From: Gammaproteobacteria bacterium
GTDB taxonomy: Bacteria; Pseudomonadota; Gammaproteobacteria; Xanthomonadales; Wenzhouxiangellaceae
Assembly (NCBI GenBank): GCA_021772975.1
Contig: JAJFKY010000001.1
Span: 124,001-188,000, forward strand
DNA length: 64,000 bases
Reading direction: 5' to 3'
The translations under genes were made by a program, and so were the position numbers. Positions 1 through 64,000 of the stretch are shown piece after piece (the stretch's first letter is position 1; every line of letters starts with the position of its first letter). The notes beneath the pieces are model-generated. The model did no database searches and was not told the DNA's origin. It saw only the letters and a program-made list of their open reading frames with translations.

Positions 1-897
1 CAGGTTCGGTGCGACCGCCGCTACTTCACCGGACAGATCATGGGCCTGCATGATGTCTCTGATGGCATTGATGGCATTGTTGCTACCGGCTTCAACCAAC
101 ACCCGCAGTTGGTTGCCAACCTGGGCCGCACTGCGCACCGCGCCCTGCTCCAGTAACACATCCCGCAGCCGGCGCGGACGTGGTGTGGTGATTCCCAGCG
201 TCTGCCCGGATAATTCAGCAGTCAATTCATGCGGAATGCCATCCGCGACTATCCTGCCGGCGCTCAATATTGCCAGCCGATGGCAGCGCTCGGCCTCATC
301 CATCAGATGGGTGGAAACCAGAATGGTGGTTCCGGCGGCACTCAAATCGAATAAATTTTCCCAGAAGTCCCGCCGGTTTTCCGGGTCCACGGCACTGGTT
401 GGTTCGTCCAGAAACAGCATCTTCGGCTTGTGCATGACCGCCGCGGCCAGCGCCAGCCGCTGCTTCTGTCCACCACTCAAGGTACCGGCCAGCTGTGCGG
501 CACGCTCGCTGAGGTTGTAGGTCACCAGCAGTTCATCAATACGGGCGTTGGCCGCGGTTCGATTCAAACCATAAATACTGGCGATAAAGCGTAAATTTTC
601 ACGTATCGTCAGGTCTGTATAAAGCGAGAAGCGCTGGGTCATATAACCAATGGCGGCACGCAGGCGATCAACCTGCTGTGGCACTTTCAGACCCATCACT
701 TCGATCGTGCCGGAACTGGGTATCAACAACCCGCATAACATTCTGATGGTGGTGGATTTACCGCTGCCATTGGGGCCCAGGAAACCGTAAACGGTGCCTT
801 TTTCGATGCGCAGATTAACCTCATCGACAGCTTTTAGATCGCCAAAATAACGACTGATATTGCGAGCCGAAACAGCCAGCTCAGTGCTGTCATGCAT
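1..897 (-). CDS. ABC transporter ATP-binding protein (YbhF/CcmA-like), C-terminus truncated by window edge
   Basis: Minus-strand translation from ATG at 897 reads MHDSTELAVSARNISRYFGDLKAVDEVNLRIEKGTVYGFLGPNGSGKSTTIRMLCGLL (Walker A), LSGGQKQRLALA signature and MLFLDEP Walker B. Frame runs off the left edge; overlaps the stop of the HlyD gene (ATGCATGA). Confidence 0.9.
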   Translation of the reverse strand, partial: MHDSTELAVSARNISRYFGDLKAVDEVNLRIEKGTVYGFLGPNGSGKSTTIRMLCGLLIPSSGTIEVMGLKVPQQVDRLRAAIGYMTQRFSLYTDLTIRENLRFIASIYGLNRTAANARIDELLVTYNLSERAAQLAGTLSGGQKQRLALAAAVMHKPKMLFLDEPTSAVDPENRRDFWENLFDLSAAGTTILVSTHLMDEAERCHRLAILSAGRIVADGIPHELTAELSGQTLGITTPRPRRLRDVLLEQGAVRSAAQVGNQLRVLVEAGSNNAINAIRDIMQAHDLSGEVAAVAPNL

Positions 898-1867
898 CAC
901 TGTCAGACCCGTTCAGATCTACCTGCACCGGGAAGCCCGCCAGGGAGCGGTCAAGCGCCTGCTCCAGCTCGACTTCCACCAGATAAGCGAGTCGGTCACG
1001 GTCATGCTCGGAGAGCGCAAAATACGGTGTGAATACCGGATCAAGACTGATGCGGCGCACCCGGCCGGAATAGCTTTGACCGCCAACATGCACCGTCAAG
1101 ACCGTCTCAAGGCTCAGTTTGCCGCGCTTGGGTGCGGGCACATAGATTCTTGCCCAGGGACGGCTTCCGCCCAGCACAATCGCGACTGTCGCCCGGCTAT
1201 CGGGCTGCTCACCGGTTTCAAACGGCAAGGCTTCCAACAGGCCATCGACCGGCGACCGGACGGTCAACCGCTGGATATGGATCTGATGTTCGTCAATGGC
1301 CGCTTCAGCCGCCGCCAATGCCGCCCTGAGCTGATCCAACTGTTCGACGGTGGCGCCGTTCAGGGCTTCTTCCAGCCGTTTGTTGGCTGCATCACGATTG
1401 GCCAGTGACTGGTCATAATCAGCCTGGGCACGATCCAGGTCAGCCGCTGGCGCGAGCTTTCGCTGGCGCATATCGGCGACCCGCTTTAACTGCGCCGCGG
1501 CGTTGTTCAAATTGCCCTGGGCACCGGCCAGCTCAGCACGTATCCGGGCAATATCCTCTTCGCGTGGGCCGCGCAGCAATTCGTCCAGACTGGCCTGCTG
1601 CTGGTCTCGTTGTGCCTGCAGCATTCTCAGACGCGCCAGCTGCGGTGCGCCGTCCTGCCGCAAGATGATATCTCCGGCCACCACCCGCTGGCCTTCGGTA
1701 GCCAGTATTTCGACTATCGGTTCAGCGGCGGTAGCCACCAGTTCATAACGATCCCATTCCAGGGTGCCAAAGGCCTGCGCGCCGTCCTCACCACTACTGC
1801 AGGCGGTCAGCCATAGCGATGCTGCAATGCTCAGCATGGCGCCACAGACTCGGACCAGCCGTTTCAT
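890..1867 (-). CDS. HlyD-family membrane fusion lipoprotein (YbhG-like)
   Basis: Lipobox LWLTACSS, long coiled-coil Gln/Ala/Arg-rich hairpin, flanking barrel-sandwich (VATAAEPIVEILATEGQRVVAGDIIL ... TVRSPVDGLL). Confidence 0.88.
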   Translation of the reverse strand: MKRLVRVCGAMLSIAASLWLTACSSGEDGAQAFGTLEWDRYELVATAAEPIVEILATEGQRVVAGDIILRQDGAPQLARLRMLQAQRDQQQASLDELLRGPREEDIARIRAELAGAQGNLNNAAAQLKRVADMRQRKLAPAADLDRAQADYDQSLANRDAANKRLEEALNGATVEQLDQLRAALAAAEAAIDEHQIHIQRLTVRSPVDGLLEALPFETGEQPDSRATVAIVLGGSRPWARIYVPAPKRGKLSLETVLTVHVGGQSYSGRVRRISLDPVFTPYFALSEHDRDRLAYLVEVELEQALDRSLAGFPVQVDLNGSDSDA

Positions 1868-2511
1868 TTCATTATCCCTTTTCGCAGCAGGTCATTGATA
1901 TGCCGGATCATGGTCTGTTCCCAGTCTTCACCTGACTGCAAACCCAGTGCCGGTCCGACCACCGGCGCCGCCACAAAAGGAAAGGCACACAGGCTGATCA
2001 GTGACAATACGGTTAGTTTGGGATTCAGGTCGGCGCGCAGATCGCCGTGGGCGGCAATCTTAGCCACGATGGTCTGCAGCAGAACACCGGCTTTGCCGGC
2101 CACCTGCTGAATAAAAAAATCCCGCCGCGCACCTTCGGAGCTCAACACATCACGCACCAGAATACGCGGCATCCAGGGCATCGCGCTGAGTGTCTCTATA
2201 TATAGCCTGACCAGTGCCTGCAGGCACTGCTCGCCATTCAGCGGGCTTTCCGCCAAGGCCTGCAGGCGGGCCAGCAGCGGCTGCGCCGATTCCTTGACCA
2301 CCGCTTCAAACAAACCCTGTTTGTGCTTGAAATAGTAATGGACCATGGCGGTGTTGACCTCGGCATCCGCAGCGATCGCGCGCAGACTGGCGCCGGCAAA
2401 ACCATGTTCGGCAAAGTGCTCGCGGGCCGCCTGCAACAGGCCATCACGGGCAGCTTTGGCCCTCGTTGACTTGGAGTTGGCTGCTGCCTGGTGAGCTTGA
2501 TTTGCTTGCAT
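1864..2511 (-). CDS. TetR/AcrR-family regulator (CecR/YbiH-like)
   Basis: N-terminal HTH LLQAAREHFAEHGFAGASLRAIAADAEVNTAMVHYYFKHKQGLFEAVV; overlaps HlyD gene start by 4 bp. Confidence 0.9.
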   Translation of the reverse strand: MQANQAHQAAANSKSTRAKAARDGLLQAAREHFAEHGFAGASLRAIAADAEVNTAMVHYYFKHKQGLFEAVVKESAQPLLARLQALAESPLNGEQCLQALVRLYIETLSAMPWMPRILVRDVLSSEGARRDFFIQQVAGKAGVLLQTIVAKIAAHGDLRADLNPKLTVLSLISLCAFPFVAAPVVGPALGLQSGEDWEQTMIRHINDLLRKGIMK

Positions 2512-2554
2512 ATGGACTTCCTGGTGATAGCGATATCAGTAGTTTGAATATCAA

Positions 2555-2576
2555 ATTAATTAAACGTTTGATTAAT
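2555..2576. promoter_or_regulatory. Palindromic operator candidate upstream of TetR gene
   Basis: ATTAATTAAACGTTTGATTAAT, 22 bp near-perfect palindrome (10/11 per arm), about 45 bp upstream of the TetR start. Confidence 0.5.
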
Positions 2577-2722
2577 ATATACTCCGACTGAACACTTTGC
2601 AAGCACCGCGACCTGCTCGCTGTGGTCAGATGCTGCTCATGGGAAAGGTCTGATCCAGGGCTAATTCCGACTCCGCGGTGTGCTGGTTATCGGCATACCA
2701 CTGAAGTGTTAAGCTAATAAAG

Positions 2723-4150
2723 ATGACTGTAGACAATTCTCGGAATTTTAATGAAATGCTGGCAGCGGATGATTCCGTGCGGCCCGCTTACCGGCAGCTG
2801 GACGAATGGTTAAAGTCCAAGCCGGATAACTTTTTAAGACGCAAATCCCGCGATGCGGAAGTGCTGTTCCGCCGGCTGGGTATTACCTTTGCCGTATATG
2901 GCGGCAAGCAGACCAGCGAACGACTGATCCCCTTTGATGTGATTCCGCGGATTATCGCCGCGGATGAATGGCGCCGGCTGGAGCGTGGCATCCGGCAGCG
3001 AGTCAGCGCACTGAATGCATTTCTGTACGATGTTTATCATGATCAGGAAATTATCCGCGCCGGACGCGTACCGGCCGAATTGATCACCTCCAATGCCGCT
3101 TTTCTGCCGGAGATGATCGGTCACAATCCAGCCCTCAACGTGTATGCGCATATTGTCGGTACTGATATGGTGCGAACCGGCGAAAACGAATTCTATGTGC
3201 TGGAAGACAATGCACGCACGCCATCGGGCGTTTCCTACATGCTGGAAAACCGGGAAACGATGATGCATCTGTTTCCTGATCTGTTCGCTGCTCACCGGGT
3301 AGCGCCGGTTGATCAATATACCGACCTGCTGCTGGAGACCATGATCAAAGTCGCGCCACAGGGGTTGGATGGCGATCCCAACCTGGCGGTATTGACACCC
3401 GGCGTGCATAACTCGGCGTATTTTGAGCACGCTTTTCTGGCTGATCAGATGGGCGTGGAACTGGTCGAAGGCGGCGACCTGCAGGTTAAAGATGGCTATC
3501 TTTACATGCATACCACCCAGGGCGATAAGCGGGTGGACGTGGTATACCGGCGTATCGATGATGACTATCTGGATCCACTCACTTTCCGGCCGGATTCGAT
3601 GCTGGGCGTGGCGGGAATTTTCGATGTATATCGCGCCGGGCGGGTCACCATTATCAATGCACCCGGCTCCGGCATTGCCGATGACAAAGCCATTTATTCA
3701 TACATGCCGGACATCATTGAGTTTTATACCGGTGAGCAGCCGTTACTCAACAATGTCCCGACTTATCGTTGCAATGACAATCAGCAGCTCAGTTATGTAC
3801 TGGATAATCTGAACCAGCTGGTAGTCAAGGAAGTGCACGGCTCCGGCGGGTACGGCATGCTGATCGGACCTGCCGCCAGCAGCCGGGAATTGCGCGAATT
3901 CACTAGCAAACTCAAGCAAACCCCGGAAGCCTATATTGCCCAGCCGACCCTGGCTTTATCGGCCTGTCCGGCGCTGGTCAAAAGCGGCATTGCACCTCGG
4001 CATGTCGATCTGCGCCCGTTCGTGCTGGTATCTGATGATATCCGGATTACGCCTGGCGGCCTGACCCGGGTGGCGATGCGCGAGGGTTCGCTGGTGGTGA
4101 ATTCTTCCCAGGGCGGCGGCACCAAGGATACCTGGGTACTGGAAGACTAA
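2723..4150 (+). CDS. Circularly permuted ATP-grasp family protein (DUF404/DUF407 type)
   Basis: Typical YHDQEIIRAGRVPAELI, VLEDNARTPSGVSYMLENR and KEVHGSGGYGMLIGP; followed by alpha-E and transglutaminase genes as in the conserved cluster. Confidence 0.92.
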   Translation: MTVDNSRNFNEMLAADDSVRPAYRQLDEWLKSKPDNFLRRKSRDAEVLFRRLGITFAVYGGKQTSERLIPFDVIPRIIAADEWRRLERGIRQRVSALNAFLYDVYHDQEIIRAGRVPAELITSNAAFLPEMIGHNPALNVYAHIVGTDMVRTGENEFYVLEDNARTPSGVSYMLENRETMMHLFPDLFAAHRVAPVDQYTDLLLETMIKVAPQGLDGDPNLAVLTPGVHNSAYFEHAFLADQMGVELVEGGDLQVKDGYLYMHTTQGDKRVDVVYRRIDDDYLDPLTFRPDSMLGVAGIFDVYRAGRVTIINAPGSGIADDKAIYSYMPDIIEFYTGEQPLLNNVPTYRCNDNQQLSYVLDNLNQLVVKEVHGSGGYGMLIGPAASSRELREFTSKLKQTPEAYIAQPTLALSACPALVKSGIAPRHVDLRPFVLVSDDIRITPGGLTRVAMREGSLVVNSSQGGGTKDTWVLED

Positions 4151-4235
4151 TGGACTGCCTTGATTTGAATACCGCACCCCGATGCAACCTGAATAAGATA
4201 ATCACGACCTCAACAGCAATGACGGTAACGCCAAA

Positions 4236-5189
4236 ATGTTAGCCCGGACCGCGGACAATTTATTCTGGATGGCGCGTTATACCGAACGGGCGCAAAACAT
4301 TGCCCGTATGGTAGAAGTCGCCAGCCGCCTGGCGATGACGCCCTCCGCCGGCGACGGCCATCGCGAGCAATGGCGCTCGACCTTGATCAGTGTCGGCAGC
4401 GAGCAGGCTTATTTTGCCAAGTACGATAAACTGGAAGCCGACCGTGTGATCGACTTTTTACTGCTGGATCAGGACAACACTTCCAGCGTACGCAGTTGCC
4501 TGAGTTCGGCACGCAATAGTGCGCGTGCAGTGCGGACCGCCACCACCCGGGAAATGTGGGAAAGTGTTAACTCGACCTGGCTGGAAATAGCCAATACCAG
4601 GTCCGCTCAAATACAGCGCGAGGTGCTGCCGGAATTTTTGCAGTGGGTACTGCAGCGCTCGGCCTTGTTTCAAGGCTGCTTGATCGGCTCAATAATGCGT
4701 AATGATTCTTTCCATTTTTGCCAGGCCGGAACCTACCTGGAACGGGCTGACAATACCGCCCGTATACTGGACGTGAAATATCATCTGCTGCTACCCAACC
4801 ATGCCGTGATCGGCGGTGGTATTGACCGCTCCCAGTGGGCCACAATTTTACGTTCGTTCTCGGCCTTACGATCTTATAAATGGGTCTATCGACGTGGTTA
4901 CCGGGCCGGCGATGTGGCGGAGTTTCTGATCCTGCGGCCTGAAATGCCGCGTTCCATTGCCCATTGTTATGCGGGCATTGATGAAGCCATGCGTGGACTG
5001 GCTCAATACTATGGCCAGACCACGGCCTGTCAGGCCCTGGCCGCTGAGGCCAACGCGAATTTAAGCGGCACCGATATCAATCAGATTCTGCGTGCTGGCC
5101 TGCATGAATTTTTACAGCAGCGCATTGCCTGGAGCAATGAATTCGCACACTGTCTGGCCTCAAGTTACTATTTTGCGCAAGTGGCATAA
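4236..5189 (+). CDS. Alpha-E domain protein (DUF403)
   Basis: MLARTADNLFWMARYTERAQNIARMVEV..., GTYLERADNTARILDVKYH; position after the ATP-grasp gene. Confidence 0.92.
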   Translation: MLARTADNLFWMARYTERAQNIARMVEVASRLAMTPSAGDGHREQWRSTLISVGSEQAYFAKYDKLEADRVIDFLLLDQDNTSSVRSCLSSARNSARAVRTATTREMWESVNSTWLEIANTRSAQIQREVLPEFLQWVLQRSALFQGCLIGSIMRNDSFHFCQAGTYLERADNTARILDVKYHLLLPNHAVIGGGIDRSQWATILRSFSALRSYKWVYRRGYRAGDVAEFLILRPEMPRSIAHCYAGIDEAMRGLAQYYGQTTACQALAAEANANLSGTDINQILRAGLHEFLQQRIAWSNEFAHCLASSYYFAQVA

Positions 5190-5190
5190 C

Positions 5191-6003
5191 ATGAAAATTA
5201 AAGTCAGACATCAGACCCGCTACCGTTACGACACGCCGGTCACCTACTCGATTCAGCGCCTGCGCCTGACTCCGCGGGCATTCGCCACGCAGCAGGTACA
5301 TGACTGGAGCATTGACATCCCGGGCATGGACCATGCGCTGCAATATACTGATGCACTCGGCAACCTGGTCCAGGTCACGACATTACAGACCGAGCACCAG
5401 GAGATTGTGTTGAGCGTCAGCGGTGAAGTGGAAACCAGTGACAGCAATGGTGTGGTAGAAGGCCTGGCGCAGGAACCTCCGGTGGGCATTTTTCTGCGCC
5501 GCACACCACTCACCCGAGCAGACGCACAGATCACCGAACTGGCCAATAGCATCACAGCGGCAAACCCGCTCGACCGTGCGCACGCACTGATGCAGTCCAT
5601 CCTGACCAGAATCACCTATCAGATTGGCGTTACCGACAGCGACACCACAGCCGCTGAAGCCCTGGCTCAGGGTCAGGGGGTCTGCCAGGATCACAGCCAT
5701 GTGTTTATTTCCGCCTGCCGGGTATTGGATATCCCGGCACGCTACGTCACCGGCTATCTGGTCATTGATAATGAGCAAAACAATACGGTAATCACAGCCG
5801 AGGCCCACCATGCCTGGGCGGAGGCCTATATTCAGGGGCTTGGCTGGGTAGCGTTTGATGTCGCCAACGGAATCTGCACCGATCAGCGCTACGTGCGGCT
5901 GGCGAGCGGGCTGGATTTTATCTCTGCAGCACCCTTGCGCGGCAGCCGGCGGGGCGGTGCCAGCGAGCAGCTTGAGGTACAAGTCAGCGCGCAACAACAG
6001 TAG
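5191..6003 (+). CDS. Transglutaminase-like cysteine peptidase family protein
   Basis: In-frame ATG at 5191 (MKIKVRHQTRYRYDTPVTYSIQRLRLTPR). Triad motifs GQGVCQDHSH, AHHAWAEAY, WVAFDVANG. Confidence 0.92.
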   Translation: MKIKVRHQTRYRYDTPVTYSIQRLRLTPRAFATQQVHDWSIDIPGMDHALQYTDALGNLVQVTTLQTEHQEIVLSVSGEVETSDSNGVVEGLAQEPPVGIFLRRTPLTRADAQITELANSITAANPLDRAHALMQSILTRITYQIGVTDSDTTAAEALAQGQGVCQDHSHVFISACRVLDIPARYVTGYLVIDNEQNNTVITAEAHHAWAEAYIQGLGWVAFDVANGICTDQRYVRLASGLDFISAAPLRGSRRGGASEQLEVQVSAQQQ

Positions 6004-6036
6004 AATAAAGCACCTGTTACCTGCCTGAGCCCGTGC

Positions 6037-6768
6037 ATGACTTATTGTGTTGCCCTTAAACTCGAACGCGGGCTGGTATTCGCTGCTGATACCCGCACCA
6101 ACGCGGGCATTGATAACATCTCCACTTTTTCCAAACTGCACTCCTGGGAGCAGGACGGCGAACGTGTGATGGTATTGCTGAGCGCCGGCAACCTTGCCAT
6201 CACCCAGGCGATCATCAGCCAGTTGGAGCAGCATCAGCGTAGCGACAACCTGGATAGCGCCACCATTTTTAATGTTCAATCGATGTTTCAGGCCGCCCGA
6301 GTCGTCGGTGATGCGGTCCGTCAGGTCTATGCGATTGACGGCAAAGCGCTGGAAGCCAGGGGCGAATCATTTACCGCTTCGCTGATATTTGGAGGACAGA
6401 TCAAAGGCGAATCGCCGCGCTTATTCCACATCTACGCGGAAGGCAATTTTATCGAAGCCACCGATGACACTGCTTTTTTTCAGATTGGTGAGCACAAGTA
6501 CGGCAAACCTATTCTGGATCGGGTCGCGCGTGCCGACATGCGGCTGGGCGAAGCCGCCAAGTTATTACTGGTATCGTTTGATTCCACCCTGCGTTCCAAC
6601 CTATCGGTTGGCATGCCGGTCGATCTGCTGGCCTATCAGGCTGACAATCTGCGTATCACGCGCAAAAAACGCATTGAACAGGATGATGAATATTTCAAAG
6701 ACCTGTCAGATGGTTGGTCTGTCGCCTTGCGCGAGGCTTTTGATAACCTGCCTGAACTGGAAATCTAG
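6037..6768 (+). CDS. Anbu-type proteasome-like N-terminal-nucleophile peptidase (ancestral beta subunit)
   Basis: MTYCVALKLERGLVFAADTRTNAGIDNISTFSKLH: Thr directly after Met, Asp at position 17 counted from that Thr, Lys at 32; located in the ATP-grasp/alpha-E/transglutaminase cluster. Confidence 0.88.
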   Translation: MTYCVALKLERGLVFAADTRTNAGIDNISTFSKLHSWEQDGERVMVLLSAGNLAITQAIISQLEQHQRSDNLDSATIFNVQSMFQAARVVGDAVRQVYAIDGKALEARGESFTASLIFGGQIKGESPRLFHIYAEGNFIEATDDTAFFQIGEHKYGKPILDRVARADMRLGEAAKLLLVSFDSTLRSNLSVGMPVDLLAYQADNLRITRKKRIEQDDEYFKDLSDGWSVALREAFDNLPELEI

Positions 6769-6859
6769 CCAGCCCTGACCAACCGGTCACATTCAAAGCA
6801 AGTTCATACCGCCGCCAGCAGGTGCTGGCTATTTAACCGTCAAGCAAAACCTGCGAGCA

Positions 6860-6882
6860 CGGTAGCAGCAGTGCTGCTACCG
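6860..6882. terminator. Putative bidirectional terminator hairpin
   Basis: CGGTAGCAGCA-G-TGCTGCTACCG perfect inverted repeat in the gap between convergent genes; no strong U tract. Confidence 0.5.
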
Positions 6883-6905
6883 GACTGACTTCGCAGTATG
6901 CGGCT

Positions 6906-8486
6906 TCAGGACACTTCCGCCAGCACCTCGGCCTGATCAGGCACCGGTGATAAGTGAGCTGCCAGAAACTGCTTCAGCGGATTAATATGTTCAGGCTCTT
7001 TCCACTCGGCGGCCAGGTCTTCGATAACATGATGCTCGGCAATAAATTCACCGCCGGCATAATATCTGATAATGGGATGCAGGAATTTGCTCAAATTGGC
7101 TTTTTCATAGTCCGTTCTGTTGATTCTGCTTTGGCTGGAATGATCGCCCGGATCCTGGGATTCACCAAACTCAAGCGTCACCACCAGATATTCGCGGGCA
7201 TCCTTCGCCAGCACCTCATGCACGTAATCAGTTGGTACAGTCGGGTAATAATGTGCCCCATCATCTTGTTCCGCGATAATGATCGCATCGCATAAGAACC
7301 CTGGTTGCTGCCATATCGAGGAAGACCGGTTAACCCGTTGCAAAATGCTGTCAGTGACCTGCTCGGCCTGCAGTTCGATTTTTTTGCCAGGCATCGGCAC
7401 GCTGTGGTTTTTATTGTTCAGAATGTTGGCCAGTGCCTGCACGTTATACCTGAATCCATGAATAAAGCCTGACATGTACTTTTTGAAATCCCTCACCTGT
7501 GTAACAGTTCCGGCAAAGTAGAGATTCCTGACATTGACCGATTCCCATTCGGAAGTCTGAGTAGGAAAGCGATCATCAATACTAAGCCCAGGCTTGCAGC
7601 TGTCATCAAACATCGAATTATCAAAGCGAAAGCCTGTGCAACCTATAATATGATCGTATTCAAGGTGCTCCTGTTCACGATTGTCATTGTTGTAATTGAA
7701 CACGGCCTCATAATGATCAGCATGTTTTTCGATGCGTACCAGATCCGCATCCAGCACGGCATTCTGTGACTTGAGGTGATAAGTATCCAGCAGATTATTA
7801 TTCACTGCCCGCAAATGACCGACAAAATGTGAGCGCCACGCCATCTTAAGGGGTGTCGGGCTGGCAAGGTGAATGGATGCGGCGGTATCCACCAGGTAGT
7901 CCGCAGTTTCAAAGGCCGAATTACCTTTGCCGAGAATAAGCACCCGCTTATTGATATATTTGGATTTGTCCAGGGTTAAATCGACATACTGCTCAACAAA
8001 CTCGCCGCCGTCAATATCAGGAATATAGGGTTCGCTTACACCAGTGGCCATGACCAGATAACGGGATTCAAAAACTTTACCGGCCGCATCCGTTACTGAA
8101 AAATTGCCGTCTTTGCTAATCGCAATAACATCGGTGTTGTAGCGCACATTAAGCTCAAAGTGCCGTGCAAAATCACGCAGATAATCAACCATGCCATCGG
8201 CCGGCGGAAAGTACTCTTTACTGTATTCTTTATACAGCATCTTATCATCGTCACTTAACAGCGAGTTCCAGTCCCAGCGCAGATTAATCTCGGTATCTTC
8301 ATAACCGGTATGAACTTTATTGATAGAGATTAATTTTCGGTGTACCGGCTTGGTCTTAAAAAATGTTCCCGCTGACTCGCCTTTTTCCAGAATAAGATAC
8401 TTGCGCTGATTCTTCTGCAGGAAATAACCCAATTGCAATCCCGCCGGACCAGCTCCAATAACGAGATAATCATAATATTCTGTCAT
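6906..8486 (-). CDS. FAD-dependent oxidoreductase / flavin monooxygenase-like (FOXRED2-like)
   Basis: YDYLVIGAGPAGLQLGYFLQ dinucleotide fold, HRKLISINKVHTGYEDTEINLRWDWNSLLSDD, VLILGKGNSAFETADYL, YFAGTVTQ. Confidence 0.85.
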   Translation of the reverse strand: MTEYYDYLVIGAGPAGLQLGYFLQKNQRKYLILEKGESAGTFFKTKPVHRKLISINKVHTGYEDTEINLRWDWNSLLSDDDKMLYKEYSKEYFPPADGMVDYLRDFARHFELNVRYNTDVIAISKDGNFSVTDAAGKVFESRYLVMATGVSEPYIPDIDGGEFVEQYVDLTLDKSKYINKRVLILGKGNSAFETADYLVDTAASIHLASPTPLKMAWRSHFVGHLRAVNNNLLDTYHLKSQNAVLDADLVRIEKHADHYEAVFNYNNDNREQEHLEYDHIIGCTGFRFDNSMFDDSCKPGLSIDDRFPTQTSEWESVNVRNLYFAGTVTQVRDFKKYMSGFIHGFRYNVQALANILNNKNHSVPMPGKKIELQAEQVTDSILQRVNRSSSIWQQPGFLCDAIIIAEQDDGAHYYPTVPTDYVHEVLAKDAREYLVVTLEFGESQDPGDHSSQSRINRTDYEKANLSKFLHPIIRYYAGGEFIAEHHVIEDLAAEWKEPEHINPLKQFLAAHLSPVPDQAEVLAEVS

Positions 8487-8542
8487 ACTGACCTCAAATA
8501 ATTTATAAGCGTTGTTAGTTAATTATTATCAATAAATTACTC

Positions 8543-8561
8543 AGGTCACATTCTGTGACCT
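8543..8561. promoter_or_regulatory. Palindromic operator candidate upstream of the FAD oxidoreductase
   Basis: AGGTCACA-TTC-TGTGACCT perfect 8-bp-arm palindrome about 57 bp upstream of the start at 8486. Confidence 0.45.
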
Positions 8562-9466
8562 AGTGGTGCGCTGAATGATTTACAGCAATATGCCTGATGC
8601 GCGATATCGATACTTTTGATTGGGCCACTGGCGAATAATGATTTATTGTTTTAGCGGCCGGAACCTGCCATGGCATTACACCAAAAAGGCAGGCTGTTAT
8701 TTAAATTGCGGGATCAAACCTCCATGTTTATGCGTTTGCTGAACTGAAGTTGCGAAACATCAACAATATTGATGCGGTAAGGCGCTCTTAACCTTACGCC
8801 GCAATAAGCTCAGACAACGCCAGTATTGACGTAGGTCAGGAAGGGGAAAACAAGGAGTTTAGCCGCTTCCTTCGGCTTTTCTAATGCGCGGGCTTTAGCC
8901 GGACTGGTTAAAGCTCGTATTCCATTCGTAGTCTATGAAACCAGATCGAGAGTGCTTTTGCAACCGCTTCCGTCAAATATTTTCATTGCCCGGGGTTTTT
9001 ATTAAAATAGCGTTAGCATTTCAGCAATTTCTATTACCTTGGTAGTAGCCCTGTCAGCATAAGTTAACCGGAGTTTCACTTTCCTGAAATAATCTGCTGT
9101 TAAGCCATAGTCACCTGAAGCTCCTCAGCATAAAGTGACCAACCGCAAAGTCGATGCCTGACTGGCTCGCAGCACAAATCACGGACATACCCATCTGTCC
9201 GAATCAGCCCGATTCTATTCAGCCCCAGGTACGGACTGAGCACATCCTTGTGGCAGCGCAATGATTGATCCACCAAGCCGGTCTGAATGACAGCCTGATT
9301 CATCCGCACCTCAAACCGCTGCTGAAAACAGCCGCTCAATCCATCGGCCTGCGCCCGGTCGTCAGCCTGTCGCTTTGGCTTATGCTCCAGCAGCGACTAC
9401 AATATCGGTAGATTTTCCCACTTAGCAGCGAGGCAGTCCGGTTGCCTCATCATCAATAGGCTTCGC

Positions 9467-11179
9467 ATGTCTTCTGACAAAATCACTTTTGACCAGCTCG
9501 GGTTGGCGCCCGAACTGCTGGCGGTATTAAACGATCTCGGCTATGAATCACCTTCTCCGATCCAGGCCGCCACCATTCCCGACCTGCTGGCTGGCCACGA
9601 TGTGGTGGGCCAGGCACAGACCGGAACCGGCAAGACCGCCGCGTTTGCCTTGCCCCTGCTGACCCGACTCGACGTTACGCACATGTATCCGCAGATTCTG
9701 GTTCTGACACCCACCCGTGAACTGGCCATTCAGGTGGCTGAAGCTTTTCAGCGCTATGCCTCTGGAATTAAAGGGTTTCATGTCTTGCCCATTTATGGCG
9801 GCCAGGCCTATGGCAGCCAGTTACAGCAACTCAAACGCGGCCCACAGGTGATCGTCGGCACGCCGGGCCGGGTGATGGATCATATGCGACGTAAATCACT
9901 GCAATTGGGTCAACTATCCGCGCTGGTACTGGATGAAGCGGATGAAATGCTTAAAATGGGCTTTATCGACGATGTCGACTGGATTCTGGAGCAAACTCCA
10001 CAGTCACGCCAGACTGCCCTGTTCTCGGCCACCATGCCCGATGCCATCCGGCGGATTGCCCAAAAGCATCTGCGCGAGCCTAAAACCATCACCATTAAGG
10101 TCAAAACCACTACCGCGGAAACCATCAATCAGCGCTATTGGCTGGTACAGGGTGTGCACAAACTCGATGCCCTTACCCGCATCCTGGAAACCGAAACCTT
10201 CGACGCGATCCTGATTTTCGTCAGAACCCGTAACTCCACCGTTGAACTGGCGGAAAAGCTGCAAGCCCGCGGCTACGCGGCCAGTCCGCTGAATGGCGAT
10301 ATCGCTCAGGACCAGCGCGAAAAAACCGTCAATCGCCTCAAACAGGGTCAGCTGGATATCCTGGTCGCCACCGATGTTGCTGCCCGTGGCCTGGACGTCG
10401 ACCGCATCAGTCATGTGATCAACTTCGACATTCCTTATGACACCGAAGCCTATGTCCATCGCATCGGGCGGACCGGCCGCGCCGGACGCAGCGGTGAAGC
10501 AATATTGTTTGTTGCGCCCAGAGAACGGCGATTGCTGAGAGCTATCGAAAACGCTACCCGCAAACCCATCACGGTGATGGAGTTACCCAGCGCGGAAGTC
10601 GTTAACGACCAGCGCATCGCGCAGTTCAAGCAAAAAATCACTGACACGCTGGAGACAGGTCAGCTGGGTTTTTTCAGTAACCTGGTTGAGCAATATCATC
10701 AGGCAACCGAAACACCCTACCACGAGGTGGCTGCCGCGCTGGCCAAGCTGTTGCAGGGTGATACGCCGCTGTTGATCAAAGATTCACCCAGAGCTGCTAA
10801 ATCGTCCCAGCATGAAAAACGTGAACCTGGCGAGCGCAACAACCGCGGCAGATCCGGTAAACACCAGTATCAGGAAGCCACCGAACAAGGCATGGAACGC
10901 TATCAACTTGATGTCGGTCATGTGCATGGCGTTAAGCCTGGCAATATTGTTGGAGCAATCGCCAACGAAGCAGGCATCGACAGTAAGTATATCGGCCATA
11001 TAAAAATCCACGATGACTACAGTACGGTCGATCTTCCAGAGGACATGCCCAAAGAAATTTTCCAAATTCTAAGGAAAGCCCGGGTCGCGGGGCGCAAACT
11101 GGATCTATCGTTGCTGTCACCAGGCTCTAAACCCAAAGGTTCAAAGCCACGCAAAAAACCTAACAAACCGCGCCGTTGA
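9467..11179 (+). CDS. deaD: DEAD-box ATP-dependent RNA helicase (DeaD/CsdA type) with DbpA-like RNA-binding domain
   Basis: AQTGTGKTAAFALP, PTRELAIQ, LDEADEML, SATMP, HRIGRTGRAGRSG; C-terminal GHVHGVKPGNIVGAIANEAGIDSKYIGHIKIHDDYSTVDLP. Confidence 0.92.
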   Translation: MSSDKITFDQLGLAPELLAVLNDLGYESPSPIQAATIPDLLAGHDVVGQAQTGTGKTAAFALPLLTRLDVTHMYPQILVLTPTRELAIQVAEAFQRYASGIKGFHVLPIYGGQAYGSQLQQLKRGPQVIVGTPGRVMDHMRRKSLQLGQLSALVLDEADEMLKMGFIDDVDWILEQTPQSRQTALFSATMPDAIRRIAQKHLREPKTITIKVKTTTAETINQRYWLVQGVHKLDALTRILETETFDAILIFVRTRNSTVELAEKLQARGYAASPLNGDIAQDQREKTVNRLKQGQLDILVATDVAARGLDVDRISHVINFDIPYDTEAYVHRIGRTGRAGRSGEAILFVAPRERRLLRAIENATRKPITVMELPSAEVVNDQRIAQFKQKITDTLETGQLGFFSNLVEQYHQATETPYHEVAAALAKLLQGDTPLLIKDSPRAAKSSQHEKREPGERNNRGRSGKHQYQEATEQGMERYQLDVGHVHGVKPGNIVGAIANEAGIDSKYIGHIKIHDDYSTVDLPEDMPKEIFQILRKARVAGRKLDLSLLSPGSKPKGSKPRKKPNKPRR

Positions 11180-11331
11180 TCAGCACCGGTCTGGTTACCA
11201 TACAAGTGCCTGATTAAACTGTCGGCAACGCTCGACTGAACTCAGCAGCGTTCCTGTTTCACCGGCAACAGCGTAACCTGGCGCAGGTTATCGTTTATAG
11301 TGATAGCGATTGCCTGGGAAGCAACGCTGCA

Positions 11332-13404
11332 TTGAAGAATCCACCATCGATTTCAAGCTCACAGCATCTGTTTCGGCTGCGGCCGACGCTGACGGGCTTG
11401 ATCGTCAGTCTGTTGCTGATAACAGTCGGCGCAATCGGCAGCCTGGTTTACATGCGTACCTCAGCCTCCATCGGCGAGCTGATTGAACAGCAATTCGAGG
11501 CACACGTTGACGCCACCAGCAGTGCGGTAGATGCCATGCTGGCGCCAGCGGCACACGGCCTGTTTGAGTTGCAGAGTCTGGCGCAGCGAGAAGTACTGCC
11601 AGTCGATGAGCCAGACACTCTGTCAGTTTTCCTGCTGGAACGATTACGCGCCAACACTGATCTGGCCTGGGTTGGCTGGGCGGATACTGACGATCACTAT
11701 GTGGCCGCCAACCGGCGCCCAGGCAATCGTTTGATTACCTTTTTTGCCTCACCGCAAGTCAACGACAGCTTACCGGCACTGTATCAGGTAGCCGAGGATG
11801 GCGGTCGCTCGCCCATCTTTCCAGCCGGCGAGATTAATGTCGCCTACCGGCCCAGCGAACGACCCTGGTATCAACCGGCGCTGGCCGCGCAGGGGCTGTT
11901 GTGGCATAAACCCTATTCATTCGGGCTGGGCACTTATGGTATTACTGCCAGCATACCGACCTTTTCAGCAGACAAGCCCGCCCAGCCGAGCGGGGTGTTT
12001 ACCATTGATTTTTTTCTTGAAGATATCGTTGCTTTCCTAAAACAGGTTGAACTGGGCGACACCGGCCGGGTGATACTGCTGACGCCTGACGGCACCCAGA
12101 TTGGCGGATCAGCTCAAAATTCCACCTTACACGAGCTGGTCGCGCATGCCGCGCATGCCTGGTTGCAGGACCGCACGCTACCTGCCCTTAACCACCACAG
12201 CCTTACTTATCAGGATATTCAATACCGCGTTGCTCTGGAACCTCTGCAGCAAGCACATAATCCGCCCTGGCTGATCGTTATTGCCGTGCCGGAAACAGAA
12301 CTGACCGGCGTCTTATTCGACAATGCAGTGCTGACCCTGCTGGCGGCGCTGACCGCCTTAGGCATTGCACTGTTGCTGGCCAGCCTGTTATCCCGGCGGA
12401 TCGCGGAGCCGATTCGTCAGATGAGTGATGATCTTGGCGCAGTCGGCAGATTTGAATTGAGCGAAACCCCTGCCCCCGACTCATATATCCGCGAAGTTGC
12501 GATACTCGGTGACTCGATTGATCGAATGAAACGCGGGTTACGATCTTTTGGCCGTTATATTCCCGGCGATGTCGTCAAGCGGCTGCTGGCCCAGGGCAAA
12601 GAGGCACAGTTGGGCGGTGAAATGCGCCAGCTCACCATCCACTTTTCAGATATCGCCGGCTTTACCAGCGTCGCTGAACACTTAACCCCATTACAGACTG
12701 TTGACGAATTGGCCGATTATTTTGAATTAATGACCGAGACGATAAGCAACCGTGACGGCACCGTGGATAAATTTATGGGCGACGGCATTCTGGCTTTTTT
12801 TAATGCACCACACTCCGTCCCCGAGCATCCCGCCCAGGCTTGTCATGCGGCTTTAGAAGCACAACAACGGCTGACCGACCTGCGCCGCCTGCATAAAACT
12901 GAAGGCAGACCGGAACTTTCCGCTCGCATCGGGTTGGCGATGGGTGAAGTGCTGGTCGGCAATATCGGTACACATGAGCGTTTTGCTTATACCGTGGTGG
13001 GTGACACCGTCAATCTGGCTGCCCGGCTGGAATCACTCAATAAATACTACGGCACCTCAATATTAGCCACCGATAAACTCCGCCATGCTACCGGTGATTT
13101 GTTTGCCTGGCGGCATCTGGATCGCGCTCGTGTAGTTGGCCGTATTGGTGTTACTGATATTTACGAATTAGTAGCAAAAAGCCATACACTCAGCGAGCAA
13201 CAGTTTAAAGCACAGCAGCACTATGAAACAGCTATCCAGCAATATATTGCTGGTGATTTTAAATGCGCCCTTACTGGCTTTAAACTTTCACTAGCGATTT
13301 GCCCTAATGATCTGGCAGCCAGACAATTGCTGTCACGATGCAGTGAGTTACTGCAAAAGCCCCCCTCAAAATGGACAGGTGTTTACGAGCACCAGCATAA
13401 ATAG
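11332..13404 (+). CDS. Membrane adenylate/guanylate cyclase with dCache-like extracellular sensor
   Basis: TTG start. N-terminal TM, extracytoplasmic region containing RPWYQPALAAQGLLWHKPY, HAMP-like linker, class III cyclase core LTIHFSDIAGFTSVAEHLTP...VDKFMGDGILAFFNAP...FAYTVVGDTVNLAARLE. Confidence 0.88.
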   Translation: MKNPPSISSSQHLFRLRPTLTGLIVSLLLITVGAIGSLVYMRTSASIGELIEQQFEAHVDATSSAVDAMLAPAAHGLFELQSLAQREVLPVDEPDTLSVFLLERLRANTDLAWVGWADTDDHYVAANRRPGNRLITFFASPQVNDSLPALYQVAEDGGRSPIFPAGEINVAYRPSERPWYQPALAAQGLLWHKPYSFGLGTYGITASIPTFSADKPAQPSGVFTIDFFLEDIVAFLKQVELGDTGRVILLTPDGTQIGGSAQNSTLHELVAHAAHAWLQDRTLPALNHHSLTYQDIQYRVALEPLQQAHNPPWLIVIAVPETELTGVLFDNAVLTLLAALTALGIALLLASLLSRRIAEPIRQMSDDLGAVGRFELSETPAPDSYIREVAILGDSIDRMKRGLRSFGRYIPGDVVKRLLAQGKEAQLGGEMRQLTIHFSDIAGFTSVAEHLTPLQTVDELADYFELMTETISNRDGTVDKFMGDGILAFFNAPHSVPEHPAQACHAALEAQQRLTDLRRLHKTEGRPELSARIGLAMGEVLVGNIGTHERFAYTVVGDTVNLAARLESLNKYYGTSILATDKLRHATGDLFAWRHLDRARVVGRIGVTDIYELVAKSHTLSEQQFKAQQHYETAIQQYIAGDFKCALTGFKLSLAICPNDLAARQLLSRCSELLQKPPSKWTGVYEHQHK

Positions 13405-13435
13405 ACAGGTCAGCTTTATGACACTACAGTGCTGG

Positions 13436-13984
13436 TTACTCCATGGTAATTTCTTCTGCCAATACCCGTAAGGTGTCATACTTCCCGATAACCGCAATGG
13501 CTTTATTGATTCCAGATTTTAGCTGTTCATGCTGCTGTAACTGCGTCAGCAATGAATCCACATACACCGTAAAGTCATCACCCTTATCAGCACCGAACGT
13601 AAAACCGGCGTCACGAGAAGCCAGCACTATCTGCTTGATGATCAAGCGAACGCCTTCCAGCTTATCCTCCAGATGCTTTTGCACGCCAAGTACCGCAATT
13701 TGGGCAGCACTCACTGTACGCAGCGATCTTTGCATGCTGGACTTTCTTTTGGACACTCTTTGACCGGGCTCGGTATTTTCAACCAATGTTTGCGCACGCA
13801 GTCCGGCTATTTCAGCAGCTTCGGAAAAATGATACTTTTCCAGTATAGCTTCAACCTCTATCAACCAATTATTCCACGCCTTCACAGCCGAGTAATCATT
13901 GCCCTCAAAACGGCTTACCATTGCCCCAACCTTGAGCAATTGCGATTTTAACTCCAAACAGGGATTAATGATGGTCTTGTTCAT
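13436..13984 (-). CDS. Uncharacterised all-alpha 182 aa protein in DUF2589-associated module
   Basis: Clean ORF 2 bp downstream of the 228 aa gene; no family recognised. Confidence 0.65.
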   Translation of the reverse strand: MNKTIINPCLELKSQLLKVGAMVSRFEGNDYSAVKAWNNWLIEVEAILEKYHFSEAAEIAGLRAQTLVENTEPGQRVSKRKSSMQRSLRTVSAAQIAVLGVQKHLEDKLEGVRLIIKQIVLASRDAGFTFGADKGDDFTVYVDSLLTQLQQHEQLKSGINKAIAVIGKYDTLRVLAEEITME

Positions 13985-13986
13985 GG

Positions 13987-14673
13987 CTATTCCGGCAGCA
14001 GCCTGGCTCTTTCATCGCCATTTGCATCAACATTCGAATGCCATTCCATGCCTTCCTCGTTCAGTTTAATTTTTATCTGGATCATATTTTGCGGGTTGAT
14101 TTCTCTAAGCTTTGCTGCCTCAACAACCACGCTAGTGTCTACCAGGTTTATTGGTTTAACAGGTTCCTGCACATGCTTGCCAAGTTTCGCAACCAACTGC
14201 TCAACAACCAACGGCCTGGTTTTAATGCCATTATCCTTGGCCACTGCTGCAAGATTTTTAGCTGCGGATTCGCCATACCTGTTTAAAGCCTGATTCTTAC
14301 TCATACCCGCCTGTAAATTTGTCACCAGCGCAGAGGATTCGGCAGCTATCATGCTTTGCAGTTTAATCGATACACCGCGGTTGAACGGTTGGTTTGCTGC
14401 AGACTCTTTCAGTAACTGGTACGTTTTTTGGTTGAATTTCTGCTTATTGACTGGCTCATAACTTTGCGCTGGCTTGGGCACCAAACCATCGATGGCAATC
14501 GGAATGGTCAACTCGATTTCCGGCGTTCGAAACCTTGGCGTTGAAAATGTTTTCAGCAGTTCATCCTGCGCATAGATTTTGGCAATTTGAGCCGCCGTAT
14601 GATCAGCATCAGCCCGCGATTGAGTAATTTGCGACACGATAGATGCGATATAGGTATGGAGTGAAATTGACAT
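13987..14673 (-). CDS. Uncharacterised 228 aa protein
   Basis: Clean ORF; between the DUF2589-like gene and the 182 aa gene on the same strand; no family recognised with confidence. Confidence 0.65.
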   Translation of the reverse strand: MSISLHTYIASIVSQITQSRADADHTAAQIAKIYAQDELLKTFSTPRFRTPEIELTIPIAIDGLVPKPAQSYEPVNKQKFNQKTYQLLKESAANQPFNRGVSIKLQSMIAAESSALVTNLQAGMSKNQALNRYGESAAKNLAAVAKDNGIKTRPLVVEQLVAKLGKHVQEPVKPINLVDTSVVVEAAKLREINPQNMIQIKIKLNEEGMEWHSNVDANGDERARLLPE

Positions 14674-14736
14674 TATGATAAATCCTTTCCTGACTGTCCC
14701 GGCCTGTTAAAGGCCGGGACTCAATGATTAAACGAC

Positions 14737-15390
14737 CTATTCTGTTTCTTCTGTAGGTTGCTGGACTTCTGAGATTGAATCTTCCAGTATGCCCAAGACC
14801 CTGTCCAAACCAGCGGGAATCTCATCCTGAACGGCATGAACTTTGACATCCAGCGAGTACGTTCTATTCACTTGGCTACCGGAAACCGTTGACTTACGTT
14901 TTGAGTAATAGGCAGAAAGCCGCGCACTGCCCCAACCCCAACCTGCTTTAGCACTAATGCTGCCGCCATAAGCTTCGGCTGTTGTATTGCGTTCGTATAC
15001 TGCACTGGTGATTTTTGCATTAAATTGGATGGTTACATCCTCAACGCGCAAATAGGGTATTGGAGCAATCGCAAGAGTCGGTATATGCAGCTCATAAGTC
15101 AATATTTCTTCTGAACCCTCTACATCCTGATCATAATTCGGATTCGTTTTATCATAGGCAAACACTACGGTCTTTGCTTTGCCGGGCTTAGTAGTGGCAG
15201 GTGTTGCGGGATTCGTTCCAGTCGCAGGAACCTCAGGAGTCACCACATCAGGCTCAAACCCAATTGTTTTGATAAAATTGATGGTCGCCATGGCTGATTT
15301 AGCCTGCGCTTCCACAACCGCATTTAATGGTCCGCCTATCATTGCGGAAAAATCAATGCTCGATAATTCTTGTCCGTGATCTAAATTCAT
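14737..15390 (-). CDS. DUF2589-like protein
   Basis: N-terminus LSSIDFSAMIGGPLNAVVEAQAKSAMATINFIKTIGF resembles the DUF2589 hallmark; beta-rich region VEDVTIQFNAKITSAVYERNT and KAGWGWGSARLSAYYSKRKSTVSGSQVNRTYSLDVKVHAVQDEIPAGLDRVLGIL. Confidence 0.75.
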   Translation of the reverse strand: MNLDHGQELSSIDFSAMIGGPLNAVVEAQAKSAMATINFIKTIGFEPDVVTPEVPATGTNPATPATTKPGKAKTVVFAYDKTNPNYDQDVEGSEEILTYELHIPTLAIAPIPYLRVEDVTIQFNAKITSAVYERNTTAEAYGGSISAKAGWGWGSARLSAYYSKRKSTVSGSQVNRTYSLDVKVHAVQDEIPAGLDRVLGILEDSISEVQQPTEETE

Positions 15391-15643
15391 GTTTACATTC
15401 CGTCTTAATACCTACTCTATTTACCATTTGGCTTTTCGGCTACCGCCAACTGTTATCAACCATCTGGATTAAAACGGAGACACAAGACAACTACATCCCT
15501 TACCCCAATAACCCTTGATTCGAAAACAACGTGCAATTAGGTAAAAATATGCATAGTAAATAATTTTATTTACTGAGTATTTTTACTTTGCATTTGTAGA
15601 GGCGACGGCTCAAGAGCAAAGGCAACACCAAAAGCATATATAT

Positions 15644-16606
15644 TTATATTAACTTCATTGCTGAAAATTCCTCATTTCCCGCACCACCAGTGGCTGGCAA
15701 GCCATTAGCTTGTTGATAAGCAATTACCGCCTTGCGTGACTCATTGCCATAAATACCATCGGCATCCATTTTATGCCCGCGGCCTGACAATGCCAGTTGC
15801 AATAACCTGACATCCTGACCACGCTGCAGCGGCCTTTCCACAGCCAAAGTACGTGATCCAACTGGGGGTCCCGAATAGACGCCTTTTGGCGTTGCCGAGA
15901 GTGTGTCCAGGTTAATTTCATGCCCACGCACCACTATCGGCAGTTGCAACGCCCATTCCTTGGAGCTGATCAGTTGTTGAAAAACATTCATCCGGTAGGT
16001 GGTTTTCCTGAGGATGCGGCGGCTCTGGTTGGCCAGCCATTGTCGCCGCTGCTTTACGTATTCACTCAACCATTGCTGTTCATCAACATCACCTGGATAT
16101 CCGACTACGTTTATGGTACGCCGCCGGATCAACTGCCAGGAACCATGTACGATACTGTCGTAGACAATACATAAACCCAATGGCATAGAAATACCCAGCG
16201 AGTTTGCTGAACGCACTGCCCGCTGCCAGTAGTCCTGATCAAAAAATTCATCCTGAGTATCACGCATCACCGGATCATCGGCACAGGCGCGTAACAGGTT
16301 ATGCAGGTGCCAGTCGCCATTAACGGTCGGATTTTTATTGTCGAGATCACCCTGAAACGGAGCCAGCATGTCAGCGAATACTGCGCCACAGTTAGCCCTA
16401 TATTGGCGAACCAGCTTGCCTAAACCACCTGACTGCAGGGTAGTCTGGGAGCGGCCATAGGTGAGCTGGCCAGTATCTCCGGCCAATAGCGTAACGGCAC
16501 TGTAATCACCTAGCACATGGTCCGTTTCAAAAATATTGACGATGGCTTGTGCGGTTTGCACCTGTGTTGATGTGATCATGGAATGCCCCTTGTTTGGTTC
16601 CGCCAA
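15644..16606 (-). CDS. Chitosanase (GH46-like) with C-terminal peptidoglycan-binding domain
   Basis: AIVNIFETDHVLGDYSAVTLLAGDTGQLTYGRSQTTLQSGGL (candidate catalytic Glu and Asp) ... LGLCIVYDSIVHGSW; C-term LQRGQDVRLLQLALSGRGHKMDADGIYGNESRKAVIAYQQANGL is a PG_binding_1-type repeat. Confidence 0.75.
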   Translation of the reverse strand: MAEPNKGHSMITSTQVQTAQAIVNIFETDHVLGDYSAVTLLAGDTGQLTYGRSQTTLQSGGLGKLVRQYRANCGAVFADMLAPFQGDLDNKNPTVNGDWHLHNLLRACADDPVMRDTQDEFFDQDYWQRAVRSANSLGISMPLGLCIVYDSIVHGSWQLIRRRTINVVGYPGDVDEQQWLSEYVKQRRQWLANQSRRILRKTTYRMNVFQQLISSKEWALQLPIVVRGHEINLDTLSATPKGVYSGPPVGSRTLAVERPLQRGQDVRLLQLALSGRGHKMDADGIYGNESRKAVIAYQQANGLPATGGAGNEEFSAMKLI

Positions 16607-16703
16607 TTCGGGAAATTACGCTTTGCACAGCAGGCGCGATTATCCGCACTTGATGCTGAACCCCTGATCTTTAGGCGACGCTGGAGCTGTTTTTACGACT
16701 TAG

Positions 16704-16801
16704 GGAACCTCTGATTGAATCTGCCATGAACCGCGTTACTGATAGAAACCGTCCAAAACAAGGACTCGCTCGCGATCATGTCAAATCCAATCAGAGGTTC
16801 C
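16704..16801. mobile_element. MITE-like element, 98 bp, with TTAG target duplication
   Basis: Termini GGAACCTCTGATTG ... CAATCAGAGGTTCC flanked by TTAG (16700-16703 and 16802-16805); shares end sequence with the copy at 43575. Confidence 0.75.
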
Positions 16802-17662
16802 TTAGATCGTCATATTGCATGGATAAATACACCAAGGGATGTGCCTCCAGTTGCGTGATGGCAACGCTATTTGTCTGAATACAGCGACCTGTCGGTTTTG
16901 AAAATTTGCTTGGTGACCATGTCAAAATTCAATTTAGCCACACTTGCATTAATCGCCACATCAGGCGCACAATGGGGATAGGGAATGCGGTGTCCCGCCT
17001 GTGGGAAAGGTTGGATACCCGGTTGACTATCACGCTGGCATGAGTCCATGCGTTCAGCTACTGCATCAGCCGTAATGGCCACTAGAGCCAGCGGCGTTTG
17101 AAATGCTTATGGAGCTGATCGCAGCCGTTACCGGCGGGCAATGCGCATCAGTGATAGTTGTTTACTAAATGCTGCACCAGCACGCGGCCGATGCTGCGAT
17201 GAAAGCGGCACTACATAATAAAACGTTGTTAAATCAACGGCATAATGGCTAGGGAGGTTCTTTTGAATACGCTATTACCAACGCAAAATGCTCTGCAATG
17301 CGGCATGTTCTGCGGTGCCTTTACCAGACCCAATACGATGACTGTCAGCGGCCGATGGCGACTTAAGCCAGCACACCTGTTGAGCATGCCTGTTTAGGCG
17401 AACGCTGATGTTTTACCCGGGATGGACCCCGTGCGTTACCCACCATGCAGACCCATGGACCATGCATCCGGTATGCACTGCCGATCCGATCCTGGTTCAA
17501 CCAGGCGTACGCACTGAATCACCATGAAGCTATTTACCATCAAAGCGTGCAGCACGCTATGGCCAATGGACTGCGGGGAAGCTGTTTCCGCATGCCTGCC
17601 GTGCACTGCCTGCATTTATTGTCACCCCCACTTCACATCCATTCGCGGCAAAGGAGCTTGCT

Positions 17663-19822
17663 ATGGCCAAGACAACATCCAAATCTAAACAGCCTGCGGG
17701 TCGTTACAGCGAAGTCAAATCCATTCTGAACAGTATTCAGGGAAAAACCGTTCCCGATTATCAGGGCTTGAAAGCGTTCTGGCTGGATTACGAAACTTTC
17801 CTGTCCGCGGTACTTTACGGGCAGCGCATGATAGCCCCGGGCCCGCACGATGATAGCGCGGACACTGCCGAATCAGAGGATGGTTCCGGCAGTTGCTGCG
17901 GATCAAAGTCTGAGCAGAATCAATCCGCGGGCTGTTGGCCCTCCGGAGGCGGCAGAGACGATAACGGCGGTGGCAGGGATACTTCCAGAAGCGAGCAGTC
18001 TGGTCTTATTAAAGGCCTGCGCGGCCTGGCGCCGTTTGATGGTTCGGTGTTTCCGCCACTGTTGTGGGACGCCAAACGCAGCGCCACTGACTCAGAAATC
18101 AGCACCATTGCCAGCTGGATCGATGATGGTTGTCCCCAGGATGACGTGGATGACGATGAGGTCAGCAGCGAAAAAGAAACACTCCGCCTGCAGGCGAGCA
18201 AGCTGGTCGCGCTGGCTGCCGGCGAAATGAAGCATTCCGTCGCTGAAAAACCCACCAACACCATGCAGCGCTCGGTTAAAGGGCTGCGGGTGCGCAAGGA
18301 AATTGGCTCCATGAGCGAGCAGGAAGTGCAGCGGCTGCGCGAAGCCATTGCCTGTATGCAAACCTATAACGCGCATTGGCAGGACGAACGCAGTTTTGAC
18401 TACTGGGCACGGATTCATGCCAGTTCCTGCCAGCACGGCTGGGAACAGTTTCTACCCTGGCACCGTTTGTACCTGTACTTTTTTGAGCAAATGCTGCAGG
18501 ACTTCGACAGCCAGATCACCCTGCCTTACTGGGCCTGGTCGGATTATGCGGATGTTAACCGCGATACCTTCAACACCGAAAAACTGGATCAGGGCATTTT
18601 ACCGGAGCGCTATGGTTGCTGGATGACCAGCGAAGGCGTCGCCAACCTGGCCGCCACCGGTCTGTTAACTGATAAACAATTAAGCGGTTTGGAGAAACTG
18701 GCCAAAAGCCGTCAGGTATATAACTCCAGTGCACGTTTTCTTAAAGCAGCGGGTGTTGATTACATGGTGGAACTGGATCCCACCACCGGCGGCGCTCAAT
18801 GGACACCGCCGATTGCCGCGATCTATGCAGAGTTGCTGCGGATTAATCCGCTGTGGTTCCCCAACCGCTGGCCAGGCGTGATCGGTTCACCCACCAGTTA
18901 CCCCACCGCGGAAGATATCAACCTGCTGCTGGAAACCCCCAACTGGGCTGAGTTCGGCGGCGGCCCTCTGGATGATCACCACTTTGGTTATCTGGAACAG
19001 GTGCATAACGGCATGCACAATTTTTCCGGTGGGACCAACCCCAATTATCCGGGCCGGGGGGATGGCAAGTGGACTGATTTGTACAACAAGCTGGGTATTG
19101 CCCAGGATCCACAAAATAAAGACAACCCGCCGTATGGCTGGATGGTGGATAACCGGATTACCGCGTTCGATCCCATTTTCTGGGCCCATCACAGCAATGT
19201 CGATCGCATCTGGGCACAATGGCAGAGCACGCATCCGAATGGCAATCCTCAGGCGCTGGATGGCGTGTTGGCACCGTGGTCACTGACCGTCGCGGATGCC
19301 TTGAGCACCCGCACGCTTGGTTATGAATACATGCGCAACAGCTACCACTATCCGACTTCCAGCCAGGTCGGCATGCAGAATTTCAATTCGGAAAAAGCCG
19401 GCGTCAGCCAACAAACGCTGGATGTGTTCCGCAAGGCCGAAGTGCGCCTGCACCGGGTGCAGCGTGCCAACCTGCCTAACGCCAGCATCCGCATATATTT
19501 GAACGACAGTTCCGCCGATGCCAATACCAAAATGCAGGGCAATGATAATTTTGTCGGTGAAATCCAAACCTTCCACGGCACCTGCATGGGTGGTCCCGGC
19601 CACTGCGATATGCCGCTGGATAAAACCCGTCAGTTTGATCAGCGCATGCTGCACCACAACGAGCCACGCAATTACCGCATCGACGCCACCGATGCGGTTA
19701 ACCGGATGCTGGCCGAGGGCGCACAGGATATCAGCGTGCACCTGGTTGCCGTGGGTCTGGATGGCCAACCGGTCGACAATGCGCTGTATCTGGATGGCGT
19801 GTCACTGAACTTTATGGATTGA
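17663..19822 (+). CDS. Tyrosinase-like type-3 copper protein with ~220 aa N-terminal extension
   Basis: CuA IHASSCQHGWEQFLPWHRLYLYFFEQML and CuB GYLEQVHNGMHNF ... DPIFWAHHSNVDRIWAQW; N-terminus has Cys-rich stretch SGSCCGSKSEQNQSAGCW and a cytochrome-like segment lacking CXXCH. Confidence 0.88.
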   Translation: MAKTTSKSKQPAGRYSEVKSILNSIQGKTVPDYQGLKAFWLDYETFLSAVLYGQRMIAPGPHDDSADTAESEDGSGSCCGSKSEQNQSAGCWPSGGGRDDNGGGRDTSRSEQSGLIKGLRGLAPFDGSVFPPLLWDAKRSATDSEISTIASWIDDGCPQDDVDDDEVSSEKETLRLQASKLVALAAGEMKHSVAEKPTNTMQRSVKGLRVRKEIGSMSEQEVQRLREAIACMQTYNAHWQDERSFDYWARIHASSCQHGWEQFLPWHRLYLYFFEQMLQDFDSQITLPYWAWSDYADVNRDTFNTEKLDQGILPERYGCWMTSEGVANLAATGLLTDKQLSGLEKLAKSRQVYNSSARFLKAAGVDYMVELDPTTGGAQWTPPIAAIYAELLRINPLWFPNRWPGVIGSPTSYPTAEDINLLLETPNWAEFGGGPLDDHHFGYLEQVHNGMHNFSGGTNPNYPGRGDGKWTDLYNKLGIAQDPQNKDNPPYGWMVDNRITAFDPIFWAHHSNVDRIWAQWQSTHPNGNPQALDGVLAPWSLTVADALSTRTLGYEYMRNSYHYPTSSQVGMQNFNSEKAGVSQQTLDVFRKAEVRLHRVQRANLPNASIRIYLNDSSADANTKMQGNDNFVGEIQTFHGTCMGGPGHCDMPLDKTRQFDQRMLHHNEPRNYRIDATDAVNRMLAEGAQDISVHLVAVGLDGQPVDNALYLDGVSLNFMD

Positions 19823-19832
19823 GGGACTAATA

Positions 19833-22019
19833 ATGAGCAATGAAACAACCACATCCAATACCACTTTCAAAATTCATCCGGCCATTGGCATTGCACGTCT
19901 CGGTAACAGTGACGAGTTTTATCTGACCCCGGAACAGCCCGGCGCACTGCCGATCGCCTGTGATGCCGATGGTGTCGAGCAGCAGGATAAAAACGGACAG
20001 CCGGTGCGGGTCTCCAGTTTCAAGGAATCCGGCGATTTGTCTAAAGTCAAACGTCAGGCGGCCAGATTCCGTATTTTTGCCTACGACGGTGATGATCAGA
20101 AAACCGGTGAGGAAATCAAAATCGGCGGCAAATACCACTTTGTCGTCACCTCGGCAACCACTGCGCCCACCCCGGTGGAAGGCACGGTCAAGGACATTCA
20201 GTGGACGGTGCATCTGGCCAACAAGAAAAGCACTTGGTACGACTTTATGGAAACCGATGGCATGCATGGTTATTCGGCCTCGCATCCGTTGCGTAATCCG
20301 ACCGTAACCCAGCCGGATTTGCGCCGCCAGATGATTACCGACCCTGGCCCGCAAACCGTTACCTTAAAGTCACCCAGAGCGGCCTTTAGCAAGGGCGAAA
20401 ATCCCGGTTATCCGCAGACCTTTCCACCCGAGGACATCAAGCCCAACCCGATTGATACACTGGGCGAATTGATGGCCAATAAGCAGGGTGATAACCCTCG
20501 CCTGGTGGTACTGGGTGGGCGCGGCAATTCCGGCAGCACCAAGACTCCTGTGATCACCAGTTTCGTTAACAACGACGGTTGGTATGACGATATCTCGGAT
20601 GGCCCGGTCACCGCTAAAATCGCCTACACCTATCCGTTTACCTATACCAATTCGGATGGCAAAAAAGTCACCGAAACCAAAAACGGGGTGATGGAAGTTC
20701 AGGTACCCGCCTGGGTGGTGGTCGGCTATCCGCGCTATGTGCCGCAGATGCTCGATATGATCACGCTGGATGAAGCAATGTACGATGTGTTTGTACGTAA
20801 CTTCCAGTATGCCCCACGGATTTTTGGCGTTGCGCCTTATGACCGTGCCAGCAACACGCCGAAAACCGAGGAGGAAACCGCGCTGTGGCTCAATGACGCC
20901 GGATTTAATCCTGACTATTATCCGAAATTTTATGAAGAAATCTGGCCTATCTTAAGACGTCCGGATTTGTATCAATACACCTACGATTTTGACTTTTTCA
21001 GTGGCGGCGACCCACACAATACCGGCACCGGCGGCAATCTGGATCAGCGGGCATTGTCCACACCACCAAGTGGCGGGCAAGACCCTTATCGTCAGAACCG
21101 TGAATACGTGATTCGCATCATGCGTGAACCATTGCAGACCAATCTGTATTTCAATACCGGCAAAAGCAAAATCAACCCCGACCACAAACCCCGTTTGATG
21201 CCGATGCTGTGCGGCAACAACCCCATTTCCAACACCTCGCCGGACAAATTTCTGATCATGACCCGGACCCAGTTGTTTTTCCTGCGGCAATGGGCGGTGG
21301 GCAAGTTTGTCAATGAGTGCTCGGAATGGGACGAAAGCGATCCCAATTGCACCAACCCATGGTCTGAGCCGCCCACCACCGGCGAAGGCATTGATCGCGG
21401 TGTATTGAGCAATCTGCTCGGCGGTGCTTTTTGCCCAGGTGGCGAGTTCAGCTGGATTATTATCAATCCCGGCATTTACAGCGCGCCCTATCGAATCAAG
21501 CACACCACTTATCAGGCCGGTGCTTTGAGCCTGCCCAAACCCATTGCTGATATCGATGGCAGCCCCGCGCCGAATATTGCCGCGGGCATGGAGCCGGGCG
21601 ATCTGACCAAGTACATCGGCATTCCCTGGCAGGCGGATTTTCACGAATGCACCACACAGAATATTGATGTGACCTATGACAACTGGAACAGTATCTATCT
21701 GTCGTCCACCGGTGACCCGGCCGAACAGCAGATTGCCTATGACATTCCCTGGTGGCCGGCGCATCGTCCCATCATTATTCAGACCGAACAGGGTCAACAG
21801 GTATTCTGGGCATCGGGCATTCCCGATAACTATGCAGGTGATCTGGAAATGGTCCAGCAGTGGAATAATCTGGGCTTTCTGATTGAACCTGTTGATCCGG
21901 CTTCCGGCTTACCGGCCTTCTACCAGATCGAAAGAAACAACGCCGCACTGGGACCACCGACCGCATCCGGACAACGGACCCTGGGCCGATCCAAACGGAG
22001 TACCCGCTATGACCGATAA
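19833..22019 (+). CDS. LodA/GoxA-like CTQ-dependent amino-acid oxidase
   Basis: FKIHPAIGIARLGNSDEFYLTPE N-terminus; GGAFCPGGE Cys and IGIPWQADFHEC Trp separated by 65 residues, same spacing as the CTQ-forming Cys516/Trp581 of Marinomonas LodA (from memory); lodB-like gene downstream. Confidence 0.9.
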   Translation: MSNETTTSNTTFKIHPAIGIARLGNSDEFYLTPEQPGALPIACDADGVEQQDKNGQPVRVSSFKESGDLSKVKRQAARFRIFAYDGDDQKTGEEIKIGGKYHFVVTSATTAPTPVEGTVKDIQWTVHLANKKSTWYDFMETDGMHGYSASHPLRNPTVTQPDLRRQMITDPGPQTVTLKSPRAAFSKGENPGYPQTFPPEDIKPNPIDTLGELMANKQGDNPRLVVLGGRGNSGSTKTPVITSFVNNDGWYDDISDGPVTAKIAYTYPFTYTNSDGKKVTETKNGVMEVQVPAWVVVGYPRYVPQMLDMITLDEAMYDVFVRNFQYAPRIFGVAPYDRASNTPKTEEETALWLNDAGFNPDYYPKFYEEIWPILRRPDLYQYTYDFDFFSGGDPHNTGTGGNLDQRALSTPPSGGQDPYRQNREYVIRIMREPLQTNLYFNTGKSKINPDHKPRLMPMLCGNNPISNTSPDKFLIMTRTQLFFLRQWAVGKFVNECSEWDESDPNCTNPWSEPPTTGEGIDRGVLSNLLGGAFCPGGEFSWIIINPGIYSAPYRIKHTTYQAGALSLPKPIADIDGSPAPNIAAGMEPGDLTKYIGIPWQADFHECTTQNIDVTYDNWNSIYLSSTGDPAEQQIAYDIPWWPAHRPIIIQTEQGQQVFWASGIPDNYAGDLEMVQQWNNLGFLIEPVDPASGLPAFYQIERNNAALGPPTASGQRTLGRSKRSTRYDR

Positions 22020-22467
22020 TTCAAATAGCAATCAAAACGGCGGTGTGCCGGACATTCTGGTCGGCACCTGGACCTATCGCAGTTTTATCAACGATCCGAA
22101 TCTCAGTGCTGATTTTGACTCACTGGAATTCGGCCGCGGCAATATTCAGATATACCCGGCTGCCATGCAGGTTTTTGACGGCCGGATTTACGGGCCGGGC
22201 TGGCAACTCGAATTGCGCGGGGCCATCAGTTATGGCAATCCGTTTAATGTCCGTTTTCAGGGCAAGGGTGTGGTCGGTGGCGCGGAATGGATTTACGACT
22301 ACCGCGGCTATCTGGTTCCCGATTGGGTTAATGGTGTGGCGCAACGCCCTGCGATTGTCGGCTCTATTGTGCGCAGCATTCCACATCCGACCGGGCCGAA
22401 TGACAAGTCCACCGCCCCGGCGGGCGTGGTGGCGTCATGGATCGCCGTCAAGCAGGACGCCATGTAG
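22009..22467 (+). CDS. Uncharacterised 152 aa protein between lodA-like and lodB-like genes
   Basis: ATG at 22009 overlaps lodA-like stop (CTATGACCGATAA). MTDNSNSNQNGGVPDILVGTWTYRSFINDP... beta-rich. Confidence 0.75.
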   Translation: MTDNSNSNQNGGVPDILVGTWTYRSFINDPNLSADFDSLEFGRGNIQIYPAAMQVFDGRIYGPGWQLELRGAISYGNPFNVRFQGKGVVGGAEWIYDYRGYLVPDWVNGVAQRPAIVGSIVRSIPHPTGPNDKSTAPAGVVASWIAVKQDAM

Positions 22468-22504
22468 CTATTGCCCTGATTGATGAACAGCATGATTCAC
22501 CACT

Positions 22505-23671
22505 ATGTCCGTTAAAACCTTTGACGTCATCATTGTCGGTGGCGGTGTCGCCGGGTGCGCAGCCGGCATTGCCTTGAAACGGCTAATGCCAGAACTGACT
22601 GTCTGCATGCTGGAGCGTGACAGCCCGGCGAACGCGGACGACGACACCTACACCAGCACCATCCGGCCACGCATCGGTGAGACATTACCGCCTCAAGTCA
22701 GTATTCCGATGCAGCAACTGGGAATCTGGGCGCCATTCCGACGTGCTGGCTGGCTAAAATCCGCCGGAACTCAGGCTGCCTGGGGCGCGGCCCAGCCGCA
22801 TGTCAACGAGTATATTTATTCTCCCTATGGTAACGGCTGGCATCTGGATCGCCGGCAGTTCGACGCCCTGCTGCTGATGCTTGCCCGACAGCAAGGCGTG
22901 CTGTTGTATGAGCATTCACAGCTGCTCGAAATCGGCCGACAGTCACAACACTGGCGGCTGCAGCTGCGCACCACTGCAGCTGCGCGGGGCATGCCCGAAC
23001 TGAACACAATGACCGCCAGGTTCGTGGTGGATGCCAGCGGCCGTGGCGCCCGTGTAGCTCAACGCCTCGGCATCCATAAGCAGGTTTTTGACAGCCTGGT
23101 CGGCAGTTATCGCTTCTATGCAGCGGCGGACAGCCATCAGGCGGGAAATCACCTATCAGATTCCAGCACCATGATTGAAAGCGTCGCTGATGGCTGGTGG
23201 TATTGCGCAGGCCTGCCGGACAACACTCGGGTCAGCGCGTTGATGACCGATGCCGACCTGGCCCGCGCAAACCAGTATGCTCACAGCGCGGCATTTGATC
23301 AGGCACTGGCGGCCACCCACTTGATCTCAGCCCGGCTCGCCGGCTTGAGCGCAAGCACCGCACCGATCATCACCGCCGCGCATACCCAATGCCTGGAACA
23401 ACTGGCTGGCAACGGCTGGCTGGCAACGGGTGATGCGGCATTTACTTATGACCCATTATCTTCACTGGGCATTTTCAAGGCGCTGCGCATGGCTCTGCTG
23501 GCGTCCTATGCCGTTAAGGATTATTTCAACGGCAAAGATCGTGAACTGGCGAAATATAACCATCTGGGCAAGGCCGAATTTACCCACTATCTGGATAAAC
23601 GCCGTGAATATTACCACCAGGAAACACGCTATACTCAAAACCCATTCTGGCAGAGGCGGCTGGCGGCATAA
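22505..23671 (+). CDS. LodB-like FAD-dependent oxidoreductase (tryptophan-halogenase-fold)
   Basis: FDVIIVGGGVAGCAAGIALKR Rossmann motif, RPRIGETLPPQV, GWHLDRRQFDALLL, WLATGDAAFTYDPLSSLGI; follows lodA-like gene. Confidence 0.88.
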   Translation: MSVKTFDVIIVGGGVAGCAAGIALKRLMPELTVCMLERDSPANADDDTYTSTIRPRIGETLPPQVSIPMQQLGIWAPFRRAGWLKSAGTQAAWGAAQPHVNEYIYSPYGNGWHLDRRQFDALLLMLARQQGVLLYEHSQLLEIGRQSQHWRLQLRTTAAARGMPELNTMTARFVVDASGRGARVAQRLGIHKQVFDSLVGSYRFYAAADSHQAGNHLSDSSTMIESVADGWWYCAGLPDNTRVSALMTDADLARANQYAHSAAFDQALAATHLISARLAGLSASTAPIITAAHTQCLEQLAGNGWLATGDAAFTYDPLSSLGIFKALRMALLASYAVKDYFNGKDRELAKYNHLGKAEFTHYLDKRREYYHQETRYTQNPFWQRRLAA

Positions 23672-24387
23672 TGAGCACCACCAATAAGGACATTGTGGTC
23701 GGGTTCCCGTTATATAACGACGCTACTCTGCTGGATTTCGCGGGCGCCACCCAGGTGTTTGCTTTCTCCGGCGGCTTCAAACCCATCTGGTTGGCAAAAA
23801 CCCTGGCACCCGTGATGACTTCAGAAGGCGTGACGGTTAATCCCGGTTACACTTTCAGCCAACATCCGCGTATTGACCTGCTGTTTGTACCCGGCGGTGA
23901 TGGCGAAGGGGTGGCGGCGAGCATGCTGGATAAAGATTTTCAGCGCTTTGTTAAAAAGGCCGCAAACACGGCTGAATGGAGCGGTTCGGTATGCACCGGG
24001 GCATTTATTATTGCCGCGGCCGGGCTGCTGGATGGCTGTCAGGCGACCACTTACTGGAGTGTATTGAATGTTCTGGATGAATTTCCGGATATCAAGGTCA
24101 ATACCAGAGACTATCCACGCTATATCATCCAACCTAAACACAAACGCTTCAGTGGCGGCGGCGTATCGTCGTCCATTGACCTGGCCCTGCAACTGGTCAA
24201 AGTCATTAACAGTAAAAACGCTGCGGAGATGGCCGACTTATCCATTCAATACGCGCCTGACCCACCGGTACATTCCGGTGATCCGAGTCAGGCAAACAAC
24301 CCGGCACTGGTGGCCAAGGTTCGGAAAAACCAGCAAGACGATTTTATTCAACCCATCATCGATGCCACCTGTCAGGTACTCAACTGA
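23671..24387 (+). CDS. DJ-1/PfpI family protein (isonitrile hydratase-like)
   Basis: IVVGFPLYNDATLLDFAGATQVF, LLFVPGGDGEG, nucleophile-elbow SVCTGAFIIAAAGLLDGCQATTYW; start overlaps previous stop (TAATG). Confidence 0.85.
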   Translation: MSTTNKDIVVGFPLYNDATLLDFAGATQVFAFSGGFKPIWLAKTLAPVMTSEGVTVNPGYTFSQHPRIDLLFVPGGDGEGVAASMLDKDFQRFVKKAANTAEWSGSVCTGAFIIAAAGLLDGCQATTYWSVLNVLDEFPDIKVNTRDYPRYIIQPKHKRFSGGGVSSSIDLALQLVKVINSKNAAEMADLSIQYAPDPPVHSGDPSQANNPALVAKVRKNQQDDFIQPIIDATCQVLN

Positions 24388-24442
24388 CCGGACTGGATAA
24401 TACCGACAACAATTAGAAAATGAATATCATTGGGAGTTTGAT

Positions 24443-27400
24443 ATGTACAAGATGACAGCTCATTGGATTGCCGCTCTGATACTGACACTGGCGATAGCAC
24501 CGGTGCTTCACTGCGCCACCCTGGTTGCCGCCAATACCGGCAAAGGCGTCACTGACCGAACCATCAGGGTGAATATGGTGGTAATCGACCAGACGATCAA
24601 AAACAATCGCCTGGGCGCGGAAATCCCGAATGGCCAGATATACGTTCTGGCGCGTGACGTAGTGCCGTTATCAGCGCCTTATGATGAGCATGGCAATGAT
24701 ACTGATCAGACTTATTCATTGGCCGATCTGCAGGCTGGTGAAGTGCGCCTGCGTCAATACAAACGGCCGCGTCCGATTGTGCTGCGCGCCAATGTCGGTG
24801 ATATTCTGGAAATTCATTTCACCAATCTGATGCAGCCCATCAGCAACCCGACTCCCGCGCAGACCGCACTGAACGACGCCGGGGTACAGGTTATGGGGCT
24901 GGACTGGCTGGACGATGCCAACGCCACCCGCGTATCGCCGGGCCAGTCACATATTTATCGCTATGCAGCCACCGGCGAAGGCGTGTATATGATGTTTTCG
25001 CCGAATGGCAATTCAATCCCCACCAGCCAACTCGATGTTGGCCTGTTCGGCGCGGTTAATGTACAGCCGGCCGAAGCTGAATACTACCGCAGCCAGGTCA
25101 CCGAAGACGATATGGAACTGGCGACTTACCGCGTTAATCAACGTTTTTTAAATACCTGGTGGACCAGCACCGACCCTCAGGTCTGTCAGCGTTATCTGGA
25201 TTCGTCGCAAACCGGATTACCGGAAAATGTTGCAGTCCGGCGGCAACCGGTGGACGAGAACAATGGCTTGATCTGCCCCAAACCGGGACCGGATGTGCTG
25301 TGGGAAATGCGGATACCCACCCGCGAATCAGGTAAGACCGCGTTGCTGTCATCGGTGTTAATTACTTCCGAAGGTTATCTGAATACCCAGCAATCTCAAC
25401 CGGTAATTAACTATACAGCGATGTATCCGGGGGATCACCCCCGCTATGGCTCGCCGGTGTTGAATATGCTGGTCAAAAATACCGCTGACGGCAGCTATGA
25501 GCTGGCCCACTCCGACCTGACCGCGATCATTACCGGACCCGGCGCGGGGCGCTTCCCATACTATCTGAACAGCCCCAGTTTCATTGAAAACCCGGCCACC
25601 CCTGATCGCCGCCAACCGTATCGCGAATTTACCATCGCCTACCATATTTCGCCCAATACCCAACAGGCGTTTGAAATGTTCAATCCGCCACACCCGCTGG
25701 CCAATATGCTGGCAGCAGGCAAAGATGGCTTTGCGGTCAATTACGGTATCGCCGGCATTGCCCCGGAAATTGTTGCCAACCGGATTAACGTCGGACCGCA
25801 GGGTATTAATCAAGACGGCGTTGACCTGTTGTTTGAAGAATTTTTCCTCAGCGCCTGGGCCGTAGGTGACCCAGCCGTGCTGGTCGACAATCCGGCCAAC
25901 ACGGGAACCCGTGCGACCAAGGCACTGTATCCCGATGACCCGTCCAACGTTTATCACAGCTATATGCGCGATCACGTCAAGTTCCGGGTGATGAACGCCG
26001 GTTCGGTGGCCCCGCATGTGCATCACCAGCATGCCCATCAATGGCTGCATACGCCCAACAGCGCCGACGGTCATTATCTGGATAGCCAGATGATCAATCC
26101 GGGCTCAACCTACACCCTGGAGATGACCTATAACGGCAGCGGCAACCGCAACCAGACCGTGGGCGATTCCATTTTCCATTGTCATATCTACCCGCATTTC
26201 GCGCAGGGTATGTGGTCCATGTGGCGGGTGCATGATGTGTTTGAGCAAGGCACCGAACTGGATGTAAGCGGTACTCCGGTCAAAGGCGCCCGCGCCCTGC
26301 CCGATGGCGAAATCATCGCCGGCACGCCGGTGCCCGCACTGGTGCCGTTGCCGGGTCTGGCCATGGCGCCCACACCGGCCAAAGCCTATTTGATTGATAA
26401 CGGCCGCCGCGTGGCGGTTGATCCGGTGGGTGAGAAAGCCAACGGTGAACCGATTTATAAAAACCCCGGTTTTCCGTTCTTTATTCCCGGCGTTGCCGGT
26501 CATCGTGCCCCCCATCCACCGCTGGATTTTGCCTGGCAGGAAAACCCGGACAAAACCCCCAGACTGCTGACCAAAGCGGAAGCCAAGAAAATACCTTTCC
26601 GCGAGGCTGGCGATATCGCCTATCTGGATGGCGGCCTGCCGCGTAATGTGGTGCTGGGCGGCACTCTGGAGCGTGAATTTCATACCCGCTGGGACTTCAC
26701 CAAGGAAGTCGGCAAGATGGTCGCGCTGGAATTGCCGGAAACCGGCACCGCCATCGAACAGGCGGCCATGGATGCGCATGCTATCCGCAGCCATGCGTCG
26801 CATCTGCCCAATGGCCTGCCGGGTAATTTTATTCTGAACGGTTTACCGCCTTCACCGGGGGCCCCGTTTGCCGCGCCCGAAGTAGATGATGACGGCAACT
26901 CCACGTTCAACAAGCGCCGTTATAAAGCCGCGGTGGTGCAGACCGACGTGGTATTCAACAAACAGGGTTGGCACTATCCGCAGCAGCGCTTTATCACCCT
27001 GCTGGATGATGTCAAAGACACCATCGCCGGCGAGCGTCCGCCCGAGCCTTTTTTCTTCCGCTCGGAAACCGGCGAAACCGTTGAGTTCTGGCACACCAAC
27101 CTGGTGCCCAATTATTACGAACTGGATGATTTTCAGGTCCGCACGCCCACCGATATCCTCGGCCAGCATATCCATCTGGTGAAGTTCGATGTGACCTCCT
27201 CGGATGGCGCCGGCAATGGTTTTAATTATGAAGACGGCACGTTCAGTCCAGCTGAGGTGCAGGCCCGGATCGAATCGATCAACAAACAGGGCGGCCTGTA
27301 TGTATTTGATCCCAAGTCCCAGTTCAAATCGGTCCAGCAGAGAAAGCTGACACTGTCTGACTATAGAGATGATTACGGCAACAAACTGGGCAATCCACCA

Positions 27401-29746
27401 CCCGGACAAAACTGGGACGGTGCCCAGACCACCATTCAGCGCTTCGGCACTGACCCGCTGCTTAACCATCAGGGCGAGGACCGTACCCTGCGGACGGTGT
27501 TTACGCACGATCATTTCGGCCCCTCCACCCATCAACAGGTGGGTTTATATGGTGCGATGCTGGTGGAGCCTTCCGGCACCAACTGGTTCAATGCCGTCAC
27601 CGGCGAGCAATTCCCGAGTGAGGACCGTGATGACGGTGGTCCAACCAGCTGGCAGGCGCTGATCGAAGGCCACGATTCAGTCGAGAGTTTCCGCGAGTTC
27701 GCGATTGCCATGGGCGATCTGCAACTGGCCTATACCGCCGACAGCCGCTCCCAGCGCGCGGTGCCGGAGACCATCTGGTTCACCACCACTGGTGACGATT
27801 ACGCCAGTGCTTTGAACAACGGCAAGATTCCAGATGCATTGGCGGCTGAGTTCGACGCCCAGGGCGCGCCCCTGCCACCGGGCGCGACCGTCAAGCCCGC
27901 ACAAACGCCTGACCAATGGATTCTGCAACCCAACAGCCACGACACTTTTTTACTGACCCTCAACACCACCAGCCAACTGGATGTCAGAACCGAAACCATC
28001 AGTGCCTCCTGGGCGGATTTCGATGCCTCCATCTGGCCGCCGACCGCGGCACAGATTGCCGATGCACAGGGCAACGTGGAATCCGGCTATGCCCCCTTCC
28101 CGACGATCATTTCCGATCCGGGCGGCGGCGGCAATATCGGTATCTGGGTCAACAACTACCGCAATGAGCCGCTGGATTCGCGCATTCAGGGCAACGGCAG
28201 CGACAGTATCGCCACCGATCCTTCGTTTGCCTTCAGTTCGATTGAGCGCAGCAACCCGGCACTGAATTCTCAACCCACGCCAGGTGCGCCGATTGGCGAT
28301 GACCCGGATGGTTTCAAATATCCCGGCACCCCGCTGCTGCCGGAAGGTGAGGGCGGAGTGCAGGGCACTGATCCCTACACCCCCATGCTGCGCGCTTATG
28401 CCAACGATAACGTGGAAGTTCGCGCCATCGTCGGTGCGGTCGATTCGGTGCATTCATTTGGTATCCAGGGCGTCAACTGGCATGCCGAACCATCCTTCCC
28501 TGACTCAGGTTTCCGGGATGTGCAGGGCATGGGTATTTCCGAGCATTTTGAAATGCTGTTCAAATTGCCACCCGGTGACGGTGAACGCGCCGGATCGGTG
28601 GACAGACTGTATGCGCCATCCACCTCCAGCATGGGCATGACCAAAGGCGCCTGGGGCATCCTGCGGACTTACGATGAGCAGGTTCCCAATCTGGCCAGTT
28701 TATCCAATAACCCGCCGGGCCAGCACAATGTGTCAGGATTCTACGACCTGCCCTCCGGGCAGCAACCGGATAAGACCTTCAATATTACGGTCTCGCTGGC
28801 CAGCGATGGCAAGTCGCTGCAATATGAGGTGGGTGATCAGTTGATGAGTCCACTGGTACTCAGGGCGGCAGCCGGTGACTGGATCAGAGTCAATCTGACC
28901 AATGCATTAACCGCCGCGCAAGCGGCGACCTTGGGCACCCAGTGGGCCGGTGGCAACAGTGCCAATGCATCATCCAATGCTATTCAACCGGGCTCGTATC
29001 ATGCCTCCGCCAATGTCGGCATCAGCCCGCGCCTGATCAGCTACGATGCGAACCAGAGCAGCGGTTTGAACATTGGTTTGAATGGCGTGACCGATCAACA
29101 ATATCAGACGGTTGCACCGGGCCAGACCCAATCGTTTACCTGGTATGCCGGCAATATGTCGCTGGATCACAACAACCAGCGGGTACTGACGCCGGTGGAG
29201 TTTGGCGGGGTCAATCTGATCACTTCGGATCAGATCCTGCAGACCTCTTATGGTCTGTTTGGCGCATTGGTCATTGAACCCGCGGGTTCGCAATGGGCGG
29301 TGTCTGACAATCACAGCCTGACCGCCAGTATTCAGGATGCCGATGGCAACCTTCTGTTTACGGAAATCGTGATCGCCAATAACAATATCAGCGCCACCAA
29401 TAACAACACCATCGCCGCCAGCGCGGTGGCTGGATCCCAGGTACGCTTCCGGGTATTAAACCCTAACAATGGCGCACCGGGCCAGGTCAATGACAGCGCC
29501 AATGTGATCACCATTGAAGGCCATAACTGGCCGGAAGAGCCTTATGTCCTGGACTCCACGGTGATCAGCAATAACCCGATCACCCAAACCATGGGTACCC
29601 AGCAGGTCACCAGCATCGAAAGCTATAACCTGGTGATTGACTCCGCGGGCGGGGTGGCCAAAACCACCGGCGAGTTCGACTTTTACTATTACCCGAACGG
29701 TCCTGGTACAACCAAACTCGGGACCCTGACGGTAACGCCGGAATGA
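24443..29746 (+). CDS. Giant multicopper oxidase (1767 aa; MofA/MnxG-type candidate)
   Basis: Signal peptide; HVHHQHAHQWLH (~res 523), FHCHIYPHFAQGMW (HCHxxxHxxxxM, ~res 577), GQHIHLVKF (~res 907), THDHFGPSTHQQVGLYGAMLV (~res 1021), several cupredoxin-like domains. Confidence 0.88.
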   Translation: MYKMTAHWIAALILTLAIAPVLHCATLVAANTGKGVTDRTIRVNMVVIDQTIKNNRLGAEIPNGQIYVLARDVVPLSAPYDEHGNDTDQTYSLADLQAGEVRLRQYKRPRPIVLRANVGDILEIHFTNLMQPISNPTPAQTALNDAGVQVMGLDWLDDANATRVSPGQSHIYRYAATGEGVYMMFSPNGNSIPTSQLDVGLFGAVNVQPAEAEYYRSQVTEDDMELATYRVNQRFLNTWWTSTDPQVCQRYLDSSQTGLPENVAVRRQPVDENNGLICPKPGPDVLWEMRIPTRESGKTALLSSVLITSEGYLNTQQSQPVINYTAMYPGDHPRYGSPVLNMLVKNTADGSYELAHSDLTAIITGPGAGRFPYYLNSPSFIENPATPDRRQPYREFTIAYHISPNTQQAFEMFNPPHPLANMLAAGKDGFAVNYGIAGIAPEIVANRINVGPQGINQDGVDLLFEEFFLSAWAVGDPAVLVDNPANTGTRATKALYPDDPSNVYHSYMRDHVKFRVMNAGSVAPHVHHQHAHQWLHTPNSADGHYLDSQMINPGSTYTLEMTYNGSGNRNQTVGDSIFHCHIYPHFAQGMWSMWRVHDVFEQGTELDVSGTPVKGARALPDGEIIAGTPVPALVPLPGLAMAPTPAKAYLIDNGRRVAVDPVGEKANGEPIYKNPGFPFFIPGVAGHRAPHPPLDFAWQENPDKTPRLLTKAEAKKIPFREAGDIAYLDGGLPRNVVLGGTLEREFHTRWDFTKEVGKMVALELPETGTAIEQAAMDAHAIRSHASHLPNGLPGNFILNGLPPSPGAPFAAPEVDDDGNSTFNKRRYKAAVVQTDVVFNKQGWHYPQQRFITLLDDVKDTIAGERPPEPFFFRSETGETVEFWHTNLVPNYYELDDFQVRTPTDILGQHIHLVKFDVTSSDGAGNGFNYEDGTFSPAEVQARIESINKQGGLYVFDPKSQFKSVQQRKLTLSDYRDDYGNKLGNPPPGQNWDGAQTTIQRFGTDPLLNHQGEDRTLRTVFTHDHFGPSTHQQVGLYGAMLVEPSGTNWFNAVTGEQFPSEDRDDGGPTSWQALIEGHDSVESFREFAIAMGDLQLAYTADSRSQRAVPETIWFTTTGDDYASALNNGKIPDALAAEFDAQGAPLPPGATVKPAQTPDQWILQPNSHDTFLLTLNTTSQLDVRTETISASWADFDASIWPPTAAQIADAQGNVESGYAPFPTIISDPGGGGNIGIWVNNYRNEPLDSRIQGNGSDSIATDPSFAFSSIERSNPALNSQPTPGAPIGDDPDGFKYPGTPLLPEGEGGVQGTDPYTPMLRAYANDNVEVRAIVGAVDSVHSFGIQGVNWHAEPSFPDSGFRDVQGMGISEHFEMLFKLPPGDGERAGSVDRLYAPSTSSMGMTKGAWGILRTYDEQVPNLASLSNNPPGQHNVSGFYDLPSGQQPDKTFNITVSLASDGKSLQYEVGDQLMSPLVLRAAAGDWIRVNLTNALTAAQAATLGTQWAGGNSANASSNAIQPGSYHASANVGISPRLISYDANQSSGLNIGLNGVTDQQYQTVAPGQTQSFTWYAGNMSLDHNNQRVLTPVEFGGVNLITSDQILQTSYGLFGALVIEPAGSQWAVSDNHSLTASIQDADGNLLFTEIVIANNNISATNNNTIAASAVAGSQVRFRVLNPNNGAPGQVNDSANVITIEGHNWPEEPYVLDSTVISNNPITQTMGTQQVTSIESYNLVIDSAGGVAKTTGEFDFYYYPNGPGTTKLGTLTVTPE

Positions 29747-29753
29747 TCATGGC

Positions 29754-31637
29754 ATGCTGAATGAGTACCGCTGCTGGCTGAGGGTCATCTTCTGCGGTGG
29801 GCTATTGTTGCCCGCCGCATTATTGGCCGATTCAATCAGCCAGGTGAAAAAAAATGGTGTCAGCGTTGCTTTTGATGTAACGCCGCTGGCATCCGACGTC
29901 CCGACCGAAAGGTTGCGTGCTGACGAGCATGTCTCGATACAGTTTCGCATTCAGGATGCCAATCACCAGCCACTCAGCGGGCTGTACCCGGCGGCCTGGA
30001 TTCACCCCGGCAGCCCGGAAGAGGACGGTGCGGAAGATATCTGCATCAACAAAGCCAAAGCGTTTATCGGCGGCAGCCTGTTATCCCGTGCCGAACTGGA
30101 TCTGAATGTCTACTATGTTTTAACCCTGAATCAGGATGCCACCATCAGCGTGGTCGACCCCCTGTTTGGCTTCGGCGGCTCCAAGCTGCTGACCATGCTG
30201 TCATTAAATGGCGTGGGCTATGACTGGGCGGTGTCGAGCGGTCAGCAACAGGTGTATGTGTCGCTGCCGTCCGCCGATGCCATCGCGGCAATCAACACCG
30301 CCAACTGGCAAATTACCCATCACGCCAGTGATGGTCAGTGGCAGGCGCCGACCACGTTGAAATTGCCGCCCAATCAGGCTTATTTATGGGCTCTGGTGGA
30401 TGGCGGCGTGGCCCTGTTCAACCGCCAGCCGTTTGCGCTGCGGACTGTTATCCCCACCCCGAGCAAGCCTGTTGCGCTGACTTTCTCAGCCGATGGCCGC
30501 TTCGCCTATACCATGACGCATAACCAGCTCAGCGTGATTGATACCGACAGCCTGTCGGTGGCCACCACCATCACGTTGGGCGAGCTGCCGGTATCCATGG
30601 ATTATTCCGTGCTGGCTGAACAGCTGTATATCTCACATGCCGGCAGTGGCGAGATATGGGTGATTGATGGTCAACAACACACCATCAGCCAGATCATCGC
30701 CGCCGAACCCGGCATTGGCATGCTGCGGTTTGCACCCGGTGGGCGCTGGGGCATGCTGGTTAATCCTATGACCGATCGATTGTCGATCATTGATTCAGCC
30801 AAGCAGGCCATCGTGCAAAGCGGCCGGGTGGAAGGCCGTCCGGAATATATCGCTTTTTCCGATAACCTGGGATATATCCGGCATGCGGACAGTTCCAATC
30901 TGTACATGATTACCTTGGACGACCAGAACCTGGGTCGGCCCGGCGCGGATATTCCGACCGTTGATACCCCCGGCGGCGACAGCCCGCCCGGCCTGATAGC
31001 TATACCCAGTGGCAGCGATGGCATTGTGCAGGCGCCCGGCAGCAATGCCGTACTGGTTTCCAATTATCATGACAAGGCGGTGTATTTTTACAAAGAAGGC
31101 ATGGCCGCGCCGATGGGCCAGTTCAATAATTATGGAAAGTTTCCGCGCGCGGTGCTGGCCATTGACCATAGCCTGCGGGAGCGTGAATTACCCGGGGTGT
31201 ATTCAACAACCACCGTATTGCCTGAACCCGGCCACTATCAGGCGATCTATTTTATGGACTCACCGCGGCTGGTGCATTGCTTTGCTTTTGATATTGAGCC
31301 CTCGCTGGAACAGGCTGGGCAACCGCCTGTTGACCAGCTGCTGATCACGCCAATAGTTACTGAGCCTGATCTAAAAGCCGGTCGTGCTGTAAAGCTGGCT
31401 TTTCAGGTTACGTCTCAAGCTGCGGACGCAGCACCGTCAGCCGAACAATATGAGGGCACGATCATTCTGGCGTCCGGGCTTTGGCGGCAACGCTTATCAA
31501 CCGAGGCGAGCACCGACAACACAGTCAGCCTGGAATTTACACCGCCGCTGCCGGGTACTTATTATGTCTATCTCAAGCCTGCCAACAGCCAGACACCTCA
31601 ACATCAGCATAAATTCAGCTATGTTGTTTCTCCATAA
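29754..31637 (+). CDS. YncE/YVTN-like beta-propeller secreted protein
   Basis: Signal peptide; repeats KPVALTFSADGRFAYTMTHNQLSVIDTDSLSVATTITLGELPVSMDYS..., AEQLYISHAGSGEIWVIDGQ. Confidence 0.8.
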   Translation: MLNEYRCWLRVIFCGGLLLPAALLADSISQVKKNGVSVAFDVTPLASDVPTERLRADEHVSIQFRIQDANHQPLSGLYPAAWIHPGSPEEDGAEDICINKAKAFIGGSLLSRAELDLNVYYVLTLNQDATISVVDPLFGFGGSKLLTMLSLNGVGYDWAVSSGQQQVYVSLPSADAIAAINTANWQITHHASDGQWQAPTTLKLPPNQAYLWALVDGGVALFNRQPFALRTVIPTPSKPVALTFSADGRFAYTMTHNQLSVIDTDSLSVATTITLGELPVSMDYSVLAEQLYISHAGSGEIWVIDGQQHTISQIIAAEPGIGMLRFAPGGRWGMLVNPMTDRLSIIDSAKQAIVQSGRVEGRPEYIAFSDNLGYIRHADSSNLYMITLDDQNLGRPGADIPTVDTPGGDSPPGLIAIPSGSDGIVQAPGSNAVLVSNYHDKAVYFYKEGMAAPMGQFNNYGKFPRAVLAIDHSLRERELPGVYSTTTVLPEPGHYQAIYFMDSPRLVHCFAFDIEPSLEQAGQPPVDQLLITPIVTEPDLKAGRAVKLAFQVTSQAADAAPSAEQYEGTIILASGLWRQRLSTEASTDNTVSLEFTPPLPGTYYVYLKPANSQTPQHQHKFSYVVSP

Positions 31638-32214
31638 ATGCTGGCGCTGCCTGGCGGTCATTGCGCTGCTCACCTCGACCAGCCTCGCAGTGGCTGTCAC
31701 ACCGGTTGCACAACAACACTCGATTCCAAACACGCCGGTGCTCAACCAGGCGGGCGATGATCTGCGCTTCTACAACGACCTGATCAAAGGCCGCACAGTG
31801 GCGATCAATTTTGTATTTACCCGTTGTGGCATGGTCTGTCCGCTGCTGGGTTTTCGCTTCGGTCAGTTACGCCAGCAGCTGGATAAAACCCCGAATGCGG
31901 CGGTGCAGCTGATTTCGATCAGCACCGATCCCAACTATGACACACCGGCAAGAATGCAGGCCTGGGCCGAGCAATTTCATACCGGCGCCGGCTGGACTCA
32001 GGTGACCGGCAACAAACAGGACATTGATCATCTGTTAAAGTCACTCAAGGCTTTCAGCGCCGACAAGCAGGACCACAGCAGCCTGGTGCTGCTGATCGAC
32101 GATCAACGCAATGAATGGAAATGGATTGATGGCGCAAGCGATCCACAGGTTATTCAGGATGCCCTGGCAGCATGGCGGGCGCCGGATCAAGCCGCAGTCG
32201 AGTCCAGCCGGTAA
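31621..32214 (+). CDS. SCO1/SenC-family copper chaperone
   Basis: In-frame ATG at 31621 (overlaps previous gene by 17 bp); GRTVAINFVFTRCGMVCPLLGFRF CxxxC motif, ISISTDPNYDTPARM. Confidence 0.88.
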   Translation: MLFLHKCWRCLAVIALLTSTSLAVAVTPVAQQHSIPNTPVLNQAGDDLRFYNDLIKGRTVAINFVFTRCGMVCPLLGFRFGQLRQQLDKTPNAAVQLISISTDPNYDTPARMQAWAEQFHTGAGWTQVTGNKQDIDHLLKSLKAFSADKQDHSSLVLLIDDQRNEWKWIDGASDPQVIQDALAAWRAPDQAAVESSR

Positions 32215-33523
32215 CGCATCCAACGGCGTTCGCCTGGCTGCCTGTTGGTTTGCGTCGCTAGTTTTCAGCACCCAATTACCTGCCGATACCGGCACGGATA
32301 TTTACCAGCAGGGCATCACCGAATCCGGGCAGGCCAGTATCGGCGCCCAGCAAACCACAGCATCGGCCAGCCTGTTCCCCTGCATCAACTGCCATGGTGA
32401 ACGCGCCGTGGGAAGCAAAGAATCCGGCGTCGCCGCACCCAACATCACCTGGTGGCAGCTGACCCAGCCTTACCGCAAAGACCTGGATGGCGGCCGGCCA
32501 CGCAACCCCTATGACAAGCGCCTGCTGCAACGGTTATTAACCCAGGGCATTGATTCAGACGGCCAGTCGCTGGCCGCGAACATGCCGCGTTATGACCTCA
32601 ATGAGATTGAGATTGATGCGCTGATCACCTACCTGCAGGACATTGCCCGACAATCTGTCAGCGGCGTAAGCAGCGATGCCATCCACCTGGGACTGCGGTT
32701 GCCTGATAAAACGGGACTGGCCGAGTCCATGACGATCACGGTCAATGCATTGGTCGATAATATCAACGCAGCAGGTGGTATTTATGGCAGACAATTGCGC
32801 TTGCATGCGTTGCCCCAGGCACCACTTGCTGAACCGGTGTTTGCCGTCATTGACCTGAGCATGTCGGAACATCAGTCCAGCATGACGGATCAAGTGACAC
32901 TGGGCATTTTTGAATCACGCGGGGACAGTGACTTCGCTTATTTTTTATATCCGCATCCAGCCAGCTATGCGCAGCAACAATCAACTGTTGCCATCGAGCG
33001 TGGCTGGCAGGTTATTGATCTCGTTGATGAATCGGTACTTAACCAACTGAATCAATCCAGCTCCGCTGATGACCGGTTGATCGCTATACTGCACCGTCAG
33101 CAATCGATTCCGCTACTGCAACTGCTGAATAGACTTAAGCATTTACAGCGCGCTCCGATCATTCTGACCGACTCACTATCACCAACACAGCCAGCGTCAA
33201 TAAAAAACTATCCGGCGCCGATTTATCTGCTGACCCCACCGGGTCCGGAGTCGGTTTCCCGGGCAGGCCAGCTGGAATATGCTCAACTGGCACGGCAGTC
33301 GGGTTTCTCCGATGGCCATCTGCAGCCCAGGCTGTGGGCCTTGACGCTGATCAAGTTGCTGACCACGGTGCTGGAGCAATCCGGCAAGCACCTGAGCCAG
33401 CAGGTTTTTATCGAAACACTGCAGAGCCAGGTCGATTTAGCTACCGTCTTCGGCCCGTTATTAAGCTACTCCGCCAATCGCAGAGTGGGTAGTAACAGCA
33501 TGATCCTGGTGCAGATCAACTGA
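32159..33523 (+). CDS. c-type cytochrome fused to type-I periplasmic binding protein (Peripla_BP_6-like)
   Basis: FPCINCHGERAVG (CXXCH) followed by IDALITYLQDIA, then AESMTITVNALVDNINAAGGIYGRQLRL typical of branched-chain amino-acid binding proteins. Start 32159 chosen over 32111; uncertain. Confidence 0.75.
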   Translation: MPWQHGGRRIKPQSSPAGNASNGVRLAACWFASLVFSTQLPADTGTDIYQQGITESGQASIGAQQTTASASLFPCINCHGERAVGSKESGVAAPNITWWQLTQPYRKDLDGGRPRNPYDKRLLQRLLTQGIDSDGQSLAANMPRYDLNEIEIDALITYLQDIARQSVSGVSSDAIHLGLRLPDKTGLAESMTITVNALVDNINAAGGIYGRQLRLHALPQAPLAEPVFAVIDLSMSEHQSSMTDQVTLGIFESRGDSDFAYFLYPHPASYAQQQSTVAIERGWQVIDLVDESVLNQLNQSSSADDRLIAILHRQQSIPLLQLLNRLKHLQRAPIILTDSLSPTQPASIKNYPAPIYLLTPPGPESVSRAGQLEYAQLARQSGFSDGHLQPRLWALTLIKLLTTVLEQSGKHLSQQVFIETLQSQVDLATVFGPLLSYSANRRVGSNSMILVQIN

Positions 33524-33735
33524 CCAGCCGGAATGATCCTGGTTAATAGCATCGATAAACCGGGCATATTCCGCGAAACATCAGCCGCGGGTAATATTCC
33601 GATGCTTCACGGACATCGTCTCTAACCTGGATACAGTCCAGGCATAACACCTGTGCGGCTCGCCAGCCAAATCTGCTCAAGCAAAATGCTATATTAAACT
33701 GAGGGTAGGAAATAACGGGCACAGGGAGCTTCAGT

Positions 33736-34488
33736 ATGAATATCAATCGCCATATGCGCCTTTTCAGCAGCTTGCTGCTTGGTTGTTTAATCTGCACTTC
33801 CGTCTGGAGCCAGAGAGATGGCACAGCCGGCCTGTTTGTACAGGCTGGACAGGCCAGCACACCGAATCCACTGACAACCGTGCCTACCCCCACCTCTTCG
33901 GGCCCGGCAGCCTGCATTCATATTAATAATATCGATAGCCTGGATGGACTGGATGATCCTGATAACGTGGTGCTGGATTTTTTCATCGGCGCCGGCAATG
34001 AATTAACCGGCCTGTCATGGGACATTAATATTGCCACCGCGGGAGTAAGCTGGTTATCCGACGCAACCATTCAGTTTTCCAGCTCAGACGGTTCCGCCGA
34101 CCCGAATGCCTTTAATCTGGCGCCTGGTTTTGGACAGAATATGCCCGGCGCCATGGATTTCAGTTCCAATGGCATCGTGCCCTTTGCCAGCATCCCGATG
34201 AACAATGTGGTGGTCAATGCCGACGGTATATTGCGCCTGCAGTTTTTTGAATCGTTTGATGATGTCAGTGATGTGCCTGATGCGATCTGGAACGAAGCAG
34301 CCAACAGCAGCGTCTGCCCCGGGATTTTTCTGCAGTGCAGTGATCAGATATCCTGCGGTTGGGTGGTTGATCTGGCGCCACCGCCACCTATCCCCAGCTT
34401 GTCCTCCTGGGGTATCTGGGTATTACTGCTGCTGTTGCTGAGTGCCGGCCTGATCAGTTTGACAGGCTGGCGTGACCAGCGGGGCTAG
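33736..34488 (+). CDS. Secreted protein with IPTL-CTERM-like sorting signal
   Basis: N-terminal signal peptide; C-terminus PPPPIPSLSSWGIWVLLLLLLSAGLISLTGWRDQRG (IPxLSxWG - TM - basic). Confidence 0.75.
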   Translation: MNINRHMRLFSSLLLGCLICTSVWSQRDGTAGLFVQAGQASTPNPLTTVPTPTSSGPAACIHINNIDSLDGLDDPDNVVLDFFIGAGNELTGLSWDINIATAGVSWLSDATIQFSSSDGSADPNAFNLAPGFGQNMPGAMDFSSNGIVPFASIPMNNVVVNADGILRLQFFESFDDVSDVPDAIWNEAANSSVCPGIFLQCSDQISCGWVVDLAPPPPIPSLSSWGIWVLLLLLLSAGLISLTGWRDQRG

Positions 34489-34632
34489 CTGAGCTTTAAG
34501 CACCGGTGGTGGAAAATTCCACATCCGTTGTTTGCCATTACCAGTCTCACAAACCGCCAGGCGGTGCGCGCGTGATTGGTAAAGCCACTATTAGCGGTAT
34601 ATTCTTTATCACGCCTGTGCACAGAGTAAGCT

Positions 34633-35265
34633 ATGCTCAACACTGACAATGCCATCTCCACTGCCCCCAGGGCCGATGGACGGATTACCCGCTGGCTGGG
34701 TGTGTGGCTATTGCTGGTATGGATAATCGCAGCCATCGCGCCCAGTTACCGGCAGGACTGGCTGCTGGAAAATATTCTGGTGTTTGCCGGTGCCGCGGTG
34801 GTCTTGCCCAACTACCGGCGATTACCCTGGAGCACCGGCACTTATATGGCCTTGACCCTGTTTCTGACCCTGCATTTAATTGGCGCGCATTACACCTATT
34901 CGGAAACGCCTATTGGTGATTGGATGGCCGCGGCCTTTGACTGGCAGCGTAACCATTATGACCGGCTGGTGCATTTCAGTTTTGGCTTGTTGCTGGCTCC
35001 TGCCCTGCAGCAGCTTATCCGTTATCAGGCGGGCGCGCGGCGCGGCTGGGATCTGGTGCTGACGGCTGCCGTTGTGCTTGGCCTCAGCGGTTTGTTTGAA
35101 ATCATCGAAGCCATTGCGGCAATGATTGTCAGTCCGGAACTGGGACTGGCTTATCTGGGCACCCAGGGCGACATATGGGATGCACAAAAAGACAGTGCCC
35201 TGGCGTTGCTGGGAGGTGTACTGTACGTGCTCTGGCTTGCCGTACGCAGACGTTTTGACCGCTAG
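34633..35265 (+). CDS. DUF2238 / YjdF-like inner membrane protein
   Basis: HLIGAHYTYSETPIGDWM, NHYDRLVHFSFGLLLAP, GTQGDIWDAQKDSALALLGG. Confidence 0.85.
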   Translation: MLNTDNAISTAPRADGRITRWLGVWLLLVWIIAAIAPSYRQDWLLENILVFAGAAVVLPNYRRLPWSTGTYMALTLFLTLHLIGAHYTYSETPIGDWMAAAFDWQRNHYDRLVHFSFGLLLAPALQQLIRYQAGARRGWDLVLTAAVVLGLSGLFEIIEAIAAMIVSPELGLAYLGTQGDIWDAQKDSALALLGGVLYVLWLAVRRRFDR

Positions 35266-35307
35266 TTCTTTATTACTGAATGCATTTAGACCTACCGAAC
35301 TGACAGT

Positions 35308-35931
35308 TTGACTGCCTTACTCCCCTCTTTTCTGCTGACCACGCTGCTGATTGAACTGACGCCTGGCCCGAACATGGCGTATCTGTCATTGGTCAGCGCC
35401 ATTGAAGGCCGCAAGGCAGGGCTGGCGGCAACCACCGGCATTGCGCTGGGATTGTTAATCATCGGGATGGCGGCGGCGATAGGACTGGGTGGCCTGATTG
35501 CCGCTTCGGCCTTTGCCTTTCAGCTGTTGCGCTGGGCGGGGGTGCTGTACTTGCTGTGGCTGGCCTGGGAGGCCTGGACCAGCACCCAGGAGGTGTCACC
35601 CGGTCACATGATAAAACCTGCACCAGCGATCAGGCATTTCCGGCGCGGCCTGATCACCAACCTGCTGAATCCCAAAGCGGGCCTGTTTTTTATTGTGATA
35701 CTGCCGGGCTTTACTGATACCACTCAACCGATGGTTGCCCAGACCACCAGTCTGACGCTTATTTACGTGCTGTTGGCCACGCTGGTGCATCTGGTCCTGG
35801 TGCTGCTGGCCGGACACGCTAACCGCTGGTTCAATCATGCTGATCGGCAGCGCATTGCGAGGCGAATATTTGCCCTGCTGTTGCTGGCGGTAGCAATCTG
35901 GTTTTTGTGGTCCTCACGGATGGCCGCCTGA
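35308..35931 (+). CDS. LysE-family translocator
   Basis: TTG start; ELTPGPNMAYLSLVSAIEGRKAGLAATTGIALGL, LITNLLNPKAGLFFIVILPGF. Confidence 0.88.
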   Translation: MTALLPSFLLTTLLIELTPGPNMAYLSLVSAIEGRKAGLAATTGIALGLLIIGMAAAIGLGGLIAASAFAFQLLRWAGVLYLLWLAWEAWTSTQEVSPGHMIKPAPAIRHFRRGLITNLLNPKAGLFFIVILPGFTDTTQPMVAQTTSLTLIYVLLATLVHLVLVLLAGHANRWFNHADRQRIARRIFALLLLAVAIWFLWSSRMAA

Positions 35932-35941
35932 GCCGAACTGA

Positions 35942-36379
35942 TTAGTCCGGTTGCAATAACCGCGGCCCGGGCCCCTCTGCACTTAAGGCATCGCCCGGAT
36001 TGCGCAACGGGCAGTTTTGCAGTGACAGACAACCACAACCGATACAGCCATCCAGGCGGTCCCGCAGCTTGATCAATTGATTGATTCGCTGGTCCAGTTG
36101 GGTGCGCCAGCCATCCGATAGTTTGCGCCAGTCCGCGGCGGTCGGGGTACGGTTTGCCGGCAGGCCCTGCAGCGCCTGACGAATATCAGCCAGTGCGATG
36201 CCCAGTTGCTGGGCGGTTTTGATCACCGCCACCCGGCGCAGTACATCGCGTGCGTAGCGGCGTTGATTGCCGGCGTTGCGCCAGCTACTGATCAAGCCTT
36301 TGGCTTCGTAAAAATGCAGCGTGGAAACCGCCACCCCACAGCGTTTTGCCACCCGCCCGACACTCAGTTGTACACCCAT
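35942..36379 (-). CDS. soxR: Redox-sensitive MerR-family regulator SoxR
   Basis: [28 protein letters not shown] and [2Fe-2S] motif [12 protein letters not shown] (CX2CXCX5C). Confidence 0.92.
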
Positions 36380-36415
36380 CTACGGTCTCCGGAAGCTGAG
36401 GTTTCAAACTCTTGA

Positions 36416-36433
36416 CCTCAAGTTAAGTTCAGG
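36416..36433. promoter_or_regulatory. SoxR box
   Basis: CCTCAAGTTAAGTTCAGG, 16/18 match to recalled consensus CCTCAAGTTAACTTGAGG; lies in a TTGACC-N19-TACCCT arrangement on + strand, upstream of soxR. Confidence 0.7.
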
Positions 36434-36578
36434 TTTTACCCTGTCGACTGTCAATAGTCAATCCGGAAATCCGCCATGCGCAAATCCACACAGGTAATTC
36501 TGATCAGCATCCTGATAACTGCATTGGACATGTTTAATCGGTGGTGCAACCGCGGCAGCCAGCACTTTTCCCGGCATG

Positions 36579-36655
36579 CCGATTCACACTGGTATGCATT
36601 GATCTGGCAACGTTAGCCACGCGGCACGTTGCCGGTCTACCAGTGTGGAATGCGG
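36579..36655. repeat. Long imperfect inverted repeat
   Basis: CCGATTCACACTGGTA...TGGCAACGT...ACGTTGCCG...TACCAGTGTGGAATGCGG in intergenic space between soxR and ABC ATPase. Confidence 0.6.
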
Positions 36656-36744
36656 ATGTGCGCAGACCGCCGCAAACCATTACACTGATCAATTTGCAGC
36701 AACCCGTTCAACATGCGCCTGTCTGCGCGTGACAAGGAAAAAAA

Positions 36745-37671
36745 GTGTCCCCTGTCATATCTGTTAAAAACCTGAACAAAGTGTATGGCTCCGGTTTTCA
36801 AGCGCTCAAAGATGTCAATCTGGATATCCATCAGGGCGAGATTTTCGCGCTGCTGGGCCCCAACGGGGCCGGCAAAACCACACTGATCAGTATCATCTGC
36901 GGGATCGTCAATCCAAGCTCCGGCCAGGTGCTGGCGGATGGCCATGACATCATCAGAGATTTTCGCGTCACCCGCGCACTGATCGGACTGGTGCCGCAGG
37001 AATTGTCCACCGACGCATTTGAAACGGTCTGGGCCACGGTCAATTTCAGCCGTGGTTTATACGGCAAACCGCGTGATCACGGCTACGTCGAAAAAATTCT
37101 GCGGGATTTGTCTTTGTGGGATAAAAAAGACAATAAAATCATGCTGCTGTCGGGCGGGATGAAGCGCCGGGTGATGATCGCCAAAGCACTGGCGCATGAA
37201 CCCAAAATTCTGTTCCTGGACGAGCCCACCGCCGGCGTGGATGTCGAATTGCGGCGGGATATGTGGAACATGGTGCATGGCCTGCGGGATCTGGGTGTCA
37301 CCATCATTCTGACCACCCATTACATTGAGGAGGCCCAGCAGATGGCCGACCGTATCGGGGTGATCAATAAGGGCGAGCTGATCCTGGTGGAAGCCAAACA
37401 TGCACTGATGGAGAAGTTAGGCAAAAAAGAGCTGACACTGCAGCTGAGCGAGCCCATGCACGGCATTCCCGCCAAGCTCAGCGACTATCCGTTAAAACTC
37501 TCCGACGACGGTCATCAGCTGGTGTATACCTTTGACAGCCACAGTGAGCATACCGGTATCGCGGCGCTGCTCAGAGGCATGAGCGAGTGCGGCCTCAATT
37601 ACGAAGACCTGAATACCAGCCAGAGTTCGCTGGAAGATATTTTCGTGAGTCTGGTCAGGGAGCAGGCATGA
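36745..37671 (+). CDS. ABC transporter ATP-binding protein (ABC-2 type)
   Basis: [46 protein letters not shown]. Confidence 0.93.
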
Positions 37672-38429
37672 ATATTTACGCAATACGCGCTATTTATCAA
37701 TTTGAAATGGCCCGCACCGGCCGGACACTGATGCAGAGCATCGCCTCACCGGTGTTATCGACCTCACTGTACTTTGTAGTATTCGGCGCGGCCATCGGCT
37801 CGCGCATGGGCGACATTGATGGCATCAGTTATGGCGCCTTCATTATCCCCGGACTGATGATGCTGTCACTGCTGAGCGAGAGCATTTCCAACGCCTCGTT
37901 CGGTATCTACATGCCCAAGTTTTCCGGCACCATTTATGAAGTGCTGTCCGCACCGGTCTCGTTTGTCGAGGTGGTGCTGGGTTATGTCGGCGCGGCGGCC
38001 AGCAAGTCGGTGATTCTGGGCCTGCTGATTTTATTAACCGCGCGGTTGTTTGTCGCCTACGAGATCGAGCACCCCATCTGGATGCTGAGCTTTCTGATAT
38101 TAACCGCGGTCACCTTCAGTCTGTTCGGATTTATTATCGGCATCTGGGCGGATGGCTTTGAGAAACTGCAGATTATCCCGTTGATGATCGTTACCCCCCT
38201 GACCTTTCTGGGCGGCAGTTTTTATTCCATCAGCATGCTGCCACCGATCTGGCAGAAAATCACGCTGTTTAATCCGGTGGTGTATCTGATCAGCGGGTTT
38301 CGCTGGAGCTTCTACGGCGTATCGGATATTAACGTGGTCGTCAGCATCGCTATGATTGTGTTGTTTTTAGTGCTGTGCGTGATCACCGTGTGGTGGATAT
38401 TCAAGACGGGGTATCGATTAAAAACTTAA
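37668..38429 (+). CDS. ABC-2 type transporter permease
   Basis: In-frame ATG at 37668 overlapping ATPase stop (ATGA); six hydrophobic segments, [32 protein letters not shown]. Confidence 0.9.
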
Positions 38430-38570
38430 AGCCTGCTGTCGTGGAGAGATCCTTCGCTGACGCTCAGGATGACATATAGTCTTATGGCTGGTGGGCATTC
38501 CGAATTTGAGTTGGCGCTGCCAAAGACGCTAGCTGTCATCACAGGGTTGACTGGTACTGCGAGGTACGCT

Positions 38571-38810
38571 GATTGTCATTCTGAACGCAGTGAAGAATCT
38601 CTTACTTTCCAGCCTCAAAACACCCGATATAGTTATACATACCAGCGTAAGGTTGATTAGCATAATATGATTGTCATTCTGAACGCAGTGAAAAATCTCT
38701 TACTCTCCAGCGCCAAAATATCCGATACAGTTTTGTATACCAGCGTAAGGGTTGATTGGCACAATGTGATTGTCATTCTGAACGCAGTGAAGAATCTCTT
38801 AGTTTGCAGC
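38571..38810 (+). repeat. ~98 bp tandem repeat, 2.4 copies
   Basis: GATTGTCATTCTGAACGCAGTGAARAATCTCTTA begins at 38571, 38669 and 38768, with conserved intervening TACCAGCGTAAGG-TTGATT; a diverged inverted copy (GGAGAGATCCTTCGCTGACGCTCAGGATGAC) lies at about 38442-38472. Confidence 0.85.
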
Positions 38811-38908
38811 CCCGGAATAACCCCTATAACGATGTACCGGCGCAACAGAAAGGTGGCTTACACAGCCTCCTCCTACTGAGCAGAAAGAGGGCCAACAATG
38901 TTAACTGA

Positions 38909-39433
38909 TTAATCCGCCTGCTGTGTTTTGCGAAAATAATTCCGCAGGCACTCAAATTCAGACCTGGCTGAATGCTTGCCGCTGCTGGCATTAATGATCG
39001 AAAACGGAATACACCACAGGCCCACCAGTATCAGCATAATCGTCGGACCATGCCCGGTATCTTTGAGCAGATAGGATGAAACCAGGATGGCCGCGGCAAA
39101 TATCAGGGCCACAACCGTTTGGTACATTCCAGCTTTTTTCGGGTTCATATTCTTAATCCTCAGTTTTGATAAAAAGGTTTGCTCGGCCTCACAGACTTTA
39201 TTGAGCAGTGCTTTGTTCTTGGCATATTCAGCCATCAGATCATCGGCCTCACCCAGCTGTCGGGTGGCGGCGTTAAAGGCCTGTTGTTCGTCTAAACCTT
39301 CATCGGTCAAACGTTCAATCACGCAATACAGGTGGTCTTTGATTTCATCGGCCTTGACCTGATTGTTGCAACGATTGACCAATATCCGATCACACCAGTT
39401 ATCCATTGCCTGTTCCAGTTGAAACATAGTCAT
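38909..39433 (-). CDS. HAAS / permease-prefix-domain membrane protein
   Basis: NNQVKADEIKDHLYCVIERLTDEGLDEQQAFNAATRQLGEADDLMAEYAKN then two TM segments; overlaps PadR gene end. Confidence 0.8.
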   Translation of the reverse strand: MTMFQLEQAMDNWCDRILVNRCNNQVKADEIKDHLYCVIERLTDEGLDEQQAFNAATRQLGEADDLMAEYAKNKALLNKVCEAEQTFLSKLRIKNMNPKKAGMYQTVVALIFAAAILVSSYLLKDTGHGPTIMLILVGLWCIPFSIINASSGKHSARSEFECLRNYFRKTQQAD

Positions 39434-39756
39434 ACTCCTTCCAGTTTGCGCAGCATGCCGTGCAGGCTGGCCCAGTTTTTGCGTTGTTCATGCAACTCTT
39501 TAAGACCCGCCTGGAGTAACCGGTAGTATTTGCGTTTGCGCCCGGTCTCCGCCGTGCCCCAGTAAGATTCGATCAGTTTTTTCTTTTCCAACCGGTGCAG
39601 AATCGGATACAACATCCCATCGGCCCATTCCATCTGGCCATCGGATAGCTCATGCACCTGCTGAATAATCGCGTAGCCGTAGCTATCACCATGGCTGAGT
39701 ATCGACAAAACCAGCGGCGTGGACGAGGCCGCAGCCAGGTCTTTGGAAATGGACAT
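39430..39756 (-). CDS. PadR-family transcriptional regulator
   Basis: Internal ATG start chosen; LVLSILSHGDSYGYAIIQQVHELSDGQMEWADGMLYPILHRLEKKKLIESYWGTAETGRKRKYYRL. Confidence 0.9.
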   Translation of the reverse strand: MSISKDLAAASSTPLVLSILSHGDSYGYAIIQQVHELSDGQMEWADGMLYPILHRLEKKKLIESYWGTAETGRKRKYYRLLQAGLKELHEQRKNWASLHGMLRKLEGV

Positions 39757-39784
39757 CACCAATATTACGCTCCGAAACTTTATA

Positions 39785-39826
39785 CCTAGATGTTCTAGGG
39801 TTAGAACTATACCTAGAGATTCTAGG
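39785..39826. promoter_or_regulatory. Twin palindromic operator for PadR
   Basis: CCTAGA-TGT-TCTAGG (39785-39799) and CCTAGA-GAT-TCTAGG (39812-39826), 27 bp centre to centre, immediately upstream of PadR gene. Confidence 0.75.
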
Positions 39827-39839
39827 CATGTCAAACATG

Positions 39840-39859
39840 TCAATTAAATCAGAGGTTCC
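39840..39859. mobile_element. Solo MITE terminus
   Basis: TCAATTAAATCAGAGGTTCC followed by TTAG; same end as elements at 16704 and 43575; no partner end found nearby. Confidence 0.55.
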
Positions 39860-40112
39860 TTAGGTATTTGGAGCAAGCACCTTAAGCTCTCAAGGTTAGT
39901 CATAATGGTCAATATAATCGGCCGGAACCGACACCCTCAGACTTACTGAACGGCGTCAAATGTGTTCATTTGCTCGCTAATGGAAGTGGATGTCCAAACA
40001 TTTCCTATCATGCTATCTAGGCTACTAATACCTACGCTAACAACCCCGACCTAACTTGATTAACTAGTTATTTTCACGTAAAATTCACTTACCGTATTAA
40101 AAAGGGAAATCC

Positions 40113-40853
40113 GTGTTTCGACATCTAAACTTTTTTATTTTTTTAAGCTTTACAGCTGCGACATCTATGCAGATTTTGGGTTGGGTTTTTGATATTTCTG
40201 ACAGCAAGCTAAAGCCTTACGTATTAACTTCTTCAATAATATTTTTTATATTTTCTTTTATTTGGATTTTCAAAAAAATCAGGCTTTCCCTCAGTAAGTA
40301 TACGCATGATTTCGACATAGTATATTTCAAAAGGTCTGACCTTGATGGATTGTACAAACTTTCGAAAGAGCTACTTCCAAGCGTGCCAACTAAACGACAA
40401 ATAAAGAACGTGTTTAATGCAAATAAAAAAGTTTTTAAAATGGTGGTCGAGAAAAGAAAATTATTTGGTCATGAAATCAAAAAATATGTAGGCTTCTACA
40501 GTATTCTGCCTATGACTGGAGAAGCTCGAAGCTTACTGGAAGTTGAGCAGATTAGAGGAATAGATTTTGACTCGAATCACATTGAACCAATATCTGGATC
40601 ATGTGAATGCATTTATTTGGGTGCTATTGGTGCACATGGTACCAGAGCTAAAGCTCATGCAGTTGGGAGTTTAAAAGAAAAAATACATTTATTATTTGAA
40701 TCAGAAACTCAGATTATTTTCACAAGACCGACAACTAAGGATGGTCTAAGAAGCGCAAAAAATTTTGGATTCGTACCGGTTAATGAAAATGTTAGAGAAA
40801 ATGAATTAGAAAGACTATATGTGCTTAGAAAAGATGATATTCATATCGATTAG
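40113..40853 (+). CDS. Membrane-anchored GNAT-like protein, uncharacterised
   Basis: Two N-terminal TM segments; C-terminal KKYVGFYSILPMTGEA ... IIFTRPTTKDGLRSAKNFGFVPV resembles acetyltransferase fold; AT-rich ORF. Confidence 0.6.
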   Translation: MFRHLNFFIFLSFTAATSMQILGWVFDISDSKLKPYVLTSSIIFFIFSFIWIFKKIRLSLSKYTHDFDIVYFKRSDLDGLYKLSKELLPSVPTKRQIKNVFNANKKVFKMVVEKRKLFGHEIKKYVGFYSILPMTGEARSLLEVEQIRGIDFDSNHIEPISGSCECIYLGAIGAHGTRAKAHAVGSLKEKIHLLFESETQIIFTRPTTKDGLRSAKNFGFVPVNENVRENELERLYVLRKDDIHID

Positions 40854-40936
40854 TTAAATACATATAATGCTTTCCTTTTTACCTCTCTGGTATACGTATA
40901 CCCTATTTCATAGAGCGCAGGTGCCCATTCTATTTT

Positions 40937-41131
40937 GATGGACACCTATCTCATAACCAGAATCTTACATTATTCCAAGAAATATCCCATAACATGAGCT
41001 GAAATAAAGGGCCAACCTGGAGAATGATTTTTATCCAAGTCCTCATTAGCCTCTAGGCAATCATCAATGCGATTGATGGACACCCATCACTCGTAGCCAG
41101 AATCTTACAACGTTTCCCGATATTTCCCATA
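40937..41131 (+). repeat. Degenerate direct repeat pair, ~56 bp units
   Basis: GATGGACACCTATCTCATAACCAGAATCTTACATTATTCCAAGAAATATCCCATA (40937-40991) and GATGGACACCCATCACTCGTAGCCAGAATCTTACAACGTTTCCCGATATTTCCCATA (41075-41131). Confidence 0.7.
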
Positions 41132-41481
41132 GTTCCAGTTCGGCTAAAGCTTTAATCTATCCGCTGGCTTTCCTTTTACTTGGCTATGCCGCTGCTCCAT
41201 TCAACTTTGGCTGCTCTACAATCAACACCCTACTATCACTGCATCGTTCATTGTGTCAGGCGGGCGTTGTTATCTAAAGTGTTTGCCATCGATATGGGCT
41301 TCCCCCGGCATGGTGGGCAATTCCGGGGAAGTCCATTCATCTAACCTTAGTTTCTAAACATCAGGCAGTAACAATATAATGACCTTAATCACGCAATAGG
41401 CTTGGTGCGTAGCCGCAAAGACAAGGCACAACAATACAGCGGTTATACTGAATACCTCTGACCTACTGGAATAGCGAACCT

Positions 41482-42012
41482 ATGCCACAATCTGTCACTG
41501 AAACCATCCAACAAGGCTTCCAGCTGCGCCGTGAAAACCGCCTGAACGAAGCACGCCAGTGTATGCAGACCGCTTATCAATTGTGTCAGCAAAGTGGTTT
41601 GCCTGGTGAACTGGCCCAGGCACTTAAAGGGTTGGGCCAGATTGAGCGAGATATGGGCAATCTTGATGCCGCGCTGAATTGCTATCAGCGAGCCGCTGAC
41701 TTAGACAGACAACAGGATAATGAACTGACGCTGGCGCATACCCTGCGTCATCTCGGTGATATTCATCAGGATGCAGGCCAGCTAAAACAGGCTGAGGGCT
41801 TTTATTCTGAGGCGCTTGAAACATACCGAAACAATGAAAAAACCGCACCGCTGGATCTGGCCAATGCGCTTCGATCCATTGCACTGCTGGCTCAAAATAC
41901 CGGTAAACCGGAGCAGGCCCGAGATTTATGGGAACAAGCCCGGCGCCTTTATCTGGCAACGGGTATTGCTGCCGGTGTCAAAGAATGCGACTCGCACCTC
42001 GCCGGACTCTGA
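41482..42012 (+). CDS. Tetratricopeptide-repeat protein
   Basis: Repeats GQIERDMGNLDAALNCYQRAADLDRQQ, LGDIHQDAGQLKQAEGFYSEALETYR. Confidence 0.85.
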   Translation: MPQSVTETIQQGFQLRRENRLNEARQCMQTAYQLCQQSGLPGELAQALKGLGQIERDMGNLDAALNCYQRAADLDRQQDNELTLAHTLRHLGDIHQDAGQLKQAEGFYSEALETYRNNEKTAPLDLANALRSIALLAQNTGKPEQARDLWEQARRLYLATGIAAGVKECDSHLAGL

Positions 42013-42120
42013 ACCATCATCAATTCTCTACAGCATTGGCTGATTTAATATCTGGCCACCCTGTTTAGGCTGTCACTTATCCTGGCCATCAAATATCAGT
42101 CAGTAACGGGTGCTACATTC

Positions 42121-43512
42121 ATGTTTATGAAAAGCCTCACAAGAACCACTCAGCGCCTGGTGTTGTTTTGCTGTCTGCTCGTTTGCCAGCTACCTGCATC
42201 AGCACAAGCAAACCCCAATGAATTGGAATTTGATGTGTTCAGTCGCTGGTTCGTGGCTGAATACAGCCGGCTGGAAGTCCAGCCACTGGTGCTTGGCTAC
42301 ATCGACAATCTGAATCAGGTTCCTTCCGCCGAAGTCATCGATACGCAGCGGTCGTTCTTCGTCACCGCAAAAAAACGGCTGGCTCGCCTCTCACTGCAAC
42401 AACTATCAGCAGAGGATCAGATTGATTATCAGGTCGCGGATTTTGAAATCCGGCTTAATCTGGAACGCCTGAGCCTGAGTCGAACATTGCTACAACAACG
42501 CCCCGGCGAAGATCACAGTGCCGGTATTTATCATATTGCCAGCGGCAAACAATGGTATGCCTATTTTTTGAATCGCTGGCTGGGCGCGGAGATCGAGCCG
42601 GATGCGATTTTTGCTTTTGGCATGCAACAGATTAAACGGGCGAAACAGAATATCGAAAAAATCACAACGCACACTGGCCAGTCAGCGGCGGAGTTTTCAG
42701 AGACATTATCCAACCAGCGATTTTTTACTAGTGATCAGAATTTCGTACAGTCACGTTTTGAAAAGATCCGTGAAATCGTCAGCGATCATCTTTCCACTCA
42801 GTTCTTCGTGTATCCTGATGTTCCCCGAATCAATATCAAGCGGGGTGATAACGAGGCATTAAGCCAGGTTCCCGGTTATTACAACGGGCAGAGTGGGACT
42901 TTTTTCTACAACCTTTTTGATCAGCCCTATAACCTGCGGGAAAGCGAATGGTTGTATCTGCATGAAGCTGTGCCCGGCCATCACTTTCAGAATTTTATCG
43001 AGCAGGCGCAAAGCCATTCCGACATTCGCCGCCTGGTGCGCTATTACGGTTTCAGCGAAGGCTGGGCGGCTTATGTTGAAGAACTGGGCAGGGCGTTGGG
43101 ACTGTATCAGGATGATTACACTTATTTAGGTAAGTGGGAGTGGGATATTGTGCGCTCGGTGCGGGTGCCACTGGATGTGGGCATTAACTATTATGGCTGG
43201 ACGGACGAAAAAGCATTGACCTTCTGGCAGCAGCATATTACTGATCGGGATGACATTGGCCGCCGCGAAATCCAGCGCATGCGCCGCTGGCCCGCGCAGG
43301 TGGTTACCTATAAATACGGTGCTGACCAGATTTTACAATGGAAGCAGCAGTTAATGCTGGAGAATCCGGCAACCTTCAGCATACATCGGTTTCATGATTA
43401 TTTGTTGACCAACGGACCATTGCCCATGGATGTGCTCAAAAAATTGGTGCTGGAAGGTGATAACAATATCTGTTCGGTGACTGTGGCCGAACAAAATCAG
43501 TCCGCGAAGTAA
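42121..43512 (+). CDS. DUF885 family secreted protein (putative metallopeptidase)
   Basis: Signal peptide; LYLHEAVPGHHFQ (HExxxGHH) and EGWAAYVEELGRALG. Confidence 0.88.
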   Translation: MFMKSLTRTTQRLVLFCCLLVCQLPASAQANPNELEFDVFSRWFVAEYSRLEVQPLVLGYIDNLNQVPSAEVIDTQRSFFVTAKKRLARLSLQQLSAEDQIDYQVADFEIRLNLERLSLSRTLLQQRPGEDHSAGIYHIASGKQWYAYFLNRWLGAEIEPDAIFAFGMQQIKRAKQNIEKITTHTGQSAAEFSETLSNQRFFTSDQNFVQSRFEKIREIVSDHLSTQFFVYPDVPRINIKRGDNEALSQVPGYYNGQSGTFFYNLFDQPYNLRESEWLYLHEAVPGHHFQNFIEQAQSHSDIRRLVRYYGFSEGWAAYVEELGRALGLYQDDYTYLGKWEWDIVRSVRVPLDVGINYYGWTDEKALTFWQQHITDRDDIGRREIQRMRRWPAQVVTYKYGADQILQWKQQLMLENPATFSIHRFHDYLLTNGPLPMDVLKKLVLEGDNNICSVTVAEQNQSAK

Positions 43513-43534
43513 GTATCGCCGTAGGGTCGATCTT

Positions 43535-43562
43535 GTCTGCTTACGGCTACGCCTAAGCAGAC
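43535..43562. repeat. Hairpin intergenic repeat, GTAGGTC type (inverted)
   Basis: GTCTGCTTACGGCTACGCCTAAGCAGAC followed by CTAC. Confidence 0.6.
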
Positions 43563-43574
43563 CTACAAACTAAG

Positions 43575-43885
43575 GGAACCTCTGATTTAATCAGACATGG
43601 TCGCGAGCGAGTCTTGTTTGGTGCAGTGCAGTGCCATAATCTATAAATCCGTCAACGCAGGCATAACGGGCTACGTCAAGTTGACAGATTGGCCATTGTC
43701 CATGGGCTGCGATGCACCCAACAAGGCCGCTCCTACCAGGGGTTACGCCCGAAATCGCCCAATCCTGCGGCGTTGCTGGGCAATAGGCTGGCTATTGCAG
43801 TACGCAACGACGCCTTGTCTTGAGCGCTTTCCGACCCGGTGCTCATTTTAGTGGCGCGGCCATGGCAGATTAAATCAGAGGTTCC
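43575..43885. mobile_element. MITE/IS remnant, 311 bp, TAAG target duplication
   Basis: GGAACCTCTGATTTAATC ... GATTAAATCAGAGGTTCC with TAAG at 43571-43574 and 43886-43889; no transposase ORF. Confidence 0.75.
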
Positions 43886-43893
43886 TAAGGTAG

Positions 43894-43925
43894 GTCGGGT
43901 TAGAGCCACCAGCTCGTAACCCGAC
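43894..43925. repeat. Hairpin intergenic repeat, GTAGGTC type
   Basis: GTCGGGTTA-GAGCCACCAGCTCG-TAACCCGAC, preceded by GTAG; could also terminate the giant minus-strand gene. Confidence 0.6.
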
Positions 43926-43935
43926 ACCCCCATAA

Positions 43936-46900
43936 TTACCGCAAATACGCACCCATTCGCTCAGATCGAATTGCGGCCAATAGCAATAAGCCTGCCAATA
44001 GCATCAACATCCACTGGTTCAATGCCGGCACTTCAACCAGCAGACCTATACCGCGCAAATTCACCGTGGCCGGACTGTCCGCCGCATCACTGATAATATC
44101 GAACGAAGCAAGAAATTCACGGCTGGCGGTCGGCCGGAAAGTGACTTCCAGCTCACACTGCGCATCGGCTGCCAGCATGAAGGGCACCGCACCGCAGGTT
44201 CCCGGCAATACCGCGAAAGGTGTTAACGGATCAGTGACCTGGCTGATGGTGAGATCGCCGTCGCCGACGTTCATCAACACCAGAGCTACGCTGTCCGTCA
44301 CGCCCACCGTCACAATATCAAAATCAATATCGTTCAGATTCAGCACCAGTTGTGGCTGCACGCCGTTGCCGTTTAACGTGACGGTATCCGGGCTGTCGGG
44401 TGCATTGCTGATTAGATCAAAAGTGGCCATGACCGGTCCGGTGACGATCGGCATAAAGCTGATATCCAGATCACACTGCGCCGACGGCGCCAGTACGATT
44501 GGTAAGCCGCCGCAAGTACCCGTGTTGAGGGTATAAGGCGCCAGCGGATCGCTGATCGCACTGATGGTCAATTCGCCATCGCCGGTATTGGTCAGCGTCA
44601 CTGGCAGATTGGCCGTGGTATTGAGATTGACGTTGCCGAAATCCAGCGGATTCGGGCTCACACCCAAACCGGCCTGGGTGCCATTGCCTTGCAGGGTCAG
44701 TGTATCGGGCGCGGTCGGCGCGTCGCTGACAATGCTTAGATTCTGCATCGCCGGACCGGCCGTTGTCGGGTCAAAAGTGAAGCTCAGTGTGCAACTGACG
44801 CCTGGAACCAGGACAAATGGCGTGGCGGAGCAACTACCGCCGGCAGCGGTAAACGGCGCGGCGGCAGGGCTTATGGACATCACATTCAAATCCGCCGTGC
44901 CGGTATTGGTTAATGTGGTTGTCATCACACCGCTGGTAGTGGTGATCAGCTGATCACCGAAATCCACCGGATTAGGTATGACGCTGATGGCCGGCTGGAT
45001 GCCGTTGCCCTGCAGTACAAAATCATCCGGTGAATCGGCGGCATTGCTGGTTACCGTAAACATCTGCATGGCTGGGCCAGTGGCTGTCGGTGAGTAGTTA
45101 TAGCTGAGCGTGCAACTGGTGCCCGCGGTAAGTGTGAACGGCGCAGCCGCGCAACTGCCCCCGCTCAGAGCAAACGGTGCAACCGCCGCGGGAATGGCAG
45201 TGATATTCAGATCATCGTTACCGGTATTTTCCAGCAGCACGTCCATGCTGGCACTGCTGGCACCCACCAGCACATCGCCAAAGTCGGTGGTCAACGGGGT
45301 AATGGTCAGGTCAGGAATGCCGACGACTACCAGATCGGCGGTTGCAGGCTGCGCGAAGCTCAGCCCGGAAACAAACAGATCAGACGTGACATTGGTGAAC
45401 ACACCCGGTGTGCCGCCCGCTGGCGCCATCACGGTAACCATGATCGTGCAACTTCCGCCCGGCAGCAGATTACCGCCTGCAAGCGTCAGGAAACTGGTCC
45501 CTGACAACTGCGAGCCAGCACCACATACATCATTTGCGGGCAAGCCCACGGCCACCAGACCTGGGGACACTGCGCCCAGATCGTCACTGAAACTGATGCT
45601 AGCCAACGAGTTGCTGCTGTTGTTCTGAATGGTAAAACTGAGCGTGGTGGTGCTGCCGGTGACCAGCGGATTGGCGAATGCCTTGCTGAAGCCAACGGAC
45701 TGTATCAGCAGTGTGTCCGTGGCCGGATCACTATTGACCGGCAGCCCGCCCGCCATACCACTTGCCTGACTTGTCGTATTGACAAAGGAACCTGTTGGCG
45801 CACCCGCCGGCACCTGCAGAGTGACCGAAAACGTGCAGCTTGCTGCCGCAGCCAAATTGCCGCCGGTCAATGTCAACAGACTGGTACCCGATAGCAGCGA
45901 GCCCGCGCCACACACACCCATGGCGGGCAAGCCGACAGCGCTCAATCCGCTTAGCGCGGCATCCAGATCGTCGGTGAAGGTAATGCCGGTTACGCTCTGC
46001 GCGGTATCCTGATTGCTGAGTGTAAATTCCAGCGTCACGCTATCGCCCGGCGCTACCGGATCGTCCGTGAAAGTTTTGCTGAACAGCAGGATATTGGAAT
46101 TAACCACCAGAATGTCAGCAGCGGGTGGCAGGACGGCGACATTGCCATTTATCGTTGCGGTCAGATTACTGGTGACATTGTTGAAGCTGCCGTTCGCGGC
46201 ACCCGCCGGCACCTGCAGTGTTACTGAAAACGTACACGAAGTACCCGCCGTCAGATTACCGCCGGTAAAAATCAGAAAACTGGTGCCGGTGATTTGTGAG
46301 CCGACGCCACATGGATCCACGGGCAACGGCGCGATAGCCGTCAGGCCAGACAACACGCTGCTCAGGTTATCGGTAAAAAATATACCGGTTGCATCCGCCG
46401 TGCCGGAGGTGTTATCAAGGGTAAACTCCAGCGTCACCATGTCACCTGGTAATACCGGATCGTCGGTGAAAGCTTTGCTGAAGCTCAGACCCCCGATCAT
46501 CAGATCATCTCCGGCAGGCACACCTATAGTAGTCACGCCCAGCACCATGGCCGACAGGTTGGATGTTGTATTGGCAAACACGCCCGGTGTGGCACCGGCC
46601 GGTACCTGCAACGTGATGTTGAATGTACAACTGCTTCCGGGCGCCAAGCTGCCACCGGTAAAACTGATATTGGTCGTTCCCGAAATTTGCGAGCCGGTAC
46701 CGCAGACGTCATTCATCGGCAAACCAATAGCACTCAGGCCAGCCACCACTGCATTCAGGTCGTCGGTAAAACTGATGCCGGTGGCATCGCCGGGCGCGCC
46801 CTCTTCATGTTCTATGCTGAATTCCAGTGTCACCGTGTCACCGGGTAATACCGGATCGTCAGTGAAGGTTTTGCTTAAACGGGGTGCGGAAACCAGCGTC

Positions 46901-48591
46901 AAAGTATCGCTGGCGGTCTGACCTTGCGTGCTGCTGCCATTGACTGTGGCGCTGATAGCGCTGGTGATGTTGAGATAATCGCCTTCCGGGGTCCCAGCCG
47001 CGGAGCTCAGATCAACGACGAAAGTACAACTGGCGCCCGCCGCCAGATTGGCGCCATTGATCATCAAAATGTTTTGTCCTAAGGACATAAACGTGAATGC
47101 CAGCGAACCCGCACCGCAAAAACCATTGGCCGGCAACGATGTCACGCTGTGACCGGAAAGAAATGCCGACAGATTATCCTGGAAGCTGATATCGGTGGCC
47201 GCTGATGTGCTGCTGACATTGGTAATGGTAAATTCCATCGAAAACGGCTGACCGGCGCCCACCGGATTGCTCAAAAAGGTTTTGCTCAGCAACGGCGCAT
47301 CAGAAACAAACAGGGTATCGCTAGCCGGATTACCCGTCGCCGCACTACCGCCCACATCGCCGCTCACACTGCTGGTGATATTAGGGTATGCCCCAGCCAC
47401 AGTCCCAGCGGGAATCTGCACATTGACGCTGAACATACATTCGCCTTCCGGTGGCAGGCTGCCGCCCGTCAGCGTCAACACGCTACTGCCGGTGATCTGC
47501 GAGCCGGCACCACAAACATCACTCAGCGGCAAGCCGGTAACGGCCAGGCCGGACAAAGTGGCATCCAGATCGTCACTGAAGCTGATATTGGTGGCGGTAA
47601 AAATTCGATCCAGATTGGTCAGCTTAAAAGTCAGATCAAGGCTGCTGCCCGCCGGCAACGGGTCGCCATCAAACGCCTTTTGCAGAATGATTTCACCCCC
47701 CACCAGAACATCCAGCGTGTCACCAGCCAGGCCGCTGTTGACGGACGCAAACCCCGAGGTTGATTGCAGTGCGCCAGAAGTATTACCCAATGGCCCGGCA
47801 GCACCGGTGTCAACAGCAACAGTGACTGTACAGGTGGCTCCGGCCATCAGTGCCGCATCGCCCGGAAAAGCCGGTGCATAGGCAAAACTGCGGCTGTCCG
47901 GCAGTGCGGTCAGCACACCGCCAGTGCAGGTGGTGCTGGCGTTAGCAGGATCGGCCACCCGCATACCGGTAGGAAAGTTATCGGTGAATTGCAGGCCAAA
48001 CACATTGTTTGTATTGAGCGTATTATCAATGCTAAAGGTCAGGGTGCTGCGATCACCAAAATTCACACTGGACGGGCTGAAGCTTTTGCTGAAGCCTGGC
48101 CGGTCGGCCTCCACTGTCAGATCAGCCGCGGCCGTACCACTGTTGCCGGCACTGGACGTCAAATCCCCGGATACATTCATCGCTACGCCAACCACCGCGC
48201 TGGTCACATTAATACTGACGATGCAAAATGCGCCGGCGGATAACCGTCCGTTGCTGGCGGTAATGCTGCTGCCACCCACAGGGGCGGTAATCAGCATATT
48301 GACGCAATCGGTAAAAATGGCCGGCGCATTGGCAATGCTCATGCCTGCCGGCAGGTTGTCGACAAAAGCCAGATCAGTAATGGGATTTACCGGGTCACCA
48401 TTGGTGATGGTGAAGGTCAGCTTGCTGACGCTACCGGGTCCGATAGTGCTGGGGAAAAATGCCTTATCAAAGGATGGCTGTGCCAGCGCAGCAACAGTAA
48501 AGCCGCAGTAGAGAACCAGCGCGAACAGGATGCGATTGACGGACATGGACAGGGTGACTTTATTCATAGCGGATGACGGCTCTCTGAACAC
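43936..48591 (-). CDS. Giant secreted repeat protein (DUF11/DUF7933-like and choice-of-anchor-D-like repeats) with IPTL-CTERM-like tail
   Basis: Signal peptide; repeats KTFTDDPVxPGDxVTLEF...TGISFTDDLxAxLSGLxAxGLPxxxVCGxGSxxSGTxxLxxTGGxLxxxxSCTFxVTLQVPAG; then ASH-like PNPxDFGxxxxxT...SPDTVTLxGNGxQP; C-term VPALNQWMLMLLAGLLLLAAIRSERMGAYLR. Confidence 0.88.
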   Translation of the reverse strand: MFREPSSAMNKVTLSMSVNRILFALVLYCGFTVAALAQPSFDKAFFPSTIGPGSVSKLTFTITNGDPVNPITDLAFVDNLPAGMSIANAPAIFTDCVNMLITAPVGGSSITASNGRLSAGAFCIVSINVTSAVVGVAMNVSGDLTSSAGNSGTAAADLTVEADRPGFSKSFSPSSVNFGDRSTLTFSIDNTLNTNNVFGLQFTDNFPTGMRVADPANASTTCTGGVLTALPDSRSFAYAPAFPGDAALMAGATCTVTVAVDTGAAGPLGNTSGALQSTSGFASVNSGLAGDTLDVLVGGEIILQKAFDGDPLPAGSSLDLTFKLTNLDRIFTATNISFSDDLDATLSGLAVTGLPLSDVCGAGSQITGSSVLTLTGGSLPPEGECMFSVNVQIPAGTVAGAYPNITSSVSGDVGGSAATGNPASDTLFVSDAPLLSKTFLSNPVGAGQPFSMEFTITNVSSTSAATDISFQDNLSAFLSGHSVTSLPANGFCGAGSLAFTFMSLGQNILMINGANLAAGASCTFVVDLSSAAGTPEGDYLNITSAISATVNGSSTQGQTASDTLTLVSAPRLSKTFTDDPVLPGDTVTLEFSIEHEEGAPGDATGISFTDDLNAVVAGLSAIGLPMNDVCGTGSQISGTTNISFTGGSLAPGSSCTFNITLQVPAGATPGVFANTTSNLSAMVLGVTTIGVPAGDDLMIGGLSFSKAFTDDPVLPGDMVTLEFTLDNTSGTADATGIFFTDNLSSVLSGLTAIAPLPVDPCGVGSQITGTSFLIFTGGNLTAGTSCTFSVTLQVPAGAANGSFNNVTSNLTATINGNVAVLPPAADILVVNSNILLFSKTFTDDPVAPGDSVTLEFTLSNQDTAQSVTGITFTDDLDAALSGLSAVGLPAMGVCGAGSLLSGTSLLTLTGGNLAAAASCTFSVTLQVPAGAPTGSFVNTTSQASGMAGGLPVNSDPATDTLLIQSVGFSKAFANPLVTGSTTTLSFTIQNNSSNSLASISFSDDLGAVSPGLVAVGLPANDVCGAGSQLSGTSFLTLAGGNLLPGGSCTIMVTVMAPAGGTPGVFTNVTSDLFVSGLSFAQPATADLVVVGIPDLTITPLTTDFGDVLVGASSASMDVLLENTGNDDLNITAIPAAVAPFALSGGSCAAAPFTLTAGTSCTLSYNYSPTATGPAMQMFTVTSNAADSPDDFVLQGNGIQPAISVIPNPVDFGDQLITTTSGVMTTTLTNTGTADLNVMSISPAAAPFTAAGGSCSATPFVLVPGVSCTLSFTFDPTTAGPAMQNLSIVSDAPTAPDTLTLQGNGTQAGLGVSPNPLDFGNVNLNTTANLPVTLTNTGDGELTISAISDPLAPYTLNTGTCGGLPIVLAPSAQCDLDISFMPIVTGPVMATFDLISNAPDSPDTVTLNGNGVQPQLVLNLNDIDFDIVTVGVTDSVALVLMNVGDGDLTISQVTDPLTPFAVLPGTCGAVPFMLAADAQCELEVTFRPTASREFLASFDIISDAADSPATVNLRGIGLLVEVPALNQWMLMLLAGLLLLAAIRSERMGAYLR

Positions 48592-48771
48592 CAGTTATTT
48601 TTTTCACCACTGCTGTGCAGCACCGGTGTTTGCAGCGCGCAGCATAGCTTATTCAAGGGTGTTCCTGCCAGCCGAAGCACTGTAAGGCATGCGCGACAGT
48701 TCGGATACAGGTATGATCACCGCAAAACCAAGTTGCTGGAGTTGGCTATGCCCACGTTTTTCACCCTTAAA

Positions 48772-50190
48772 ATGAATGATCGCTTTGCTTTTTTATTGCT
48801 GTGCGGCAGCTTGATGCTGGCGAGCTCCGCCTCCGCGGATGAGCTGGTCTATACCGTCCATTACGAAAATGGCGCCATTATTTTTGAGCGCACTAACTTT
48901 CGCTTGCCCGATCAGGGCACGCACATGATCGTTACAGGCCCGCAGGAATATGCTTTCGAGCAGACTTTCAGCAACGGTCAGATGCCCGAGTTCGATACCC
49001 GCGGACTCGCTATTGATGGTCAATACAATTACGAGTTGCGCTTGCTTTCGCCCACTCGCGAGCGCACCGGTAACGCCCTGCCCGCTGGCAACAACAAAAC
49101 CACATTACCGCGCCAGAGCGGCGTGTTTACCTTAACCGCGGGCGAGTTGGTATCGCCAGATAGGGATGAGACCGACGATGTCCGCGGTGGCAATGTCGTC
49201 CCCACCGACCAGATTGTACAGGGCAGCCTGTGTGTGGGTATTGATTGCGTTGCCAATGAATCTTTCGATCTCGATACCATCCGCGTCAAGGAAAACAACA
49301 CTCGCATGCGTTTTCAGGACACCAGCAACAGCGCCAGTTTTCCCAGCACCGACTGGCAGTTAACGGCCAATGATTCCACCAACGGCGGCAACAACCAGTT
49401 TTCGATTGATGACCTGGACAGTGGCCGTCAAATCCTGGTGGTTGAAGCCAGCGCGCCCAATGACGCCGTCTATGTAGACAGTTCAGGGCGGATCGGCCTG
49501 GGCACCAGCACACCGCTGACCGATCTGCACACGGTGAATGGCAATACCCCGGCATTCCGGCTGGATCAGGATGGTTCCGGTGGCTTCGCGGCGCAGATTT
49601 GGGACATGGGCGGCAACGAAACTGAATGGTTTGTGCGCAATACCACTGATTTTCAGCTGCCTCTGAGAATACGCCCGCAAGCGCCTAGCAACAGCCTGAC
49701 CATCGGCACCGACGGCAATGTCGGCCTGGGCACCTTTAGCCCGGCGGCTTCACTGCACCTGCAGGAAACCACGGTAGGTCCTGCCATTAAGCTGGATAAT
49801 ATCGGTGCCAGCAACCGCGAGTGGGATGCCGGCCTGCTGGACAGCCAGGGCGATTACAGCATTGATGATGCCGATACCGGTGTTACCGAACTGGTGATCA
49901 GTGCCGGTGGTGATGTCACTATTGCCGGGACGCTGATAACCACCCGCAACCCGAAACTGCCCGCGGTGGATATCAAGCAGGTGCCCTCGCTGGATCAGTT
50001 GTCTGCCTATATCGGCAGCAATCGCCAGTTACCTGGCTTTACTGACCAACAACCTGGCCGTGCTCACGATATGCTGGCCTTTCAAATGCAGTTATTGAAG
50101 CAGATTCAGGAACTGACCCTGTACACCATTGAACAACAGCGTCAGATTGATGCACTGACCCGCCGTCTGGAACAGAACGCCGACAGATAA
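48772..50190 (+). CDS. Secreted protein with phage-tail/S74-like GLGTxxPxxxLH repeats
   Basis: Signal peptide at in-frame ATG 48772; GRIGLGTSTPLTDLHTV, GNVGLGTFSPAASLHLQ repeats; C-terminal coiled coil LLKQIQELTLYTIEQQRQIDALTRRLEQ. Confidence 0.75.
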   Translation: MNDRFAFLLLCGSLMLASSASADELVYTVHYENGAIIFERTNFRLPDQGTHMIVTGPQEYAFEQTFSNGQMPEFDTRGLAIDGQYNYELRLLSPTRERTGNALPAGNNKTTLPRQSGVFTLTAGELVSPDRDETDDVRGGNVVPTDQIVQGSLCVGIDCVANESFDLDTIRVKENNTRMRFQDTSNSASFPSTDWQLTANDSTNGGNNQFSIDDLDSGRQILVVEASAPNDAVYVDSSGRIGLGTSTPLTDLHTVNGNTPAFRLDQDGSGGFAAQIWDMGGNETEWFVRNTTDFQLPLRIRPQAPSNSLTIGTDGNVGLGTFSPAASLHLQETTVGPAIKLDNIGASNREWDAGLLDSQGDYSIDDADTGVTELVISAGGDVTIAGTLITTRNPKLPAVDIKQVPSLDQLSAYIGSNRQLPGFTDQQPGRAHDMLAFQMQLLKQIQELTLYTIEQQRQIDALTRRLEQNADR

Positions 50191-50203
50191 GCCTTCCCGC
50201 ACT

Positions 50204-50230
50204 GGCCGGTCAACAGCTGGTTGACCGGCC
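50204..50230 (+). terminator. Putative terminator hairpin
   Basis: GGCCGGTCAAC-AGCTG-GTTGACCGGCC perfect 11 bp stem, 14 bp after the stop; weak U tract. Confidence 0.6.
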
Positions 50231-50441
50231 GGATTTATACTTCAGATGGGGCATGAAACGAATATTTTCGTAGTTTATGACCTGAGGCGTCACCCCAAAA
50301 AAAACTTCCATCTCATTGGTTTTATGTGACTTCTGGCGTTTGTCTTGCCCTCAAAAACGGCGTAAGCTGTAATCAGAGTAGAGTATCTCGGCGCATCCCT
50401 ATGCGTTTTTTCACATAAAGTACTCACGGGAGCCAGATTGT

Positions 50442-51320
50442 ATGCGTGCAGCCAGCCATAAGTATCTTTTCTTATACCTTGTCATTGTCCTGACTTTGCT
50501 GATCACCGCCTGCCAGCAGGAGTCCAGCCCACCAGCTGCTGAACAAACCGCCACCAGCGAGCAGCCGGCTGTCAATACCGCTTCGGAAACACCGGAACCG
50601 GCCATCACCGAGCAGGCCTGCAGCATAACCATGGGTTTTGATCCGTGGGAACCGTACCACTTTGAAGCCGCCGACGGTGTTATCCGCGGGATTGATGTTG
50701 AGCTGGTAGAGGCCATGGCCGAAGCCAGTGGTTGCAGCGTCGACTTTGTGGAAGACCAGTGGATTAACCTGTTAGCTATGCTGAAGGATGGCGATATCGA
50801 TGTACTGGCCGGCGCCACCCCGATCGCCGAGCGTGAAAGCTATGCCTGGTTCTCGATCCCCTATCGCGCCGAACAATTCGAATTGTATGTTCCCACCGAC
50901 AGCGCGGCTTTGCCGGTGCGTGACTTTAGCGGCCTGCTGGAGCAGGACTTCCGACTCGGCCTGACCTATGGTTATTTTTATGGCGAGCCGATTGGCAGTG
51001 CTCAGAACAACGAGGGTTATGCTGATCAGTTTGTATATGCCTCAATTGCTGAAGTCAATTTCACCAACCTGGCTGATGGCCGTATTGATGGCTTTCTGGA
51101 AGATCCTTTTGTTACCGCCGCGATTATTCGTCGGCATGGCTGGCATGATCAGATTCGCGCCACCGGCATGATGATCACCAGTCAACCGGTCAGTCTGATG
51201 TTCAGCCGGGCGACCATTGCTGAAGGTCAGGTCAATCAGTTTAACGATGCCCTGCAAGCAATCGAACAGAACGGGAAAGATCAGGAAATATTCAAACGCT
51301 ATCTGGGTACTGATCAATAG
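50442..51320 (+). CDS. Extracellular solute-binding lipoprotein (SBP_bac_3)
   Basis: Lipobox LLITACQQ; ITMGFDPWEPYHFEAADGVIRGIDVELVEAMAEASGCSVDFVE, GATPIAERESYAWFSIPY. Confidence 0.88.
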   Translation: MRAASHKYLFLYLVIVLTLLITACQQESSPPAAEQTATSEQPAVNTASETPEPAITEQACSITMGFDPWEPYHFEAADGVIRGIDVELVEAMAEASGCSVDFVEDQWINLLAMLKDGDIDVLAGATPIAERESYAWFSIPYRAEQFELYVPTDSAALPVRDFSGLLEQDFRLGLTYGYFYGEPIGSAQNNEGYADQFVYASIAEVNFTNLADGRIDGFLEDPFVTAAIIRRHGWHDQIRATGMMITSQPVSLMFSRATIAEGQVNQFNDALQAIEQNGKDQEIFKRYLGTDQ

Positions 51321-51330
51321 CCTGGTTAAT

Positions 51331-51360
51331 AACCTGGTCCGGTGCGCACCGGACCAGGTT
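51331..51360. terminator. Bidirectional terminator (30 bp perfect palindrome)
   Basis: AACCTGGTCCGGTGC/GCACCGGACCAGGTT between convergent genes. Confidence 0.7.
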
Positions 51361-51365
51361 CTCAT

Positions 51366-51767
51366 TTATCCGCCTGGCCTGGCCGGGATAGCCCGCAGCG
51401 CACCGAAATAAATACCTGGAATCACGCAAGCCAGATAAATCAGCTTATACCATAAAGGCTCCAGACTATTATTCAGGTAGATATTCAAACCCATTACGGC
51501 GGTTATTGCAGCCAATAAGAGATATATTGGCAACAGCTTATTCAACTTGAACAGTTTAGTGAGAAAATGACCCAGCACTACTGAGGTGGCAGTAATGATG
51601 CTGATTTCCAGCGCCACCAAAAACCAGCCTGGCCCAAGTATGCGCTGGTAAAAAAACCATAGCACCAGGCCCATGTTGATCAATGCGGCCAACCCATAAC
51701 CCACTACCAGAACGGCCAGTGTAACGATCAATAATCGCATCTGAATACCACGCTTTAGCTCAACCAA
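51366..51767 (-). CDS. Small four-TM membrane protein, unknown
   Basis: Four hydrophobic segments; clean ORF. Confidence 0.6.
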   Translation of the reverse strand: MVELKRGIQMRLLIVTLAVLVVGYGLAALINMGLVLWFFYQRILGPGWFLVALEISIITATSVVLGHFLTKLFKLNKLLPIYLLLAAITAVMGLNIYLNNSLEPLWYKLIYLACVIPGIYFGALRAIPARPGG

Positions 51768-51846
51768 TACTTACCCAAAAAGCATAAGCCATCAGCGCAC
51801 GATCACAATGGTACTAAAGTATCTTTTCAAGCGATCGACTTTGGTA

Positions 51847-52263
51847 TCAGTCAATCAACCCCGCTGCCCGGGCAATTTTGACCGCTTGCGTACGCCGCTG
51901 CGCGCCTAGTTTTACGAATAAATCAGAAACGTGTTTTTTGACCGTACTTTCAGCAATAAACAGGCGTTCACCGATTTGCCTATTGGATAAACCCTCGGCA
52001 AGCAAAGCCAGCACATCCGCCTGCCGGGGGTTTAACTGGGCCTGCGCCGCTGATCGAATTTTAATCCGCTGCGCCCGCCTGGAAAAATAACGCCCACCCA
52101 CAATCAGTGCTGTCAGCAGCACACTAAATACCAATATGACCACCAGCCATTCGACCCACACACCCGGACTCAGGGTGGATGCCCGGATCACTGTAACCAG
52201 CAAAACGCTAAGCAATAATAACGCTATCGCCAGTAGCAAATATCGGGTTTTATGCACTTGCAT
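51847..52263 (-). CDS. Membrane-anchored LuxR-type HTH regulator
   Basis: Two N-terminal TM segments, then LNPRQADVLALLAEGLSNRQIGERLFIAESTVKKHVSDLFVKLGAQRRTQAV. Confidence 0.88.
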   Translation of the reverse strand: MQVHKTRYLLLAIALLLLSVLLVTVIRASTLSPGVWVEWLVVILVFSVLLTALIVGGRYFSRRAQRIKIRSAAQAQLNPRQADVLALLAEGLSNRQIGERLFIAESTVKKHVSDLFVKLGAQRRTQAVKIARAAGLID

Positions 52264-52336
52264 GTCGGCTTAGACCTATTGGCCGATGCAACCGCAGTCA
52301 GCACTATCGATGTCAGCTTGATGAATCGCCACCCGC

Positions 52337-54898
52337 TCAATCCGCCGGCAGTGTCGTTGACTGCACTAATGGCGAGTTCAGCAAAGCATTTACATACAAG
52401 CCTTCCGTGCCCCGCCAAAACGCCCGGAAATTCGGATTAAAGGCGAACTTGATCACCACCCCCTGACCCACTTTATCAACGACCATAACCGGTCTCCCGT
52501 CTAATGCTTGATTGGCATATTCACTGGCAAAACCCGCCAGTGGTTTTGAATCAGCCAGGACCAGTGGTGTGCTATAAGCATTTTTGCTGGGTTCGAGTTT
52601 GGTGATGCTGTTGAGAAATACCGCCATATCTTCACGCTGATAGCCTTGTGCCAGCGGGTGGCTTAGATCAAGTTGTGCTGGGAAAATCGCACCGCCCAGA
52701 ATACGATCAGCAGAATCGAACTGATGCTGGCTATACGACTGTCGACCGATATCCTTGTTGGAGGTGTCTTTTTCTTTAGCCAGCTGCTCTATCAGCTTCA
52801 CTATGCGGTCATCTTCGGAAACACCTTTTTTGGCGCTTTTTGGTCGTTCGGAAAATATTGCCTCGGCCCATTCTGCCGAGCGTTTTTGAGTCACCAGAAC
52901 ACCACCACGACTTACCCAGCCTTTAATTAACGGGTACCAGGCTTTTGGCACCGCGTCATGACTTGCATCGGCGATCAGCAGGTGCGTGTAGTCATCCAGA
53001 TTGGGTGGAGCTGGATGATGAACGTCGAGCATCGGCAACGGCAAACCCAGCCGTCGATCCACCAGATGCCAGGTATGCCCCGCCTCCATCGGCACCACCC
53101 CCTGGCCGACAATCATTAATGGCTTAACCGCCTTCAGTGGTTGGATATCAGGCGAGCCCAAATCCACACCATTAAGGTTAAAACCACTGCTGATAAGCTT
53201 AACTGGCACTTGCCAGCGTTGTGACTGTTCGCTGAGCTGCTGCTCAATGGCTGCCCGGTCTTCACCACGCAATACCGGCACCACAAAATCACCGCGTTGA
53301 ATAATGCTGTCCGCGGCAATTTCCCGGTTGGTATTGTTGAGTCGGTATACCCGAATTTCTTCATTTAACAGATGCATCGCCATCGCTGCACCGGCCAGAT
53401 TATGATTACTGAATAGATAAGCACTGGCGTTGGCCTGCGGCGTAAACTCAACCGCTACTGATGAAGGATCTGCAGTGCGTTCCGGTAATGAATTAATTTG
53501 AGCAAACGGCAAATTATAGGCGCGCGGCAAAGTCCATGCGGAAACATCGTAAAATGTGTTATCGGTAAATTCAGTGCGCTGCTCAAACATCGCTTCAATC
53601 AAAGCCGCTTGACGCTGCCGAATCGGCACCACCCAGGCTTGTCCGGCGGAAAAATTCATATCATCCACCCGAATATCTTCTGCCAGTGGATAAACTTCAA
53701 TCTGATGCAAACGCATTAATTCCGCCAGCTCTTTCGCACGAACTGCATCACCACCATCAGCAAACACCCAGGCCCGGCCACGACCATTGCGTGCCCGCTG
53801 CTGTGAGTCGGCATAAAAGCGTTGTTGATAATCCACCAGGCGATCTTTAATGGCGTAGGCACCCTGTAAGGTGGAAATACTGGTGGCGTAGTGATTGCGG
53901 ATGGCATCGGTGAAGGTAAACTCCCCGTTGACGGAATCAACCTTGTGACCCCGGGTGGAGGGCTGTTCATACAAAATACCGATACTGCCGTTGATATCCG
54001 GATAGGTTGAACCCTTGCCGTAATAAAAATCATCAAAGGTTTCGCGACTGTAATAGCGCTGACCTATCGCATCCAGGGCACGGCCATGAAAACGCGCCAA
54101 CTCGGTGGTTAATTCGACGTTTTCATCCGGGGTCAGCGGGTTTTTTCGCTCTGGCACACCGGGTTGGAAAAAATAACCGGCATCCGAACCCTGCTCATGA
54201 AAGTCACCCAGGATATTCGGCAGCCAGCGATGAAATTGCGTCAATCGCGCAACCGATTCCGGCTGCGTTGCCGGCAACCAGTCACGGTTCATATCAAACC
54301 AGTAATGATTAAAGCGTCCTGCAGGCCAGGCCTCCCAATGCGCCCGATGTAGCACATCCCCGGCTGCCTGCTGGCCACGATGCATATTCGCCCAGGTCGC
54401 AAACCGCCCCAAACCATCGGGGTTAAACATCGGATCAATAATCACTACCGCGTTGTCCAGCAAGTCTTTGACCCACTGCGCTTCACCAGCGATCAGATGA
54501 TAAGCCGTTAACATCGCTGCATTGCTGCCACTGGCTTCATTGCCGTGAATGCTATAGCCCAGCCACACCACTAATGGACCTTCACCTTGCAGATGGTCTT
54601 GCCGCAATTGTTCCAGACGCGCCTGGTTTTCGGGACTGGTGATCATCAGTTGCAGCAAAGGACGCTGCTCATGCGTGCGTCCGATCACTTCCAGTGAAGC
54701 CCGATCGGAACCTTCCGCCAGACGTTCAAAATAACGCGTGATCTGCTCCGGCCGGGCATGCCATTCCCCAACTGGCCAACCAAGTTCGGCCTCTGGCATG
54801 GGGGTATTGCTATTGAAGGTTTCGTTATCGGGAAGAATAGAATGAGCGTTAGCAAGCGCTGGAATTAGCAACCATAAAAATAACAAAGTCTTGTGCAT
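52337..54898 (-). CDS. M14-family zinc carboxypeptidase-like metallopeptidase
   Basis: Signal peptide; VVWLGYSIHGNEASGSNAAM (HxxE), DPMFNPDGLGRFATWANMHR, ILGDFHEQGSDAGYFF. Confidence 0.88.
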   Translation of the reverse strand: MHKTLLFLWLLIPALANAHSILPDNETFNSNTPMPEAELGWPVGEWHARPEQITRYFERLAEGSDRASLEVIGRTHEQRPLLQLMITSPENQARLEQLRQDHLQGEGPLVVWLGYSIHGNEASGSNAAMLTAYHLIAGEAQWVKDLLDNAVVIIDPMFNPDGLGRFATWANMHRGQQAAGDVLHRAHWEAWPAGRFNHYWFDMNRDWLPATQPESVARLTQFHRWLPNILGDFHEQGSDAGYFFQPGVPERKNPLTPDENVELTTELARFHGRALDAIGQRYYSRETFDDFYYGKGSTYPDINGSIGILYEQPSTRGHKVDSVNGEFTFTDAIRNHYATSISTLQGAYAIKDRLVDYQQRFYADSQQRARNGRGRAWVFADGGDAVRAKELAELMRLHQIEVYPLAEDIRVDDMNFSAGQAWVVPIRQRQAALIEAMFEQRTEFTDNTFYDVSAWTLPRAYNLPFAQINSLPERTADPSSVAVEFTPQANASAYLFSNHNLAGAAMAMHLLNEEIRVYRLNNTNREIAADSIIQRGDFVVPVLRGEDRAAIEQQLSEQSQRWQVPVKLISSGFNLNGVDLGSPDIQPLKAVKPLMIVGQGVVPMEAGHTWHLVDRRLGLPLPMLDVHHPAPPNLDDYTHLLIADASHDAVPKAWYPLIKGWVSRGGVLVTQKRSAEWAEAIFSERPKSAKKGVSEDDRIVKLIEQLAKEKDTSNKDIGRQSYSQHQFDSADRILGGAIFPAQLDLSHPLAQGYQREDMAVFLNSITKLEPSKNAYSTPLVLADSKPLAGFASEYANQALDGRPVMVVDKVGQGVVIKFAFNPNFRAFWRGTEGLYVNALLNSPLVQSTTLPAD

Positions 54899-54963
54899 GG
54901 TATTCCTGTATTTCTTGAGTGTTTAAACGCAATAAACCGTGATCAGATAAATGCAATACTCAT

Positions 54964-56388
54964 CTAATTATTAACAGCGCGATACGCGAGCTCTGATTGT
55001 TTGCGCAAAACCCCGGCACGCATGACATGGCTTAGTGTCCGAAAAGCCGCGACATCTTCCCGCGGGTCTTGCCTTAACACCAACAAATCGGCAGCCTTAC
55101 CGGCTTCCAGTGTGCCGAAGCGGTTTTGATCCTGCATGGCTTTGGCGCCATTTTTGGTGGCCATCACAATAATCTGTTCCGGCGTTAATCCAGCACTTTG
55201 CATGGCTTCCATTTCCGCATAAATTGAAGGGCCGTGTAGTGTCATCGGATTACCGGCATCGGTGGCTGTGACGATGGTTGCGCCAGCGGCATGAACCGCC
55301 ATCAGGTTTTCTTCCAGCAAAGCCAGTTCATGGCCAACGCCTTCCAGGCGGCGATAAGCCCATTGATTATCGAGCCTATCGGGCAGGTATTCTCTTAATA
55401 AATTCGGTTGGTTGATATTGTCTATCGTTTGCTGATCAACACAACCATTGGGATCATCGATCGGTGCCGGTGTGTTAAATACTATGCTGGTCAATGCACG
55501 TGTCCAACCGCTGCCAACCACCAGTGTTGGCGCATAGACGGTGTTGTTTTCGATCAACAAATCCAGAAACTCCTGGTCGACCGGCAGATCGGAAACGCTG
55601 TGAACCAGCATATGCGCACCCGCACGCAGTGCGACCTTGGCCTCACGCAATGAGGTGGCATGCACCAATAGCGGCAGGCCAGCCTGCTGCGCGGCAGCAC
55701 CAATCGCCAGCATGCGTTGATCCATACCATCACGTTGATCGGCGGGCGGGGCCAGGAACCAGACTTTGACCGCCTGCGCCCCCATCGCTTTGAGTTTGCT
55801 CACACTGGCCAAAGATTCCTCGACACTGCCCATCGGCAGAAACGAATAAATCTCGTCATTCAATTGCATTTGCTCCCGACCAGCCCAGCTGATTAATGGT
55901 CCGGCGGCTTTGACGTGTGCGGCTTTTGGATTGTTGTCAGCCGCTGCTCGCAGTTGCGTGGTCCAAAACGGTCCGCCAACATCAAATACGGCTGTTATGC
56001 CGGAGCATAAATAACTTTGCTGCCAGCGACCGGGATTGGCTTTGGCATCATTGGCGGTTTTTTGGTAGGGATAAACATCGGGTGCGCTAATGCCATCCGG
56101 TCGACCATCCAGCCAGCCGGTCTGGCCAAAGTGTACATGGGCATCCACCAGGCCTGGTGTGATAAACCGACCCTCGATATCCACGATAACTGAATCAGCC
56201 AGTGGCCGGCATTGCTGCCGGCTGCCTACGCAAGCCAGCTGACCGTTTGCGACAATAATCGCGCCATCTTCTATCGCCGGACCACCTGTGCCATCAATAA
56301 TCGTCGCGCCTTGCAGATAGGTTTGCGCAATCGCGCCATACCCCGTTAACGACAGGCAACAAGCGGCCATCCAACAGCGTATTTTCAT
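54964..56388 (-). CDS. Secreted amidohydrolase
   Basis: GRFITPGLVDAHVHFGQ, LLVHATSLREAKVALRAGAHMLVHSVSD, TATDAGNPMTLHG, GTLEAGKAADLLVL. Confidence 0.9.
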   Translation of the reverse strand: MKIRCWMAACCLSLTGYGAIAQTYLQGATIIDGTGGPAIEDGAIIVANGQLACVGSRQQCRPLADSVIVDIEGRFITPGLVDAHVHFGQTGWLDGRPDGISAPDVYPYQKTANDAKANPGRWQQSYLCSGITAVFDVGGPFWTTQLRAAADNNPKAAHVKAAGPLISWAGREQMQLNDEIYSFLPMGSVEESLASVSKLKAMGAQAVKVWFLAPPADQRDGMDQRMLAIGAAAQQAGLPLLVHATSLREAKVALRAGAHMLVHSVSDLPVDQEFLDLLIENNTVYAPTLVVGSGWTRALTSIVFNTPAPIDDPNGCVDQQTIDNINQPNLLREYLPDRLDNQWAYRRLEGVGHELALLEENLMAVHAAGATIVTATDAGNPMTLHGPSIYAEMEAMQSAGLTPEQIIVMATKNGAKAMQDQNRFGTLEAGKAADLLVLRQDPREDVAAFRTLSHVMRAGVLRKQSELAYRAVNN

Positions 56389-56397
56389 AGCTGATTC

Positions 56398-58917
56398 CTA
56401 ATCGCAATGCCAGCAGGTTTCGTACACTGCATAAGTACCCGATGTACTGCCAATGGGGCTGCCGGGTGGTGTTGCTGGACCCGCCACGTCTGGCGTCGCG
56501 GCAACCGCCGGGCGTGCCAGATGAGTATTAATCCGACTCGCCAACCAGGCATTCATGTTATTTCCGGAGCCATCACCCAACTGGCTTTCCAATGTGCGTA
56601 GCTGGGCACTGGCTTGCGCCTTAACCAAGGGTGACACCTCGGCCTGATCCAGCTCCATCAGGGCAAACACATAACGTGCCTGGACGCTTTGGGCAATGGC
56701 CATCTCGCGTTCCGAACTGCTTGAGGCATTGAAAATTGCTGTCTCGATGCTATCAAGCACTTCCTGCAAACCGGGCAAACTGCTGTCGCGGCGATGAAAC
56801 TGCAGCAAACGCTCGGCACGCTGTGGGTTTAATAATGCGGCAAAAGTTAAACCGGCAGCGGTTTCAGCTGCCGCCAGTAAATCAAAGGCTGGGCTGGCAC
56901 GACTGCTCAAGGCTTCATCGCCGACATTAAACCAGTAGCTATCATGCGTGGGCGGCAACAAATCCAGTATGGCTTCGGGCACATCCAGCACTTGTGGATT
57001 AAGCGTGTTTAGTAGCGCATTCAATGCACGACGCTGATCCTCAGCGCTTACCAACTCAACCGGCGCGGAGCCATCTCCACGCAAGCCATAATTAAAGCCC
57101 ATACCGCCCAGGCTTTTGGCGGCGGCATTGACCTGATAGCGGTGATATAAATAAATCGGCGTCAGCACCTCACGTAAATCTGACATGCGGCTGCCCGGGT
57201 CAACCTGATCAACATCAAAGTTCCGTAAGGCAATACTACGTACATCCATCGCATTGTTTAATTCTTCAATCGGGTCATTGCCGTTATCCCACACCGCGGC
57301 CTGTGGGTGTGCACTGCTCACCGAACGCGCGTCATAATCTGCGATATACAACAGACCTTGTTGTCTGGCCTGGCTAACCAGCGCCTCCAGTTCACTGGCT
57401 TCATCGGCATCATCCGGGAACTGGCCATATAGCCATTTCGCGGTGTGAATGTCCCAGTCACCGATACCAATGTCATAGGCTTGTGAGAAATCCAGTTCTC
57501 CTGCGTCATCAACGCGTACCCATGGCGCCGGATAATCCATTACCGAGGCACGGTTATTCACCGAGGCGGCAAAGTTATGCCCGAACCCCAAGGCATGGCC
57601 CATCTCGTGTGCTGCCAGTTGCCGGATGCGCGCCAGAGCCAATTGCACGGGGTCTTCCGCACTGCCGGTATCGGTTTGCGCTACGCCCGCCAGACCCTCA
57701 AAAATCATGCGGTCCTGACGGACGCGCTGTGAACCCAAAATCACATGGCCTTTAATCATCTCGCCGGTGCGTGGATCGATGATGCCGCCACCATAAGACC
57801 AACCACGGGTTTGCCGATGTACCCATTGCACCACGTTGTAACGGATATCCAGTGGATGTGCATCGGCGGGCAGGATCTCAACCCGATAGCCATCAGCAAA
57901 ACCCGCTTGAGCAAATGCCTCGCCCCACCACGATGCACCTTCCTGTAAGGCTGAGCGAATCGGTTCTGGCGCGCCCGAATCGATATAAAATACAATCGGC
58001 TCTTGCACCGGGCTATCCGGATTATTGGCATCTTCACGCTGCAGGCGATGACGCATCACGTAGCCGTCCAGTACCGGTGCCGATAGCGGTGCGGAATAGT
58101 TGTAAAAACCCAGTGCAAACGTGCCCGTGCGCGGATCGGCTTTGCGCACCTGATAGCCGTCATCAGGCAAACGCACAAAGGAGTGATGCTGGACCAATGT
58201 GACCGCATTGGAATTGGCCGCAGTGGCATTCACTTCGGCGCCTGGGTTACTGGAAGTGAAAGTCATAAAGGTATCAATTTCGATGTTATCCGGAAATGCC
58301 AGCACCGAACCTGCATCCGCCATGGATAGCTTATCGGCCTGACTGAACCCGGCATCGTCTTCTTCCAACGCACCTTCCAGGCCCAGTAAATCAGCCGTTA
58401 ATAAACCGCCAAGATCAATCAATAACCGGCTATCCGCATTGGTCGCAACCACCTCGGTTGACCAGATAAATGAATTGGCGAATGATGAACGAATGGCCTC
58501 GCGTTCCAACCGGTTATCGGTATTGGCCCGGTATTTGTGATTTTCGACTTCAGCAATCACCCGATCACCTAACTGTCGGAACCGGATCAATTGCCCCGCA
58601 TTGCCCCAACCACGATCCAACCCCAATGGGTTGGAGCCCAGGCCAGCACTTAAACGCAATGCATGAATAAACCGCAGCGATATGCCATCGGCATCAGGGG
58701 CTGGCAACAGCGCCAGTATTTTGCCTTCTGATTGATCCACGTAAATGTCAAAAAAACCGGGTTTGTGTTGCAAACCATCAATCGCATCGCTGAAAGATTC
58801 GGTTTTACTGCTTTCGCCAGACGAACCACTACCTGAACCACCGCCAGGTGGGTTTGAAGCTTGTTCAGCACAGGCTGAGCACAATAAAACGGTCAGTAGC
58901 AAGATCAGATAACGCAT
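56398..58917 (-). CDS. Zinc-dependent metalloprotease lipoprotein (DUF5117/DUF4953 type)
   Basis: In-frame start MRYLILLLTVLLCSACAEQ (lipobox); AAHEMGHALGFGHNFAAS (HExxHxxGxxH). Confidence 0.88.
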   Translation of the reverse strand: MRYLILLLTVLLCSACAEQASNPPGGGSGSGSSGESSKTESFSDAIDGLQHKPGFFDIYVDQSEGKILALLPAPDADGISLRFIHALRLSAGLGSNPLGLDRGWGNAGQLIRFRQLGDRVIAEVENHKYRANTDNRLEREAIRSSFANSFIWSTEVVATNADSRLLIDLGGLLTADLLGLEGALEEDDAGFSQADKLSMADAGSVLAFPDNIEIDTFMTFTSSNPGAEVNATAANSNAVTLVQHHSFVRLPDDGYQVRKADPRTGTFALGFYNYSAPLSAPVLDGYVMRHRLQREDANNPDSPVQEPIVFYIDSGAPEPIRSALQEGASWWGEAFAQAGFADGYRVEILPADAHPLDIRYNVVQWVHRQTRGWSYGGGIIDPRTGEMIKGHVILGSQRVRQDRMIFEGLAGVAQTDTGSAEDPVQLALARIRQLAAHEMGHALGFGHNFAASVNNRASVMDYPAPWVRVDDAGELDFSQAYDIGIGDWDIHTAKWLYGQFPDDADEASELEALVSQARQQGLLYIADYDARSVSSAHPQAAVWDNGNDPIEELNNAMDVRSIALRNFDVDQVDPGSRMSDLREVLTPIYLYHRYQVNAAAKSLGGMGFNYGLRGDGSAPVELVSAEDQRRALNALLNTLNPQVLDVPEAILDLLPPTHDSYWFNVGDEALSSRASPAFDLLAAAETAAGLTFAALLNPQRAERLLQFHRRDSSLPGLQEVLDSIETAIFNASSSSEREMAIAQSVQARYVFALMELDQAEVSPLVKAQASAQLRTLESQLGDGSGNNMNAWLASRINTHLARPAVAATPDVAGPATPPGSPIGSTSGTYAVYETCWHCD

Positions 58918-58997
58918 GCAGGGTTTCCTTTCAGATCGACAAGAAATAAAACGGTAGAGACCTATGCCGCTGCAATACAGCGGCATAGGTGAATAAT

Positions 58998-59399
58998 TTA
59001 CCCGACGGTAAATTTGGTATCCAGATCGCGTAGGCTAAACAGTGCCCAGCACGCGGCCAGCATGGGAATGGCGGCGAAAAACAGCAGATTCACACCTTCA
59101 AACGGGTCCAGGAATTTTGCCCAGGTTGATACCGTTGATACAGTGTGAAAGGCCAGCACCAAACCATAGGTAATGGTCTTTTTGATGCCCAGCAGAAAGC
59201 CAATAAGAATCAGCATTTCCAGCGCGCCGATAATTAAAAATATCGTGGCGCTGAATTCACCCAAAAAGTAAAACGACTGATACACGGCAGCGGCATGATC
59301 CGGATTAATAAACTTATCAATCGTCCACATAAACATGACGACAAATACACCCAGACGCAGCAAAAACAGCGCGTTGGCAATACGATTGGAACTTTCCAT
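58998..59399 (-). CDS. DoxX-like small membrane protein
   Basis: Four TM; NALFLLRLGVFVVMFMWTIDKFINPDHAAAVYQSFYFLG. Confidence 0.7.
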   Translation of the reverse strand: MESSNRIANALFLLRLGVFVVMFMWTIDKFINPDHAAAVYQSFYFLGEFSATIFLIIGALEMLILIGFLLGIKKTITYGLVLAFHTVSTVSTWAKFLDPFEGVNLLFFAAIPMLAACWALFSLRDLDTKFTVG

Positions 59400-59560
59400 A
59401 AATGTCTCCCGATGAGGTGGTTTCCAGACTCTTCCCCGCGCACATGATAGCAAACCTGCCTCGGGCTATCTGTTTGTCCGGAACAGTCAGCCAACCAGCA
59501 ACCTGTAGAACAAATCTCTGGTGTATGATCTGCGGATTGTTCACTAAATAGCTAAAGCCC

Positions 59561-60778
59561 ATGGTCACTATCGGCACACCACTTTCTGCATCAGCAACCC
59601 GGGTCATGTTATTGGGCGCGGGCGAGCTGGGTAAAGAGGTCATTATTGAATTGCAGCGTCTTGGGGTGGAAGTGATCGCCGTGGATCGCTATCCCAACGC
59701 ACCGGGACATCAGGTGGCTCATCGCTGGCACTGCATTGATATGAGTGATGCAAAGCAACTGCGCCAGGTGATTGAAGACGAACAGCCAGACTGGATTGTG
59801 CCTGAAATCGAAGCCATAGCGACTGATGTGCTGGCAGCAATAGAAGCAGAAGGCAATGCGCAGATCATCCCCAATGCCCGCGCCGTGCAATTGACCATGA
59901 ATCGCGAAGGCATCCGTCGCCTGGCAGCCGAACAGTTACAACTGCCTACATCCGCCTATGCATTTGCGGGTTCCGCGGATGAAATTCGTCTGGCCATTGA
60001 TGCTGGCATTGGCTTTCCGTGTCTGGTAAAACCGGTCATGTCTTCATCCGGCAAAGGTCAAAGCATGATCCGCGATGAAGAGGATGTTCAAGCAGCCTGG
60101 GATTATGCACAATCAGGTGGTCGGGTCAGCAAAAACCGGGTGATTGTGGAGGGCTTTGTTGATTTTGATTACGAAATAACGCTGCTGACCGTACGCGCCA
60201 AGAATCCCGCAGGTGAGCTGGAAACCCGTTTTTGTGCACCCATTGGCCATCGTCAGCAGGATGGTGACTATGTGGAATCATGGCAGCCGCAAACAATGAG
60301 CGAACAGGCGCTGCAACGATCCAGAGACATCGCCCGACAGGTTACCGATGCGCTTGGCGGTCGTGGCCTGTTCGGGGTGGAGTTGTTTATCAAAGGTGAT
60401 CAGGTATGGTTTTCCGAAGTCAGCCCGCGCCCACATGATACCGGCCTGGTTACTCTGGCTACTCAACAGCAAAGCGAATTCGCATTGCATGCACGCGCCA
60501 TTCTGGGCCTGCCAGTGGATACAGCTTTGACCTGTCCCGGCGCCAGTGCCGTGATCTACGCTGGTCTCGACGGCAGTGCCATCACTTTCAGTAACATCGA
60601 GCAGGCACTGTCAATGCCAGGCACGGATTTGCGCCTGTTCGGCAAACCTGAAGCTTTTCAAAAACGCCGTATGGGCGTAGCGCTGGCACGGGTCCTGGAG
60701 CAACCCGGAGACAATCTTGAGCAGGCCCGGCAACGTGCCCGTCAGGCTGCCGCCACGGTCCAGACCGGTTTATCGTGA
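59561..60778 (+). CDS. purT: Formate-dependent phosphoribosylglycinamide formyltransferase
   Basis: [44 protein letters not shown]-grasp motifs [44 protein letters not shown]. Confidence 0.95.
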
Positions 60779-60986
60779 GTAAGCCTGTTTCAGTAGCTGC
60801 GAAGGTGTGAGCTATTGAGCGCCCGCCGGCTGTCCCCGGGCATGACTGTCGAGCAGCCAGGCAATAACTTCAAAAACGTAAGGCCGCAAACCGCACAGCC
60901 AGTCACATGCATTGATACGGTCTATTGAAATAATAAGATCAATCTATTTCACATATTGCCCTAACCTGACTACTATCAAGGCATAA

Positions 60987-61039
60987 GGCTTTCAGCGTTG
61001 GGTAGGCAAAAAATAACTGCCTACCCAACGCTGAAAGCC
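60987..61039. repeat. Perfect 22 bp stem hairpin
   Basis: GGCTTTCAGCGTTGGGTAGGCA-AAAAATAAC-TGCCTACCCAACGCTGAAAGCC; followed by second small hairpin CCAGG-CACGT-CCTGG. Confidence 0.85.
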
Positions 61040-61097
61040 GGTACCAGGCACGTCCTGGCACATAAATATAAATAATCTCAGGTTAGAAGTTAGAACA

Positions 61098-61460
61098 GTG
61101 AATAAAGCCAATACAATTGACGATTATCTGAATATGGCCCCGCTTGATCAGCGTCCGGAACTGATCGAAATCCGCCGTCTGATTGAAAAAAACCTCAGCA
61201 AAGCCAGAGGCGGCATCGGCTCTTCGGGGTTTCCGGTGTACACCATCGGTAATCAATGGAAAGCCGGCTTTGCCTATCGCGCGCAGGGACCGATGCTGTA
61301 TATCATGGAACCCAACTTGCTCAATCAATATGAAGCCAAGCTTAAACCGGTGCGTTCGGGAAAAAGCTGCTTACGCTATTGTTCAGCCCGGAATCTACCC
61401 TTGGGTGAGCTGCGCCGGCTGGCAGTCGAGATGCTGCAGACCATTAATACACAAGAATGA
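61098..61460 (+). CDS. DUF1801-like protein
   Basis: TIDDYLNMAPLDQRPELIEIRRLIEKNL ... small single-domain ORF. Confidence 0.7.
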   Translation: MNKANTIDDYLNMAPLDQRPELIEIRRLIEKNLSKARGGIGSSGFPVYTIGNQWKAGFAYRAQGPMLYIMEPNLLNQYEAKLKPVRSGKSCLRYCSARNLPLGELRRLAVEMLQTINTQE

Positions 61461-61551
61461 ACAAAGTCCGCTGGATCCACCCATGCCGACTGAACACGCC
61501 ACGAGCGGCAACCACGCCGTGCTCGGTTTTACCGCTGCAGCAGAAGCAGAC

Positions 61552-63159
61552 TTAACGGAATCCGGCGCCAGATTGCACCATAAATGCCTGCGAATCACGA
61601 AACTCGCGGCCGAACATATCAATCACCGACACCACCAAGAAATGCTGGCCGGGCGATAAGCCGGTATCCAGCCTCGCCCGCCACAGATGTGAGGATGCAC
61701 TGGCAGGGCTGCTGCGGTAATTATCGCGTGGGGCATCCTGCAGCAGATCCTGAACATTGACTTTGAGCATGAATGGGTCTTTCTCATTGACCCGCTGCAT
61801 CACCTGCCAGGCGCCATTATCAATCCGGTAACGCACCTGGCTGCGCTGATTACCATTAAATACATTCACGTACACGTCGGCGGCCGGAAAACTGTCAGCG
61901 ATGACCGTACCCGGTCCGGTAATCCGCATCACTTCACCGGCTGGCTGACGGGCCGCTTTATAGTCAATCAGGTAACCTTCCGGCGCAAACTCAATGATTG
62001 CGTAGCCATTTGGAGTGCCGTCACGCATGGTGGCATGCGGAATTCCCCCAGCATCCAGTTCGCCACTCCACCAGCTGCCCGAGACTGCACCAACGTTATA
62101 GTGATGGTGTGGTGATTCGCCCCGCCAGCCATCCTGTTCGGTAAGAAAATAATGCTGCTGTAAATGGCTGTGTCCGGACAATGACAGCGTATTGGGAAAA
62201 CGCTTGAGCAAATCCAGCAGACGCCGCCGGTCACTGGCCCGGAAGCGTTCACTGTTGTCAGGGTCAGGAAAAGCGATATGCATCGCCAGTACCACCCAGG
62301 CAGTGCTTGGAACCGTGGCCAGATACTGGGCGATGAACTCCAACTGATCGTCACGCAGTCCGCCGGTATACTGCGGCTGGCCATCCGCATCCAGCCAATG
62401 GATGACATCGTCAAAGTAAATGAAATGCACCGGTCCGTATTGAAACGCATACGTGGGTGGCCCGAACCAGGCTTCATAAGTGTCATCGGAATCGCGATCA
62501 GTGGCGGCGTCCCGGTTCAAATCATGGTTGCCGAGCACGTAAAACCAAGGCACGCCGATACGCGCGGTGGCGTCTATCAGTGCGGGGTATATGCTTAAAT
62601 CATCAAATGCGATATCGCCCAGCGTGATGCCGAAGGCAATATCCTGGACGTTACTTAACTCTTCCACCACATCACGCCGGTAGAAATCCACCTCACGCTG
62701 ATTGCGGGTTTGCGTATCGCTCATTACCAGTACTCTAAAGCGATCCGGTTCCGGCCGTGCCAGCAGGCCAAAATTAATTTGCCGGGGAAGTGCACCGGTG
62801 GCTTCACTGCCTGCAAATCGCCGCTTCGGCACACCGTCAGGGCGGTGCAGATAATAAAATTGCGGCACCTTGCTGGCATCCACCGGCAACTGATAGTTGC
62901 GCGGCTTGAGTACAAACAGCATGGCATCGCTGTCATCAATCTCAAGCTGGTATGCACCCGCCGAGTCGGTCCTCACCACCTGCACACCATCGGAAACGCC
63001 TACCCCCGCCAGGCCTGGTTCACCCGGATCACGAATACCGTTGCCGTTGCTGTCGGCATACACGCTGCCGCGGGCCATTTGGGTCGCCGCCATAGCCGAC
63101 AATGCATAGCTCAGAGCGATCCATGCGAACCCGATCGAAATAACAGTTTTTTGCATCAT
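61552..63159 (-). CDS. Secreted calcineurin-like phosphoesterase
   Basis: Signal peptide; SVYADSNGNGIRDPGEPGLAGVGVSDG; RVLVMSDTQTRNQREVDFY, FGITLGDIAFDDL, FYVLGNHDLN, LSLSGHSHLQQ. Confidence 0.9.
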   Translation of the reverse strand: MMQKTVISIGFAWIALSYALSAMAATQMARGSVYADSNGNGIRDPGEPGLAGVGVSDGVQVVRTDSAGAYQLEIDDSDAMLFVLKPRNYQLPVDASKVPQFYYLHRPDGVPKRRFAGSEATGALPRQINFGLLARPEPDRFRVLVMSDTQTRNQREVDFYRRDVVEELSNVQDIAFGITLGDIAFDDLSIYPALIDATARIGVPWFYVLGNHDLNRDAATDRDSDDTYEAWFGPPTYAFQYGPVHFIYFDDVIHWLDADGQPQYTGGLRDDQLEFIAQYLATVPSTAWVVLAMHIAFPDPDNSERFRASDRRRLLDLLKRFPNTLSLSGHSHLQQHYFLTEQDGWRGESPHHHYNVGAVSGSWWSGELDAGGIPHATMRDGTPNGYAIIEFAPEGYLIDYKAARQPAGEVMRITGPGTVIADSFPAADVYVNVFNGNQRSQVRYRIDNGAWQVMQRVNEKDPFMLKVNVQDLLQDAPRDNYRSSPASASSHLWRARLDTGLSPGQHFLVVSVIDMFGREFRDSQAFMVQSGAGFR

Positions 63160-63896
63160 CTGGCTCCCGGCGCAGCTAAGCGCCATGCCTTTAAACAGGC
63201 AATATCGCGGGCACATGCCAACGCCCCAAGCATACCTTCCAGGGGCCGCAGCTGGGTCAATTTCAACTGATGCAGCACATCATCCTGTGGTGCATTGACG
63301 GCGGCGGTCAGCTGCGGTTGATCTGTCCCGGGCAACACCGCAAAGTGATGCAGGCCGGACACAATGCCGCCACCGGTAGCTTTCACAACGGCTTCCTTGC
63401 AGGTCCAGATGGTCAGCCACTGAGCCCGCAACTGTGCCTCCGGCAACTGCTCCAGATAGGCGGACTCAGAGGGGTGAAAATAACGTTTTGCCAGCTTCAA
63501 CGGCTGCCGCAGACGCCGCGACTCGCCTTCCAGATCCACGCCAACGGGATAATGATGACAAACCGCGATTAAAAGCTGCCCGGCGTGATGGCTGAGACTG
63601 AAATACAGCGGTGGCGGCAAACCCTCGCCGGCGGGCGCAATATACGGTTTGCCATTAGGCGTCTTAGCCAGTTTCACGGTATGTGCGGGCCGCCCCAGAT
63701 AGGCGGCCAGTAACAGCCGCAGATAAAAACGCCGCACCAGCCGCGAGCCGTGGTCAGGCGTGGCTGCGCTTGGGTCAGCCATCGGGGCCGGCAGCTGCGC
63801 CAGTTCCAGCAGCCATAGATGAACCTCATCCTCAGCCAATGAACAGGGCCGAAACGGCAACCCGGCGGGCGCAAAAGTCGGGGCAGGAAAACTCAC
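63156..63896 (-). CDS. 4'-phosphopantetheinyl transferase (Sfp type)
   Basis: LAKTPNGKPYIAP, YFSLSHHAGQLLIAV, VGVDLEGESR, WTCKEAVVKATGGGI. Confidence 0.9.
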   Translation of the reverse strand: MSFPAPTFAPAGLPFRPCSLAEDEVHLWLLELAQLPAPMADPSAATPDHGSRLVRRFYLRLLLAAYLGRPAHTVKLAKTPNGKPYIAPAGEGLPPPLYFSLSHHAGQLLIAVCHHYPVGVDLEGESRRLRQPLKLAKRYFHPSESAYLEQLPEAQLRAQWLTIWTCKEAVVKATGGGIVSGLHHFAVLPGTDQPQLTAAVNAPQDDVLHQLKLTQLRPLEGMLGALACARDIACLKAWRLAAPGAR

Positions 63897-63921
63897 TCTG
63901 CTGACTCAGTTTGGTAATGCA

Positions 63922-64000
63922 TTACTTGATCCCCAGACGTGGCCGCAACCAGCGCCAGATACGTTCCGGCAGCGTGTAATTCAAGTTTGCCAGATCACTG
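63922..64000 (-). CDS. C-terminal fragment of an unidentified protein (truncated at right edge)
   Basis: Minus-strand frame ...SDLANLNYTLPERIWRWLRPRLGIK*; too short to classify. Confidence 0.4.
   Translation of the reverse strand, partial: SDLANLNYTLPERIWRWLRPRLGIK

Follow-up and report, generated by a model that had tools for sequence, protein, structure and literature searches.

A candidate chimeric operon that places a giant MnxG-type multicopper oxidase module behind a group ID-type LodA module in a bacterium of the Wenzhouxiangellaceae

The question raised by this locus is whether nine adjacent genes, among them a tyrosinase, a LodA-like quinoprotein and a giant multicopper oxidase (MCO), make up one undescribed oxidative operon, as the original prediction had it, or known units placed end to end. 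The genes occupy positions 17663–33523 of the analysed stretch of DNA (the window; 64,000 nucleotides), all nine open reading frames lie on the plus strand with zero internal stops, and the tight packing and start/stop overlaps that had been claimed were borne out for every frame, spacing and overlap. The assigned gene identities also proved right, as judged from family matches and from the copper, CTQ and haem active-site motifs, which are intact in the nine genes. We refer to the first five genes (tyrosinase, LodA-like, 152-aa protein, LodB-like and PfpI) as module A and to the last four (giant MnxG/MofA-type MCO, propeller, SCO and cytochrome c) as module B:

17663–19822, plus strand: tyrosinase, 719 aa, type-3 copper domain (PF00264, E 2e-31)
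19833–22019, plus strand: LodA-like CTQ quinoprotein, 728 aa, group ID (LodA_N, LodA_C)
22009–22467, plus strand: 152-aa protein, no assigned family, predicted small beta-barrel, relatives encoded at 65 loci
22505–23671, plus strand: LodB/GoxB-like flavoprotein (NF038171, E 2e-71)
23671–24387, plus strand: DJ-1/PfpI family protein (PF01965, E 3e-14)
24388–24442, plus strand: junction of modules A and B, 55 bp, PfpI to MCO
24443–29746, plus strand: giant multicopper oxidase, 1767 aa, MnxG/MofA kind (NF041487, E 1e-262)
29754–31637, plus strand: exported beta-propeller/lactonase-like protein (TIGR02276, 28.9 bits, cut-off 27.85)
31621–32214 (start possibly 31564), plus strand: SCO1/SenC copper chaperone (PF02630, SCO1-SenC, E 5e-18; CxxxC)
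32129–33523 (start possibly 32111 or 32159), plus strand: mono-haem c-type cytochrome protein (CINCH haem site)

The junction is the widest intergenic gap, and several genes overlap. The tyrosinase and lodA-like genes are 10 bp apart, the lodA-like and 152-aa genes overlap by 11 bp, 37 bp separate the latter from the lodB-like gene, which shares 1 bp with the PfpI gene, and the propeller gene follows the MCO gene after 7 bp. The propeller stop (31637) lies beyond either SCO start (31621 or 31564), and all usable cytochrome ATGs (32111, 32129 and 32159) precede the SCO stop at 32214. A single transcript over all nine genes is inferred from this spacing; promoter-like sites in the region were no more frequent in our promoter scan than in shuffled sequence, and the 55-bp gap between the PfpI and MCO genes holds no evident terminator or promoter beyond chance. 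An assembly artefact is disfavoured by even GC3 over the nine genes (0.59–0.66), zero ambiguous bases in the window and a single 333-kb contig, although a chimeric join is still conceivable.

Module A recurs, in the same gene order, in dozens of genomes from several phyla. Its make-up matches the group ID operon described in 2015 by Campillo-Brocal et al. (PMC4417212), as exemplified by Bradyrhizobium japonicum USDA6, in which a tyrosinase, a LodA-like protein, a small gene between lodA and lodB, a LodB-like protein and an MCO are likewise found together, and the CTQ-forming Cys and Trp are common to both. In the window these are C606 and W641, kept in 50/50 aligned LodA-like proteins (LodA_N, E 3e-52; LodA_C, E 2e-40). 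The window LodA falls inside a 34-member clade of tyrosinase/small-gene operons (support 100/99; 100% of bootstrap trees); because the published group ID sequences themselves lie outside this tree, its equation with group ID rests on shared operon make-up. Against the lysine epsilon-oxidase equivalog NF038172 it scores 314 bits (cut-off 600). The LodB-like protein, at 241 bits, is under the NF038171 equivalog cut-off of 400, but the homologue occupies the right position and is a probable CTQ maturase. The tyrosinase (PF00264, 110 bits; cut-off 22.6) has six copper-binding histidines (H252, H258, H267, H448, H452 and H510) that, like C256, do not vary among 18 relatives; its N-terminal region is family-specific, with a CC motif near-invariant in the N-terminal alignment and the segment 'PFDG..FPPL.W...WIDDGCP', carries no haem motif, and gave a model of moderate confidence (pLDDT 73) with no PDB match. 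PfpI is an optional member elsewhere (9/38 lodA loci), and where it recurs after lodB it marks the module A boundary.

One departure from published group ID operons lies in the MCO. Theirs carries pfam07731 and pfam07732 (PMC4417212), and the ordinary module A MCOs at the loci examined are of laccase size (560–860 aa), whereas in the window the enzyme, accompanied by propeller, SCO and cytochrome, is of the MnxG/MofA type and 1767 aa long. In it PF07731 is sub-threshold (16.3 vs 20.4 bits) and PF07732 absent; the window operon thus lacks the domain pair that characterises the group ID MCO. An ordinary MCO is present in 24 of 38 loci with lodA and the small gene; the window cluster has none, and the giant MCO stands directly behind module A. 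Counting against a filled slot, some module A operons, those of the closest LodA relatives (L052 and L054), do without any MCO, so that the slot can also stay vacant. No laccase remnant was detected by tblastn upstream of the tyrosinase in the window. Elsewhere in the same genome there is a laccase-like MCO (G000:C8:379022), which is 33% identical to the operon laccase of the Nitrosomonas type.

The small gene encodes 152 aa in the window as against 138–142 aa in group ID, whose members are >50% identical (PMC4417212). Its product has no Pfam or NCBIfam match, is modelled by AlphaFold2 as all beta (pLDDT 88), and shows 50–74% identity to nearly all relatives, which hold the same position between lodA and lodB. 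However, lodA is missing from 29 of the 67 loci in the small-protein search; an MCO is encoded at 19 of these 29 and a tyrosinase at 14. In two genomes (G572 and G706) the small protein adjoins a large protein that carries a single CxxCH-type site. These loci weaken the case for a LodA/LodB maturation factor, a role that the small protein probably does not have: many genomes encode it beside tyrosinase or MCO where lodA is missing, and hence we reassign it to the tyrosinase/MCO side.

Module B was also claimed as part of an undescribed combination, and here precedent exists: MnxG/MofA clusters of MCO, beta-propeller, SCO and, in some cases, cytochrome c have been published (PMC8218464, PMC5566968). 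The giant MCO belongs, by its sequence features, to the MnxG/MofA superfamily: it aligns to MnxG in PDB 9bxa (E 4e-75) with the HxH regions matched, its HxH runs lying at 525–532, 579–585, 909–911 and 1022–1024. It scores 874.9 bits against the MnxG equivalog NF041487, far under the cut-off of 3100, as do the other giant MCOs retrieved (913–1410), and Mn(II) oxidation would be its putative activity. The mnxG operon of Pseudomonas putida GB-1 shares with the window a giant MCO of the same family, a lactonase-family beta-propeller and an SCO (PMC8218464), but in the window no SurA-type gene was seen, a lodA/tyrosinase module precedes, and the MCO, at 875 bits, stays below the equivalog cut-off. 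The mofABC and ompB clusters similarly pair a large MCO with a c-type cytochrome, to which an SCO1/SenC chaperone is adjacent in ompB (PMC5566968); any Mn or Fe chemistry in the window would be putative, and MofB peptidyl-prolyl isomerase is absent among the nine genes. The propeller protein is conserved beside the giant MCO in relatives. The cytochrome protein, with one CxxCH haem site, weak matches to PF13458, PF00034 and PF13442 and a weak resemblance to periplasmic binding proteins, is kept in module B of relatives. Module B stands alone, complete and colinear (MCO, propeller, SCO, cytochrome), in genome G572 and, with a second SCO, in G045 and G017.

Hence, each module is conserved, and the nine genes as a whole are not; the lack of joint conservation that the original prediction had named as its refutation applies to the full set of nine but to neither module by itself. 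The same-strand, head-to-tail join of A and B was found in one genome only: the giant MCO is absent from all 38 other lodA loci, as is module B, and none of the 67 loci of the small-protein search has module A adjoining module B in another genome. Adjacency is excluded over several kb or more in five genomes (G789, G810, G798, G793 and G437), a count that leaves out G787, G788, G792 and G806 because their contigs are short. The original claim of novelty mostly fails, since the grouping of tyrosinase, LodA, small gene, LodB and MCO has been published as group ID (PMC4417212); for the end-to-end A–B join, with the usual laccase-size MCO missing from the cluster, we found no precedent. The reading that we favour, at about even odds, takes the nine genes for a chimera, with an MnxG-type MCO module filling the laccase slot of a group ID LodA operon.

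The strongest rival is that two independent functional operons, a group ID LodA operon and an MnxG-type one, came to lie side by side by chance with no joint function, which we regard as possible, if somewhat doubtful. The uniqueness of the join would fit such a tandem, as would the lack of module A in 15/15 module B genomes tested and the distance kept between the modules in G793 (about 0.9 Mb) and G437 (about 1 Mb). The shared strand, the short gap and its lack of an evident terminator or promoter argue against it, and so does the distribution of module B, which is commoner elsewhere in the genomes of module A carriers than in the background: it was present in 7/13 Acidobacteriota carriers against 2/128 sampled genomes, and G437 also has both modules. 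A taxonomy-matched comparison gave weaker evidence (3/3 vs 4/47). Among genomes of the class to which G789 belongs, module B has a higher background (4/47 strong, 6/47 any), and the enrichment is therefore partly taxonomic. Module B is absent from the alphaproteobacterial genomes that carry module A, which also counts against the chimera.

Returning to the chimeric operon, and building on the observed architecture, conserved catalytic residues, module membership and genome co-occurrence, we infer the substrates, the Mn(II) oxidation and the functional coupling of A with B as follows. LodB would hydroxylate W641, which would then join C606 to form the CTQ cofactor of LodA; LodA would use O2 to oxidise an amine, or an amino acid other than lysine, yielding H2O2, while the tyrosinase would turn phenols into o-quinones and the 152-aa barrel would serve the tyrosinase/MCO side. 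The SCO, outside the inner membrane, may load copper into the giant MCO; this enzyme would use O2 to oxidise Mn(II) or else phenolic compounds made by module A, and the cytochrome would be its electron partner. In the fullest form of this proposal all nine genes work as one coupled system: an MnxG-type metal oxidase would have taken over from the laccase of a tyrosinase/CTQ-oxidase operon and tied quinone/H2O2 chemistry to Mn(III/IV) formation, unlinked A and B in Acidobacteriota representing the same partnership. This form seems to us rather unlikely.

Improbable, too, is a biosynthetic operon, in which cytoplasmic LodA and then tyrosinase would oxidise an amine or phenol precursor to a quinone-derived pigment or metal chelator, with the MCO finishing the oxidation after export; cytoplasmic-looking tyrosinase, LodA and small protein recur with an exported MCO across phyla, and the 152-aa barrel resembles ligand-binding avidin-like folds, but those matches are weak (E 0.03 or worse), and the operon holds no dedicated transporter or conjugating enzyme.

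Marinomonas mediterranea has the same three oxidase types (LodA, tyrosinase and laccase) in one organism under common regulation, but at separate loci, and its LodA, reported as secreted, belongs to group IA and acts as a lysine oxidase, whereas that of the window is group ID; its laccase PpoA was reported not to be involved in Mn metabolism (PMC2855505). Least probable, and indeed very unlikely, is the secreted antibacterial or cross-linking machine of the original prediction (LodA H2O2, tyrosinase quinones and an MCO oxidising Mn or cross-linking proteins extracellularly), for although LodA and AlpP are antimicrobial, laccase, tyrosinase and LodA are co-regulated in Marinomonas (PMC4417212, PMC2855505), and the MCO, propeller, SCO and cytochrome have signal-like hydrophobic N-termini by reading, the N-termini of the first five products show none, a group ID culture that had been assayed (Saccharophagus) lacked lysine oxidase activity (PMC4417212), the lysine-oxidase equivalog cut-off lies far above the score of the window LodA, and the operon has no matrix or adhesin substrate gene.

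The chimeric operon, apparently one transcript, gives rise to the hypothesis that an MnxG-type enzyme may stand in here for the laccase of other group ID operons, a hypothesis that would touch both on the purpose of bacterial Mn(II) oxidation and on that of group ID LodA operons.

Our analysis indicates that the nine genes at 17663-33523 bring together two gene modules, each of a published kind, in an arrangement that we found once. The features of the window to which we refer are the following:

15644-16606, - strand: protein with a GH46 chitosanase-like and a peptidoglycan-binding domain in one chain, encoded on the opposite strand from the tyrosinase gene and about 1 kb upstream of it
17663-33523, + strand: nine genes, by family search a tyrosinase, a LodA-like CTQ protein, a 152-aa protein without family, a LodB-like flavoprotein and a DJ-1/PfpI protein (module A), then a 1767-aa multicopper oxidase (MCO), a beta-propeller protein, an SCO1/SenC chaperone and a mono-haem c-type cytochrome (module B)
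33736-34488, + strand: exported protein immediately downstream of the nine genes, without a family match, whose C-terminal tail 'IPSLSSWGIWVLLLLLLSAGLISLTGWRDQRG' looks like an IPTL/PEP-CTERM-type sorting signal
43936-48591, - strand: protein of 1551 aa containing numerous DUF7933 and ASPM-SPD-2-Hydin-type Ig repeats

The tight same-strand packing of the original prediction was confirmed, as the nine genes are consecutive, with several overlaps and intergenic gaps of no more than 55 bp. The active-site residues of the enzymes are intact: the tyrosinase has six copper-binding histidines and the CxH cysteine, LodA both CTQ residues (C606 and W641), SCO a CxxxC motif and the cytochrome a CINCH motif, while the HxH runs of the MCO (525-532, 579-585, 909-911 and 1022-1024) align with those of Bacillus MnxG (PDB 9bxa).

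Module A belongs to the group ID operons, which comprise a tyrosinase, a LodA-like protein, a small uncharacterised gene, a LodB-like protein and an MCO; Campillo-Brocal et al. 2015 (PMC4417212) described them in Bradyrhizobium and in representatives of other phyla. A search for the 152-aa protein across 85,488 species genomes gave 65 annotated loci, and two more came from whole-genome searches. Among the 38 of these loci with lodA, a tyrosinase was present in 35, lodB in 36, an ordinary MCO (roughly 560-860 aa) in 24 and PfpI in nine; the giant MCO, propeller, SCO and cytochrome were found in none (0/38). In a Mesorhizobium huakuii plasmid (L026:11989-14633), lodA is annotated as two overlapping ORFs, and may be disrupted or carry a sequencing frameshift. 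In a maximum-likelihood tree, the window LodA falls inside a clade of 34 such LodAs (support 100/99), with 17 other LodA/GoxA-like proteins outside. Since its closest relatives, from a Rhodothermales MAG and a Flavobacteriaceae genome, lie outside the host's own order, the tree suggests acquisition by horizontal transfer.

The small protein also occurs without lodA, immediately after an MCO and often ahead of a tyrosinase in Sinorhizobium and Rhizobium, and after a tyrosinase in Burkholderia; hence, a role in LodA/LodB maturation is unlikely. Structure prediction gives it, with confidence, an all-beta fold (pLDDT 88), and the best PDB matches, avidin/streptavidin barrels (probability near 1, E 0.03 or worse), suggest an avidin-like barrel. 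In genomes G572 and G706 (L146:4573-6809 and L148:10043-12213), its neighbour in place of a tyrosinase is a third type of partner, an exported protein of 580-600 aa that matches no Pfam family and carries a haem-type site, 'SC[VI]TCHARAG'. An N-terminal region common to the tyrosinases of these operons contains a near-invariant CC motif, perhaps a copper-binding site.

Module B is likewise of a known kind. Its MCO matches NCBIfam MnxG with E 1e-262, yet far under the equivalog cut-off, as do the other giant MCOs fetched. As in module B, the P. putida mnxG operon includes a lactonase-family propeller and an SCO protein (PMC8218464), and mofA/ompB clusters the cytochrome MofC and an SCO1/SenC chaperone (PMC5566968). 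A match was found in 8/398 genomes of the order sample and 9/387 of the class sample; the genome that contains the window is counted among these, as are a few hits that are weak or partial. G572 has the four-gene set entire and colinear, as do G045 and G017, where a second SCO gene is added; in other genomes it is rearranged. Sulfidibacter corallicola (G793) has two adjacent, divergent giant MnxG-type MCO genes (L215) and a third copy at another site of that chromosome (L214). G437 encodes a second tyrosinase, which is shorter (L217:3380-4879), about 5 kb upstream of its giant MnxG-type MCO (10224-16385); a sigma/anti-sigma-like gene pair and the gene of a CxxCH protein lie between them.

In the window, PfpI closes module A and module B opens 55 bp downstream on the same strand (24388-24442), a join found at no other locus among the 67 small-protein loci compared. 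The usual laccase-size MCO of module A is absent from the cluster, and a search of the window gave no remnant of it. Read most simply, the MnxG-type module fills this MCO slot, which is supported by the strong giant-MCO match that 8/34 module A genomes carry elsewhere. Among Acidobacteriota, a strong match occurs in 7/13 carriers versus 2/128 other sampled genomes (Fisher p 3e-7), but taxonomy and genome size confound this comparison. For the class to which genome G789 belongs, all three known carriers in the sample have a match, versus 4/47 other genomes with a strong and 6/47 with any match (p 0.002-0.004); both these p-values assume independent genomes, which they are not. In G437 the modules lie about 1 Mb apart on one chromosome. 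Given these counts, and small-protein matches in 0/15 module B genomes tested, module A carriers tend to have module B, but not the reverse. The predicted novelty of the combination does not hold for most of it, which was largely described before, and stands for the fusion with the MnxG-type module, a new variant seen in a single case.

Signal-like N-termini, read by eye, are confined to the last four gene products, and therefore the two halves of the cluster probably act on opposite sides of the inner membrane, although Marinomonas LodA was reported to be secreted (PMC2855505). The data show the architecture of the cluster, the conservation of its key residues, which genes make up each module and how often the modules occur together. 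Judging from the protein families, LodB would make CTQ in LodA, which would use O2 to oxidise an amine or amino acid and form H2O2, the tyrosinase would yield o-quinones, and the MnxG-type MCO, with copper brought by SCO, would oxidise Mn(II) with O2. We infer these substrates, and likewise that the nine genes may form one transcript and that modules A and B may be coupled.
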